Assembly: GCF_030463565.1 (NCBI RefSeq)
Contig: NC_134644.1
Location: forward strand, 112,905,684-112,969,683
Reading direction: 5' to 3'
Origin: Pelecanus crispus
Lineage: Eukaryota > Chordata > Aves > Pelecaniformes > Pelecanidae
Length of the DNA stretch: 64,000 nt
How positions within the stretch are numbered: position 1 is the stretch's first letter; every line of letters starts with the position of its first letter. The notes under the pieces are model-generated. The model was not told where the DNA came from and ran no database searches. It was given only the letters and a program-made list of their open reading frames with translations. Both the position numbers and the translations under genes were made by a program. Shown in pieces: positions 1-64,000 of this stretch.

Positions 1-1
1 G

Positions 2-196
2 TGTTATGGAATTTGCACAGCTGATACGGATGGAGGAGTAGACGAACATGAGGCAGCTAGAAAGGAAAATGGTGATCGGGAGCTCACGGATGAAGGCAGT
101 GAGGAAGAACAAGAGGAGGAAAAGAACGGAAAATATACAGAACTTTCAGATGGAGAGCTTAAACAGAAAGACATAATGGAAAAGAAAAAAGACTAA
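2..196 (+). CDS. 3'-terminal coding exon of an unidentified gene (partial, acidic C-terminus)
   Basis: The frame is open from base 2 to a TAA at 194-196 and gives 64 residues that enter from outside the window. It starts with a Cys-rich stretch (CYGICTADTDGG) and then becomes strongly acidic and lysine-rich, with an EEEQEEEKNG run and a KKKD end. There is no membrane segment or recognisable domain. It is read as a terminal exon because the codon usage looks coding, the stop is followed by a long AT-rich 3'UTR, and good polyadenylation signals lie 2.1-2.7 kb downstream. Such charged tails end many membrane and chaperone proteins, but I do not recognise the gene. The 5' exon boundary is at or before base 1 and cannot be seen. 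It lies on the same strand as the transglutaminase gene about 25 kb downstream. Confidence 0.6.
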   Translation, partial: CYGICTADTDGGVDEHEAARKENGDRELTDEGSEEEQEEEKNGKYTELSDGELKQKDIMEKKKD

Positions 197-2910
197 CTTG
201 TTTAGCAAAAGAATTCTCTAGAATTTCCAAATAGACTTATTTATTGAAGGTAGTCATTTATTGATGATCTTCATGAAAGAGGACCTTTTTTGTCTGCATT
301 ATGGTAGTTTTGACTTGCATGTATTCAAATTTTCTCAGAAATTGACAGAAAAAAATTACAGATGTTCTCATAATTGTCTTTAGTGGATCAACAAAGAGCA
401 ATTTAAAATGAAAGAATTTGCAGGTACAATTCTACACCATTTTTTTTCAGTTTTGAATTGTTCATTTCCAGAATAGTGAGATAATGTTACTTGACCTTAG
501 TGTATGTGATGAACTACTCCTAATATAGCCCAGCTAAACACTCATTCATATAAAATTAAGGCTGAAAACTAAGAAAGACTAAGAGATCTGTAAAGTCTTT
601 CAGAGCCTGATAGCTAAAGAAGACTTAACAGTTTTCCAAGAAGTCATGTGTTCTACCTGTTGCACATTATTTTTGAAGAAAAAAACCCCTGAACTTTTCT
701 GAAGTTAAATGTAAATTGTTAGGAATTGGAGGACTGTTTTACCATGTAATAATATAATTACTGGCAGTCAAGAATGTTTACTTGATACAGGATGTGGGAG
801 TTATATGCTAAATTACATCTTTATTAGTGCTTTAGCAGCTAAAAATATTGGAAAACTACATTATAAACCTTTTAGAACATGATTGCCTGTTAAATTGTTT
901 TGTATGATTGCTTACACAAATGTACAGTGAAATGATCTTTAAGTTTTCTGAATTCACAGTACCATTTGATAAAGGAAGATGGAAATATAAACACCCTCTA
1001 ACTATTTTGCATAACTCTCTAATGACAAGCTTTTTGAATGGTGTAAATTTGTTTTACAGTGTTTAATTCAGATTGTTATATATCTTTGAGGTAGTTGGTG
1101 TTGCTACTTTTGTTTGAGACTGTTACCTACTCTGAAAGAGGGAGTTAATGGAGCATAATATTAACATTCATAGAGATGGGTCAGTATAATGCGGTTTTGT
1201 TACCTGTTTAATCATAAAATCACTTTTAATACAACCCTGTGACTGTGAAAGGACTCATTTGTGTCCAGGGTTAAAATCTCCAAGGATGAGCTATAAAGCA
1301 GCCTTTGGCATTGATGTCATGGAGAGTACTACAGAAACAAAACTTACATTGCTGCTCTTCTTAGTATTCATGCTGGTTTGATTTTTTTGTTTTTTTTTTT
1401 TTTTAAGGCTGTATTGCTGTATAACACAGATTATAATGTCCTCCTTATAAGGCAGCTTGATCACATAAGAAATTACTATCCTATAGCACTAAATTAAGGA
1501 ATTTTAAGTAAAAACCATGGGTAATCTTAAATAGACAAGTTCTGTGTTTGAGTAAACCTGATAACCAGGGAAAATGTATTGCATCCTTTTTCCTTGTAGG
1601 AAAGAAAATTGTTTCTTCTGTTTAAGTAGCTTGGTAACAGCTGGCTTCATGTTGCAGTGCAGAATACATTAAGTAGGTGCCTGACTTCAAAGATTTTTGT
1701 TATCAGACATTATAAATGATATCTAAGGAGATTACGAATTTTTTTTTCAGAAAAATTCCACGTCTGATTTTGAGTCCAACCTTTTTCCTTTCAGGAGGAG
1801 AGGAAAAAAATGAGTTCATAGAATACAGAGTAGGAGGTGTCTGAGATTTTTTTTTTTCCCCCTCCTTTTTCTTTTTTCTCTTCATTTTTTTTCATTATAG
1901 CTAGTTGTACATAGTGATTTGAGTTTTCTTGCTTTTTGATTTTTCTTTTATTTTTTTGGCAGAATCTTTGAGTTGTAGTTTTAGCATATATTTGAAGAGC
2001 GAGATGCTTAAAAATGTGTTTATAAAGTGTTTTAACATGGCATAAAGCTTCTGAGTTTTTAAAAAAAAAAAAAACCAAATCACTTTATGACAAGCCTGTA
2101 AATTTCTTTAGACTTTAGTACGACTCAGTGCTGATAGTCAAAATGTAGGACTATTAAGACAGTAATATGTTTTCTTGATGTGTCTTTCTTCTTAAGATTT
2201 CAAATACAGATCAATTACATATTTAATTTTGACTCAGGCTGGAAACCTGTAGCTTTTGACTTAATAAAAAACCTGAAGTGGTCACTGGAACACTGCTGTT
2301 TCTTCTGTGGTGTGTAATAAAAAAAAATTCTGAATTCTTCTGCACTGCTAAGAACTGTTTCAACTATGAGCCTTCATTTTTGTGGTTATTTTTGTTTGTG
2401 TTTATAATCAGTAGTAGCCAAATAACTTGTTGAGAAATCTTCTGAGATATGGACCTGAATATGGTAAATACTGTGTAAGAAACAGATCATGCTGGGATCT
2501 GTTAAAACTGTAACACTTAACTGCTAGAGTTAGGAGCAAAGCCTGTGTCTCAGTCACTTCTGAAATGTAATATCAATTAGATGTGTACTGAACTGTTGAG
2601 AATTAAACTTGAAATGTACTGCCAGTTTCACCAAATCCTTCTCCCAGCTATATTCAACAAGACACAGGGAGAAGAAAAGCATACAAGTCATATACTGGGT
2701 GTCAGAAGTGATGTGAAATTAAGGGTTTTGCTGTGGTCATGCAAGTAATCTAGAATGCTGTCTGAGGGGGATCTGGCATTTTATTTTTTTCCGCTGTCTC
2801 TAAAGGTTTCTTAAAGCAACTTCACTGTAATAACTTTGAATTCACAAAATAATGCTGTTTTTTTAAGTCAAGTGTAAGCCTTTTGTTTTTCTGTAATAAA
2901 AACATTTAAA
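197..2910 (+). other. 3'UTR of the upstream gene
   Basis: AT-rich sequence with no coding potential follows the TAA. Three AATAAA hexamers occur, at 2263-2268, 2316-2321 and 2895-2900. The first is followed by a T/GT-rich element (about 2297-2315) of the kind that supports cleavage, so the transcript most likely ends near 2285-2300, with a longer isoform possible near 2915. Short reading frames on the minus strand at 1.7-2.1 kb are poly-Lys/poly-Phe artefacts of A/T runs. Confidence 0.5.
2263..2321 (+). terminator. Polyadenylation signals (two AATAAA, proximal)
   Basis: AATAAA is seen at 2263-2268 and again at 2316-2321. A TGTTTCTTCTGTGGTGTGT stretch lies between them and would serve as a GU-rich downstream element for the first signal. 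A third hexamer at 2895-2900 could give a longer 3'UTR. Confidence 0.45.
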
Positions 2911-5900
2911 AGAGCTTGTTTCCTTTGCTTAATTTACACTGTCTTCAGCTTAGATATTATACATTGTACAGGAGGCTGTGTCTACCGGGACACTCATCAT
3001 AAGCATACTTTAGGCGCCAAGTAATGCAGTACAGAAATGCAGCTTGTACCTTTTAAAAAGAAAAATTAGTTCATCCTGTCTGATACCTTCTTGTCGATAT
3101 TTTGAAAATACTCTCTAGATGTAGGAGTTAATATTACTTGTCTCTTATTTAATGAGCATCCTAGCAGTATAAACCGAATGCATTTCTGCAAAAGGAATTT
3201 TAAAATACCAGTTTATTCCATTAGCATACTCTCAAATTCTTACAAGAGTTTCAGTAGCAAAGGGAACCTGAGGCAGAAGGTTCTGGTGTATGTGTCCTTT
3301 TGGAAGAACTTGAGTAGCCTTGACACTTGGACATGCGCAATCTCTTCCTGCTTCATTATTTACCTAGGCTGTTTTAACAGATACTGTCCACACTGTGGTG
3401 CTCACTGCTTAAAGGATGGAACGATTACACTCTGGTAGATCTGATTGTTGAAGATGGCACAGAAGTGCTGAATTTTCATGCAGTATTTTAAGTGAAAGGT
3501 TTAGCTTGCTCTGGTTTGGCCCACAACTAATTTACCGTGTTCCTCTTTTGTCAGCATGTTTGAAGAAGTGATTGTACTTGGAGGAGTGGAGGGTGGAGAG
3601 ATTTTCTGATGACAGCCAAAAGCTCAAGTCTATGAAAAGGGTGCAAAACTAAAATGCACTTCCCTTAAGCTGTTAAAATCTCATGAGACTACAGATGTTT
3701 CAGGCTGTATTTTAATGTGACAGAGTGGTACTGGCTTTCAAATCTTCTCAGGGAGCAAGGCAGCTTTCTGCTGTTTTGTTCTCATCCCTGAGTACATTGC
3801 TAACAGATTGAATCATATGAAGCTGTTGCATGTTATATTGCTGTAACTGACGAAGACAATTTTGACAATATTGTGTTGAACGCTTTGTTGAACTCTTAAC
3901 TTGCAAGGTTTTTGTAGTCTGCCTAGGCAGTGCGCCCATTCCCGAAACAATTCCCTCTTTCTGATTTCTGAAATTTTAACCATTTCAAAGGATTACTGCT
4001 ACTATCCTGTATATCAATATACTGACATAAAGCACCATTTAGCAGCTGATGTGAACTCTCCTGTTGCTAGCAAACTTCCTTCTGGTTATGCACCAAGGAG
4101 TATAGAAATGTTTGCAGTTGTTTAGCAAAGATAAATACACTACAAGTATTTTACATAAAGCATTTTTGAATGGAGTATTGTGGCTTTTAACAATAAAACC
4201 TGAAAGATCTAGAAGGCTCTTCAAAGAGGCGCAAGGAAACCTTTAGGATGATTACTAATGAGAGGAATAGTATTGCTTTGTAGCTCAGTTTCCCTGTAAG
4301 TTTAGGTTGGAGAAGAGAGGAAACATCACTGAATGAGTGTATAACTTGACAGCTTATTTGTACTGAAAACATTTTTGCTTTTCTAGTGTGTGCTTCTATC
4401 ACTTCACTTCAGTTGTGTTGCTTCTAGTAGTACTCAGCAGCCCCTGTTGCAAGGTTGGGGTAGTCTTCAGCTGCGTGACTGCGTCCTGACCAAAACGGTG
4501 GGTGGTTTTAAGCTGTCTTGAGTTGAGAGATTGAAACTTCGGTAAGCACTAAGGCTGACGCATGAAGGGGATGGAAATACATGGACTGGAGAAATGGGAA
4601 TGGGACAAAGGAATGGAGCAGGGCCCTGTATTCTCATATCTGTGCCTTATGTTTTGATATGGATGAGCTCTATTTAACATACATGTGTAGCTAGTGGGAG
4701 TTTTAAGTCCTTCCAAAAGAAATCTTGTATCTCCATTTACTTTAGAGAGCCTTTGGCTGGATAAGTTTACCTGACATAGAGGCAGTAGTATTACTACCCA
4801 ATCAAGATTACTTGTGGATGTTTTTGCTGTTTCTCAGCATAAACATGCACTCCAAGTCACTCAAAATAACATACTTCAATGTTCATAGTCTATTTGAAAC
4901 AAAAACAAAAAATCAACTCTCTTCTATCTTAGGTAGCTACACCGCTACTTTAAAGGAATGATAAATTAGAGTATATTTAAATTCTTGCAAAGGTGGCAAC
5001 TTGTAGTCTTAATGCTTTCAGGAATTACAGATCTAATCAATAATGTAGGATTTGTATTTTCATCTTTAAGAAGTGGGGTTTTTAAAAAAAAAAAAAAAAT
5101 GCAACAGTTGCTGTAATTTCATTCTTTTTGCCTGAATAGTAAATGTTGACTCTTAATCCAAAGCAGACAATGTACTGTTACAGACTGTAAAAACTTTAAG
5201 TAACTCAATATTAAAAGAAAACAAAAAGACTTTGGGACTTCAGTACCTAAGTTTTTAATCCCCTCCCAAAGTAATTGTTTTTTTCTTTTATCATTGGGTC
5301 ATTTTGACTTAGAACTGACTGTAAATTTTTAGTTATTCTTTGTTTCTTAGTTTGCTTCTTTAAAAGAATTTGTCTGAATATCCTGACTTACACATTAAGG
5401 TACATGTACATATAAGTACATGTACATACTGATACTGTACATTAAAAATCGAAATGCAGACTGGTGTTTTGTATGGCCACTGGCTAATTTTCTTTGGTTC
5501 CTCTTTGCTTTATAAAATACATCTTTTCTGATCTTACCTTTGCATATCAAGCTAGTTGAGCTGCTTCTACTTAGCACTTCTTGCGGGATCACACAACTCC
5601 CTAAACATACGCTGTTGTCCTCAGGTCTGTGTTAAAATTTATTAGGTAACATTTTCTCAAAGCAGACTCTGGGGCGAAAAAAAAAACCCAAGAGCATACC
5701 ACTCAGAAGCTGTCAAAATATCAAACTGTTTTTGCAAGACATTTTTGGAGATTCTTTTTGTCAACAAACATTTAAATCTTCAATTATCAGCATAACTTTC
5801 CTGTCCCTAAACAGAACATTTGTTAAAACAGGAGGAATTATAGAAAAAAGGTGGTGCTATGGTAGACTGCATCTCAAGTAGGGGAAGGCATGTAGATGGT

Positions 5901-8900
5901 CTGTATAGAAACAAAGTTTCCAGGAACAGAATACCCCTTTGAAGTAAGAGATCTCCTTTTATGTAAAGTGGAAGAAAGTTAAGGCTTCCTTCTTTTCAGT
6001 TGCTATGAAAATTAAATGTGAGGGAATTTCCTGCAGAAGGTGGGAGAAATACTTGATGGCCCAGACAAGTCCTTGACAATGCATTAGTTTCTCCAGCTCA
6101 GGAGCAAGAGATTAATTGCCTTCAGCAGATTTATCATTTAATAGCTGTGTCTGAGTCTCAGTGGAGAAAATAATTATAAATTATGCTGTGCCTTCATGCA
6201 AAATTATGCTTTATGCAAATAAAAAACACTTGAGAATTGAGTTAAACCTTGAGATGGCAATACTATGCTGCATATCTTCCCCCTTTTCTTCCCCACCTTT
6301 TAAAAATACATACTTTTTAAAAAAACAAATGCAGAAGGAATGCATATTTTTATTCTTCATGGCTCATTTATGAAATCCCCAAATGCTTCACTCACAACCC
6401 AAATACCACAGGTTGCAAAAGATGATGCAATATATTGTGGTGTTAACCTTTTTTAAGATTAACCTGATCCTACTGTGAAGTAAGAAGTATCAGAAGGCTT
6501 TCAGAGTGGGTTGAGGGAGAGAGGAAGTATTTTCTAAAAGATAAACAGAAGTATTGTTCTCCATTGAGTGCCTCTGATGGACAGATGTACCAGAACATGA
6601 AAATAATCTTTGGAATGGATCTTTAAGTAGCTGGGAACTTCTTGTATCACATTGTCATGATTTAACATAGAAGGATTTCTAGCAAAGTGAGAGTAAGTAA
6701 TCCTTGTTTTTTTGAACAGGATTTACATGCAGGTATGAATCTTGACCTGAACATAGTATATTTCTATTTTTAAACTTTGCGTCATGTGTTGTTATAATTT
6801 AAGTGGTCTGTCTTCAAGAGGAAAGCTGTCAGTGCATTCATGTGAATCTGTATCATGTTTTAGTTTCCAGAGAGCACCTGGAATTCAAGCGTAATGCAGA
6901 AGCACGGGGTTCTTTCAGTGGGCTGTAACTCTGCATCAGCTTCAGTTATCAGAAATCTAAATGCTAAGACATACTAGAAATAAGACAAGTTGCTCGCTTA
7001 GCTTTGCAAAAGCTCAAGCTATGTATGCAAAATCAAACGCAGGCATTGTGTGTTACCTAATGGAGAATGATTACCTATGGCTTAAACAATCCCAAGAAAG
7101 AAGTTGCAAGCCTTCTTTTAGTTTTGTAAATAATGGTTATGAGGTGGGAGGAATTTGCCATACTGACATTCTTAACTGTTGTATTCAAAAGGTGTGATCT
7201 TTGCTAGAAACGTGCAGCAAGGGTCATAGAGGAATGAAGTTTGCAATGAGGGCTGAAGGCGTGATGATCTTAAAGTAAGACTGTTCCTCATGTTAAGGTG
7301 CAGTGGAGGTTGGGAAAGAGTTATAAAGGAAGTGCATCATAAAATAAGCTCGTAAGATTCACATTCAAATAAAATGCTGCTCTGTCACGCTAGTCATCTT
7401 AAAAGAATGTTGATAAGCCTGAGGTTATATCAGGACATGATGTACCATGTTGGTAAGAAACAGTGAAAAGTTTCTGTAGTACTGGCAGTTCTTTTTGCTT
7501 CTTCCCTCAAAAGAAAATATGCCTCAGTGCAGACCCTTGGTGTTAACTAGCACGGCTGGGCTCCAACGCCAGTTTCTTTTCCCACATCGTTTCCCAGAAG
7601 CAGGAGCTCGACTGCACAGAGCAGTGTGTCTGGTGAGTGGTGGCCCTGGTAGCCTTGTTGCACACATGTGGGCTAGTCCCAGTGGTTTTCAGAAAGAGCT
7701 GGAAGATGGCCGCAATGAACATGAGCCTGAAAAGTGGCAGTAGCAGAGGCTTCAGGAGCCTCAGCTTTGACATACAGGACGTGTGCTGCTGTGGATAGTT
7801 TTAACGACCTTCTGAAGACACAGGGGAAAGGACTCTTTCTAAACACTTTAAAAAGTCATTATTGCATCGCTGTGATGATAATATCATAAGGTGAGGAAGA
7901 ATACATGAGGTATAGAGTTGAGCAGATGCAAAAGCCTGTGGCATATTTCCTCTGCTCAGGCCCATGCACGCTCATGTGAAGCTAGGACAGGGCCACTAGA
8001 TTTTGGGGGCAGTGAGTTCATGATCATAGATGTAGGCTGGTCTGTGCCTGTTGGTCCTTGGGCAGTGAACTTGCCCTGTCATGTTTAAATTAGAGTGTAG
8101 ACATGTCATGGAGCATTAAGTTCAGTTTCTGGCCATCTTTCTTTGACGTGGAGTGCAGTTTTAGGCAAACTACTTAGGCCATGGCTTCATTATGCTGAAA
8201 CTTTAATGACAGTGCTTGCTTAAGGAGTTTTTATCCTTGTGCCTTTGTACACTGCCCTTCAAATTATGGCCACACAAGCTGTTGGAAAATCAGTGCTGTA
8301 AGTGGATAAATGAACTGATCCAGGTGAATACAACTCTGGACAGAACAACATGCCAGTGTATGAGAGAGCAACAAGGGTTTGGAGACAGCAGCAGAATAGG
8401 AAAATTTTTAAGGATATTTCATGACAAGCTGGCTGTGCTGCCTTAGGTATTTATTTCATCCTTTGCTTGCTTCCTCCAGAAAACAAAGGTGATTTGGGCG
8501 AGTCCTTACAGTGAAGAAACTGTAGGTTGCTATCCCATGATCCCTCTTTCAGTAGTGCAGTAATATTGTTTTTAATGTATCTTAACCTCTCCTTGCTAGG
8601 AGACAGTTAAAATGGAAAAGGAAAAATCTTAAGTCTTGTCATGTTAGGCAAAATACATCTTGCACAGGCTATAACGAGGTAAGAGTGGGAAGGACGCACT
8701 TCTCGGAGTGTAACTGTGGGCAATCACTGTCATAGTGATAGGATGACTCAGTAGGTTATACATTTGTAGATAAATTCTGCTTTAGAGTTCTGCATGTACA
8801 TTTCAAACCACAGAATGCTTGGAGTCCAGACTCAGCAATCCTTTTCATTTGTGCATGACTACCTATGCAAATAACTCAGAGAAACAGGAGCTACATTATA

Positions 8901-11900
8901 GAAAGGGACAGGATTTTCAGACTTGCATTTTAGGAGAGAAATTTGGTTCATGTATAGAGAAAGACAACTACATGAATTTTAGACTAATCTGTCTGGCATG
9001 TAGCAATTGCAACTTTTTTGGTAGAATTTTCTGTATGAGAATCTAGGAGCTTTATAAGGTGGCTAGATTTAAGAACTGTTGCAAGAGAAGGTCACATGAA
9101 AATCTCAAATGTCTGCAATGCTTTATTTTGGAAGCACTTTTCCCAAGTTAGATGAGAACATTGTGGTTGTAACCTTGGAGAAACAGAGGATACAGTACCA
9201 AATGCTATATATATTATGTTCCTAGTAACTTGACAGAAAAGCAAAAGGCACCTTTAATCAGCAGTGGCCAGACATGTATGCTGATAACTAGCAGCAGCCT
9301 TGACCACTCCTCTTGGCTGAAAAGACTGCTTTCTTCAACCAGTTGGTCACTTGCCTATTATATCTATTAACTTACTCTGTTTTGTTTCTATTCTTTTTCC
9401 CTTTCCTCTAATTTTCATTGTCTCTTTTCCTTTTGTATTGTACCCTCTAACTCTTTTACCATCTCAGTTTCCCCTGCCCTTTTCCAAGCTTTTTTTTGAT
9501 TCTCCTTTCTTTCCCTCCCTATGTATTAGCAGTCAGAAATATACAGAAAATGTCAGATAATGATGAAACAATCTGTAGCTAAAAATCTTCATTCAGGCTA
9601 CTGCGTGACCTTTCTGGCTGTTTCATAATGATATTGTTTCCTTAGTGGCCCAACACACTCAATATTCTGATATCTTACATAGGTTTGTTCATTAATTTTG
9701 ACTGGCTGAGTTGAAATTAATAGGATATTTTATTATTAAAATAAGGGGAAGGCTTTTTACAGGCAACTTACAGATTTGAGATTTAACAGATTTATATGCA
9801 GTACATAAACCATCTTGTCTTTGAGCTCTTGGCAACTCCTTGAAAACTCCTCTTGGGAGTTGTCACATTTCACTCCTATATTTAGGGAACAGGAGAATTT
9901 TAGATTTGCCTCTTGAATTTTTACTACAGTTAATGAAGAATTTAAGGCTTCCTTTCAAGGAAGACCATACAGATAAGCATTTGCTGATTAATTTTGTCTT
10001 GACCTCAGATGATAAACATGGTCTTGCAAATTACTTCTTTCCCTCTAGCCAATTATTAATTTCTGTGATTAAAATACTGTAGATACAAACTTATCTGCTA
10101 CTCCTGTTGTTCATATAGTTAATCTTTGGATCAGCAATTGATGTCTAATTAATTAGAATATGGATACAGAGCATATATTTTTCAGATTGAAGAAACAATG
10201 ATTTTTTTTCAGAGGGCTTTTCTTTCATCCCTGTCTCCTGTTCTTATATTCTTGAGTGAAATCTAGAGAAAGCAGATAATAATGTGATCTAGAAGCGAGT
10301 CATTTTAATGCAATAGCACAACATCTGTGGAAAACACAATGGTTATTGTTGAAGAACAGTTGATATGTTTGTTCTCTTGGCAAAACTATTTTAACTGAGC
10401 GTAACTAATGCTCTTTGGTTTTCCAGAATGCCATAACAGCGCTCTGATTCTCATCTAGCCAAGGTGTATTCATGGAGACATCTTTCTCCTTTGCCTTCCT
10501 TGTTAATGTAAATATCAACATAGAAACAAACAACTGGGTCCTGTGCAACTCATAAGTTATGTGTGTAGTTCTCATAATGAAAATATCTCATTTTGTTTGT
10601 TTTAGGCATGACCAGTGCTTCTGTAATAGTCACAAGAATAATTCCCAATTAGTCCAAATAGTTAATGCCTGAGCAGAACTATTAAGATCTCTATGGATTC
10701 TTCAAAGTTTCCTACCGCTGTAGGTTATTACCTTTTTGCAAGGTAATTTTTTTTTGTGAATTACTTCTTTGTCAATGGCATTATGTTGTCCAACTTCTAG
10801 TTGGGCAAGTTCTAAGCTTCTGTGCAGCCTACAGAAATGGGACAGGAAAAATGATGATTCGGCAAACTCTCTCCCTTGCACAATGCAACCACCAAACATC
10901 ACAAATTAAAAGTTAATTTGTCTGTGATTATTAAAGCTTAGGCATTAAGACAGTTAGTTAGTATAATTTCTAGTATCTGTGTCTGCTGCAATGAGCTGAA
11001 ATGTTTTTGGTTTTGGTTTTTTTTTATATGGTGCTGTTTAGGCTATGACACAGCTCAGGTCTCCCAGAAAAAATTGTATTAGTCTGGTCCTGCAGCACCA
11101 AGAGTTGAGTTCTGGTAAACTGTGGTTCATTACAATGTTTGAACCATGGTCTCTGGAAATGAAAGACTAAGGTAATACGTAACTTTAACAGAAATCAATC
11201 TACAGATTGTTCAGAGCAAAATAACTTCTCCCTGTCAACTCTCTGAAACACAGCTGTAAGAAACAGAATTCTAAGGTAATTTACTTCTGTCTCACCACTT
11301 TTGCATTCCATTGACTATCAGGTTGTTCAGCACTTTTATGCTGTTCTAGAGTAACTTGTTGCATAATGGTAAATAATCTAAATTTATAATTTTATAGACT
11401 CCACGTATCTACACAGTTGCTATGAAACCTCTTTAAATGTGGACAGTGTACATATAGAAACAACTGAACTGTCTCTAAAACTGAGAATCCCAATGAGAAA
11501 CAAAATATAAAACTTCAAAATAAATTGATCATTAATAAAATAAAATTTCATACCTAGATCACATAGGTGTTACACAGTTAACAATGATAGTATGCTTATT
11601 TAAATTAATATCTGTGTCTTTTCTGTTTCATATATTCACACGAGGGCAATATTAAAGGATTTTTTAATTATCCATTCTTTAAGTCTTCTGAGATTCAGGA
11701 AAAAAAATCACACTGATGAATAAAAAGAGAAAAAGATTATAAGTGTCAATTATTTGTATAATTCAATTTTTTAACACCATGTGACTCAATTACTGGGGAG
11801 GTTAATAAAGAAAATGTAGATTGTCTTCCCTGAAAAATAGATTTAGAATACCATGGGTGGTCTGTTCCACAGAGAATTGAAAGAACATCTCTGTAGTTAA

Positions 11901-12934
11901 CACTATGCATTTTTCAACAAAAATTGAGACAGTTCTGGACAGTTGCTTGTGAAAACATCCATGGAATTTAGTTGGGATTTCAAGTCTTACTTAATCTTCT
12001 AGCAGTACCTCTCTGTTAATATGGTAATATTAATAAATGCCAAGTCTCTGGATCTAATTCTGTGTGTTAATGTGGGTTCTTAATAATTAACAGCCTAATC
12101 CAGTCGTCCTAGTGCAAGGCTACTGGAAGTCTCTGAAACATAATTACATCTTTAGAAATAATTGAGTGGAAAAAAGCATAGTGTTTTTCAAAAGAATTTT
12201 CAGAAAATAATGTTTTCAAGTCTCTTCTTTAATGTTTTCCTTGCAAAAATTCTGACATGTTCCCCTCATGATCCCCACCACTCAGAAAGCTCTTTGTGAC
12301 TCATTAGTTACAACCAACTAATAAAACCCAGAACTGGATTTTAATGTTTTATATTTGAAAATAATTGGTTAACACAGTTTAAAATTATAACACATACATT
12401 TGAGAGAAAGATGATTGTCAGTTAAAACCCCTTACTAATCAGAAGAGAATTACAATGAATTATGGGTTTGATTCAGCTTTAAAATAGTATCGTGCATTCT
12501 GTGTTTAGCTGTTAGAGGTTTAAGTTAAAGTTGTACTATTAGTTGTAGAGCTAAGTTATCTGCTGCAAACCATTTGTTCGATTTTTATGAAAAAGTTTTC
12601 TAAAATGCTGTGATTATCATCTTGAGCTGTCTTTTGAGTAATCCAAAATAATACCTTCTGCAGACAGGTAATGAATGCATGCAGCTAATATGGTGAATTT
12701 GCTTGAAAATTACTCTGCTGTGCTGTTCCAAGTGGGCTTACAGAATTTTGAGGATGATGCCATATCCAAACAAAAAAAAAAAAAAGAAACCCCATAGCCA
12801 AACCTGATTTTTTTTCTGGAGCATTTGACTACTGTAACTCAATGCATTTTTTTTTTTTTTCCTGTTGTGGCCCATCCATGAATATACTATTTTCCTCCAT
12901 GCTGGGATACTCTTAAATTGTCTGTCTTTAGGAT
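2911..12934. other. Intergenic, no gene seen
   Basis: AT-rich sequence with many stops in all frames. The reading frames here (60-86 codons) lack recognisable domains, paired splice sites or conserved motifs. I see no LINE tail, LTR or RNA gene. Short homopolymer runs (for example A14 near 5085) are the only simple repeats worth noting. Confidence 0.5.
12930..12934. repeat. Target-site duplication AGGAT (left copy of solo LTR)
   Basis: AGGAT directly precedes the TG end of the LTR, and the same five bases directly follow its CA end at 13501-13505. This fixes both ends of the element to the base. Confidence 0.85.
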
Positions 12935-13500
12935 TGTCGTGGTTTAGCCCCAGCCAGTGACTAAGCACCACGCAGCTGCTCGCTCACTCCCCCTACCCCG
13001 GTGGGATGGGGGAGGGAATCGGAGGAGTGAGAGTGAGAAACACTCCTGGCTTGAGATAAGAACAGTTTCATAATTGAAATAAAGTAAAAGAGTAATGATA
13101 ATAGTAACAATATAATAATAATATACAAAGCAAGTGATGCACAATGCAATTGCTCACCACCCGCCAACCGATACCCAGCCAGTTCCCGAGCAGCGATTGC
13201 TGCTCCCTGGCCACCCCCCCCACCCCCCTCCCCCAGTTTATATACTGAGCATGACGTCATGTGGTATGGAATAGCCCTTTGGTCAGTTTGGATCAACTAT
13301 TCTGGCTGTGCCCCCTCCCAGCTTCTTGTGCCCCTGGCAGAGCATGGGAAGCTGAGAAGTCCTTGACTAGCATAAGCTGTACTCAGCAACAACTAAACCA
13401 TCAGTGTGTTATCAGCATTCTTCTCATCCCAAATCCAAAACACAGCACTATGCCTGCTTCTAGGAAGAAAATTAACTCTATCCCAGCCGAAACAAGGACA
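12935..13500 (-). mobile_element. Solo LTR of an endogenous retrovirus (avian ERVK/ERV2-like)
   Basis: The element has TG...CA ends (plus strand starts TGTCGTGG and ends AAGGACA) and is flanked by a perfect 5-bp duplication AGGAT (12930-12934 and 13501-13505). Read on the minus strand, a TATATAA box lies at about 13238-13245 and the U3 side is at the high-coordinate end, so the LTR is oriented minus. A C-rich tract (13213-13235) and an AT-rich trinucleotide stretch (13090-13130) match the layout of LTRs common in neoavian genomes. No internal retroviral sequence is attached, so it is a recombination-derived solo LTR. Reading frames of 60-111 codons within it are not genes. Family assignment rests on memory of similar avian LTRs and is less certain than the LTR call. 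Confidence 0.85.
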
Positions 13501-13505
13501 AGGAT

Positions 13506-16500
13506 AGAGGCAGCAAAACAAAGTGGATTATATTTAGATGTCTATTAGTTTCAGTATCTTTCTCCTCATACTATTCTACTCAGCTGTAGTTTGTGAATGT
13601 ATGCATTTCTAGTATGAAGATACTCTGTCCTGTTCTAGAAACATTTCTAATGTGACACACTGTGAAATTGTCACATAACTGAATTTCTGGGACTCTTATA
13701 TCTTACTTTCTACTAAAATGCAACTTTTAGAGCTGCCTACTAACTTTTTTTAATATACTTCAAGACAATGGAGTGTGAACTACTTTTTACCCAATTTTCC
13801 AACAGTATTTTTAAATTCCTTTTCTGAGAACTCAACAGAGCAGTATGTAAGATGTTTAAGCCAACTTTCTTCACCAAAAAAAGGGAATACCAATGTAAAG
13901 GAAGCCAACAGTCTCAGCTGCTTAGGTGCTTGAATGCTGTTCATGCAACACATTTTATGTCTGTATCATACTTATTACACATAAATGTTAGATAATTTGG
14001 CAGTCTGACCATGAGCTGTATACGATTTTCCTGTAGGAACTGCTGGAAAGACAATAAAGGGTTTTACAGTAGGTCCTTCCCTCCACCCCCAATATTTTCT
14101 ATTTTTAATGCTTATTTTCTTTGCCAGTTTCACTAACAGGAAAAAGAAAAAAAAAGAAAACCAACCCAGGGGTTTGATAATGCACTTGCTGAGTTATAAT
14201 TACTCTTCACCTATTTGTTTTGAAATTAATGGTAAATTAACTAATTAATGGTGGACAAAGAAGTCACCAAAAGATTCAACAATGTGCCATATATACCTTA
14301 CTTGGCTACATTTTTACACTTCTGATTATAATGAATACTTTTTATTGTGTCATTGTATTTTAAAGAAAGGCATTTTACTCCAGTTCTGTTTAGATTACCT
14401 TTTAAACCCAGTGTTTTATAGTGATTCTTAATAAAAAATGAGAAGTTAGACTTAGATTCTAACTTAGAGTATAGTTAGCATTATTTGTTTTTATAATCTT
14501 TAAAGTCATGTGGGTTTTTTCTGTTTAATGAACGAACTTTTATTTTTAAAAAAATTAACTGCTTTATCTGTTTAAATTTCTCTTTTCTTAAGTGTGGGAA
14601 AGAAAAGTCACAGTCAGGTTAATAATATGTCTGGTGAAGAATAAAGTTATTTTTCTGTTCTGTTCTGTCATTTTTACTCTCTCTTATTGCAAGAATTTCT
14701 GAATATATTTTTTAAAACTAACTTGAAAGCTGAGTGTTTCAGAAAGTTACATGTTTAACATGCCAAGTATAGCCAAACGTTTGTAAATTTTTTATTGTAC
14801 TGATGGATTGTCAGAACAAGATACTTTTCAAAGGTCAGTACAGTAGCAGAATCCAGATTTAAATACAGATTTTTCATGGTATAAACAAGGATTGATATAT
14901 AAGCAAGATTAATTTGTATCAATAAACACTGAAGCATAGGAAAGCATTATCTCATTTTCAGTAGATTATAAATTACTCCAAAACAAATGGGTATGGTTCA
15001 TAAGTTCATCATGTTTTCCCCAAAATCATAAATATGAATTGAAAGGGTATGGGGAAAATCATGGGAAGAATATATTTTGGTCAGGGATATAGGCAGAATT
15101 TAAAGGATGTGCTGGATTTACTTAATTAAAAGATCTAATAAATCTCTGTTTTTCAATGTTGAAAATTTATTGCAACTTTTTTACACAAAAGGGAAAAGAA
15201 GGGTGATGGGGGAGTTAGGCATAGATTCAGTATTACAAAGACTGGTAAAGTGTATATCTATCCTAGTATAACATATAATATGTAATTTATGATACATATT
15301 TGTCCATAAAAATAAAAATGGTTAAAAAAAAATACTGTCATAATGACAAACCAGTTCTGAGATCCACATCAGCCCTGATGTTTTCCTAGATTGGAAGCTC
15401 TTTGATGTCATAATGAAGGCAGTGGAATTTCAGTACAAATGTGTAACCTGTTCTGCAAGAGTGATTTGTTGACCATGGTAAATGACAAATGTTAGATAGA
15501 CATGCTCTTTGAGGTGCTGCTAGGCCTGTTCTTTCTGTGCATGAGGGTTTTATAAAGTGTTCGCTATTACTTACACACAACTAAATGGGAATATCCCTAT
15601 AATTACAGTTTTGTATGTCAAACATCAAACATTTTAAAAAATATGGATCTCTGGTTATTGTGTTGGGATTAAACCGTGAGCTGTGTGTTATTAGCTTGCT
15701 TGTAGTGCTTAATGCAGGTTGTAAATAAAGTGTTTGTAAATCTTGCATAATGCCCTTACACATTATTGTTCTAATCTTGTGTCCTATCTTTTATAACATT
15801 TTACTCTGTTTTTGTTTAAATTAGATTGCTGTGGAGTGTTATCAGTTTTAAAACTTTTTATATCCTGAGCATGAGTAGCAGGCATCACACTTTTGGAATT
15901 TCTTCAAACTGGGCAATAACATGCTTCAGGAATATGTACAAACCTGCTTCATCATGGTGAGGTTGATGAAATATAATGTGTTGCTTTGTGTCTTAACATG
16001 CCTGTGGTTTGTATGCAGTATATTGGTTAACAAATCCAAAACCTGAAATGTATTATTGGAGGAAGAAAATCAAATACTTGGAAGGGGAATGATTTTTAAT
16101 AGATTTGACAACATTTCCTTGTTCTAAAAAAAAAAAAAGAAAAGATTGGTCAAAGTATTTGGAAAAAAGGGGAGCATTTTTTTAATTCAACAATAGTCTC
16201 TCAGTCCTGCCTCCATCACAATTTTTATTAAGCTTTCTTTTAGTGCTAACATGTCCTATGTTCTAAAAAAAATTTTTCTGAACAAGTTCAAAATTAGCGG
16301 TAGATGAAAAGAATGTTGTTCATTGGAATGTGCTCACTCATTGAGGGGGAAATTCACAGAAATTTACTGTACTTAAGATTAAAAAAAAAAAGAGAAAAAG
16401 AAAAAAGAAAAAAAAAAAAAAGAGATGCTTATTTAATTAACACTATGATTTTTCACCTAAATGGTGGAGAGGAGAAATCTTTGCCATAAGGGCTTTAGGA

Positions 16501-19500
16501 TTAGATCACATACAATTTTGGAGATAAGAGTTAAAGTCACACCTATGCCGTTTGAAGTAGCTTCTCCTGTATCTCTGGAAGCTGGTTCTCCTAAGTCCAA
16601 AGAAAACCTTATTGTTATTGGTGCATTGATCATATAACAGATTGGTGTGTTTCACTCAAAAAACTACAAAGAAGGTACCAGTTACCCTTGTAGTGTTAAC
16701 TGAAAAATAATTTTAAAAAATCAAGAGTTGGTAGTAATTACTTTGTTTAAATGTTTATTTGACATTGAGACATTGAACAAAAAAGACGTCTAGACTCTTG
16801 TTCATGACATACTTGTTACCCATGTATGTAACAGCAATGATTCCTGTTACCAGTGCAATGGAGCAGCGATATAGCCCAGGAGGTCTTTTTCATTCCTCTG
16901 GGTGATCAGTTTGCACTAGTATCTGAGTATTAAAAATTGGTCTGATCAGAAAAAGGAAAGCTGGTGATGATTCTAAGGTTTCAGGCAGAGAGGTACTTAC
17001 ATGCATGTGCTCTTAGGTGTTGGTTTAAATTACTATAATAATCATAGATACACAGATACACTTTTTGTATGAGATGGTCTTTGACTCTCTTTGCCCCACA
17101 TAATAAGGATAGTCTAATATAAAGATGTTTTCCCAGATCAATAAGGGGAGAGAAACCTGGGAGATTTGTCTTTAAGTATTACCAATTATAAATAACAAGA
17201 TTAATTACCTGTACTTGTTTTCTTCTCCAAAAAAGCAAGAATTTTAACTTTTGCCTCATCATGCTTTCCCTTCCAAAGGAAGATGACAGAGTTTGGAGCT
17301 GGTGCACAAGGTTGATGACAGCCATTATCCACACCCTTTGCCATTTTCCTTTTAATGATTTACTATTTGGATGATCATTAGCTGGAAAGAAAAAATGTTT
17401 CCATAAGCATACAAGACATCCAGGCTCATACCCTTAATTACTATTCTTTGGAAAGATGACAGCACATTTCACTGTAATTATTGCTCAGCTGGATGTGTGC
17501 TTATGAAAAAAGAACTCATTTCAGATTATTGTATAGTATGTTAGGATGGCACTCTCTAATGTGTGGTGTTCAAAACCAGCAAAGAATAGACTTGATATTC
17601 TTATGGATTTCTAAGGATAGCAAAATTATTTGCAAAAGAACTTGCAAATATTCAGTTTCTTTGCACAGAAACTGAGTAACTTGATGTTAAAAAAAAATTT
17701 AAAACATAATTGAAAGCAGGATTAGACAACAACGTTACTGAAGACAGCTGGATTAGTTTAAAAGGCAGCAAGCCAAGGTTATGGCTACTCTAAGTTCATC
17801 ATGCAGAGAATCCATGCTTGCATGTAGTATACTAGCCCAAAGCATTTTAGTATGTCCTTAAACTATAGTCCTATTTAAAAGCTGACTAGAAAAACTGGAA
17901 GGTGCTGCTTGACATATGTGATACCTGGGTGTGTAGATGTCTCCCTGCTTATTTTCATGATGCAATTAAGTTGTCATTCTATTTTTTTTACTGGGTTAAT
18001 GAAGTATTTTTCACTGTTCTGATCGCGAAGTGCCAAGAAGAAAGGTATGAGCTGTATTTTCTTTCTGTGTATCAGCTGAAATTTGGAAGGTTTGTACACT
18101 TAGGAATGTATTAAAACAACTATAAAAGTAAATGAAAGCAGAATCTTACTCTGGATTTTCTGAAAATAATTCAATACATGAAAAATTCAGCATCGTGAAT
18201 TTTTGCTCAGATGCTTAGGTGAAGAAGTTGCCTGTGTATAACAGGGAGCAGTACTTAGCCAATCATATCTGAATTACTGGTCATCTTGTTATAAAAGGAT
18301 GCATACTCAGTTCTATGCTGTTTTTCTATATTGTGTGAAGGAATTTCATTAATAGTTGCAAAAACAAGTTGTTCATGCCAATTTTTAGGACAAACCAAAG
18401 CATGGCTAGATTAAACCAACACCTTACACTTGTCTTAACTTCGATCATTAACTTACTTAAAATTCAGTCCAGTGAGCATAATGACGTTATATACTGCATC
18501 TTGCAAAAAAACCCCGAACAACTAACCAAATCAGCTATCTTCTTTTGAACTCTCTAATATGTTTTGATAGTATAAATTGATGCTGAATCAAGAATAACTA
18601 CATAATGTTTTGCCAAAACATTTGTACTGTGTGTACTACAGTTTTTCTATGTCTAATGCTTACTGAATAAAAGCTGTATATTGAATCTAAGTTAAGCTAA
18701 GATAGTTCCTTTTGTTATGATATCTTTTCATTTTGAAGATGTTAGCACCTATATAGCTTTTCTAGAATGTGTTAATGGGTATTTTGCTTAGTAAAGCTTA
18801 AATATAAACTGAAGTGTGTATCAGAAACCATTGTAGAAAAGATAAAATACTATGAAATGGTCTTGTTAAAAATCTGATCATGGCTACTGTATATTAAGGT
18901 GCTAAATGACACATCAAGGATCATATTGCCAAAAGGCAGAGATCTCAAAGCAAGCCAAGGATGTTTACTGAAGTAAAGAAAGCCTACTGACTCAGGAACT
19001 TCTAGTAAAGGGAGACAAGGACCTTCAAAGAAAGGTGTTGTCATTTATACCTGTGTTTGTACAGCTGTGTTTGTAAAAGAGTTGGAAGTATTTACTGCAT
19101 CATTCTAAGATTATGTTTGTACACCATGCTTGTACAGGAGCTGGAAGTATTTACTGCTTCATATTGAGAGGCATAAGCTGTCTTCATGCTGGTCCTGGCT
19201 TATGTTTTGACCTCCTTTCATACATTGTCATTAGCGTTTGAGTTGAGCTGCCTGTGCCTTATGACACAGTAATGAACTACCAGATAAAAGTCTGTTGGAG
19301 GAGCAGAGTTTGAGTTGGATGAGCAATCAGAAGTGGAATGGAGCCTATTACACATCTAAAACCAATCCATGAAGATATTTTCAACACAACATGGGGGAAC
19401 AGTAGCTATCGGTTTAACTTGAAATACTGCCTGCCTCCCTCTAAACCAGTGCTTCTAGCTCCCTATCCCTCTTTGACACTTTTCCTTCTATGTCTTGTGC

Positions 19501-22500
19501 TGTAGTTATACTGCTGAAAACAGAGCTCCATGTTTCACTAAAATCAATTGCTAACCCCCTACTATTGGGAAGGCTCTGAAAGCTGAGGCAAATACCATTA
19601 GAACAATATCATTGCCTGGCACTGCAGCAATTGTGTTAGCTTGTCTGCCCAAACCTGCTGTCTAATCATTCCTGAATAAGCAGAGAAATCACCAGCTGTC
19701 GGCCTGATAATCTAAAAAAAAAAATTAAAAATTTGCAAATGAGTTGAAATGTACTTGTTTCTTTCCCCCCCAAAAAAATTGTGATGTTGGAGCCTACAAG
19801 TGAGTTACTATGCTATTTCTCATTGAAGAAAGCATGTGTCCATATATATACTAAAAAGAATAAAAATTGGGGTTTGCATTTCTGAGACATGAAGTCTTCC
19901 TTACTCTTTGTACACAATGCTATCTTCTTTATATACCATGTTATATATATGTGTAAGATATCTACTATAGAGGTATGAAGTGGCCAAGAACTTTAAGAGT
20001 CTGTCCCTGTTAATTTTAACTTATGAGTCTGCTAATCCCAGCAACTTAGAATAAAAACAGAACACAACTACATATTTTTTAACTTCAAAATAAGCAATGC
20101 AGGGGTAATTTTAGAAAACTTGAAAAAGTTACATCAGGCAGGTATTGAACTCAGTTTGTCAGAACCAAAATATTTCCTCATCTCTGTTTTTAACATTAGA
20201 TAGTTCCCAGGTAAAAAGCAAGAGTTCTTTATATTGTAAATTATTATTGAGACTCTTACTTTTTTGCTGGGATGGAGATTTATATTTTAGACCTTGCCTC
20301 AAGATATTGATCTCTACTGTTATATACAGAAATTTTAAATGAATGTCAACAAAAAAACATTAGAGGAGAAAATGGATTTTTTTTTTTTCCCAAACAACAA
20401 GCAGGCTTAATTAAAAGTTGAAGCTTTAAATTAAGGAACAGAATAGGAGCCAACTTGCATTCTTCCAGAGAGCCTCAAACCTCCTGTGATCCAACCTAGT
20501 AAATGTCCCTCTTTGTTTTATTCTTTCAACTCACAGTGCTCAGACCGAATCTCTTCCAATTAGTATTGCCTGTCCAGGTAGAAGATCCATGGTATCTACA
20601 CTATTGCTTGGGCAGTTAGACTGGTGGGTTGTAATCGCAGGCCTGGTGATTTATAGGTTTCTCTGTGTGGGAAAGTTACTGCTCAGTGAGCTGAGGTTTG
20701 AATTTACAGTACTGCTAACTTATCCCACTTCCGTTTTTAAATATAACTGTGAACAAGCTCATTTGAAAGTGAACTTACAGTACTCAGAGTAGGTTACCTG
20801 GCAAATTACTCAGCTATAAATTCTAGCTTCAGTTTGTGAAAAGGAGTTGGTTTGGGGTTTTGGGTTTTTTTTTGGTAAACAAATCAATTTTTTCTTTTTA
20901 TTGAAACTTATTAATTGCAATTTATGCAACGTTTATGATTTTATTCTATTAAGTTAACCTGATCACTGTTGCTAGTGTTATTAAGGTACATGAAAAAAGA
21001 ACCAACTAAAAAAAAATACTGTGGAAGTGCTATAGAGCAAAGGTGAAGTACAGAAGGCTTACGTATGACTCAGGTCAGCATTTTACCTGGGTTCTGTTCT
21101 AAATACGATGACAATATGCCTTAAGCACAAATGATGTTGTTGCTTGTTCTTATGAGGTACACATCCTATAATTGTTTGACCTTTCTGCATTCTGCATATA
21201 CTGCAACATTATAGGTGTGTGTCTTTCTCATCAGCACTGTGGATATTGGGGAAAAACATCTTATTAAATGGAGAAAAAAAGTGGCTTACACATTTAATGG
21301 AAACCCAGTAAAAGGCTAAGAGACAAGAGAGCAAGTAGCTCCATCAGAATGCAAAGCGAGTCCCATGGACCACTTGGATGGGAGGTGCCTTGAAGTTTTT
21401 GGTTTCTTTGTATGAAGACTGGTGGTTTTGTTGTGTCAGAAACCACCTATAATTATTTAATGCTACTAATTTCCTCCAGCTTCTAGAAAGACAAAGCTGC
21501 CATGTACTTCTCAAAACACACAGGCTTCTCGTGTAAGATTTCATTTGAAGCATTTCTTTGTCCTAATTCATCTGTAAATAGGGTGTTGTAATACTTGCTT
21601 ACACTCAAGAGAGTAGCTGCCAGTGCTTTCAGGTTCTTTAATGAAAGGCACCCTCATGGCAAATTGATTTATGAATTTTAAGAAACTTCTGGGTGTGTTC
21701 TTTGACAGAGTTCATGTTAGTTTGCCAGCCTATTGCCCTTGTAATATGGAGCTTCTAAATGTCAGATGTGGATTCCTAACAAACGTGCTTATTTTAAAGT
21801 TAACCTATGGCATCCAATTTTTTTGTTTTCTATCCCCTTTCCTTGTTAGACATGAATATTCCTGAACTCTTGGGAGCAAATAGCGATGCCAGTTAATGAC
21901 TTCAAACATCCCAACTTGACAGGTAACTTTTTACTCCATCACTCATTGCTATTTCTGCAAAATTTTAAGTTTGTTAATAAGGTTAACGCCAGGTCCAGTG
22001 ATCAAAGGAATACAATTATATGACCAAGTGCAAAAAGTGAACTGTAAGGCTGCCTATGATGCATGCTTGAACAGCTAAAATGTTTTTTAAGCGCTGTAGT
22101 TACCCCCGCTTTCCACTAGATGACACTTTCACCAAAACACTGTAATCTCAATTCACATATTTTCTGATTCTTTCCTTTATCCCCTCCTGTTGAGCTGTCG
22201 TTTTGTGTTTCCTTTTCTTGAAAGGATTCCTTTGGATGCTTGATTACTGCAACTTATCTATTGTTCCCAAATATATTAGTGATGCTGTGGAACTACATCA
22301 GTGCCATGTACAGGTGTTCTTTCTGTGGTTGCAATGCCTTTTCTTAGTAGCAAGATGGGCAATTGAAAGCTATGAAGATTTCAGAACCTTAGCAGGCACA
22401 CCACTTGACTTTGTCAATGGTCATCATATGTCAGTCTATTGTAATGCAAGTAATATATTTTTTTTTAAAAAAAAGCTGTTGCAAAAGGTAAATGTAGTCT

Positions 22501-25297
22501 GTACTATTGTAAGTAACAATTACTCCAGAAATTAAAAAAATGCTCTCTAAACTATAATCTCATAGATGCTTGTGCAATAAGGGCCAAAGTCAAGGTCTTT
22601 AAAGACACTTAATAACCTAAATGGCTTAAATTCTGGAAGTGCCTAAATCCTCATAAATGTGCTATCCTGCAGAATTTTCAGGCCTGCATCAGGCTTATCA
22701 GCTTCTTTGTACATTTCAGGGAATGTTGAATGTGTAAGATACTGTAGTAATGTGGAGAGGACAGTTTGAGTGAATGATGAGTGAAGTGTTAGGGAAAAAG
22801 ATGGAGGCAGAGGGGAAAAACACCCCCAGGTGGGACCAAGGGACTATCAGCCTTAGCTTGGTGTACCTTGCTGTCAGGCAGGGAGGGGAACGGTTTCAAT
22901 CCAGGAGGAGACTCCTTGGGTAGAGGGCAGCAACCTGCCTTGGAGGTCAGCAATCAGGACTCATCAGTTGTTTAGACAGGCCATAAACTGAGAGGCAAAA
23001 CCTTTCTTTGAACCACATCTCTATTTCCTGTTTGTGCTCAGTCTCCCACGCCTCTTTCTTTAGGGTGGTGGCCCTGTTGCATGGACTACCTGAGTCCAAC
23101 TCCTATGATGCAGGGCTTGGAAGGCAAGAGGGGTAAGAATAGACTGAGTGCACCTAGAGAGCTAGTATGCTATGATTTTCTACCTTGTTAAAGATTCTCT
23201 CTTTAGGCACTTGGGACTTGGGCTTGAGTGAGAGGACCAACCAGTCTGATAGCTGTGAGCTGGCAACAGCAATTGGATGGCTTTGCAAGCACTGATAGAA
23301 AGGAACTTGGGTATCTGGGAGGCTTTGCTTTGGGGCTGGGTATCTATATAGTGATCCTGCAGAGACAGATAGGCACCAAAGCAGCTTCAAGGATCTAAGC
23401 AAGCATACTTACTAAAGTCAGTGACTCATATCCATACAGAAAGTGTTCCACTCCTGATTCAGGCCTTTATTATTTTAAACTCTTAATTAAGTCCCTTTGA
23501 ACCCACAGGTGCAGCCACTTACTGATGCTTATTTGATTTTGTTTTTATTTGTCACAGGCTTTCATTTACCAAAATATTTTAGGAAGATGATTAAACTAGA
23601 GGTATTTGAGGGGATTTTAATCTATTCTTGGAAACTGTGACCAACTTTGGTACTTTTCTGTTCTGTTCTCTGGACATTAGTATGGGCATATGTTCATAGG
23701 CAGGTCTCTGATGGGTGACTAGACCACTACCATTCCCATTTTAAAGGTTGATTTAAAGTTGATTATGTGTTTGTGGCTGCCAAATTATTTCTTATGGAAT
23801 AGTATTGGTTTGTTTTTTTTTTTCTTTTCAATAAGTTGAAGTTTAATAGGCAAATGAGAAATATTAAGAAAAATTAAGTTTTCAGATATATGAGAAATGA
23901 ATAAAATATTTAGGATTCACATATTTTTTCCTGTCTGCCTACTGACTAGCCAAATATTTACAAATTTCAAATATGAACACGTTGAGTATTGTGTTCACTT
24001 TCATATGCATCAGTCATGCAACTATTTTAACCACTCTCTTCCAAACCCACTGTTGATGTGCTGATATTTTTCTTTGCTTTAATTTCTGTGAAGTTATTTC
24101 ACAATACCTGAGCTGTTGTTATGCTTACTGAGTTATTTCACTGTTAGTTAAGCTGTTTCATTTTATGATTTCTTAACACACTGTCTAGAATCCGTGCAGT
24201 TATGAAAACCACTGAGCTTCAGTCATTGTGTTCTTTCTATATAAATGAATGATTTTTTGGTTTGGGGTTTGGGTTTTATTTGGGTATTTTTTTAGTCTTA
24301 GGGGCTTTTTTAATCCAAAGTAGAATAACTTGGAGAGATTCAAAGGGTATCTTATGGAGTAAAGCTTGGCATAGAGGCATAAGAAGGATAGGAGGCAACT
24401 GTAGCAAATGTTCATTCTGGTTTTGGCAGAGGAAATTTCAATCCATTTCTCCTGTTTGCAGGCTGATGTCCTCATCATTGAGTGTGCAGAGAGAACACTG
24501 CTGTAGTTGTTTTTGGTTTAGTTTATTAAATATGCCTGGAACCTAAATAAAATAATACATTTTTGTGTCAAAATATTTAAATGTTTCCTGTTCAAAGAAA
24601 TTATGGGAAAAATCTCAAATGGTTTTCATAATTTCAGGGGAATGTAGGTGGAGTAAGCTAAGAAGCTGCAAAACTGATTGTGTGCTAGAACATAAATCGA
24701 CACAAAATATAAATAAATTCTGTAATTTTTAGATTAAATTTTACTGTCAACTTCAAAAACATTTAATGCATGTCCTCTGTTTATTTTACAGTTTAGCTGG
24801 GAAAGTTTGTAACTGTTCATTTTATTCTGACCTCCACTTGGAGGGAGTGCTATGCAGACTTTCTGAAAACTGGGATTTCTGATTATATTATTGTAAAAAT
24901 GTCCACTGGTGATCATAAATCTAAAGTCTAAATTCAACTTAAGTCTAGTGTTCTTTATTGTTTTCCTGTAGGTGACTGAAGATGTCTAGCCAGAAGGGAA
25001 CAGTAAGTGCTGGGATTTATGGGAACTTTAAATGGCTAAAAATACTGGCTTACACTGAAATGTGTTTAGAATCATCCTGGTTTTAAAATATTTTTGAGAC
25101 ATGGTAAGTTGTGGGACATATACTATGCTATAGGTGAGCTACCAAGGTCTCTCCCTCCCTTCAGCTGCAGGACTCTCCCTAATAATGCTGGAAGTTAAAA
25201 TGAATCATTTATGAGCATCAGTAGACACATGGGTGGGGCCTCTTTGTAAACTGGTATTTTGTTGATGCAATATGTGTGACAGCCTTTTAGTTCTGAA
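13506..25297. other. Intergenic, no gene seen; upstream region of the transglutaminase gene
   Basis: AT-rich sequence with no convincing exon. Reading frames here (60-110 codons) have no recognisable domain; the longest, 22203-22535, is Phe/Cys/Leu-rich and unsupported. A diverged 60-bp tandem duplication lies at 19054-19170. A 31-base segment at 24972-25002 is framed by good splice-like signals but does not fit the phase of the downstream gene. Confidence 0.45.
19054..19170. repeat. Diverged 60-bp tandem duplication
   Basis: Unit 1 (19054-19113) and unit 2 (from 19114) both begin TGTTTGTACA and share GGAAGTATTTACTGC at the same offset, a period of exactly 60 bases, with scattered mismatches. 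It is non-coding in all frames. Confidence 0.55.
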
Positions 25298-25304
25298 TAT
25301 AAAT
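25298..25304 (+). promoter_or_regulatory. Candidate TATA box of the transglutaminase gene
   Basis: TATAAAT lies about 130 bases upstream of the start codon. A transcription start about 30 bases downstream (near 25330) would give a 5'UTR of about 100 bases in a single short first exon, as is common in this gene family. No CpG island is present, which fits a tissue-restricted TATA promoter. The position is an inference from spacing alone. Confidence 0.4.
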
Positions 25305-25427
25305 GTTACTGAGAGGAAATTAGGTTGGTTCGCAGAGGAGATCAGCCGGACCTTGCAGTGCATCTTGCTGAGGAGCAGATACCTCCACCAGTACTGTGTT
25401 TCAGATACTAGTACATGTAGAAGAAAA

Positions 25428-25434
25428 ATGGAAG
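25428..25434 (+). CDS. Transglutaminase exon 1, coding part (start codon)
   Basis: ATGGAAG is followed at once by a strong donor, GTGAGT. The seven coding bases end in phase 1, exactly what exon 2 needs, and a tiny coding part in exon 1 is typical of transglutaminase genes. The Kozak context is good (A at -3, G at +4). Spliced, the protein starts [14 protein letters not shown] longer frame reading into this exon from 25272 runs past the donor and is not the gene. Confidence 0.75.
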
Positions 25435-28400
25435 GTGAGTGTTTTGAAACTTTACTATCACTTGACTCAGTACTGAAAGTGGAAATAATTAAATGGTCAG
25501 GTGTAAGGACAAAAAAAAATTGTACATAATGCTGTGTGGAATCAAGTCTAGGGATGACTTCTATGGTTTAGATCTTATTTGTGGACTTAGTGAGAAAGAA
25601 AAAAAAAACAACTTTTGAAAAAAATCTTTCATTTTATGAAGTAAAAAGACAGCTATGGAGAAGAATTGGTGAAACAACAGCCAATTCTGAAATTAAGAAA
25701 GAGCATGGAAAAGAATAAGTTTTATTTCCAGCATAAACTTCAAAGTACTAGTTTTCAGTATTCTCATGCTAGAAGCAATTATTTCACAATGGATACCTGA
25801 AGTATTCTCTCTGGAATGAAGGCAAAATATGAATTGATAGAGAAAACCCAGTGACTGGTATTGAAGGCAGGGTTTCTACCAGAGAGAGAAAACCAGTAAG
25901 AGATATGAAATTGATTAGCCTTTAGTATTTTCTCTGAGCTGCCTTTGCTTACGAAGGCAATTGTTAGCTCCTTTGTAATCCAGTTGTGATAATTAACTCC
26001 GATAAGCAAACTGTGGGCTGACTTTAGAGAACTTCCCTGGGAAACATGTCATATCTCAACTTCCTGATGTTCCAGTTCAGCTGGATTAATGAGTGGATGA
26101 AATGTAGTTGTCTTGGTTTATAAATGCCTCCAGAAGTTGGGCGAGGACCTATCAGGTTCTTTCAGTGTTCTTGGCCACAGGAATTCATCATGTGTGCTAT
26201 AAGCACTTCTAATCCTTTCTGTTCAACCAGAACACTTTGCGTTATGGTTGACAACTGTCATTAAGATATGAGATTTTCAGTTCAGTTCTGTTACTCTTTC
26301 TTGTCAGCAGGTATGATGCATTCATGAGCAATAATGATGTAATGCTTTGCCGTATTTTGTGGTTGTTGTTGACAGTGTGCGTATTTTTAACATGGGTAAC
26401 GCCCAGGTCTGCATTTATCTACTGATCTTTGCTGAAGAGCTGAATGACCGATCCATTACCAAACTTAAATGCTTAGATGAAAAATGAAATTATTTTGGTT
26501 CAAGGAAACAAATCAGAAAAAGCTGCTTCCCCTCCTCCCCCCCCCTTCTCTCCCAATTCATTTCAGTTATGATTTACTTCAGGATGTGATCCTGGGAAAA
26601 TCTACTGGTTTGTGTTAAAAGTGTCCTGGTCCCAAGGGCTTAGCCATGAGTCTCCTTTTATGTGGATACACCCTTGGTCCTGGATGGGAAAAATTAGTTT
26701 CCCCTAAATACCAACTCTGTATTCAAATTTGTGCCAATATAGTTAGAGAAGTTGCATTGTTTGGTTGTTCTGCAGGCTTAGCGGGACCAAATTTAACCCT
26801 TTAGAATTAAAATAATATACAAGACTTTGTAGTTCAGTAAGCCCAGTTTCCAAAACTGCTGAGAATCTGTGGCTCCCATTGTCTTCAATTAGAGTGAAGC
26901 ACTTTTGAAAATAAATAGTTGTATGCAAATAAGTAAAAATGAGTGTTGCCACCCACCCTTCTGGCACCAGGATCATAATTACCCCTATGAAATGACTGAT
27001 ATCCAGGCAGGATGCCTAAGGAGGGATCAGCTAAGATTTTTGTTAAGCTAATCATAGCACTTGGGATAGATTGTCAGCGTTTTTTTGAATGTCACACTTT
27101 GTGAGTATTTCCTTCTTCATTAAGCTCCTCAAAGATGTCTGCAATCCTTTTATGACTTTGGGAAATGCAGATTGAGACATTTACAAGCACGTTTAACAGT
27201 ATTTACAGTTTTGGGGGGATATTGTTTTGTATCTATTTTGTTCATAGCTCATTTGGAGTGCTACTTAAGCTTTCAAACACATACATTTGTTATCAAATTT
27301 TCTATTTATTAAATTTACCCTATTATTTTATTACTTGTATAAAAAACAACTCTTGACCGATAGCACACGCAAAATGTTTGCTGTCTAGCTGTGGTTGAAA
27401 AGTAACTGTCTGTAGACAGCATGTTGTAATGTGGAGAGAATATTACAATGAAAAATCAATTTTTCAAGTAGAGATACTAATATCGTCCCTCAGCATCAGG
27501 TATTTATAAAGCAAGAAGGCACTATATAAAAGATGTGAAACTTGTAGTACAGTGTTTTAAATCAAAGCGTTATACAAGTTTCCACCTGCATGCTAGGGAA
27601 GTGGTGAACTTGTAAGGATACTTTTATGGATGTATGTCTCCATCTCAGTGTTGCTGAATTTTGAACGAACTCTTGAATGATTTTTTCAAAACAGTTATCT
27701 CTTTCATCATTATCTCTTCTTTCATGTAATCTTGACTTCAGCCAATGATGGGAACTTAATTTTCTCCTTTGTGTTCCTTTCTCCATCCTTCAGTCATTGA
27801 GCTGGGAGAAGTCGACCTGAACTGTCCTTCCAACTGCCAAATTCATAATACCCATTTCTTTGGAACTGACAGACAGATAATAAGGAGAGGGCAAGCCTTC
27901 AGCTTTTATGCTCGCTTCCAAAATCGGGAATGGGATGACTCCGTGGACCAGGCCGTTTTCACCGTGGAGACAGGTACTCACTCCCAAAGTCTGTGTAGTC
28001 TTTCCCAGTCCTTTGCTGGTAAGTAATATTTCCCATAACCTTCAGTGACAAATAGTGTCTACTCATTCATCTTCTGTGTGAAGAAACTACCTTCCCCAAA
28101 CTCAGGCAGTTCTGCTAACTTGTAAAATTTTCTCACTCTGCTACAGAAGTGACAAATGAAAAAGAAATCCACCCTTGGGAGCTTTGCATTGCAAATAATG
28201 GCTAAGCAAATTACTTGCCTTTTACATGTCCTTTGTTTAGTCTGATTGACGCTGTATTTATTTTCCTGAAAAGGCCTCAGACCCTGCGAGTCAAATGAGA
28301 CGAAAAGTACCTTCCCAATGGGCAGATGTCTAGATCAAACCTGCTGGAGTGCTTCCTACAAAATTCATCAGCCAAAATGCATCAATATCAGTGTGTTTCC

Positions 28401-31400
28401 TCCCTCCAACGCCTGCATTGGCCGTTATATTCTCAATATGCAAATCACATCTTGTGGTCACACATATCAGCGATGTCTTGGAGATTTTTATGTTCTTTTT
28501 AACCCTTGGTGTGCAGGTATGAACTCTAGTGATGATCAGATAGTTTTAAGAAAAATGCTAGGGATGAGTAAAAATGTTCAACATATTCATTACTTAGCTG
28601 GTAATTAAGGGATGAAGTCACAGAAACAATGAGAAACAAGGAGGGATCTTATTTTGTTATTTTTTATTTTTTCCTCCAAGTTCAAGACTGTCTCAAGCCA
28701 GTGTTTTGATTTGTTTTCTTAATGGTAGTAGGGATGTAGTGTAATTTTTTTCCCCCACTTTTACACTGTCTTGACAGGACAAGAAACAATGGGCAGAAAC
28801 TGAAATACAGGAGGTTTCCTCTGAACATCAGGAAACACTTTTTCACTGTGAGGGTGACTAAGCACTGGCACAGGTTGCCCAGAGAGATTGTGGAATCTCC
28901 ATCCTTGGAGATATTCAAAAGCCATCTGGACATGGTCTTGGGCAATTGGCTCCAGGTGTCCCTGCTTGAGCAGGGGGGTTGGATCAGACAACCTCCAGAA
29001 GTCCCTTCTAACCTCAACCATTCTGTGATTCGATGAATTCTGTGGTATCGCCATGAAATAATATAGTACAAATACAAATGAAATTCTGTAGATCTGGTTC
29101 TGGTAGCAAGCAATTCTGGAGTCTGTAGGACCTTGCCAAAATTATTACATGGCAAATATTTACATTATCTGTGCTTTTGATTTGATCAAAATCAAATACC
29201 CAACTCTAAGTGCACAGTGTTTGACTCCTAGAACAGCTTCACGTAAAGATAAATTGCAAGCTCTGTAATTCAGGTGTACTACACCAGGGAGAGACTTAAT
29301 AAAGATAATATCTAGCTGTAGAAATGAATTGTCTGTGAATGTTTAAAGAGCCTGCACACTTGAACGTGTTTAAAAGTATAAATCAAAAATAGGTAGGAAA
29401 AGAAAGAGGGATCCAGTGAAGTAGAAGATACAGAAGTGCTAGAAATGTACATATTGTCTGACTGACAGCTCTTCATCTTTCCCAGATGACCCTGTATATA
29501 TGGACAATCAGGCCCACAGAGAAGAATATGTTCTGAATGAACATGGGATACTGTATGAAGGAGTTCACAAGCATATTACCTCTCGACCATGGCACTTTGG
29601 ACAGGTACTTTTTGAAGATTTGTTCAAACGTGGATGTCATCCATATACAGATAAATGAAGTGTTACCCATATTTTTTCAGAAATGCATGTTATGTTATGG
29701 AGTATGAAAGGCTTTTAGGACCAGTCCAGACTATGCATGCACAAAACAAAATGTTTAGGAATCTCACTGTAGCCTAAAAAACTGGAAGGAAGTTTTCTGT
29801 AGTAAAATTAAGGAAACTGCAGAATGTTCTTGGAAAAGGGGAAAGAGAATGTTGTGGTTCTGAAGGAAAATTATTCCATTGGTCAAACATAAGCAAAAAT
29901 GACATATTTTTCCCTTTGGTTTTCCTTCAGGCAGATAGAAAAAACTATGCAGACCACTAGGAGCTAAACTTGATTAAAAAAAAAAAAAAATGCAGGGGAG
30001 GAGAGACGGCATCTCATATACATGAAAAAGACTGGATTGACAAGAAAGGAACTTTATCCATGTCAGAATATCATGATGCCTGTGTTATCTTGTCTTTTCT
30101 TTTAGTTTGAAGAAGGGATTCTGGATATCTGCTTGAAAATCCTAGACATGGGTGCAAGTTACCATCAAGGTTCTGATCGCGACCATTGTTGGCGCAACGA
30201 TCCTGTGCATGTCAGCATGGTGGTAAATCACATGGTAAGACCTGTAGTGTGCCTGACTTCTGAATAGGTCGGGTCATTATATTCATTATATTATAAAAGG
30301 ACAAATTGCACCGTATTCTAACATGGTATGAGTAGCAGGGAAAATCTTTTCTGTGCTCAGATTCACAGGAAAAACTAACTTGCAATACTAATCTCTGATT
30401 CTGTGATATGCTTAGGATGTGAAGACATGGTCAGCTATTTTAAAAGGTTGTTTTTCTTTTCTCTTTCTAGATAAGCAGCCATACCACTAACAGTATCATG
30501 AAGATTCCAGAAACCAATGATTACCTGAAAGGAACAAAACCATTTTCCTGGAATGGAAGTGTCCCTATTCTTCAGCAGTGGTACAACGGCAGATGCAGGC
30601 CGGTCAGATATGGGTACTGTGGGTCTCTTGCTTCAGTAATGTGCACAGGTATGATATTTCAGTCTACCCTTACCTAGTTATCCAGAAAGGAAGAGAGGAA
30701 ACCAGGATCAAAAACCTCTGACCCTAAAAACACCTGGAAGAATACTACTCACAAGCACTTTACTAGAAAAGAAATGGAATATTTTTCTCTTGTTATGATA
30801 CGGCATGGCTCCTAACATAGTATTTATTATCAACCTACTGCTTTCCTATACAGCCTGAAGAGCAAGTAGAAAAGCAGTACTGTCTCTTCTGTGACCTTTA
30901 TATCATGCAGCTATCACTGCTACAGCTTTTATTAAAACACAGAGCAAGTGCAGCATCGTGGAGCCAAAATTTATCCTTTGGCTGAGGTTTGAAGGATGAG
31001 AAAAAATGCTAAGTTATGAACAGGAAGAAGACCTCTAACAATGTCTCCTCCAACACATAAAAGCAGCAGGCTACCATCTTCTTTTACTGTAAAAGATGAG
31101 ATAACAGTGAACTAAACTCTGCAGACAAAAAAATAGAGTTCCAACTTTATACCATTTATTTACTGAATCTGCCTCTACATTGAAGAAAATTAGATTGATA
31201 TTCCATAGATGAATCTACATGTACTACACCTTGTTTACAAAAAAAAAATATGGTGTTTTATTAATGCAGGATCAGGTTTGTTATTTCTGAACTTAGAACA
31301 GATCTGGTTTTGTTTTGGTTTGGTTTTAAGCTGGAAAAGTAACAAGCTGTTCCTTTCTGCTAGGCTCCCTTCTGACTACTTTTCAACCACTAAAAAAGAA

Positions 31401-34400
31401 GTTTGGAAGACAGAATCACTGCATCCCAAATATTGCCTCCTATCCATTGTGTTTATATAATTGCAAAGTAGAATATAGGAGAATTAGTTATAAAATAAGT
31501 GAAGGATTTGCTTGATTAATTACCGTTTGTAATGACTTGTGAATATTTTTTTCCTTACAGTGATGAGGTGTTTGGGTATTCCAAGCCGTGTTGTCACGAA
31601 CTTCCGTTTTCCATGCTCAATTGAGAATCCCCTTGCTATCAGTGAGATTTTTGACTGTACTGGAAAAAACCTGTGTGGTAAAGACAAACTATGGTAAATA
31701 AGAAATAAACAAGCTCTTTTGGTTTTGTTGACAATTAAATGATAAAGAGACTAGTATAAAACTAGCAGATTGATGTAACTCTTTCTTTGGTGTGGCAAGG
31801 CTGTTCAGTTTCCTAATAATGCATTTCAGAACCATGAAATTACTGAAGAGGCAGCCTGTTCAATCTGCATTTTCAAAAAAGAAAAAAAAACACCCACTTG
31901 TGAGAATTGATGCTACCTGCTTATCCTTCTCAGTTGAAAGAACAAGGCCATCAATCTTAGTAGCTGTAAAAATATTAAGTGGATCATGAAATGCAAGGGA
32001 AAATTTATCACAAATTAGGACTATTATCTTCAGTCATAATAACTTGGTTGATAATTAGGTTTTCTTCCTGAGGTTCCTTATCAAGGATTGCTTCATTCTT
32101 GTAAACCTTTCAATTCGTGTTCATGTAACTATGACATTATCACTCGTCATAGCGGAATTCCATGTTTTTACCCTTGGCCTGTATGTTCACAGTTTCACTG
32201 CACCAGAATTTTGTTTGTATCCAGGTCTCATCTGTGAGAGATTGTAATGAATTTTCTGCCCTTTCACATGCCAAAAAGATGAGGTCAAACTGAAGTACTA
32301 AGGGAATGAGGATCTTATTTTAGCACAAAAGACTTAAGAGTTTATTCTTTGTTAAGCCATTAAAAAGACTACTACAGTAAGTGACTTTCCTCTAAAGAAC
32401 CAGAAGGAAAATGTAAGGGAAATAAACCAGTTAAACAAAAGAAGAGTGCTGGCACGTTATCAACTAAAAAAAGCAGGGCTATACAAAGAAAGTTTTTGAT
32501 CAGGTATGCAGGGTCTGGAACAAATTTCCAGTCCAAGTGACATAAAGCAAAACAAACAACTCCTGTCCCCAGACATCATTAACAGTGTTAAGACAAGTCT
32601 CCAGTTGATTAAAAAGTTATCTCTGACATGGTTTTCCTCCATTGTAAGGCATTGAACTTGATGATCCAAGAGATGTCGTTAATCCTATATTCCTGCATCC
32701 CACAGGCGATATCACTGCTGGAATGAATCTTGGATGGCTCGCAGAGACCTAAATCAATGCTGTGGTGATTGGCAGTGTCTGGATCCGACACCTTTGGAAA
32801 CAGGCAGAGGTAACTGTTTCCTACAACTATAATGGTTTTCCTCAGCTTATGTTGTTGAGTTTCTCTACTACTCAGGTTACAACCTGTTATAACATTTTTG
32901 TTATCTATTTTGTTAGGTTCAGCTTGCAGCGGTCCTACATGGGTTCGAAGCATCAGAGAAGGGGAACTGGACTTGGACTATGATGGTCATCATATGTTTT
33001 CTCGAGTAAACTCAAACTATGTTGGCTGGCTTTCCCAAAACAATGCCAAAAAAACAAAATTTTTCTGCGACGCTTGGCCATGTGGACAACATCTGATCAC
33101 CAAGAGTGTTGGCAGTGAGCAATTTGAAAATATCACTGGGGCTTACAAATATGAACTAGGTATGATGAAAAGTCATTAAATGGGTTAGAGGAAATTTTAA
33201 ATGCTAATCATATAAAATCATCAATGTAGTCTGCCTTGTGTTAAAATAAGTAGAACAATCTGAAATTGTCTTTTCTGAGAAAGAGGAAGATGCCTTTCTG
33301 TTCAAAGACCTTGATTCTTAAACTTCTAGACATATTTAGGTAATTCAATCAAAACACAGAGTAATTACATCCACTTAGGATAGGATAGAATAGGATAAGA
33401 TATTTCAGTTGGAAGGGACCTACAACGATCATCTAGTCCAACGGCCTGATCAATTCAGGGCTGACCAAAAATTAAAGCACGTTATTAAGGACATTGTCCA
33501 AATGCCTCTTCTTAAGGCACTGACGGGCATGGGACATTGACTACCTCTCTAGGAAGCCTGTTCCAGTGTTTGACCGCCCTCTCAATGGAGAAACGCTTCC
33601 TAATGCCCAGTCTAAACCTCTCCTGGCACAGCTTTGAACCATTCCCACACGTCCTATCACTTGATCCCAGGGAGAAGAGATCAGCATCTCCCTCTCCACT
33701 TCCCCTCCTCAGGAAGCTGTAGAGAGCAATGAGGTCACCCTTCAGACTCCTTTTCTCCAAACTAGACAAACCCAAAGTCCTTAGCTGCTCCTCACAGGAC
33801 ATGCCTTCCAGCCCTCTTAATACCACTATTTGTATGCACACATTTTGGTCTCACCTGTACAGTAGTTTAAAATATTAACAGACTTTAAATAATCTAAAAA
33901 CCTCTAAATTCTTTTAAACCGAGGATTAACTTCTTGCTTGTTGCTTCTTGTAGCATGCCTGTCAGAAAATACGCTTAGTTACTAAATTCATGTATTATTA
34001 GGGTATTCTGCTGTTCTTACTTTGGGCTACTGATCATTGATTTTCATCTTCCAGTAGTAGGGAGAAATTCAACCAGCAAAATTGCCTGAAGGAATGAAGG
34101 GTGGATTACAGTCGATTGTAAAATTGCAAGCTCTGGTGTTTTGGTTTTTTTTTTTTTTGGTTTTTTTTTTTTTTTGAACAGGAACAAAAAAGAAAACAAT
34201 TGATCCTTTCTTTGTTTGAATGGTGTATTTTGCCTTTGGAGAGACATGGTAGCATTTCATATTCACCCTAACCCTTATAAAGAATTATATTTTTATATAT
34301 AGTTTATATATATTTTTATATTTTATATTTTATAAAAAACTATATTTTTATAGTTTTACACTAACTGTACATTTTGAGGTTTACATGACCATTTTTAAAT

Positions 34401-37400
34401 TTAACTAATACAATTAAAATTTTTTTTTAATGTTTTTCTGGGATATTTGTTTTCTTCTATGCATTCAGACTACTGTATCTTGTGTTTCATTATCTGGTGG
34501 ATTTGTTCTACACCAAGCTACTACATTAGGTTTCAGGAAGGAGGAGGAAGAAATTTAATGATCTTTATTATTTGGGTAGATGAGACTTCTTGTACCTCCA
34601 GCAGATTCATCATGTATCTTTTTCAACAGGATCTGTGAAAAACAAAGAAGCCTATTACCGGGCTTACAGAAGAATTCACCCAGGGTACTGCAATGCTTCC
34701 AACTGTCATATTGAGAGAGAGTTATCATCTCTGAAAAACCCATTTTTGAGTGACTCTGGTATTAACATGAGGTTAAAGATGGCTAACTGCCCAATGTATG
34801 GTGAAGATGTCCAACTGCACTGGCTACTTGAAAATTTGCGTAGTGAAAACAAAACCCTGAAGTTTAATTTGTGTGCACAAATAGTGACCTACAGTGGTTG
34901 CCCAATGGATCAATTTTGGAAAGACAGTGTGAATGTCACGTTGGGTCCAAGGGAAGGTAAGAAGGTGAATTTGTCTAATACCCTTTTGTCCACTGGAGCT
35001 AGTTTGTTTTTTAGGATTAGTGGAGACTTCCTAATAGTGGTGGGAAGTAAAATGAATACAATGTTAAATATTCACAGCTGAATTCACTTTAGGGTCATCA
35101 CTCAAAAATCAACACGGTGTTAATAGTAATGCATAGTGGCAGGTAAATCATAAGTCTTTCCTTAATTTCTCAAGGCTTAGAGATTCTTATGATCATTTAA
35201 AAACTTGTTTCTGCTAAAAGTTCAATTCTGGATTCTATATTCAATAGAAAGATAAAATTGCATCTGTCTATCAGAAAAGCAATTTGTTTCCTTTGGCAAG
35301 AAGATATTAGCCAGTGTAAAACACTTGTTTTGAGGACTAAAGTAATTATTTCTAGATATGCCATATGCTGTGAAGTGCAAAGGTGTATCAGAACATAAAC
35401 ACTTGTTTTCATGGTTAATATCTTTTTCTGGAAGAAAAGTGATCCCTTTAATTAAAACACATCATTATAAGACAAAATTTCATACCTAATATAAACATTC
35501 TGTTTTACCAAGCTTTAATTTGCCTACATTTGAATTATTGCTTTAAGAATTACACTGGAATGAAGGTTTCCAAATTTTGAAGAATAATAATAATGATAAT
35601 ACTACTAATAATGAACTTCCTTGTAAATGCACTGATACAGTTATATTAACTGAAAACTTTGAAGCTGGTTGTTGAAAGTAACAATGTATCACCCTAAGCC
35701 AGGAAAAAATCATGACTGTTTTCAAAGATGCAGTGATAACTTAATATTTAATTAAGTCTTTGTGAGTGCTGGTTAAACTTTAGGAGGAAGGAAAGTGGAA
35801 ATATTAGCCAAAAAATCAGAAAAAAAAACCCCAAAAATGTATTTGTTTTACAGTGAAAAAAATTCCACTCTGTATATCATATAGTCAATATGGACCTTAT
35901 CTCTGTGATCACAACATTATGAAAGTAGTTGCTGTCTCAGACCCAGAGTGTGGAGAAGTTCTGATGGTGAGCAGGGATATCGTGATCAACAGGCCACCAG
36001 TTATTGTAAAGGTAAAGAACTTTAACTGTGGGATTTGTGATCTAAGGAACAGATTTATGGACTCTTATTGGCCACCTCCTAGGTACAATGCTGATAAACT
36101 TGAAATTCTTTTTTTCTTTTCTTTTATTGTATTTTTTATTTTAGCAAGATCAGTGTGATTTTAAATGTATAACAGTTGACTCTAGAGTGGTGTATAGAGA
36201 TCACAGAAGTAAATCAGAACAAAATGTGTATGAATAATCCTTTTTTTTTTTTTCCTTACATTTATTTACTTCATTGTTAGTTTGTAAGGGTTACAAAATG
36301 TAAAATGTGGGTTTTTTTATTTTCTGACTAGCTACTGAGCCAGCCCAGGCTGAAAGTACCATGTACTGCAGAAATCTCCTTCTGCAATCCTCTCCAGGAA
36401 GATATGAAGAACTGCGTAATGACGTTAGAAGGCTGTGGTTTATTCAAAGAGCCGATGACCATTGAGTAAGATCATCAATTATTTAAATGGGGATAATATT
36501 GGGGGTTGAGCAGGTTTTGAGGAAGACAACTGTTCTGATATTTTTGCTGTGTAGGATCTGAACAGGACTTTTTGCCCCTTATTACTCTGAGACTCCATTA
36601 AAAGCCTCAACCCTCTTGAAACTGATGGGTCATTTAAAGCTGGCAAGATATGCTGCTGCTTCCTTTTTCTCAAGATTTAATTTAAGTGTGTGTTCCAAAT
36701 TTCTGTCTGAAAGGGAATGCACTCTTTTCTTTACAAGAAATTCTAGCTGGGTCCCCCATCACTTAAAATATTATTGAGTTTATAATAGCATTCTTCTAAA
36801 TATTCATGAACTGGCACCACATAAGTGAACAATTAGAAAATGACAGTGAGAAATAGCAATATGCATTCTAAGCTCATAACACGTTAATCACAGGAAGCTG
36901 GAAACTTCCAGGATGCTATAACATCCTAGGAAAAGTACCTGTTCATTAATATGCATTGCTGTTCTTCATGACAAGGAGAACTGACAGAAGAATGACTATT
37001 TTTGAGGGGAAGAAATTAGGAATAGTTCTTACTAAATAATAACGAACTCGATTGCACAAAGCTGCCCGATCCAACTTAGACTATTGGAAATGGAAAGCAG
37101 TAAATAATACATTTTTGAGGCAGAAGGGTGCTGCGTTTTTGAAGAATTCAAGACAGTATCATGAACAGGTTTCCAGTTCCAATTACAGAACCGACTATGG
37201 GAGTTTTCCAAATCTTCTTTTGGGACAGAAGTTGTTACCATGCTTTGCATAACACAGAATGTGTTTTTTTGGAGGAAGGCAAGAATAAGAAAGTTGTCGT
37301 AAGAGTTTGTCTCTGAAAACATGTCATAGCAAATCAAACCTAATTGTGTGCGCTCATCTTGTAGCACTTCAGGTCTCTGAGCTACCCAGGCTCCTAATTC

Positions 37401-39119
37401 TTTTCCTTCTCTCGGTCCAGTTTGGGAACGCTGGCATCCAACCAACAGGCACGGACCATTGTGGAGTTCACACCTTACAGGCTTGGCAGCCACCGGCTCC
37501 TGGCCAACTTCGGATGCCACAAGTTTGCCTACTGCAAGGGATGTGCCAAGGCCGAAGTGTGTTGTCCCGCAGGCCAGAACGGTGCCCTGCCCGTCAGCCA
37601 GAACGGGTCGCTCCCAGTGTGTGAGAATGGCTCCCTCCCCGTGAACAGCTCTGGGCCTGTCCCTGTGGCGGACCCTGCATTCAACTCCATGTGTGAATAT
37701 ATATGTATCCCAGTGTGCAACCCAAACTGCAGTGCAGGGGGTCAGCCTGTGTACGACTTCGTCTACCTCCCTGCGGGCCATCCCTTATGCAACTCCATCT
37801 GCAACCAAGGCTTCAATCCAATCGCCAATCCTGGTTTCGACCTGGGATGCGATCCTGGCTTCCGTGTCATATGCGAGACCGTGCCTCCCGCCACGTGTGG
37901 CCCGATGCCTCCGTCCATGTACGGCTCCATGCCTGCCCCGGCATCTAACCCCGTGTGTCCCCCTATGCCTCACGTGGTGTTTGAGACGGGTCCTGCTCCC
38001 GTGCACCAGCCTGGAGGCGGAGGGGGGCCAGCGTCCTATTCTGTCTCTGTCCCCGCGAATAATGCGGTGAGTGCCCTGCTGACCCACTTCATGGCTGGCT
38101 CTGCTCCCGCTGCGGCAACCCAGGTAGTCCCTACCCATATGCCCGCTCCGCCATCCCATCCCGTGTGCTCTCCAGCAGCCCACGCTGTCGGCAGTCCCAT
38201 GCCGCCACCAACTCCCCTTTCAGTGCCTGCTGCCTCCCTCTCGCACATCGTCTGCGGCTCCGCGCCCTCTCCCGCCGCCCAGCCTCCGTGTGGCCCAATG
38301 GCCACCCTGCCCGCCCAGCCCCTCGGTGCCCCAGTAGCCCATGGCGTGTGCTCCCCGGGCCCCTGCCCCGCGGCTTCCCCGGCGCCCCACTCCGCCACCC
38401 GCAGCGCCACGCCAGCAGGGCTGCAGATGGGGAGCGCGCCGGCGGCCCGCTCGCTGCGCTCCCCGGCCCCCCGCCCCGTGGCGCCCCCGGCAGCCCACTC
38501 GCTGTGCTCGCCAGCCCCCCGCCCGGTGGGACCCCCCGCGGCCCACTCGCTGTGCTCCCCCACCTCGGCCTCGCTGGGGGCCGCGGCGGCCCGCCCCACC
38601 AGCTCGCCTGCCGCTCGCCCCGAGGACTCGGCGGCGGCCTGCACCCCCTGCCCCCCGGCCCCGCGCCCGCTGGCAGCCACCACGGCCCGCTCCCTCTGCG
38701 CCCCGGCCTCTCGCTCGGCCTCCCGGGTGGTGGGCACCCCGGGGTCTCGCTCAGTGTGTGGCCCCCAGTGGGGGCCCTCCTGCGACACCGCCGCTCGCTC
38801 AGGCTCCCACTCCACGTGGGCTCCCGCCTCCCGCTCACTGTGGAGCCCCGCAGGGCGCTCGGGCTACTCCCCCTTGTCCCGCACCGGCTACGGCGCGCTC
38901 ACGCGCCCTCCATACAGCTCCTTGTCCCGCTCCTCCTCCAACACCTTGTCCCGCTCGGCCTACAGCACCCTGCCCCGCTCCACCTCTCCCCCTGCCTATG
39001 CCACCCTCCCGCGCTCTGGGGCGCGCCCCTCCAGCAGCACCCTGCCCCGCACAGGGTCCCGCACGCCCTGGAGCCCCGGCAGGAGCACTCTCACCTATTT
39101 CAAACGCAAATACCTGTAG
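25428..39119 (+). CDS. Transglutaminase-family protein with a long Cys/Pro/Ala/Ser-rich C-terminal extension (13 exons)
   Basis: Exons: 25428-25434, 27794-27973, 28274-28516, 29486-29604, 30106-30234, 30471-30648, 31561-31693, 32706-32809, 32917-33159, 34630-34956, 35854-36011, 36332-36465, 37421-39119. They join into 3654 coding bases, 1217 residues, without stop or frameshift. Intron phases (1,1,1,0,0,1,2,1,1,1,0,2) follow the usual family gene plan. Domains in order: N-terminal beta-sandwich (about 3-144), catalytic core (about 144-460), beta-barrels 1 and 2 (about 490-699), then a low-complexity tail (about 700-1217). The triad is seen as C276, H333 and D356, with W253 in the oxyanion position. 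The family makes gamma-glutamyl-epsilon-lysine crosslinks using calcium, but here the Cys motif is GYCGSLA and the calcium loops are changed, so activity is uncertain. Most members stop near residue 690. I cannot say which paralogue it is (a TGM3/5/6/EPB42-type relative or a bird-specific member). Confidence 0.88.
27794..27973 (+). CDS. Transglutaminase exon 2 (N-terminal beta-sandwich, first half)
   Basis: Acceptor TCCATCCTTCAG, donor GTACTC, phase 1 to phase 1, residues about 3-63. It carries the family hallmark [12 protein letters not shown], which corresponds to the RRGQ.F motif of the first beta strands, and ends at the conserved V-E-T-G junction. Two cysteines (NCPSNC) replace the residues that usually precede the His-His segment. 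Confidence 0.88.
28274..28516 (+). CDS. Transglutaminase exon 3 (N-terminal beta-sandwich, second half)
   Basis: Acceptor CCTGAAAAG, donor GTATGA, residues about 63-144. The landmarks [14 protein letters not shown] and [10 protein letters not shown] match the family's F.LGR, IGRY.L and LLFNPWC. It holds eight cysteines in 82 residues, unusually many, and two N-glycosylation sequons (NET, NIS). Confidence 0.88.
28770..29043 (+). mobile_element. CR1 LINE 3' fragment (in transglutaminase intron 3)
   Basis: The plus strand encodes the CR1 ORF2 C-terminal signature ([20 protein letters not shown]) and then the CR1 3'UTR with CATTCTGTGATTCGATGAATTCTG at 29020-29043 (8-mer-like tail). It is 5'-truncated, as usual for CR1, and lies in the sense direction of the host gene. 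Antisense frames of 97-157 codons here are shadows of the repeat. Confidence 0.85.
29486..29604 (+). CDS. Transglutaminase exon 4 (start of catalytic core)
   Basis: Acceptor CATCTTTCCCAG, donor GTACTT, phase 1 to 0, residues about 144-183. [15 protein letters not shown] and SRPWHFGQ are near-consensus for the linker into the core (R.EYVLN..G..Y.G and RPWNFGQ). This is the only core exon without a cysteine. Confidence 0.9.
30106..30234 (+). CDS. Transglutaminase exon 5 (catalytic core)
   Basis: Acceptor CTTTTCTTTTAG, donor GTAAGA, phase 0 to 0, residues 184-226. [14 protein letters not shown] is an almost perfect copy of the conserved FE..ILD.CL.ILD helix, and [11 protein letters not shown] matches the R.DP.YV segment that precedes the first calcium loop. 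Confidence 0.9.
30471..30648 (+). CDS. Transglutaminase exon 6 (nucleophile Cys exon, altered motif)
   Basis: Acceptor CTCTTTCTAG, donor GTATGA, residues 227-286. W253 in SWNGSV is the oxyanion tryptophan. The nucleophile motif reads [14 protein letters not shown] with C276 encoded at 30618-30620, where the family has YGQCWVFA; Gln is Tyr and the invariant Trp is Gly. The stretch that aligns with calcium site 1 reads SSHTTNS and lacks the usual Asn/Asp ligands. Confidence 0.9.
31561..31693 (+). CDS. Transglutaminase exon 7 (catalytic core)
   Basis: Acceptor TTTTTTCCTTACAG, donor GTAAAT, phase 1 to 2, residues about 286-330. [14 protein letters not shown] is diagnostic of the family. The next segment, where calcium site 3 lies in known members, reads [12 protein letters not shown] and lacks most of the expected Asp/Asn ligands. 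Confidence 0.9.
32706..32809 (+). CDS. Transglutaminase exon 8 (catalytic His and Asp)
   Basis: Acceptor CTGCATCCCACAG, donor GTAACT, phase 2 to 1, residues 330-365. The catalytic His is H333 (32713-32715) in [10 protein letters not shown] and the catalytic Asp is D356 (32782-32784) in [11 protein letters not shown]. Both motifs are well conserved, which contrasts with the altered Cys motif of exon 6. Two adjacent cysteines (QCCG) lie between them. Confidence 0.9.
32917..33159 (+). CDS. Transglutaminase exon 9 (end of catalytic core)
   Basis: Acceptor TATTTTGTTAG, donor GTATGA, residues 365-446. [11 protein letters not shown] and FSRVNSN match the family's EGD...YD and [26 protein letters not shown] corresponds to the segment ending KYPEGS; the Pro-Glu that supplies a calcium-site 2 ligand in known enzymes is Glu-Leu here. 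It contains one sequon (NIT). Confidence 0.88.
33368..33830 (-). mobile_element. CR1 LINE 3' fragment (in transglutaminase intron 9)
   Basis: On the minus strand the sequence encodes the CR1 ORF2 end ([44 protein letters not shown]). Its 3' end on the low-coordinate side passes through the usual GGTCCCTTCCAACTG-type segment to a degenerate TATCC/ATTCTAT tail (33370-33400). It is oriented against the host gene. Confidence 0.88.
34270..34365. repeat. AT-rich simple repeat (TATATTTTATA-like) in intron 9
   Basis: Interrupted ATATTTTTATATA units with short palindromic stretches lie just upstream of exon 10, after T-runs at 34146-34175. The stretch is probably slippage-prone. No function is apparent. 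Confidence 0.5.
34630..34956 (+). CDS. Transglutaminase exon 10 (core to beta-barrel 1)
   Basis: Acceptor CTTTTTCAACAG, donor GTAAGA, residues about 446-555. The exon covers the linker after the core and the first strands of beta-barrel 1. It is less conserved than the core, but [12 protein letters not shown] and [13 protein letters not shown] keep the family's G.D.......N.S...K......AQ spacing. It has five cysteines and sequons at NAS, NKT and NVT. Confidence 0.85.
35854..36011 (+). CDS. Transglutaminase exon 11 (beta-barrel 1)
   Basis: Acceptor TTTGTTTTACAG, donor GTAAAG, phase 1 to 0, residues 555-607. It holds [14 protein letters not shown], matching I...I.YSQY..YL of the family, and the closing strand [13 protein letters not shown], which corresponds to RDI.L..P.L. 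Confidence 0.88.
36332..36465 (+). CDS. Transglutaminase exon 12 (beta-barrel 2)
   Basis: Acceptor TATTTTCTGACTAG, donor GTAAGA, phase 0 to 2, residues 608-652. [20 protein letters not shown] and LEGCGLF match the family's FSNPL.E....C...EGSGL, the start of beta-barrel 2. It contains four cysteines. Confidence 0.88.
37421..39119 (+). CDS. Transglutaminase exon 13: end of beta-barrel 2 plus about 518-residue tail
   Basis: Acceptor TTCTCTCGGTCCAG, 1699 coding bases to TAG at 39117-39119. The first 47 residues (652-about 699) finish beta-barrel 2: [20 protein letters not shown] and [10 protein letters not shown] match the family end (LG.L.P.....I.F.PY..G...L.A.F...KF). The frame then runs on with no intron or stop into a tail dominated by Pro, Ala, Ser, Gly, Cys (about 25) and, near the end, Arg. 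The tail has N-terminal NG(A/S)LPV units, a Cys/aromatic segment, a Pro/Ala-rich middle with 16-residue repeats and an Arg/Ser/Tyr/Leu 8-residue repeat, and ends FKRKYL. Lys is almost absent and Gln sparse, so it does not look like a typical crosslinking substrate. The DNA is very GC- and CpG-rich, unlike its surroundings. Confidence 0.85.
37575..37670 (+). repeat. Four 24-bp coding repeats (8-residue units, NG(A/S)LPV)
   Basis: Consecutive units [24 protein letters not shown] and SSGPVPVA lie just after the barrel ends. Three of them carry an N-G pair; two are N-glycosylation sequons (NGS), and a further one (NSS) spans units three and four. Synonymous differences between units show they are not very recent copies. 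Confidence 0.75.
38442..38561 (+). repeat. 48-bp coding repeat, about 2.5 copies (16-residue units)
   Basis: The units [32 protein letters not shown] and a third beginning AAHSLCSP start at 38442, 38490 and 38538. The 16-residue period is two 8-residue steps. Flanking sequence holds decayed versions ([11 protein letters not shown] and similar), so the array was probably longer. A variable copy number between individuals would be expected. Confidence 0.75.
38862..39058 (+). repeat. 8-residue Tyr/Leu/Arg/Ser repeat array at the C-terminus
   Basis: About seven units fit the pattern small-[YS]-x-x-L-[SPT]-R-[STP]: [40 protein letters not shown], then two longer ones ending AYATLPRS and SSSTLPRT. 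The array is basic and serine-rich and precedes the final KRKYL. Confidence 0.75.
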
Positions 39120-40640
39120 CGGAGAGTAACCTGGGGAGAAGCCGAAGCCAGGAAATGAAAGCCCGCGTGCAGATGCTTTGAAAGAGGTTAGAAATAGGGT
39201 GATGAAAGGCAGCGTGCGTACTCCTGAGTATTTATCCAGGCATTTGAGATGTGCCAGAAAGCAGGCTGCTAGCTGACCACCGAGGGATGCATTGATGTAA
39301 TATTTATGTGTCTTGAGATACGGTACAATGGAAGTGACAAGTGGACGTGTTCCCGGTGGAACCGTCGTGACAATTGTTGCACAGTGCAGGTAATCAGACT
39401 TACTTGCTTGGTCAAGCTGTTTTATAAATTATGTGCTTTCACTCTCTCTTCTCTTGAGTTCTTGCAATGCGCGTTTCTCAGATCTCCCTGGGCTACAGCG
39501 CTCGCAGGAAATCTCTCTCCCTGCATGAAATGTACTGTCCTTGGGACGCTGCAAAGAAATGGCAGCAGAACTGCCTTACATCTCGCCTAACAGACACTGG
39601 GCCCCTGAGTCCTGGTGTTGAGGTGGCTCAGGTCAGTTCTGCATGCACTCCTATTTCCTTAGTTATGAGGCAATGAAAACTGTGGAGGTCATGGAGTAAT
39701 TCAATCGTTACAAATCAACTGAAGAGTTTAAAAAAAAAAAAAAAAATTATAATAAATTTAGTATTACTACTCTTGATGTATTACTGTTCCAGTATCAGAA
39801 ATCCAAAGGTCAGATTAGAAAGGCTGCAAAACTTGATGAATGATTAGTACCAATTTATTGGCTTTCACAACTGAATGGTTTTCATGTAGCCTATTTCAAA
39901 CGTTTTCTCATATATATTGCATGCATTTAGGTTCACGGGAAAAGCTCTCATTCCAAGGCTGTGCCTTTCTGATTCAATATAGCTAGGAAACTTCCATCAC
40001 CAGACCTGAACTAGAGAAGGAACTATGATGTTATCCTTTCTTTCCAACACCCAGTCCTCCCAACTGAAAGGTTAAGAAGGTGAATGAAAATATATTACGT
40101 CTTCTTCAGATAATTGGTGTTGTTTCACTGCTAACCTTCTCCCAGTGTTTTAGGAATAGAAATCATGCATTGTCATAATGGAACTGTCCCCAGATTTTGG
40201 ATTTGCTCACAAGAATTGTGGATTTACTGACAACACCTCCCATCCCTCCATTATTTTCCTCTAGTGCTCCATTATTTTTAGTAGCAAGTGTTAGTGGGGT
40301 TTTGTGGTAAGATAATTTTGCTGGTGCTGCAGAATCTTCAGTCATGTAGCAATAGTATTTCAGTAGTATCACTGTAGTTCACACCCCTATGCTCTGTGAT
40401 GAGATTGAGTAACCTTCCGGGGATTTTGAAAAGGTGTGGTGTCAGATGGTAGCTATGAACTTGCCAACACTAACAACTACATAGCAACTCCGAGTATGGT
40501 AGAAGAAATATTTGCCTGGATACTGTAGTAGAGTTGTCATAACTCAGTGACTTGTTTTTTACACAGTTTCAATAGTCTCTGTTAGGTACTTGCTGAGAAT
40601 TTCTTTGCCTGACTGACAATAAAATAGAAATTTAAAAAAC
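39120..40640 (+). other. Probable 3'UTR of the transglutaminase gene
   Basis: After the TAG the base composition falls back to the local AT-rich level within about 300 bases. Candidate polyadenylation signals are AATAAA at 39751-39756 (630 bases past the stop, preceded by an A-run at 39731-39746) and AATAAA at 40618-40623. I cannot choose between them from sequence alone. Confidence 0.5.
39751..39756 (+). terminator. Candidate polyadenylation signal AATAAA
   Basis: First canonical hexamer after the transglutaminase stop codon. A second candidate lies at 40618-40623. Confidence 0.4.
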
Positions 40641-43600
40641 ACCTGTAATTCTGTTGTTTTGGTTTCTTTTTTCAGTAATACCTCTTCAAAAGTGGGAAAT
40701 AAATCTCTCCAGATGCACTGGAATGTGAAATCTTCCTTCCATTCTGTTTCTGTTATATTTCCTCTTCCTTTCCCTAAAGTCTGGAACCAAGGGTTAAAAA
40801 TAAGATCTGAAGTTAGAGGAAATCTATAGGTTTCCTACTATACCTGAAATACTCAGTTTGGTATTAGAGGAAAAATTCAGCCATCCTCTTTGTTCACAAT
40901 AAGGCTTTTCACCTGCGGATGCTGCATGAGTTTTCCCTTTGCTTTCATGGTCTGCAAAACTCGCAATCCACAGAAGTGCCAAAATGAACAAATCTTTGGG
41001 TGGCAGAGGAAGAGATACAAAAGATACCAACACTATCTATTTAAGAAAAAAAATGTGATTTTTTTTTTTTTTTGAGAAAGTGTTAATAGTACATGGCACC
41101 TGTGTCATTACCAAATAACATTTCAGCTTTCTTTTCCCAGTAGTGGTTTGACTTCTCTGATTTTCCTAATTTCTGAGAATGAGCCTGATTCCATATTTCA
41201 GGAACTCCAAAGATTTAGTCCCAACCTATTAATGTCACTGGAGTTGTCGACACTGTGTGCAAACTTTACTCCCCACTCTTCTTGCTATATATGTTGAATA
41301 CACATTGCTTTTGAAAACTGTAACAAGTTCATTATAATTAGAGGATAACAGAAAAGCTTTAAAGTTCAAAATTATTCTAATACTAAAGAAATTATCCTGA
41401 GTGTGGTGTTGTCACATACATCCTAATAATAACAAAAGGTCGGTTGTAGTCTCCTAGAAAGTCCATTTTACAGCCTTATATTCATTTAGGGGGTGGAAAA
41501 AACCCTAAACAAAAAACACCCCAAAACAACAAAAAACCCCAGCAAACAACAGATTTAAATTATCTCCTTCTTAAATGTTTATGTCTGAAAGGCTCCAACC
41601 TGTGTTTTATAAGGTACCTCCTATCACAGGAGGCATGGTTTAAATTTCCATGAAATTGCTCTTCTGTTTTGTTTTGTTGTGGGTTGGTTTGTCTGTGGAT
41701 TTTTTTTTTTTCCCCCCAAAACTGACATGTTTTTCTGTCTCAAATGCACTTTCTTGGAGTAGAACCCACAAGATTCACCCCCACCCCCCACCCCAGTGTA
41801 TTTAACATATTGAAGATTAACAGTATTCTGTAACGTGGTGTGATACATAAAGAAGTCTATTTTAGAGAAGGGGAGGCCAACTCAAGCATGACAGTTATAG
41901 TCATCAGAGTACAGTACTATCATATTTATCTGTTCAGGAATATATGTCTAATTTTAATCTCAGTTCAGATATGTCTTTTATTTAAGTGAGGGAAATATAT
42001 TCACTTGTTTCTAGGCCAGTGAAGGTGAAAAAAAGAAATTTCTGATGCATTATTATAGTTACCCTTTCTATGATTTAACATAATAAATGAGAATACTGGA
42101 ATTTATTTTTGTTTGCAACTAAAGGTTGTATTTCTTTTAAAGATGAGGAAGAATCTAGTATGTGATAATTTTCAGTTCTCATCTGTAACAGTTCATTAGA
42201 CTTTTACAAATCTTTTTTTAGATGAGAAGTTATAAAGATTCAGCTGCAAGTTAACTGTTTCAAACTTTAAATGCTTAAGGTTTGTGCTTCTTTGGACATT
42301 TGCTGGTAACATACCATAAAATGCCTGAGTGAAATGTGATTTATTTTTATATATTCCATTACTTGCAAGAAAAATATTTAAATGTATAACTCAATTAACC
42401 AATTTCCTACCAAGTATTAGTTATAGAGGTAAATTAAATTTGATATATTGTATCTGACAAAAAGATTAAATTAGGGAAACACGATATTCATTTTACTTAG
42501 TGTTAAAACCAAACAAAATCTTTTGGAACATGTACTATGAAGTGTATGAAAATAAAGAAATGAGATATGCTGACCAGGAAAATGTGAAAATACTCAAAAT
42601 GCAAAAGACAACAAGGATTTCTTTTTTTCATTATGCAGCAATTTTATGTCATCTGTTCCATTATATCTGAATTTTCAAAACTTGATTTTTTCATAGTGCA
42701 TTTGTAAAAGTGTTTTTATAAGGGGAGGTCTTTATTTGTAGAAGGAAATCCTATTCAAACTTTTTACAGGCATCCCAGCTCTTTCTTTCTTTTGATGTCT
42801 TAGATGGGAGGAATTTCTTCCACGCCTTTGTATATTCTTCCTGGATGATCTTGTTCAAGCTTTTAAATTCTTTGTCTTTGAATTGCTAAGTATGTTATGT
42901 AATGTGCATGTATGCTTATTTGTGTTGGGTAATTTTCTGACTCTCTGACTAACACCAGAATAAAAGTTTTGTGCAGGAGACCAATACAGGATTGAAAACA
43001 GAAAGTGTTCCCAGCCCAAGGATCAAATGCAGTGTACGTGCACAGCTGAGCTCTCGTTACTATTCTGTTGCTTGTTTATAGTAATTATTAAGTCTGCTAC
43101 CACATTAGTTTGGATTTTAAATCTATTTATTTCAGATATAATAACTGGCCACACCTGTCTAACTTTTCAACTAACCATAAATTTTTTTCCTGTTTTCTCT
43201 CCTGAGAAAAGTTGCCATTGATGGTGCTCAGTAGACTGCATTAGCTATTTGAGCAACCTGTACTTTTTCGTATGTTCATTTCCAGCCATCATATATCTGA
43301 ACTGCATGTGTGTTTTCTCCATAAGGCATGTTTACTGCAGGCTATCTATCAGTGCTACAGGGTTTGAATAAAGAGCATTCATTGATACATATGAATTGGT
43401 TGCAAAAATTAAAAAAATGAAATAATATCTAGAAAACCAGGAGTTATGTGTAAAGAAGGGAAAATCTTTATTGTATAAAGAAATGTCACCACTATACACC
43501 ATTTTCTTTTAGAAAATATCTTCTGTGATTCTGGTGTTCTCTGATTCCTCTTTCTGAATATCAAATGTCAAATTTTATTAAAGCTATGACAGTATGTCAA

Positions 43601-45375
43601 GTTAGCTTTGGATTAATTTGAAGCAGAGAAATGTTGACATTTCAGATCAATATTACCAGGAATCCTTACTGCTCCAATATATTAAAATATACCAGTAAAC
43701 CTAATCCATTATCTGCAGTAGTTTCTGGATATAGAGCTCAGACACTGGATATCAACCCTGACCTAAAAAATAATCTATAGTTCTGGCTGAGGTAAATGTA
43801 GCATCTTCATCTTCTAATTTTTGCTTATCTTTTAATTTCATTTTGACCTTTTTTGGCCTTCATCCCTTTTCATGCAGGCGAAACAATTAGAATAGCTGGA
43901 GACTGTTCAAATGTAAATACAATCAAAATTGTTACATCAGCCTTCAATAGACATTTCAGAGTCTTTAATAGGGAATTCTGTGTTAGGAGCACAAACGTTA
44001 TAAGATGGACTGAGGTTTTTGTAATGATCTTGTTTCTTTCCTTTAGGTGATCTCAGGCAATTATATAATAGCATGAGTCATTAGGGGTCTCAACTGTACA
44101 TTAGCTGAATACCAACATGTACACTTTCCTGCATCACTGACAGGCCATTTGCCAAGGACAATATCAAAGCAGAAGGAACGATAAACAGTTTATGAATGAA
44201 GTCAATGAAGTTTGTTCAAAGACTATGGATCAAATAGAAATAAGATGCACAAGGGTTATCTGATACGTAAGGCAAAAATTAGGCACTAAATAGCCAAAAT
44301 TAAAATTCTGAGAATTTTGTGACGGATACTACTTAATCCTGGTAACATCCAAACCCTGCAGGAGCCTTACTGTTTCTTTTTAAAATCTTGAGGTGCCTAG
44401 ATTTGTGTCCCAATATGTACAGATTTTTGTCCCAGTCAGAGCTGGATTGGTCCTGGTGTGCTCCTTATTACTCTTAAACCAAATCAAGGTCCAGAAGCTA
44501 GGTATTGCCAGCCTAAATTCCCTTAGTGGTCTAATCCTTGAGGTGGTCAGAATGCATATAACATAAGCATAGCCACAAAGTTTAGAAATAGTCTTCATCA
44601 TTTGTATTTTATCTGCTCTTTAATGTTTATCTATAGTTTAATGCAAAACGCAAGCTAGACCCAAACCTAGGACTTACATACACCGCTAAGTGCCTTATCA
44701 ACATGCCAAAGGACTTTCCTTCTGTTTTTTCCCCCTATATAATTTTTTTTTCCCCCCAGCTGTAGCAGAAGGGTGCTGTCTTTCTCTTCCCTAGTACAAG
44801 AGAGACATACATTTCGCTATCTGTCTTGGGAGGGCATTTCTGGAGAGAAAGGACACATTCACTTCTAGTAAGCAAAGAATCAAATGGAAAACTACTTCTT
44901 GATATAGATGTTCCAGGCACTTGATGCTGGTTGTACTTTAAAGGAAGGGTTTAACCTTGCTCTGCTGATTCCCAGTGGGATGGGTGTGGCTATTGCTCTG
45001 AGTGAGGTGCATAAGCCTCACAGCATAAAGTTTTTCCACATGCTTGTTTGCTAAGTTCTTCTTGGCTGTGTATAGAGAGGTGAAGGCAAACTGTTCTGGC
45101 TCCCTGACAGCATTCGCTGGCTCCTTGTTTAAGCCACTAACACTCTTGCCAGCCACATAGCATCATGTTCTTGATTTATTTTAGAGGAAAATGGGCGAAT
45201 GAGGGGGAAAACTCCTAAACATTAGTTGCTACAGTGATTATGTAGAAAGTGCATTGCCTGCTCAGTAGAAGTTTCCTGTTCAATTCTTCCAGTACTTACT
45301 GAATTGAAACCTGCTTCCTTAATTCCAAGACAATGCATTCCCCAGAAGAGCAAAAAGTTTGTGTGATTTTTTTGT
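40641..45375. other. Intergenic, no gene seen
   Basis: AT-rich sequence without recognisable coding or repeat-family content. It has homopolymer tracts near 41060, 41701 and 44745 and an A/C-rich stretch at 41500-41560. Frames of 60-74 codons have no recognisable features. Confidence 0.45.
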
Positions 45376-45380
45376 GGTGG

Positions 45381-46064
45381 TGTGAGGGACGAAATGGCTG
45401 GACATTTGTCGCAACGCTTGCCCGCATGAAGCTGGCAGGGCCTTGCAGGAAAGTGTGCGGGGTGTCACCCACTCACACGGCAACAAGGACGGCGGCGAGG
45501 CCCTGGTAACAGCCCGCTCGGAGCAGATGATGGGCTGTGGGTTGTGCACATGGTCGGCGCGTGAGACCCCGGGCATAGCGGGGCTCGGACACGCGGGCAA
45601 TGTGCCGTCGCCCTGGGCAAGCAGGACGCGAGGGAGGTCTGCGCAAGTGTGAAGTTGTTGCCTCAGGCACGCAGCCTATAAAAGACCCCCACCCCAGACC
45701 CCAGTGTGATCACCCATGACCAAAGACCCTGGTGTGATTCACCCACCACCAAAGACCCCAGAAGCACGGACCCCTGGGACACCGCGGATCCATGGTGGTG
45801 ACTGTTTGTGCTTTCCTATCCCAAACTGTTGCTTAATTTTCCTCTCTTGTTTTCCTTCCTTCTCTATCGCTATTTTTCTCTCTTCTCCAAGTGGTTAATA
45901 AACGGGTGGACTTATGGCATCTGACCTCATTTGTGTCTTAACCTCGCTCGAATGGATCGAACCTGAAATGAGAGGTTGGTTTAGCCGCCCCTGGCCTCCC
46001 AGACTCGTCTGAGGTCAGTTAGAACGCAAGGGGACCCTCCTCTCTTCCAAATCGGATCGTAACA
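45381..46064 (+). repeat. 5' LTR of the truncated endogenous retrovirus
   Basis: TG...CA ends, 684 bases. U3 is GC-rich; the TATA box TATAAAAG is at 45677-45684, the polyadenylation signal AATAAA is at 45897-45902 inside R, and U5 ends in AACA. Its U5 end is duplicated at 47676-47736. The right boundary is inferred from the shared AACA end with the 3' copy. Confidence 0.75.
45677..45684 (+). promoter_or_regulatory. LTR TATA box (TATAAAAG)
   Basis: Strong TATA element in a GC-rich U3, with the LTR polyadenylation signal 220 bases downstream. It could still drive transcription of flanking DNA. Confidence 0.65.
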
Positions 46065-46073
46065 TCTTTTAAT

Positions 46074-46091
46074 TGGTGTCACGGACAGGAT
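46074..46091 (+). other. Candidate primer-binding site
   Basis: TGGTGTCACGGACAGGAT begins nine bases after the LTR end. It starts with the TGG that pairs with a tRNA 3' CCA. I do not assign the tRNA. Confidence 0.5.
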
Positions 46092-46245
46092 CCCTCGGAG
46101 GGAGAGTGTCATATTGTCCACTGGTTCTTGTTTCGTCTTGTTGTAAGTGAGACCTCCCAGGAACAAATAGGGGGCAGGATAGTGTGAAGTGTTCAGAATT
46201 TACGTGCTGCCTTCCTGGGAGGACTGCCCCCTTCATATCTGAGAT

Positions 46246-47580
46246 ATGAGTGACCAAGTAACTGCCCCTAAGGGCAAGGAAGTTCTGTTTGATTTTTTTG
46301 ACAAATACAATGCCCGGCCTTCTGTGCCTGGCATAGATTGGGCACAGAACAGTTGGCACAATTTGCAGAGTGTCGTAGGCCGAATGGTTGCTCTGCGGGA
46401 GGACGCTCGGGTCCGCTCTGGGAAAGGGAAAGCCATTGTTTGTGCCGTGCTCAGCGGCAGCGGGGGCGAGAGACTGCCCTCATGCCACTGAATCTCAGAC
46501 CATAGAATCTCTCCAAACCCTGGTTCAAACCCTGCGGGGACAAGCTGGCAAATTAAAAAAAAACAACTGAAAGAGGAAAAGGACCAGGTTAAAATTTTAC
46601 AAGCTGCTCTTAAGGAGCAACTGCTTGTGAATGCCGTCTGTGAGGAGGCACCCCATCAAACTATTTACCCTATTAATGACCTGCAGGCAGTGAGAGAAAA
46701 ATTAGAGAGACCAGAACCACCCTCGCTGCGACCCTTAGTTAAAACCAAATACAGTTACAAAGATGAGCAGGACCATTTTCCCCAAGTTACAACTAAAGAA
46801 ATCCCCTACACTGCCACTGAATTGGTGAAATTGAAAAAGGATTTTGGCCGAACCCCAAAGGAATCAGAGACGGATTATGTGTGGAGAGTGTCACTATCAG
46901 GAGGGGATCAAATTTTGCTCAGTGAAAGGGAGGTGGAAGGATATTGGGGGCCAGGACTATTCTTAACTACCGGAGACCACCGAGCCCCCTGGTCTCCTAC
47001 CCAGTGAGCGGCTTATTGGGCAGGAGGGTTGAACCCCCTGGAAAGGGGGGATCCTCTCGCAATTATGGGAACTATTGATCAATTGGTGGAAAGTGTGCAG
47101 AAAGCGGCTTGCCTGCAAATGATGTACGATTGGAAATTAGAACCTAGGCAGGAATCCCCAATGGTGATGCTGGTGGATCCCGAGCGAATGACTCCCCTTA
47201 TAAGGGGACTCCCCGACTCATTAAAACCAATTGGGATTAAAATACAGGGAAAAATAGAGGCAGCTTTAGAGGGATTTGCTCCTGATCAGCCTCGCGGACC
47301 CCCAGATAGGAAAGTGTGGACTTGGGGTGAAGTAGCCCAAGAGTTAATCAATTATGGGCGCAAATATGGCCCCGTTGGCCCTTCAGCCACCAGAAATCTA
47401 AGGCGGGCCGAAGTTAAAATGGTCCCGCGCTCTGGTGATGCAAAAAAGCCGCCCCTCATAAAACCATCTCGGGGGAGGGACTTTCCAAAGAAGCGCAGTA
47501 GCTTGTGGGCAAAGGGCTGGCAAAAGGGGATCCCACGTGACGTAATGGATGGGCTGCCAACAGACAAGTTAAGCTGGTGA
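46246..47580 (+). pseudogene. gag-like retroviral pseudogene
   Basis: The start codon at 46246 follows a 150-base leader. The frame is open to 46491, then continues in the second frame up to a nine-A run at 46555-46563 and returns to the first frame downstream, so there are at least two frame breaks. A TGA at 47005-47007 interrupts the next section; the following frame (47029-47580) reads on in phase and has the composition of a retroviral capsid C-terminal part ending in a basic region. The assignment rests on position behind an LTR and leader, and on resemblance to avian endogenous gag proteins I have seen. It is dead as a viral gene. A section of 126 intact codons and one of 183 remain open. 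Confidence 0.7.
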
Positions 47581-47675
47581 TGGGGTAGCCTGATAAATCA
47601 GTAAACAGGGAAGCAGACTTTAAAGGTGCTATTACCCCTAGTGCACTTTCTGAGATTGATTCTTTAGGAATAAAT

Positions 47676-47736
47676 GTCTCCCGAGACTCGGCGGAAGGTC
47701 AGTTAGAATGCAAGGGGACCCTCCTCTCATCCAACA
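47676..47736 (+). repeat. 3' LTR remnant (end of U5 only)
   Basis: This segment matches the end of the 5' LTR U5 (45993-46064), including GGTCAGTTAGAA, GCAAGGGGACCCTCCTCTC and the final AACA, with several substitutions and a short gap. U3, R and the start of U5 are absent. Confidence 0.75.
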
Positions 47737-47741
47737 GGTGG

Positions 47742-48580
47742 GGAAAAAGAAGACAGTTTTTTGTTGATCCAAGCCTTGTAGTATGAGACAACACAGCTAT
47801 TATAACTCTCTACCAAATGAAGTTCACAGAGGAAGGTTGTCCAAATCTGTCATTGTGGATTGGTTTAACTACTAAATTTTTTCCTTATAAGCCATGGATA
47901 CCCTGAAACTATGAAGCTATCACTTATCATTTTATGTGTATGGCAACCTCTCTGATGTCTGAAAGGGATTTTATGTCAATGAACTATGAAAAGAGCGAGG
48001 ACTTTCAAGCAAATGGAAGTGTTCATGCAAATACAAATAATAAATACAACTAAGTATAAATGCTCCTCTGTCCTAAATACATTCATCTCTCAGTTGCTTT
48101 CATTCAAAGATTGGCCTGTACGCTGCTTTTTAGCAAGAGGATGTCTGCTGGAAGATTTAGTTTGTAAAGATGTAAATTCTTTGAGTTGCTTTTAGATGTA
48201 ATAGTTTCTCTAACTTGGCTGATAGAGCTCTAGAAAGCTGACAGAGGAAAATAATTGTGAAAAAATTCCCCCAGGTATTGTCTTTCAAGATGAAATAATT
48301 TTTATAGTAATATATATATATATATTTTTCCAACTGCATAAGATGTAAAATTCAGTAGAAAAATGTTAATTGTGTATAAAATTTCCTCACAGCAGCAGTC
48401 TGCTGTCATTCAGTCAGTGCAGCAGAGAGTCTCAGTCATGCACAGAAGGTTAACAGATGCATTCAGCTCCATGGATCCTGCTACTGCCATGGCTAAAGGA
48501 TGAACACACACAGGTATTCTGGACAGAGTGGTGCCATATCTGGAGAACAGGCAAATTTGGGGTGTAATGACTTGAAATTG
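47742..48580. other. Intergenic, no gene seen
   Basis: AT-rich sequence holding a short (TA)n run at 48311-48325. The first 40 bases extend a frame that starts inside the retroviral remnant and ends at a stop near 47784. Confidence 0.45.
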
Positions 48581-49447
48581 ACACACCAGGAGGACGAGAT
48601 GTCATCCGAAGGTACCTGGACAAGCTGGAGAGGTGGGCCTGTGTGAACCTCATGAGGTTCAACAAGGCCAAGTGCAAGGTCCTGCACCTGGGTTGGGGCA
48701 ACCCCCAATATCAATACAGGCTGGGGGATGAAGGGATTGAGAGCAGCCCTGCGGAGAAGGACTTGGGGGTACTGGTGGATGAAAAGCTGGACATGAGCTG
48801 GCAATGTGCGCTTGCAGCCCAGAAAGCCAATGGAATCCTGGGCTGCATCAAAAACAGCGTGGCCAGCAGGTCAAGGGAGGTGAGTCTGCCTCTCTACTCC
48901 TCTCTGGTGAGACCTCATCTGGAGTGCTGCGTCCAGCTCTGGGGCCCTCAGCACAAGAAGGACATGGGCCTGTTGGAGCGGGTCCAGAGGAGGGCCACCA
49001 AAATGATCCGAGGGCTGGAGCACCTCTCCTATGAGGCCAGGCTGAGAGAGTTGGGGTTGTTCAGCCTGGAGAAGAGAAGGCTGCAGGGAGACCTTATTGC
49101 GACCTTTCAATACTTAAAGGGGGCCTACAGAAAAGATGGGGGCCATCTTTTTAGCAAGGCCTGTTGTGACAGGACAAGGAATAATGGATTTAAACTAAAG
49201 AAGAATAGATTTAGACTGGATATAAGAAAGAAATTTTTTACAGTGAGGGTGGTGAAGCACTGGAACAGGTTGCCCAGAGAGGTGGTAGAGGCCCCATCCC
49301 TGGCAACATTCAAGGTCAGGTTGGCTGGGGCTCTGAGCAACCTGCTCTAGTTAAAGCTGTCCCTGCTCACTGCAGGGGGGTTGGGCTAGATGACCTCTAA
49401 AGGTCCCTTCCAACCCAAAGCATTCTGTGATTCCATGATTCTATGAA
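48580..49447 (+). mobile_element. CR1 LINE 3' fragment with 235-codon ORF2 remnant
   Basis: An open frame at 48643-49350 encodes the C-terminal part of the CR1 reverse-transcriptase protein: [49 protein letters not shown] and [18 protein letters not shown]. The 3'UTR follows and ends in GTGATTCCATGATTCTATGA at 49427-49446, the CR1 tail. The copy is 5'-truncated within the reverse-transcriptase domain. The frame is still open, so this is a fairly young copy, but without endonuclease it cannot move alone. Confidence 0.92.
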
Positions 49448-50600
49448 ATTATTTGGGAATCTGTATTCAAAGTCAAGGGGTGGAAGTATTAAATAGTTTA
49501 CCTTCATGTTATTTTGGTTATATAGAAGAGCTAAGTAGCTTTAGCTTATTTTTCCTGTTTGTTTTGTTTCAGTAGAACAACTAGCAGTACTAAGAGTACT
49601 AGTAAATAATACTAATAGTACTAATAAAAGTAAGGTATAAGAAGTGCTGAACTTGTGGAGGATAATTTTCTGTTAATTTCAAAGCCTGTGATTTATTGAC
49701 CAAGTTTTTGTTAAAAAGTTTAGTTCTACTCAATTTAGTCTTGAGTTTGAAAATGAACTATAATAGGGCTAAGGCACTGATGACCTTCCTTTCACAAGCA
49801 TAGATGCATACATATAACTGTATATTGGAGCTAAAATCTCCTGCATACAAATTTTTAAAAGTTGCGAGATTATAGTATCTCTTGTAATACAAGGAATTAT
49901 TTGACTTCTCTGCAGTGGAGTATTGCCTCAGCAGTTAACCTCGTCTTAAAATTGTAGAACGTATTTTAAAGCAGATAATAGAGAGTGTACTTTTTTGTTG
50001 TTGTTGTTATCAGTTCATTTTAAAGCACTTCAGAGCTAAGAACATGGAAATTTCCAGCAATACAGACTGGATATAGTGCAAATTGTTTGTCATCTTAGGA
50101 CTCAGGTGTGAATAAGACAAAATTTTACAACCTGTACTTAACACAGCTAGATTTTTCTGCATTAATCAAAAAATGGAAGAAGCAAACTTAATTTGGATTC
50201 CAAATTTTAAGATGATTTGCTAAGCTTTTATGTGAGCACAATGGTTTTGTCAAGAACTTAAAGTGTAAACTGTAGCTGATAAACACCTATTATTATCCTC
50301 AAAAAAAGGAATTCTTAATGAGAGGTCTGAGCACTGCCCCATTATTTAGCACAATGTTGTGTTTGATTAAAAGATAATGACATTAGGCAAATAACGATTT
50401 GGATTTGAGTTGCTATTACAAATCAGGATACCTGTCTTATAAATCTGTGTTAAGTGCACTTAAGTAACATAAAGTTTAAGATAGTAAGCATTATCTTCGT
50501 CTGTCTCACTGGGACTGGAAAGTGCATTTAAAATACAGCAACTGGTTAATTATTTGACCGAGTCCTATGTGATGTAATGCTACTATTCACCACATGGCTT

Positions 50601-50665
50601 AATAAATCCCTAGTAAATAAAGTGTGAATGCTAAATAAATCCCTAGTAAATAAAGTGCGAATGCT
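50601..50665. repeat. 32-bp tandem duplication
   Basis: Units 50601-50632 and 50634-50665 begin AATAAATCCCTAGTAAATAA and differ at a single base (GTGTG against GTGCG), with one A between them. The near-identity suggests a recent event. Confidence 0.8.
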
Positions 50666-53600
50666 ATATCTGAGAGAGAGCGAAGTAAGAGCATTTTAAT
50701 TCTAAACCATATGCCTCAGATATTAAAAGAAAGAAAATTAGTAAGTGGTTCATGAAATTAGATTGTAAGAAAATAATTATTTGATACAGTATGTTACAGA
50801 AATGCCCTGTATTGAGAATTTTTATGGCACAAAGTTGATTGAAATAATTACTAAAGAGAAAAAAGATAACATAAGCACTTGTGTATTTTTATTGTGCTTT
50901 AACAGAACACATCCTCTGTGCTGATTCAGAAGTCCAAGGGACTTGAGAGGCAGGACCAAGATGTGTATTTTTGTCTAAAACAAACATTTTGAGGAATAAC
51001 ACTACAATATTAAAGTATTTAGAGTTTGAATGTGAAAGACCTGAAAATCAAGCCTCATCAAAACATTGGACTAAGTTATTAGGGAGGAAATAATTGACAT
51101 CCTGTCATGGACATTCCTGGTTTCCAAGATCAGAATACAATGATGCTCAAATAGCCTCTTTTAATGAAGAAATTCTGACATCTAATTTTCAATGGCTGGT
51201 AGATTGTACATACTCTCAAAAGAGTAAAGATTTAGGTTGAAAATACTTGATTTACCATTAAGAAAATCTGCCTGAGCTTTTTTGCAAATGCAGAACTTGT
51301 ACTCTAATTTTTGACCTTGGCTAACATCTGTTGATGTTAAAATCCACATTTCTAAGTTTGCTGGAGAAAGGATTTTGCATTAAAAATGAGTCTTACTTCA
51401 TTTCATGTTATTTATTCCTAAGTTTATTACACTGAGCATCAAACTCTTCCTTTGACAGATTGTCACTGGGAATATTTCTCCTTTTAAAGAGTCTAAAAAA
51501 TTTTAATTTGTGTAATATGCAAGTGACAATGTTAGTTGTCTGGCTTTTTGTAATTGCTTTGGTATCTGGTCTTTCACTCTGGAAATGTTACTTTATAGTT
51601 TATGACCATATGACTAAAACCCCAAGAAGTAATAGCATAACAGTTCAAAGCCTTCCTGCGTGCAAATTGCCCCCCACCCACGCATTTGTAGGGGTTAGGC
51701 CCGGGCTGGGGTCCAGCCTGGTGCAGCTGCATAGCCATGAAGCAGAGCTGTGTGCGAGTTGCTGAGAGAGGTGAGGTCCTCCCTGGCTTTGCTCCGGGCT
51801 TGCTTTGAAGCTGCAGCTCTTGCCCTTGGTCTTGCCTGAGCTAGGTGGCAGGTACCCCTGAGACTCCTACCTCCCCATTCCTGACACTGACCACCACCCA
51901 TGGGCTGACATCCCAGACTGGTTTCAGCCCATTCCCATCCCCACGTCCCTGTCCAGACATCCAGGGGCTGTGAGCTCCTTGCTCAGGAGCTGTGGGACCA
52001 GCTCCATGCTGGTAAGTTCCCTGCCCTGCTGGAAGTGCTGTCACACTCAGCCCTTGGCTCACCTCCCTGACAAGCATGCTGACCTTCATACAGAGTTTTA
52101 ATTCCTCCCATTTTCTCCTAGAACAGACTTTGCCAAATATTCCCTTGGACAGTCTGCTTTTATTTCAGGCCTGGCATCATGTGCAACAACCTGCTGACAT
52201 ATAAGATCACATTAGGTGTTCTTCTTCCTCAACTAATTCACAGTTTGATATGGCTCCTACAGATGTCAAGTGTCCTAAGTCCTGCTGGATTCAGTGGAGC
52301 GGGAAGAAACCTGTGGAATTACAGGGGATGAGCTTGGTGTGGATGAAGGGGGTATGAAATCTAATAATAACATTGGAACACCTGAAAAATTGTATGCTAA
52401 CTGTAATATTCATTACCTATATTTCAGCAAGGCTTTCACAATACATCTTTTTTCTTTTTTTTCATTAGCAATGTATCATGTATATAGTAAGTATTTATTA
52501 CAGTCTCTCTCTGGGCTGAAATTATCTTTCAGAATGAAATACAAATGATTTATTGACACAGAAATATACTAATTACTGACAAAATCCCTGGAAAATTGGG
52601 ATAACATAGAGCTTTGGCAATGAGATGTTAGCACCCCTACCTCCAATAAATTTTTAACTTTTGTGAGTGCCTGTGGAGAATAAATATCTGTCACAGACTT
52701 ACTCATAATAAATATTGAGAGAGCAAATGTGCCTCAAACTAAAAATGTATGTAGTAGAACTTTTGAAAGAATGAACTTGATATAAAATAATAAGCTGATT
52801 TTATATTTGAAGTGATCTATACTTGTATAACAAATATCCTTTGTTGAAAAATAGAGTTAGCTGCTTGAAAGGCAGAAGTTCTTAATGAAATCTTTTTTCT
52901 TCTCCCCCCATAACTTCATTCTATAATAATGATTAGGCTTTTAAATTGTGAATCAGTTACTACTTTTATTATTATGACTATAATGATAGTAATAATTATT
53001 ATTATTATTTAGTAACTATTATCATTAATTACTATGATCTGGCAGTTTAGGGTCCCTGATGTAGAGTACAGATAATATACAGAAACTGGCAAGAATAAGG
53101 ACAGACCCTTCCCAGATAGGCAGACTGCCTCAGTGCTGACTTTTTAGTGATCTAATTCCCCAAATGGAACCAAACACCCAAACCAATAAGTTCCCACACA
53201 ATGAACAGTGGAAATTGCTTGCCTCAAAATTATTCCATTTAACTCAGTGTACCAAATGACTCTGGAACTAGCTAGTAGGAAATACTGAGTAGAAGAACAA
53301 ATTATGGGGGACTATAGGTGACTCAGACTGAAATACACTATGATTTTACAGTGTAGAGGTTAAGGTGGAGGGGGCATCTGGTCCTCAGCACCACCTCTAT
53401 ATTTTACCCAGTAGCCGTAAAGTATATAAGAAAAGCGGAAACCGAAGGTGATTTTGGAGTGGGGACAAGAAAACTTCTTCTGTTCCCAGGTTAATATCCT
53501 AAACACTTGGTTACTGAGACATGCTCATTGCCACTTTATAGCTCAGAGATTTCATAGCTCTTGGATTTCTTTCAGTTCAGTAGCTGAATTTCAAACTGAG

Positions 53601-54485
53601 AAGTAAAAGGTATGTCACACAAAATTGCCTATGTTGAAGTGCTATATCATTCTTCTGGTTAGGGATATTTCCTTCTCCTGTGATGATGAGATAACCAATA
53701 GTCTATGGAATAAAAAAGCTAACGTCATCTCCTACCCCTTAAAGGAAAACAGTAGCTGCACTTTATAGGAAGATCAACCCTATCAGCACCAAGTGTGCTA
53801 GGGAGTGCTTATCTTGCGGATCTTGACCTGGTTTTGGCACAGGCCAGCTGCTTACACTGCTCAGCTAGCAAGAGTGGGATGTGCAAACTGCAAGGTTTGG
53901 CAAATGTAAAGGAATGAACTAAGCACATGCAGAATTTCAGTGCCTCCGAGATAAAGTCCTTGGAACTCTGCATGTAGGTGCCTGCATTTGTCAACATCTC
54001 ACTTTGAGCTTAAAGCCATTATGAAATTCACCTTTATTTCAGGAAAAAATAACCAATACTAGGGACAATTCCTATGATGGAAGATACCTGACTCTTTTTC
54101 CTTACTTACGCAGGAAACAGAAGCTGGATTGAAAAATCACACAGCTAATTCGCTTTTTCATATATGAAATTTTACAGATTTCCTGCTGTTTTTTTAAACC
54201 ACAGATATGTAAGCTGGCATTGCATTTTATCATTTTATATGGCAAGCAGTCGATGTGATACACTTTTTTTAACTTCAGATTTTACTGGTTTACTTTAAGC
54301 CAGGTTATTTTCTCTTTGTTTTGAGCAGCATTGTATTCATTTTACTTAATAGCTCTTTGGAGTGCACAGAATCAACCGAATGATGATGTGTTCATTTTAT
54401 GTTAGTTTAAATCTGCATAAGGTGGCATACTACCTGAAATTCTTGGCAGTCTTTTCTTGCCCAAGACGTTTTCCCTTGTGCTGTC

Positions 54486-54512
54486 AAAAAAAAAAAAAAA
54501 AAAAAAAAAAAA
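54486..54512. repeat. 27-base adenine homopolymer
   Basis: An unbroken A-run. There is no LINE or SINE body upstream of it, so it is more likely a simple slippage tract than a retroposon tail. Confidence 0.85.
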
Positions 54513-57500
54513 GAAAAGAGGGTTCTTTGAAAAAACACCCAGTTAGAAGAGGAAGGTTTAAATGTCTTCTGTTGGTGTTTTGTGGTTTTTTTTTTTTCCC
54601 TAGGTTAATTGTCTCAGATTACTTCCCTGAGGTAGTTCATTGCACAGCTGTATGACTGCATGTGCCTGCAGTTATGGGTGGAGAAATAAGCATCCAGGAA
54701 TGAGGGGGTGGTGGGATGACTCTTTGATGGTTGAGCTGGCTTATGTCATATTAAACTGGTTATGAAACTGCAGTGTAAAGCTACTCCATTTAAACATGAT
54801 AGTCAGGGTCTCTTTCTATAATTTATAGAATTCTATTAATTCTATAATTTATGCAACAGCAATGGGCAAAAACATGAATAGTAGAGGAATGTGGTTAGAT
54901 AAACATAGTTGCCACTAAAATGATCCCACTGTTATTTATTTCTGAATGGATTTTGGTAAATAGACACATATACATGAGAAGAAGCACAAAATGAAGCTCA
55001 GCAGGCAAATAATTGTACTCTTCTGTTTTCTCAGAATTTTGGTGACTTTAATAGAACTTCTCATTCAAACTTACAGCTTTATTTTTTTTTTCCAGCAGGA
55101 TACCTAAGGAGTTAGTAACTGTCCCTCTTCATGAAGATCATTTTGTTGGTAGCGCCTGCTCTGTGCTTGGAGAGTTTGATGAGTGTGTTTACCACCATAA
55201 CATCTATTTGAACATTCCTCTAAGTCTGACTCATTTTCTTGGCTTTTACCTGAGTAGTATAGGAGATTTCTTTACAAAAACTAAGACAGACAAAGCCATA
55301 TTCTCCCTTAAGGAGTTATGAGCAAGAGTTTTCATTGCAAATATGAGTATGTAATTATAAACTTATACGTCTGTTTTACTGGGTAGAATATATAAAAACA
55401 TCAAAGAATGTTCCTCAGAAATGCTTAGCTTTTCTGTGTGCAGGCAAGTAGTCAGAATAATCTGAATGCTTTCTCTAATAAAATATGTAGGGCAAGTGAG
55501 AGCAGGAAGTATTTGCAAATGTTTATTTGAATAAGTGAGTCTGAGTCACTTGGATAACACTTGCAACCATTTTTCTTAAACAAATACAGATCCAGTACAA
55601 GCAATTTTTAATCCTCAGAATAATTAAGAAAGGATTTGTTTGGGAATGTCCATGCCATTAAGAACTTAACCCCGATGTCCATGTGTCCATCTTTGAACCT
55701 TTCCAGGGTCCTTCCTGTGCTTACAAAAATTGCAGTCATCCAGTATGGGGAAAAATGCTATTTAATTAAGACAAATGTAGAGTACATAGAAAAGTAAGTT
55801 AAAAATGACTCAAAAAGAACTGTTCTACTGAAACATGTTCATGCAATTCTGAATAAAAAAAAAAAAAAAAAGGTATAAAACAACTGATACTTTGCATTTT
55901 TCCTATTCCAGGTAGACCTGTACTGGGGTATAATGAAATAGGAGCTGTTTTCTAAGAAGTACACTACCCTCCCTGGGTGCTGAAGCAGCTTCACTGAGTG
56001 CAATCTATATAGATCATTGTGCCCACTAACTTTCCCCCTGGCTCTGAAAAGTACGTCTACATAGCAATGGAATTGAAACAAAGTGAATTTGTAAAGCAGA
56101 ACAGTTGATGCTGAGGATCCAATATCCCAAGAATATGTGCTTCAAAAGTGCAAGTAAGTGGGTGGAGCTGATCTTCCAGGTCAGCTCCCCCAAAAGAAAT
56201 GTTGTTCATGTGTTCTAAATGTGTAAATGTGTAAATGTGTCTTTGAAATATAAACGAAATATAAATGAAAACTCATAATTGAGATTTGAGAGATTAGCTT
56301 TAAAAGCACATCTCTGTCCCATAATTCCAGCGTAAATGCACCCGAAATACTGTAAACATACATGCATGTATCACAGAGTTATCTTGCACTACTGGGAATT
56401 GTATTCACTCTCATGCAATGCATTCCCTAAGGCCTCTGGCTGTAGTAAGCTGGGCACTTCTTTGTCCATACTTGGTTTCACTGTCACCTTCATGTCGTGT
56501 TAACATATTAGGTGAATGAAATATATCTTTCCATGAATGCTTTCTAGGTTCTTCCTCTGACTGCGATTGCAGAAGCAATTGTTTGCGTCTGCTTGAATAA
56601 GCATGATTTTTCCTTATCAATTCTTCACATAGCAGACTATGCCATGCTGCGTCCTGTCAGCATACCATTGAGAAATGCTACAAACATATTCATTCACCTG
56701 CTGGAAACGCTGCATATGCCGTGCATTGAACCCACACTCCAGTAAGAGAAGATGATTTCAGTCAAGTTAAGGGCCTATCAGGCACAATAATTCCCTAGTG
56801 ACACAGACCTGTATGCTTTTTGTCAGGATTAGTTCCTTACTCTATCTGCTTTTTAAGAGAAAGAACCTGAAATAACCTAAGTATTTCATACATACACCAT
56901 TTTGCCGCAAACCTGAAAAAAACCCATATGGCTTACATTTTTGAACCATTTAAATCTATACCATTAGGTCAAGAAACTATTAAATGTTGAGATTGGATAT
57001 CTAAGCCACTGGGAACTCCTTGCCAACACATGTAAAAGCCATGCCAAAATTCCCTCCCTGCTCCACCAGCAAGGCACAGCTGAAGTTAACATTACTTTCC
57101 CCAGCAAGTTTATAAGCATCAGGAAGTACAGGGTGTAGCATCACCCTAAATATTTTCATTTTATGGACATGACATACATTAAGAGTCTTCTATTTTGGAA
57201 TGTAAATACCACTGAGAAGAGACTGGTAGCTGACTTGAGTCATCAAACAGGAGATCAGCAAAAGCTGCAGAGAAACTGAACCCACTGCATGTCGTGTTTT
57301 GAGTGATGTACTGCCAAGAGAAGGTGAAGATGGAAGCATGGTGGAAAGAAAAAAAGTGGTAAACAAGCTATTGCCTCATTTTTGCCTCTCTATGTATACA
57401 GGCAAAATTTATGTCCTATCCTTTCAAAATGGTCTCCACGTTTATCATATTCATCCCTGATTTTCTATATATTTCAGCTTAAGACCAATGTAGATTTTAA

Positions 57501-58411
57501 GTCACATTTACACAGAGCATTTTGCACAGATGTGAAATTATATGAAAATATATTTTGCAGTTAATGGAGTAAAATAGATTTGGTATACCTACAAAATTAT
57601 GTAATTTACTGTAGTTTTTATCTGCCAGTAAAAAATACTTATTTTTTTCTCCATGAAATCAGTGATAGAGTAAAAAGGTGTGGAGACAACAAATGGTTAT
57701 TAATCCAAATACATCCGGTGAAGCTGAACAGAGACTGGCATAATGGTTATTAAACTACAAAAGAGGGGAGAGCTTCTCCTCAAGCCAGTTGCAGCCAAGG
57801 TGCTTAGCCGAGAATGGACAGAGGGTGAAAGGAGAACAATGAAACATAAAGAACCAGGGAAGAACGGAGACAGGAGGACATGACAGCAGGTAATGACTGG
57901 GAAGGAGAAAGAAAACAACAAAACAAACGATGTGTTTAAAGCATAAAATGAAGACAAGCAATGCTTCACATTCCCTGCTGGTGGACAATCGGTGTTTTGT
58001 TAGGATACCTGGTATTTATCAGAGAGGGACTGGGGAGTGCAGGGTGAGGGACTGAGTCAGCAGAGAGGCTGCTAACAAGGTCACCTGAGGGACTGGGAAC
58101 CAGCTGGGACCTCTGGAATTAACTTCTCTCTTCTGGTGCACAAGAAATGGGGCTTACATACCACACAGTGTGCGAGCCACGTGCAATCTGTACGTGTCCA
58201 TTTTATGGTGCTGTAAATTGGTTTCACTTTAAGCATATACACTAATATTGAAAAGCAACTCCACCTAGTAAACACACAGAACTTAATCTTTCAGTTTACC
58301 CAATGAAAAAAGTGTAAATCTGATTTTAACATAAGGCTAGCCAAGTCTGTTAGCTGAGATCAAAAAGTCTTACTGAGTTCTGTAACTGACAGATCCCTCC
58401 GCATGTCAGCG

Positions 58412-58418
58412 TATAAAG
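58412..58418 (+). promoter_or_regulatory. Candidate TATA box ahead of a signal-peptide exon
   Basis: TATAAAG lies 93 bases upstream of the ATG at 58505, which would place transcription start near 58442-58445 and give a 60-base 5'UTR. It is suggestive only in combination with the downstream frame. Confidence 0.3.
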
Positions 58419-58504
58419 ATACAGCTTTTAACTATGGAAACTTGCAGCCCTCCCTCCTGTAATTTTGCTCCTTAATATTTCTTTTTTCTCTGAGGAAAGA
58501 ACAG

Positions 58505-58611
58505 ATGAAACTTGCTTCTGCAGCCCTTTTCTTCTGTACACTTTATCTTGGCATGCTGACAAATGCTACTATGTGCACAGGAAGGAAAAGAGTGTTGAAC
58601 TGGGACAAGGA
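58505..58611 (+). CDS. Possible first coding exon of a small secreted protein (unidentified)
   Basis: An ATG opens a frame that starts MKLASAALFFCTLYLGMLTN, a textbook signal peptide (K at position 2, 14-residue hydrophobic core), followed by ATMCTGRKRVLNWDK. The exon can end at a GTAAGG donor at 58612 in phase 2; unspliced, the frame stops after 36 codons. A TATA box lies 93 bases upstream. Against it: position -3 of the Kozak context is C, the frame is short, and I found no matching phase-2 acceptor with an open frame before the CR1 element at 60.37 kb, so the next exon would lie beyond the window. The K-R basic pair after the signal could be a prohormone-type cleavage site, but this is speculation. 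I do not recognise the protein. Confidence 0.3.
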
Positions 58612-58615
58612 GTAA

Positions 58616-60365
58616 GGCACTAGGACAGATGTTTGCCTACCATCTGTCCCATCTTTATATGTCTAACTGTTCAACAGGGTGGGAGGGGACACTCCTCGAC
58701 ACTAAGCAGGAACCTTTTGCTGCATATTGGCTTATACTAAGTTAGAAACCTAACTTGGGTTAGGTGATATAACATCCCCTTTTCCTCGATAATGTTCATA
58801 TACTTTCTATCCTGCAGAATTAGTAGTGGAGTTCTTTTCATTTTTTAGCCACAGCTGCCATATCATTCTCGGTCAAAAATTGCACAATTGTGCATTGCCA
58901 AATGTAGGACAAATGTACAAATTGTTGCAGATGGGGAAAATAAAAAGGATTCTGAAAAATACTGAAAGATTTGGGTTTGTATTCTGAAAACATTTAATTC
59001 GGACCAAAAAAAAAAAAGCCCTGCGGAAGGTCTTTGGGGAGCCTGTTGTGGTTCTCCAATTCCGACAGTGGATCTGAAGTGTTGTTTAGGACAGTTCAGG
59101 TTCTGATTCCTATACCTCATGCCAGCTGGCAGCTTCTGCAAAGGATCGTTCACCAGCTAGAGACAGCCTGAATTCAATGCTTGCATTCTCTGATACACTT
59201 ACCCATGCATCCCTTGTAATGAGGAGGTCAGATGGGTTATTCTGCTTCTGTTAAGATTCCCCCTTTTGCTGGGGGCACTCGCAGCTACCTTAACTGATTT
59301 CTAGCCCCATGGAGCTTTAGACCAGTAAAATACTGTGGAATAAAGAAGAATATCTGCTTGGATTATTCAATGTTTAGTTCAGTTTTTCAAAGAAAGATAG
59401 CTGCAGTGTTCACTGTATTGGGATCACTGCACATTTGAGGTGAGTGGGTTGTTTTGGAGGAACATTATAGCTATGAATGAAATTGAAATGGCTGGTTTAA
59501 TATATATGACACATGGTGTTTTTATGATACTGTGGTTTGTGGAAGTCTCAATAGATCCTACAAGTTAGAATTTCTGACTGTTGACTGTATAACGTAGTAG
59601 AGTAAGCAATAGTTTTTGTTTTGTACTGAGTAATACTATTGTTTAAGCTACTGTTGTATTTTATGTACAATCCTGAAGTTGGAATATTTGATCCTTTGCT
59701 GTTCTGTCTTTTCTGTCTGCTTTAGTAATCAGCTTAAGTGTGGTGGGGAAGCTAAGCCACAGCTAAGAGAATAACTGAAAGTTGAAGCTAACTGATTTTC
59801 AAACCTTGTAAGATGCTCAGATTTTTATTTAAAGAGACACAACATTCAAGTGTATATTCCTTTAATAATGGTGTATTAAAGGTGGAGATGGACATCACCC
59901 TAAATACATTTTAAGCTGGTCTAAAAATATTACATGCTGTTCATATAAAATTTTGTTTCTGAATTTTTTTAAAAAGATATACATCATACTGCATATGACT
60001 TGTGGGATACTGTTATTTGGGCTACTTGACTTTTTCCCTTGGAGAGGAATTATAACAATCAGTATAACAGATGGCTGCGTTTGTAGTGTCCCTGCTGGTG
60101 CCATTGTGTCCCCATGAGGTAAAGGAATGAGAGCAGAGGTAAGCCTTTTTCTCAGTAAGTCTTGCATGCTGCTCTTGGAAGCTGGGATTGCCACACAGTG
60201 TAGCCCGCAAATGGGGGACCACAAATATGGTGTCTGACTTCTGCAGTCAACACTTGGCCACCCAGCATTGCAGAAAGTAAACTTCATTTTCCTTTGGTTC
60301 AGTGACAGCTTTGAACACCAGATTGCTGAAAAACTACAGAAATATCCCTGAGAAATAGCCATAAT
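58616..60365. other. Intergenic or intronic, no gene seen
   Basis: AT-rich sequence with stops in all frames. The 159-codon minus-strand frame at 59895-60374 has no recognisable domain. If the exon at 58505 is real, this would be its first intron. Confidence 0.4.
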
Positions 60366-60634
60366 CCAAATCATACAATCATAGAATCATTTAGGTTGGA
60401 AAAGACCTTTAAGATCATCAAGTCCAACCGTTAACCTAACACTACCAAGTCCACCACTAAACCATATCCCTATGTGCCACATCTACACGTCTTTTAAATA
60501 CCTCCAGGGACGGTGACACAACCACTTCCCTGGGCAGCCTGTTCCAGTGCTTAACAACCTTTTCAGTGAAGAAATTTTTCCTAATATCCAATCTAAACCT
60601 CCCCTGGTACAACCTGAGGACGTTTCCTCTCATC

Positions 60635-62501
60635 CTACCCTCTATAATCTGGGAAAACAGACTGATCTACCTCACTGCAGCCTCCTCTCAGGTCATTGTA
60701 GAGAGTGATAAGGTTTCCCCTCAGCCTCCTCTTCTCTAGGCTAAATAATCCCAGTTCCCTCAGCCGCTCCTCATCCAACTTGTGTTGTAGACCCTTCACC
60801 TGCTTCGTTGCCCTTCTCTGGACATGCTCCAGCACCTCAATGTCTTTCTTGTAGTGAGGGGCCCAAAACTGGACACAGTATTCGAGGTGCGGCCTCACCA
60901 GTGCCAACTACAGGGGGACAATCATGTCCCTGCTCCTGCTGGCCACACTAGTCCTGATACAAGCCAGGATGCTGGTGGCCTTCTTGGCCACCTGGGCACA
61001 CTGCTGGCTCATGTTCAGCTGGCTGTCAACCAGCACCCCCAGGTCCTTTTCCGCCAGGCAGCTTTCCAGCCACTCTTCCCCAAGCCTGTAGCATTGCATG
61101 GGGTTGTTGTGACCCAAGTGCAGGACCTGGCACTTGGCCTTGTTGAACCTCATACAGTTGGCCTTGGCCCATCGATCCAGCCTGTCCAGATCCCTCTGCA
61201 GACCCTTTCTTACCCTCAAGCAGATCAACACTCCCATCCAATTTGCTGTCATCTGCAAACGTACTGAGGGTGCACTCAATCCCCTCATCCAGATCATTGA
61301 TAAAGATATTAAACAGAACTGGCCCCAAAACTGAGCCCTGGGGAACACCGCTTGTGACCGGTCACCAAGTGGACTTAACTCCATTCACCACAACTCTTTG
61401 GGCCCAGCCATCCAGCCAGATTTTTACCCAGCAAAGGGTTTGCCCATCCAAGCCATGAGCAGCAAGCTTCTCCAGTGGAATGCTGTGGGAGATGGTGTCA
61501 AAGGCTGTACTAAAGGCTGTCAAAGGCTGTCTACTAGGTAGACAATATCTACAGCCTTTCCCTCATCCACTAAACGGGTCACCTTGTCATAGAAGGAGAT
61601 CAGGTTAGTCAAGCAGGACCTGCCTTTCATAAACCCATGCTGACTGGGCCTGATCACCAGGTTGTCCTGCACGTGCCGTGTGATGGCACTCAGGATTGAT
61701 GGCTCTGTGACCTTCTGTGACAGTAATGTCAGACTGACAGGCCTGTAGTTCCCCAGGTCCTCCTTCTAGCCCTTCTTGTAGATGGGCGTCACATTTGCTA
61801 ACCTCCAGTTAACTGGGACCTCCCCAATTAGGCAGAACTGCTAATAAGATTGGAAGTGGCTTGGTGGGTGCTTCTGCCAGCTCCCTCAGTACCCTTGGGT
61901 GGATCCCATCTGGCCCCACAGACTTGTGAGTGTCTAAGTGATGTAGCAGGTCTCTAACCATTTCCTCTTGGATTATGCAGGCTTCATTCTGCTCCCTGTC
62001 CCTGTCTTCCAGCTCAGTGGGCTGGGTACCCTGAGTACAACTGGTCTGACTATTAAAGACTGAGGCAAAGAAGGCATTAATTACCTCACTGTTTTCCTCA
62101 TCCTTTGTCACTGTGTTTCCCCCACATCCAATGAAGGATGGATCTTCTCCTTAGCCCTCCTTTTGTTGTTAATGTATTTATAGAAACATTTTTTATTGTC
62201 TTTGACAGCAGTAGCCAGATTAAGTTCTAAGTGGATTTTGACCCTTGTAATTTTCTCCCTGCTTAACCTCATAACATCGTTGTAGTCCTCCTGAGTTGCG
62301 TGCCCCTTCTTCCAAAGGTCATAAACTCTCCTTTTTTTCCTGAGTTCCAGCAAATGCTCTCTGTTCAGCTAGGCCAGTCTTCTTCCCTATTGGCTTGTGT
62401 TTCAGCACATGGGGACAGCCTGCTCCTGTGCCTTTAAGACTTCCTTCTTGAAGAATGTCCAGTCTTCCTGGACTTCTTTGCCCTTCAGGACTGCCTCCCA
62501 A
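60635..62501 (-). pseudogene. CR1 ORF2, reverse-transcriptase part (broken)
   Basis: Minus-strand frames give, from upstream: KIHPSLDVGE, DLLHHLDTHKSVGPDGIHPR (the CR1 D-x-x-K-S-x-G-P-D-G motif, on the piece 62111-61809), [12 protein letters not shown] followed by [10 protein letters not shown] (the catalytic F-A-D-D), [35 protein letters not shown], and [20 protein letters not shown] with [14 protein letters not shown]. These pieces fall in different frames (for example 61384-60908, 61328-61026 and 60907-60635), showing several indels and stops. Confidence 0.9.
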
Positions 62502-62801
62502 GGGCCTCTGTCGACCAGGCCCCTAAACAGCCCAAAGTCTGCTCTCCAGAAGTCCAAGGCAGCAGTTCTGCTGACTTCTCTGAGAATCAAAAACTCTTAT
62601 CATTTCGTGATCACTGTGCCCAAGACAGCCTCCAACCATCACATCACCCACAAGTCCTTTCTCTGTTCATAAACAACAGGTCCAGCAGGGCACCTTCCCT
62701 AGTTGGCTCACTCACAAGCTGTGTCAGGAAGTTATCTTCCACACATTCCAGGAACCTCCTAGACTTTTTCTTCTCTGCTGTATTGTATTTGCAGCAGACA
62801 T

Positions 62802-63360
62802 CTGGTTAGTTGAAGTCCCCCACAAGAACAAGGGCTAGCGATTGTGTGTCTTCTCCCAGCTGCTTATAGAGTATTTCATCTGCTGCTTGATCCTGGTTGG
62901 GTGGTCTGTAACAGACTCCCACATGATATCTGCCATGTATTCCCCTGATTCTTACCCATAAACACTCAACCCTATTGTCACCATCATTAAGCTCTAGACA
63001 GTCAAAACATTCCCTAACACACAGGTCTACCCCACCGCCTCTCCTTCCTTGCCTATCCCTTCTGAAGAGCTTATAGCCATCCCCTGCCACTCCAGTGATA
63101 GAGTTCCATAGCCATAGTTGTGCAAGTCATCCCACTATATTTCTGTGATGGCAACTATATCATAGTTTTCCTGCTGCACAATTGCTTCCAGCTCCTGCTG
63201 TTTGTTGCCCATGCTGCATGCATCAGTGTAGATGCACTTCAGTTGGGCTATTGGTCCTGCCACCTTTCTGGGGGGAGAAGCCCTAATTCCTGCATGACCA
63301 TTCCCAGGCACTTCTGTGGTTTCTAACACATCCATATCCCTTGCATCTTTGCTGCCTCAT
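62802..63360 (-). pseudogene. CR1 ORF2, endonuclease part (broken)
   Basis: The minus strand 63335-63135 gives CIYTDACSMGNKQQELEAIV and YDIVAITEI, the start of the apurinic-type endonuclease with the catalytic Glu in T-E. The piece 63090-62806 gives RRGGGVDLCVR, YHVGVCYRPPNQD and LVLVGDFN (catalytic GDFN). A stop or frame break separates the two. This is the domain that nicks target DNA in non-LTR retrotransposition. Confidence 0.88.
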
Positions 63361-63518
63361 GGATCTCCATTCCCTATCTCCATTAAGATGGCAGACCGAA
63401 GGACCTAGCACACTGTCCCTCAAACATTGGTGTGCTGTCCCCAGGCTTATCTCTAGCAAGCCTGGTTTTATCCCTTTCCCCCTTTACATCTAGTTTAAAG
63501 CTCTTTCAATGAGCCCTG

Positions 63519-63992
63519 CTAACTCCTGTGCAAAGATCCTTTTCCCGCTTTGAGACAGGTGTACTCTGTTGCCAGCAGACCTGGCATCGTGTAAGCTGAC
63601 CCATGATAAAAAAAAAACAAATTCTGCCAGTGACACCAGGCTTGGAGCCAGGTGTTGATCAGCTGGTTCTTCCTGTGTCTTGCCTCATCATTCCCTGCAA
63701 CTGGAAGGATAGAGGAGAGCTCTACTTGTGCTCCTGATCCCTTAACCAGTCGTCCCAAGTCCCTGAAGTCTTTCTTGATTGCCCTCATGCTTCTTGTTGC
63801 AACTTCATCGCTGCCTATCTGAAAAATCAATAGTGGATATTAGTCTGAAGGCTGTATCAGGGTAGGAAGCTTTCTCTTCACATCTTTAACCTGGGCTCCA
63901 TGGAGGCAGCAGACTTCCCTAAGAAGTGGGTGTGGTCTGCGTATTGGGCCGTCTGCTCCCCTCAGGAGAGAGTCGCCTATAACAATGACCTG
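63519..63992 (-). pseudogene. CR1 ORF1 remnant with SGNH-esterase motif
   Basis: Reading the minus strand from about 63992, the frame gives VIVIGDSLLRG, the GDSL-type nucleophile block of the SGNH esterase domain found in CR1 ORF1 proteins. An in-frame TAA then follows near 63840, and the same frame continues with RAIKKDFRDLGRLV, SSILPVAGNDEAR and NTWLQAWCHWQ to a stop near 63519. Known CR1 ORF1 proteins have this esterase C-terminal to a zinc-finger part, which would lie beyond the window. The Asp/His catalytic pair expected later in the domain is not obvious. Confidence 0.75.
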
Positions 63993-64000
63993 TTTTTTTT

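Follow-up and report, generated by a model that had tools for sequence, protein, structure and literature searches.

The window, a stretch of 64,000 nucleotides from Pelecanus crispus, begins with the final coding exon of TMX3 (positions 1..196, forward strand; CYGICTADTDGG..MEKKKD and a stop), which was located by tblastn and is in frame to its stop. When a human TMX3 C-terminus was searched against this window alone, 28/66 residues were identical (E = 8e-12), and a longer TMX3 query matched only the start of the same exon (E = 0.032), together with three chance-level matches. Downstream, on the same strand, lies a transglutaminase gene. Because TMX3 is the published neighbour of TGM9, this gene is, judged from its sequence and position, very probably the sauropsid TGM9 orthologue and not an unnamed oddity. 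On the opposite side, towards DSEL, a gene with one long coding exon, the window extends for a further 25 kb; outside exon 13 it contains no open reading frame longer than 275 amino acids. A tblastn search for a second transglutaminase with the spliced protein (E = 0.01) returned 12 matches, each of them to one of its own exons. No Rfam family at gathering score and no tRNA were found in the window, and Pfam at 0.01 returned nothing in eight other stretches, the TMX3 exon among them.

According to PMC11152450, the published gene order is TMX3-TGM9-DSEL, and TGM9 occurs in sauropsids and platypus and is related to the TGM3 group. The gene described here is like published TGM9 in its locus beside TMX3, and the best solved relatives of its spliced protein are TGM3 (1.9e-139) and TGM2 (3e-136). 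The same source reports TGM9 mRNA in the chicken egg tooth, and TGM9 protein from egg tooth as well as from a feather proteome; it proposes that TGM9 is a transglutaminase important for the egg tooth of amniotes and that its loss accompanied that of egg tooth and claws. The cornified-appendage context suggested in the initial annotation is thus supported by the synteny of TMX3 with TGM9.

Twelve coding exons between 27794 and 39119, all on the forward strand, join in frame at GT/AG sites without a stop and encode a protein of ~1217 residues. A Pfam search with the spliced protein returned Transglut_N (1.1e-25), the core domain (4.8e-10) and Transglut_C (2.3e-32), each exceeding its curated cut-off. 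Members of the TGM2-7 branch have 13 exons (PMC13073648); here, exon 1 is a candidate only (25428..25434, forward strand; ATGGAAG followed by GTGAGT, with MEV at the junction), unproven, proposed from phase and donor pattern, and one of five matches in that pattern scan. Exon 2 (27794..27973), defined by splice sites, frame and the Transglut_N match, encodes the N-terminal domain and is followed by exons 3 (28274..28516), 4 (29486..29604) and 5 (30106..30234). Exon 6 (30471..30648) is the active-site exon with the catalytic Cys, exon 7 (31561..31693) contains RFPCS in place of the NSAHD loop (TG2 His305, calcium site 3) and exon 8 (32706..32809) retains the catalytic His and Asp. Exon 9 (32917..33159) has, at its end, a Leu at the position of one calcium site 2 Glu (TGM3 E443), and beta-barrel 1 begins in exon 10 (34630..34956), in which the other calcium site 2 Glu (TGM3 E448) is replaced with Asn. 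Exons 11 (35854..36011) and 12 (36332..36465) precede exon 13 (37421..39119), which starts at the acceptor gtccag/TTTGGG at 37421 and comprises the end of beta-barrel 2 (37421-37559), a C-terminal tail (37560..39116) and a TAG stop (39117-39119).

That exon 13 continues past beta-barrel 2 and across the whole tail without a stop is confirmed, and the open frame has no stop in 573 codons. Counted from two Cys that follow the last beta-barrel residues, the tail comprises 519 residues and ends in FKRKYL, in agreement with the in-frame extension of ~518 residues that the initial annotation had placed on an intact transglutaminase gene. Over the tail, the other two forward frames contain 5 stops each and the reverse frames 5, 9 and 11. 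This frame was free of stops in 2/2000 dinucleotide-preserving block shuffles, and some forward frame was in 9/2000; as the tail DNA has a GC content of 61-76% (CpG o/e 0.65-0.77), openness by itself is modest evidence for coding. Much stronger evidence comes from the 3-base periodicity, which reaches 7.74 compared with a mean of 0.67 and a maximum of 2.84 in shuffled sequences (n = 300). On the shuffles and the periodicity, a chance open reading frame in GC-rich DNA was rejected, and the extension looks translated, as had been proposed. Neither AATAAA nor ATTAAA occurs within the tail, and the first AATAAA after the start of exon 13 lies at 39751..39756 on the forward strand. A donor-like GTGAGT is present inside the tail at 38067. 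Exon 13 matched no Pfam family at E = 0.1 and no PDB sequence at E = 1, and a single-sequence structure model of this exon, with a mean pLDDT of 34.9, is of very low confidence and uninformative either way.

The tail is a periodic array with a spacing of four and eight residues, in which Cys is in register first and Arg later. Its dominant residues change from Pro/Gly/Val/Cys/Asn in the first part, through Pro/Ala in the middle, to Ser/Ala/Pro/Arg in the last. The earlier description of a Cys/Pro/Ala/Ser/Arg tail was roughly right, but Gly (8.3%) exceeds both Arg (5.2%) and Cys (4.8%), and the composition shifts along the tail. There are 25 Cys, 10 Gln and 2 Lys in the 519 residues; 5 of the Cys fall within the last third, which is 179 residues long, and the first 340 residues have 6 Arg and no Lys. 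Among residue and period tests, reported only where fewer than 10/2000 shuffles reached them, Cys is in register at 12/13 positions in tail residues 1-140 and at 9/12 in residues 171-519, and Arg at 23/26 in the latter segment. The periodicity is present in all three frames and therefore stems from DNA-level repeat growth, so that the register is not taken as proof of selection at the protein level. In the first part of the tail, copies 24 bases apart show an agreement excess of 0.30 and 0.42 at codon positions 1 and 2 and of 0.14 at position 3, but this difference is not clean in the other two parts. Across eight partly overlapping pairs of repeat units, 19 codon differences are synonymous and 36 non-synonymous, with non-synonymous changes outnumbering synonymous ones in 7/8 pairs, so that the letters of the repeat are not tightly held.

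Alignment with TGM3 and TGM2 indicates that the catalytic triad is retained (C272, H330 and D353 in TGM3 numbering), as are the equivalents of TG2 Trp332, Thr360 and Glu363. The oxyanion Trp position (TGM3 W236, TG2 Trp241) holds a Glu in the alignments with both relatives, however, and the motif YGQCWVFA of TGM3 reads YGYCGSLA around the catalytic Cys, with Q271 changed to Tyr and W273 to Gly (Q276 and W278 in TG2). The position of TG2 His305 is occupied by Cys, and the loop of calcium site 1 in exon 6 is also changed. Of the 13 presumed calcium-ligand positions, 2 are kept and 11 changed, one of them by a mild Asp to Glu replacement; Asp303 and Asp324 of this list are given in PMC6683118. 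Trp241 is described as essential for oxyanion stabilisation, strictly conserved in the active human enzymes and absent from inactive band 4.2 (PMC13073648). Over exon 6, TGM3 and TGM2 are identical at 32/60 positions, whereas this gene matches them at 22/60 and 23/60, respectively. The loss of constraint is not uniform: in exons 4, 5 and 7, the similarity of this gene to TGM3 and TGM2 is much the same as that between the two. The enzyme looks impaired, with a damaged active site and probably without catalytic activity, and the working crosslinking chemistry envisaged in the initial annotation is not supported. The intact triad, unlike the situation in band 4.2, leaves room for some chemistry to persist.

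The fold has 41 Cys at aligned positions, compared with 6 in TGM3 and 19 in TGM2, and 29 of the 41, in columns aligned to TGM3, are found in neither relative. It also contains 27 Gln and 33 Lys. With its 10 Gln and 2 Lys, the tail itself would be an isopeptide substrate of poor quality and has neither the ends nor the repeats bearing Gln and Lys that mark substrates of the cornified envelope. Disulfides fit it better than isopeptide bonds. Hence, of the self-incorporating structural protein that had been envisaged, the extension and the cornified setting stand, but its crosslinking chemistry and its incorporation through isopeptide bonds are not supported.

These features are, somewhat better than evenly, best explained by a retired transglutaminase that serves as a disulfide-linked cornification protein with a 519-residue tail. 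A stop near residue 698 would have been lost, and a unit of 24 bases (eight residues) would have expanded and diverged to give the tail. In parallel, the enzyme would have eroded, keeping its triad while the transition-state Trp, other active-site residues and most calcium ligands changed, and the fold gained the many Cys seen in the alignment. The protein could then act as a structural component of hard cornified appendages such as egg tooth, feather and claw. Disulfide bonds would join its fold and the first, Cys-spaced tail segment to Cys-rich keratins and corneous proteins, and the Ser/Arg segment would bind other matrix proteins, perhaps once citrullinated. Isopeptide chemistry would be left to other members of the family, TGM3 and TGM1 among them, and hardening may proceed via the protein's own cysteines rather than through enzymatic glue.

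Several known proteins share parts of this arrangement. EPB42 (band 4.2) is likewise a transglutaminase fold kept as a structural protein without the oxyanion Trp, but it lacks the catalytic triad (PMC13073648), whereas this gene has the triad, many Cys and a repetitive tail. Extra sequence on the same fold is also found in TGM1 and factor XIII A, where it is N-terminal (PMC13073648) and not, as here, C-terminal, repetitive and 519 residues long. EDCRP and mammalian KRTAPs of hard appendages are likewise built from short Cys-bearing repeats, of 7-9 residues in EDCRP (PMC4423139). The CCDPCQ repeats of EDCRP come with Gln and Lys (PMC4423139), while the tail has almost no Lys and is attached to an enzyme fold. 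Its Cys content of 4.8% is far below the 29-38% of feather EDCRP, which counts against a structural disulfide reading. In cornifying cells, S100 fused-type proteins such as cornulin and scaffoldin have a folded domain followed by a C-terminal one of low complexity (PMC12821399), but their domain and their locus, the epidermal differentiation complex, are different. Neither the periodic tail array nor the impaired enzyme was found described in the open-licence literature, although database records of chicken and finch TGM9 may already include the tail. The terms carboxy, C-terminal, active site and low complexity are absent from the main text of PMC11152450, which, as far as consulted, contains no mention of a TGM9 tail or of lost active-site residues; the sequences in its trees were trimmed to the Transglut_N-Transglut_C span, which would remove such a tail.

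It is unlikely, yet conceivable, that TGM9 is still an active crosslinker whose tail targets it to the cornified matrix or fixes it there. The retained Cys, His and Asp and the conserved equivalents of Trp332, Thr360 and Glu363 would agree with this, as would the co-localisation of chicken TGM9 mRNA with calcium-requiring transglutaminase activity reported in PMC11152450. It has to be set against the Glu at the oxyanion Trp, the Cys at His305, the altered calcium ligands and a tail that is poor in Gln and nearly without Lys. The co-localised activity in chicken could come from other enzymes. Ranked behind active crosslinking, and improbable as well, is the retention of Cys-His-Asp for another chemistry that does not depend on calcium, such as hydrolysis, deamidation or thiol exchange. 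Kinship of the fold with papain-like cysteine proteases (PMC13073648) and the survival of the triad and the Glu363 equivalent despite the other losses are consistent with it; however, there is no positive sign of another activity, and the catalytic Cys, surrounded by many gained Cys, may persist for other reasons.

A non-coding minisatellite was rejected as a full account of the tail but was retained as a rival, to which we assign the lowest probability: the tail would not be made, or would be a neutral by-product, either because translation runs on into a GC-rich minisatellite that has expanded or because the GTGAGT at 38067 serves as an alternative splice donor. Such an origin is compatible with the donor-like site, the repeat growth visible in all frames, the GC and CpG values and the 36/55 non-synonymous codon differences between repeat units. 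Evidence against it comes from 573 codons without a stop, the strong 3-base signal, a first AATAAA that lies beyond the tail and the codon-position pattern of the first tail part, even though the other parts are not clean.

Extending the retired-transglutaminase reading to a sauropsid lineage is more tentative, and we place it a little short of even. TGM9 would there be a pseudotransglutaminase turned structural, with a tetrapeptide/octapeptide tail that grades from Cys to Arg on a Cys-loaded fold; other enzymes would account for the egg-tooth activity, and the proposed link to amniote hatching would be structural, not catalytic. If TGM9 cannot crosslink here and bears a disulfide-capable tail, the role of the gene and the reason for its pattern of loss would need rethinking. 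It would then be another vertebrate transglutaminase, besides band 4.2, that turned structural, and an enzyme of cornification would have become one of cornification's own building materials.

The spliced transglutaminase, taken without the low-complexity tail that exon 13 encodes, matches Transglut_N, the transglutaminase core and Transglut_C in Pfam. A PDB comparison returned 19 distinct sequences at E ≤ 0.001, with the highest score for TGM3 (469 bits), followed by TGM2 (459 bits), and with 304 bits for band 4.2 (EPB42). The C-terminus of TMX3 is encoded by window bases 1–196 (+), in the same orientation as this gene (28 of 66 residues identical to a human TMX3 query, E = 8e-12). Passages of Sachslehner et al. 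(2024, PMC11152450) place the TGM9 locus between TMX3 and DSEL, and the adjoining TMX3, the family match and this published location therefore identify the gene as very probably TGM9, an assignment by synteny and family membership. No DSEL was seen within the 64-kb window. The same passages report TGM9 mRNA and protein in the chicken egg tooth, and TGM9 protein in a flycatcher feather data set.

Twelve exons with GT/AG splice sites (27794–39119) are spliced without a stop into 1214 residues, or about 1217 predicted residues if a candidate two-codon exon 1 is added. The initial annotation had proposed that the last exon runs in frame into a tail of about 518 residues, and this open frame is real: exon 13 (+) starts at 37421 behind a canonical acceptor, completes the second C-terminal β-barrel and continues for 519 residues (37560–39116) to a TAG at 39117–39119. 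Stops were absent from the tail frame in 2 of 2000 dinucleotide block shuffles, and some forward frame was stop-free in 9 of 2000; given the GC content, the length of the frame is unusual, not extreme. The 3-base periodicity is far outside chance (7.74, with 300 shuffles reaching at most 2.84). A well-matching donor-like GTGAGT lies at 38067 within the tail and could give a shorter isoform. The end of exon 13 (window 37421–39750) is CpG-island-like: GC content is 0.58 at the end of β-barrel 2, 0.61 over the tail's first third and 0.75–0.76 over its remainder, with CpG observed/expected ratios of 0.65–0.77 in the tail, 0.57 immediately after it and 0.14–0.20 in two flanking stretches.

The tail is composed of 95 P, 76 A, 74 S, 43 G, 27 R, 25 C, 10 Q and 2 K, among others, with a net charge of +18. 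Residue identity exceeded block shuffles at all 14 lags of 8, 12, … 60 (z = 3.2–9.7); lag 4 gave z = 2.2, and all remaining lags up to 60 gave at most 0.3. Tetrapeptides such as VCNP, GFNP and GCDP make up the first part, and octapeptides such as RSAYSTLP the last. A register scan (nine residue sets, four periods and four regions, reported only where fewer than 10 of 2000 shuffles reached the value) found 12 of 13 Cys in tail residues 1–140 in one class modulo 4; in residues 171–519, 9 of 12 Cys fall in one such class, and 23 of 26 Arg likewise in one. Direct-repeat spacings are multiples of 12 bases in 15 of 20 cases and of 3 in 19 of 20. The periodicity is visible in all three frames, and a 24-base unit has therefore expanded at the DNA level; the transglutaminase fold, run as a control, had no such periodicity. 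In the first part, agreement between copies 24 bases apart is higher at the first two codon positions than at the third, which is compatible with selection on the protein; the picture is mixed in the middle and last parts. Eight partly overlapping pairs of repeat units show 55 codon differences, 36 of them non-synonymous, and the repeat letters thus drift.

The fold itself has changed in character, from a calcium enzyme towards a Cys-rich protein. At TGM3-aligned columns it carries 41 Cys versus 6 in TGM3 (TGM2 has 19, counted in its own alignment), and 29 of the 41 are found in neither relative. Identity in exon 6 is 32/60 between TGM3 and TGM2, and 22/60 and 23/60 between this gene and TGM3 and TGM2, respectively; over exons 5–8 the corresponding values are 94/182, 76/182 and 78/182. 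Such a drop is small or absent in exon 4 (18/39; 18/39 and 19/39), exon 5 (21/43; 19/43 and 20/43) and exon 7 (19/45; 18/45 and 17/45). For residues 480–690, this gene shares 74/205 with TGM3 and 60/208 with TGM2, above the 53/204 between those two.

When the sequence was aligned to TGM3 (TGM3 numbering), the catalytic triad C272, H330 and D353 was found to be retained, as were the equivalents of TG2 Trp332 and Thr360. W236 (TG2 Trp241) is replaced with Glu, Q271 with Tyr and W273 with Gly, and a Cys occupies the position of TG2 His305. Only N393 and D324 are kept among 13 positions taken to be calcium ligands, and D303 shows a further, mild change to Glu. D309, outside this list, is Ser here; it is named together with D303 and D324 in passages of PMC6683118. 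Portions of a 2026 review (PMC13073648) describe strict conservation of Trp241, Trp332 and Thr360 throughout the active human enzymes, state that oxyanion stabilisation requires the Trp241 indole, and note that band 4.2, which is inactive, lacks Trp241. Against a dead enzyme, the main published observation is that TGM9 mRNA co-localises with transglutaminase activity in chicken, as stated in part of PMC11152450. Excerpts of PMC12821399 report that the egg tooth is enriched for TGM3 and the beak for TGM1 and TGM6, so alternative sources of that activity exist.

Elsewhere in the window, two adjoining ORFs of 171 and 190 aa (46492–47580, +) look by eye like gag-type sequence of an endogenous retrovirus; Pfam at 0.01 gave no match for them. 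Pieces of ORFs resembling CR1-type LINEs of birds and reptiles were likewise recognised by eye at 48571–49350 (+), at 60638–63126 (−) and in TGM9 intron 3 (28740–29033, +), with no Pfam match for those stretches that were tested. An apparently recent tandem repeat (33-base unit, 2.1 copies, 94%) lies at 50597–50666.

In the consulted parts of the open-licence papers found to name both TGM9 and transglutaminase, no mention was found of a tail or of lost active-site residues in TGM9; the trees of PMC11152450, as described there, used sequences trimmed to conserved domains. The tail may already be annotated in database records of chicken or finch TGM9. Together, the tail and the active-site changes are a variant on a known family, described from one species. 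The many Cys added to the fold, and the fixed Cys spacing and near absence of Lys in the tail, would fit a disulfide-linked matrix protein, which we propose as the working mode of fold and tail together. Hard appendages rely heavily on disulfides, according to passages of PMC9916842 and PMC11816140, and the chicken egg tooth, in which PMC12821399 in part also records TGM9 enrichment, has high PADI1 and expresses Cys-rich proteins. More speculatively, the Arg-rich end of the tail might bind partner proteins or be citrullinated.
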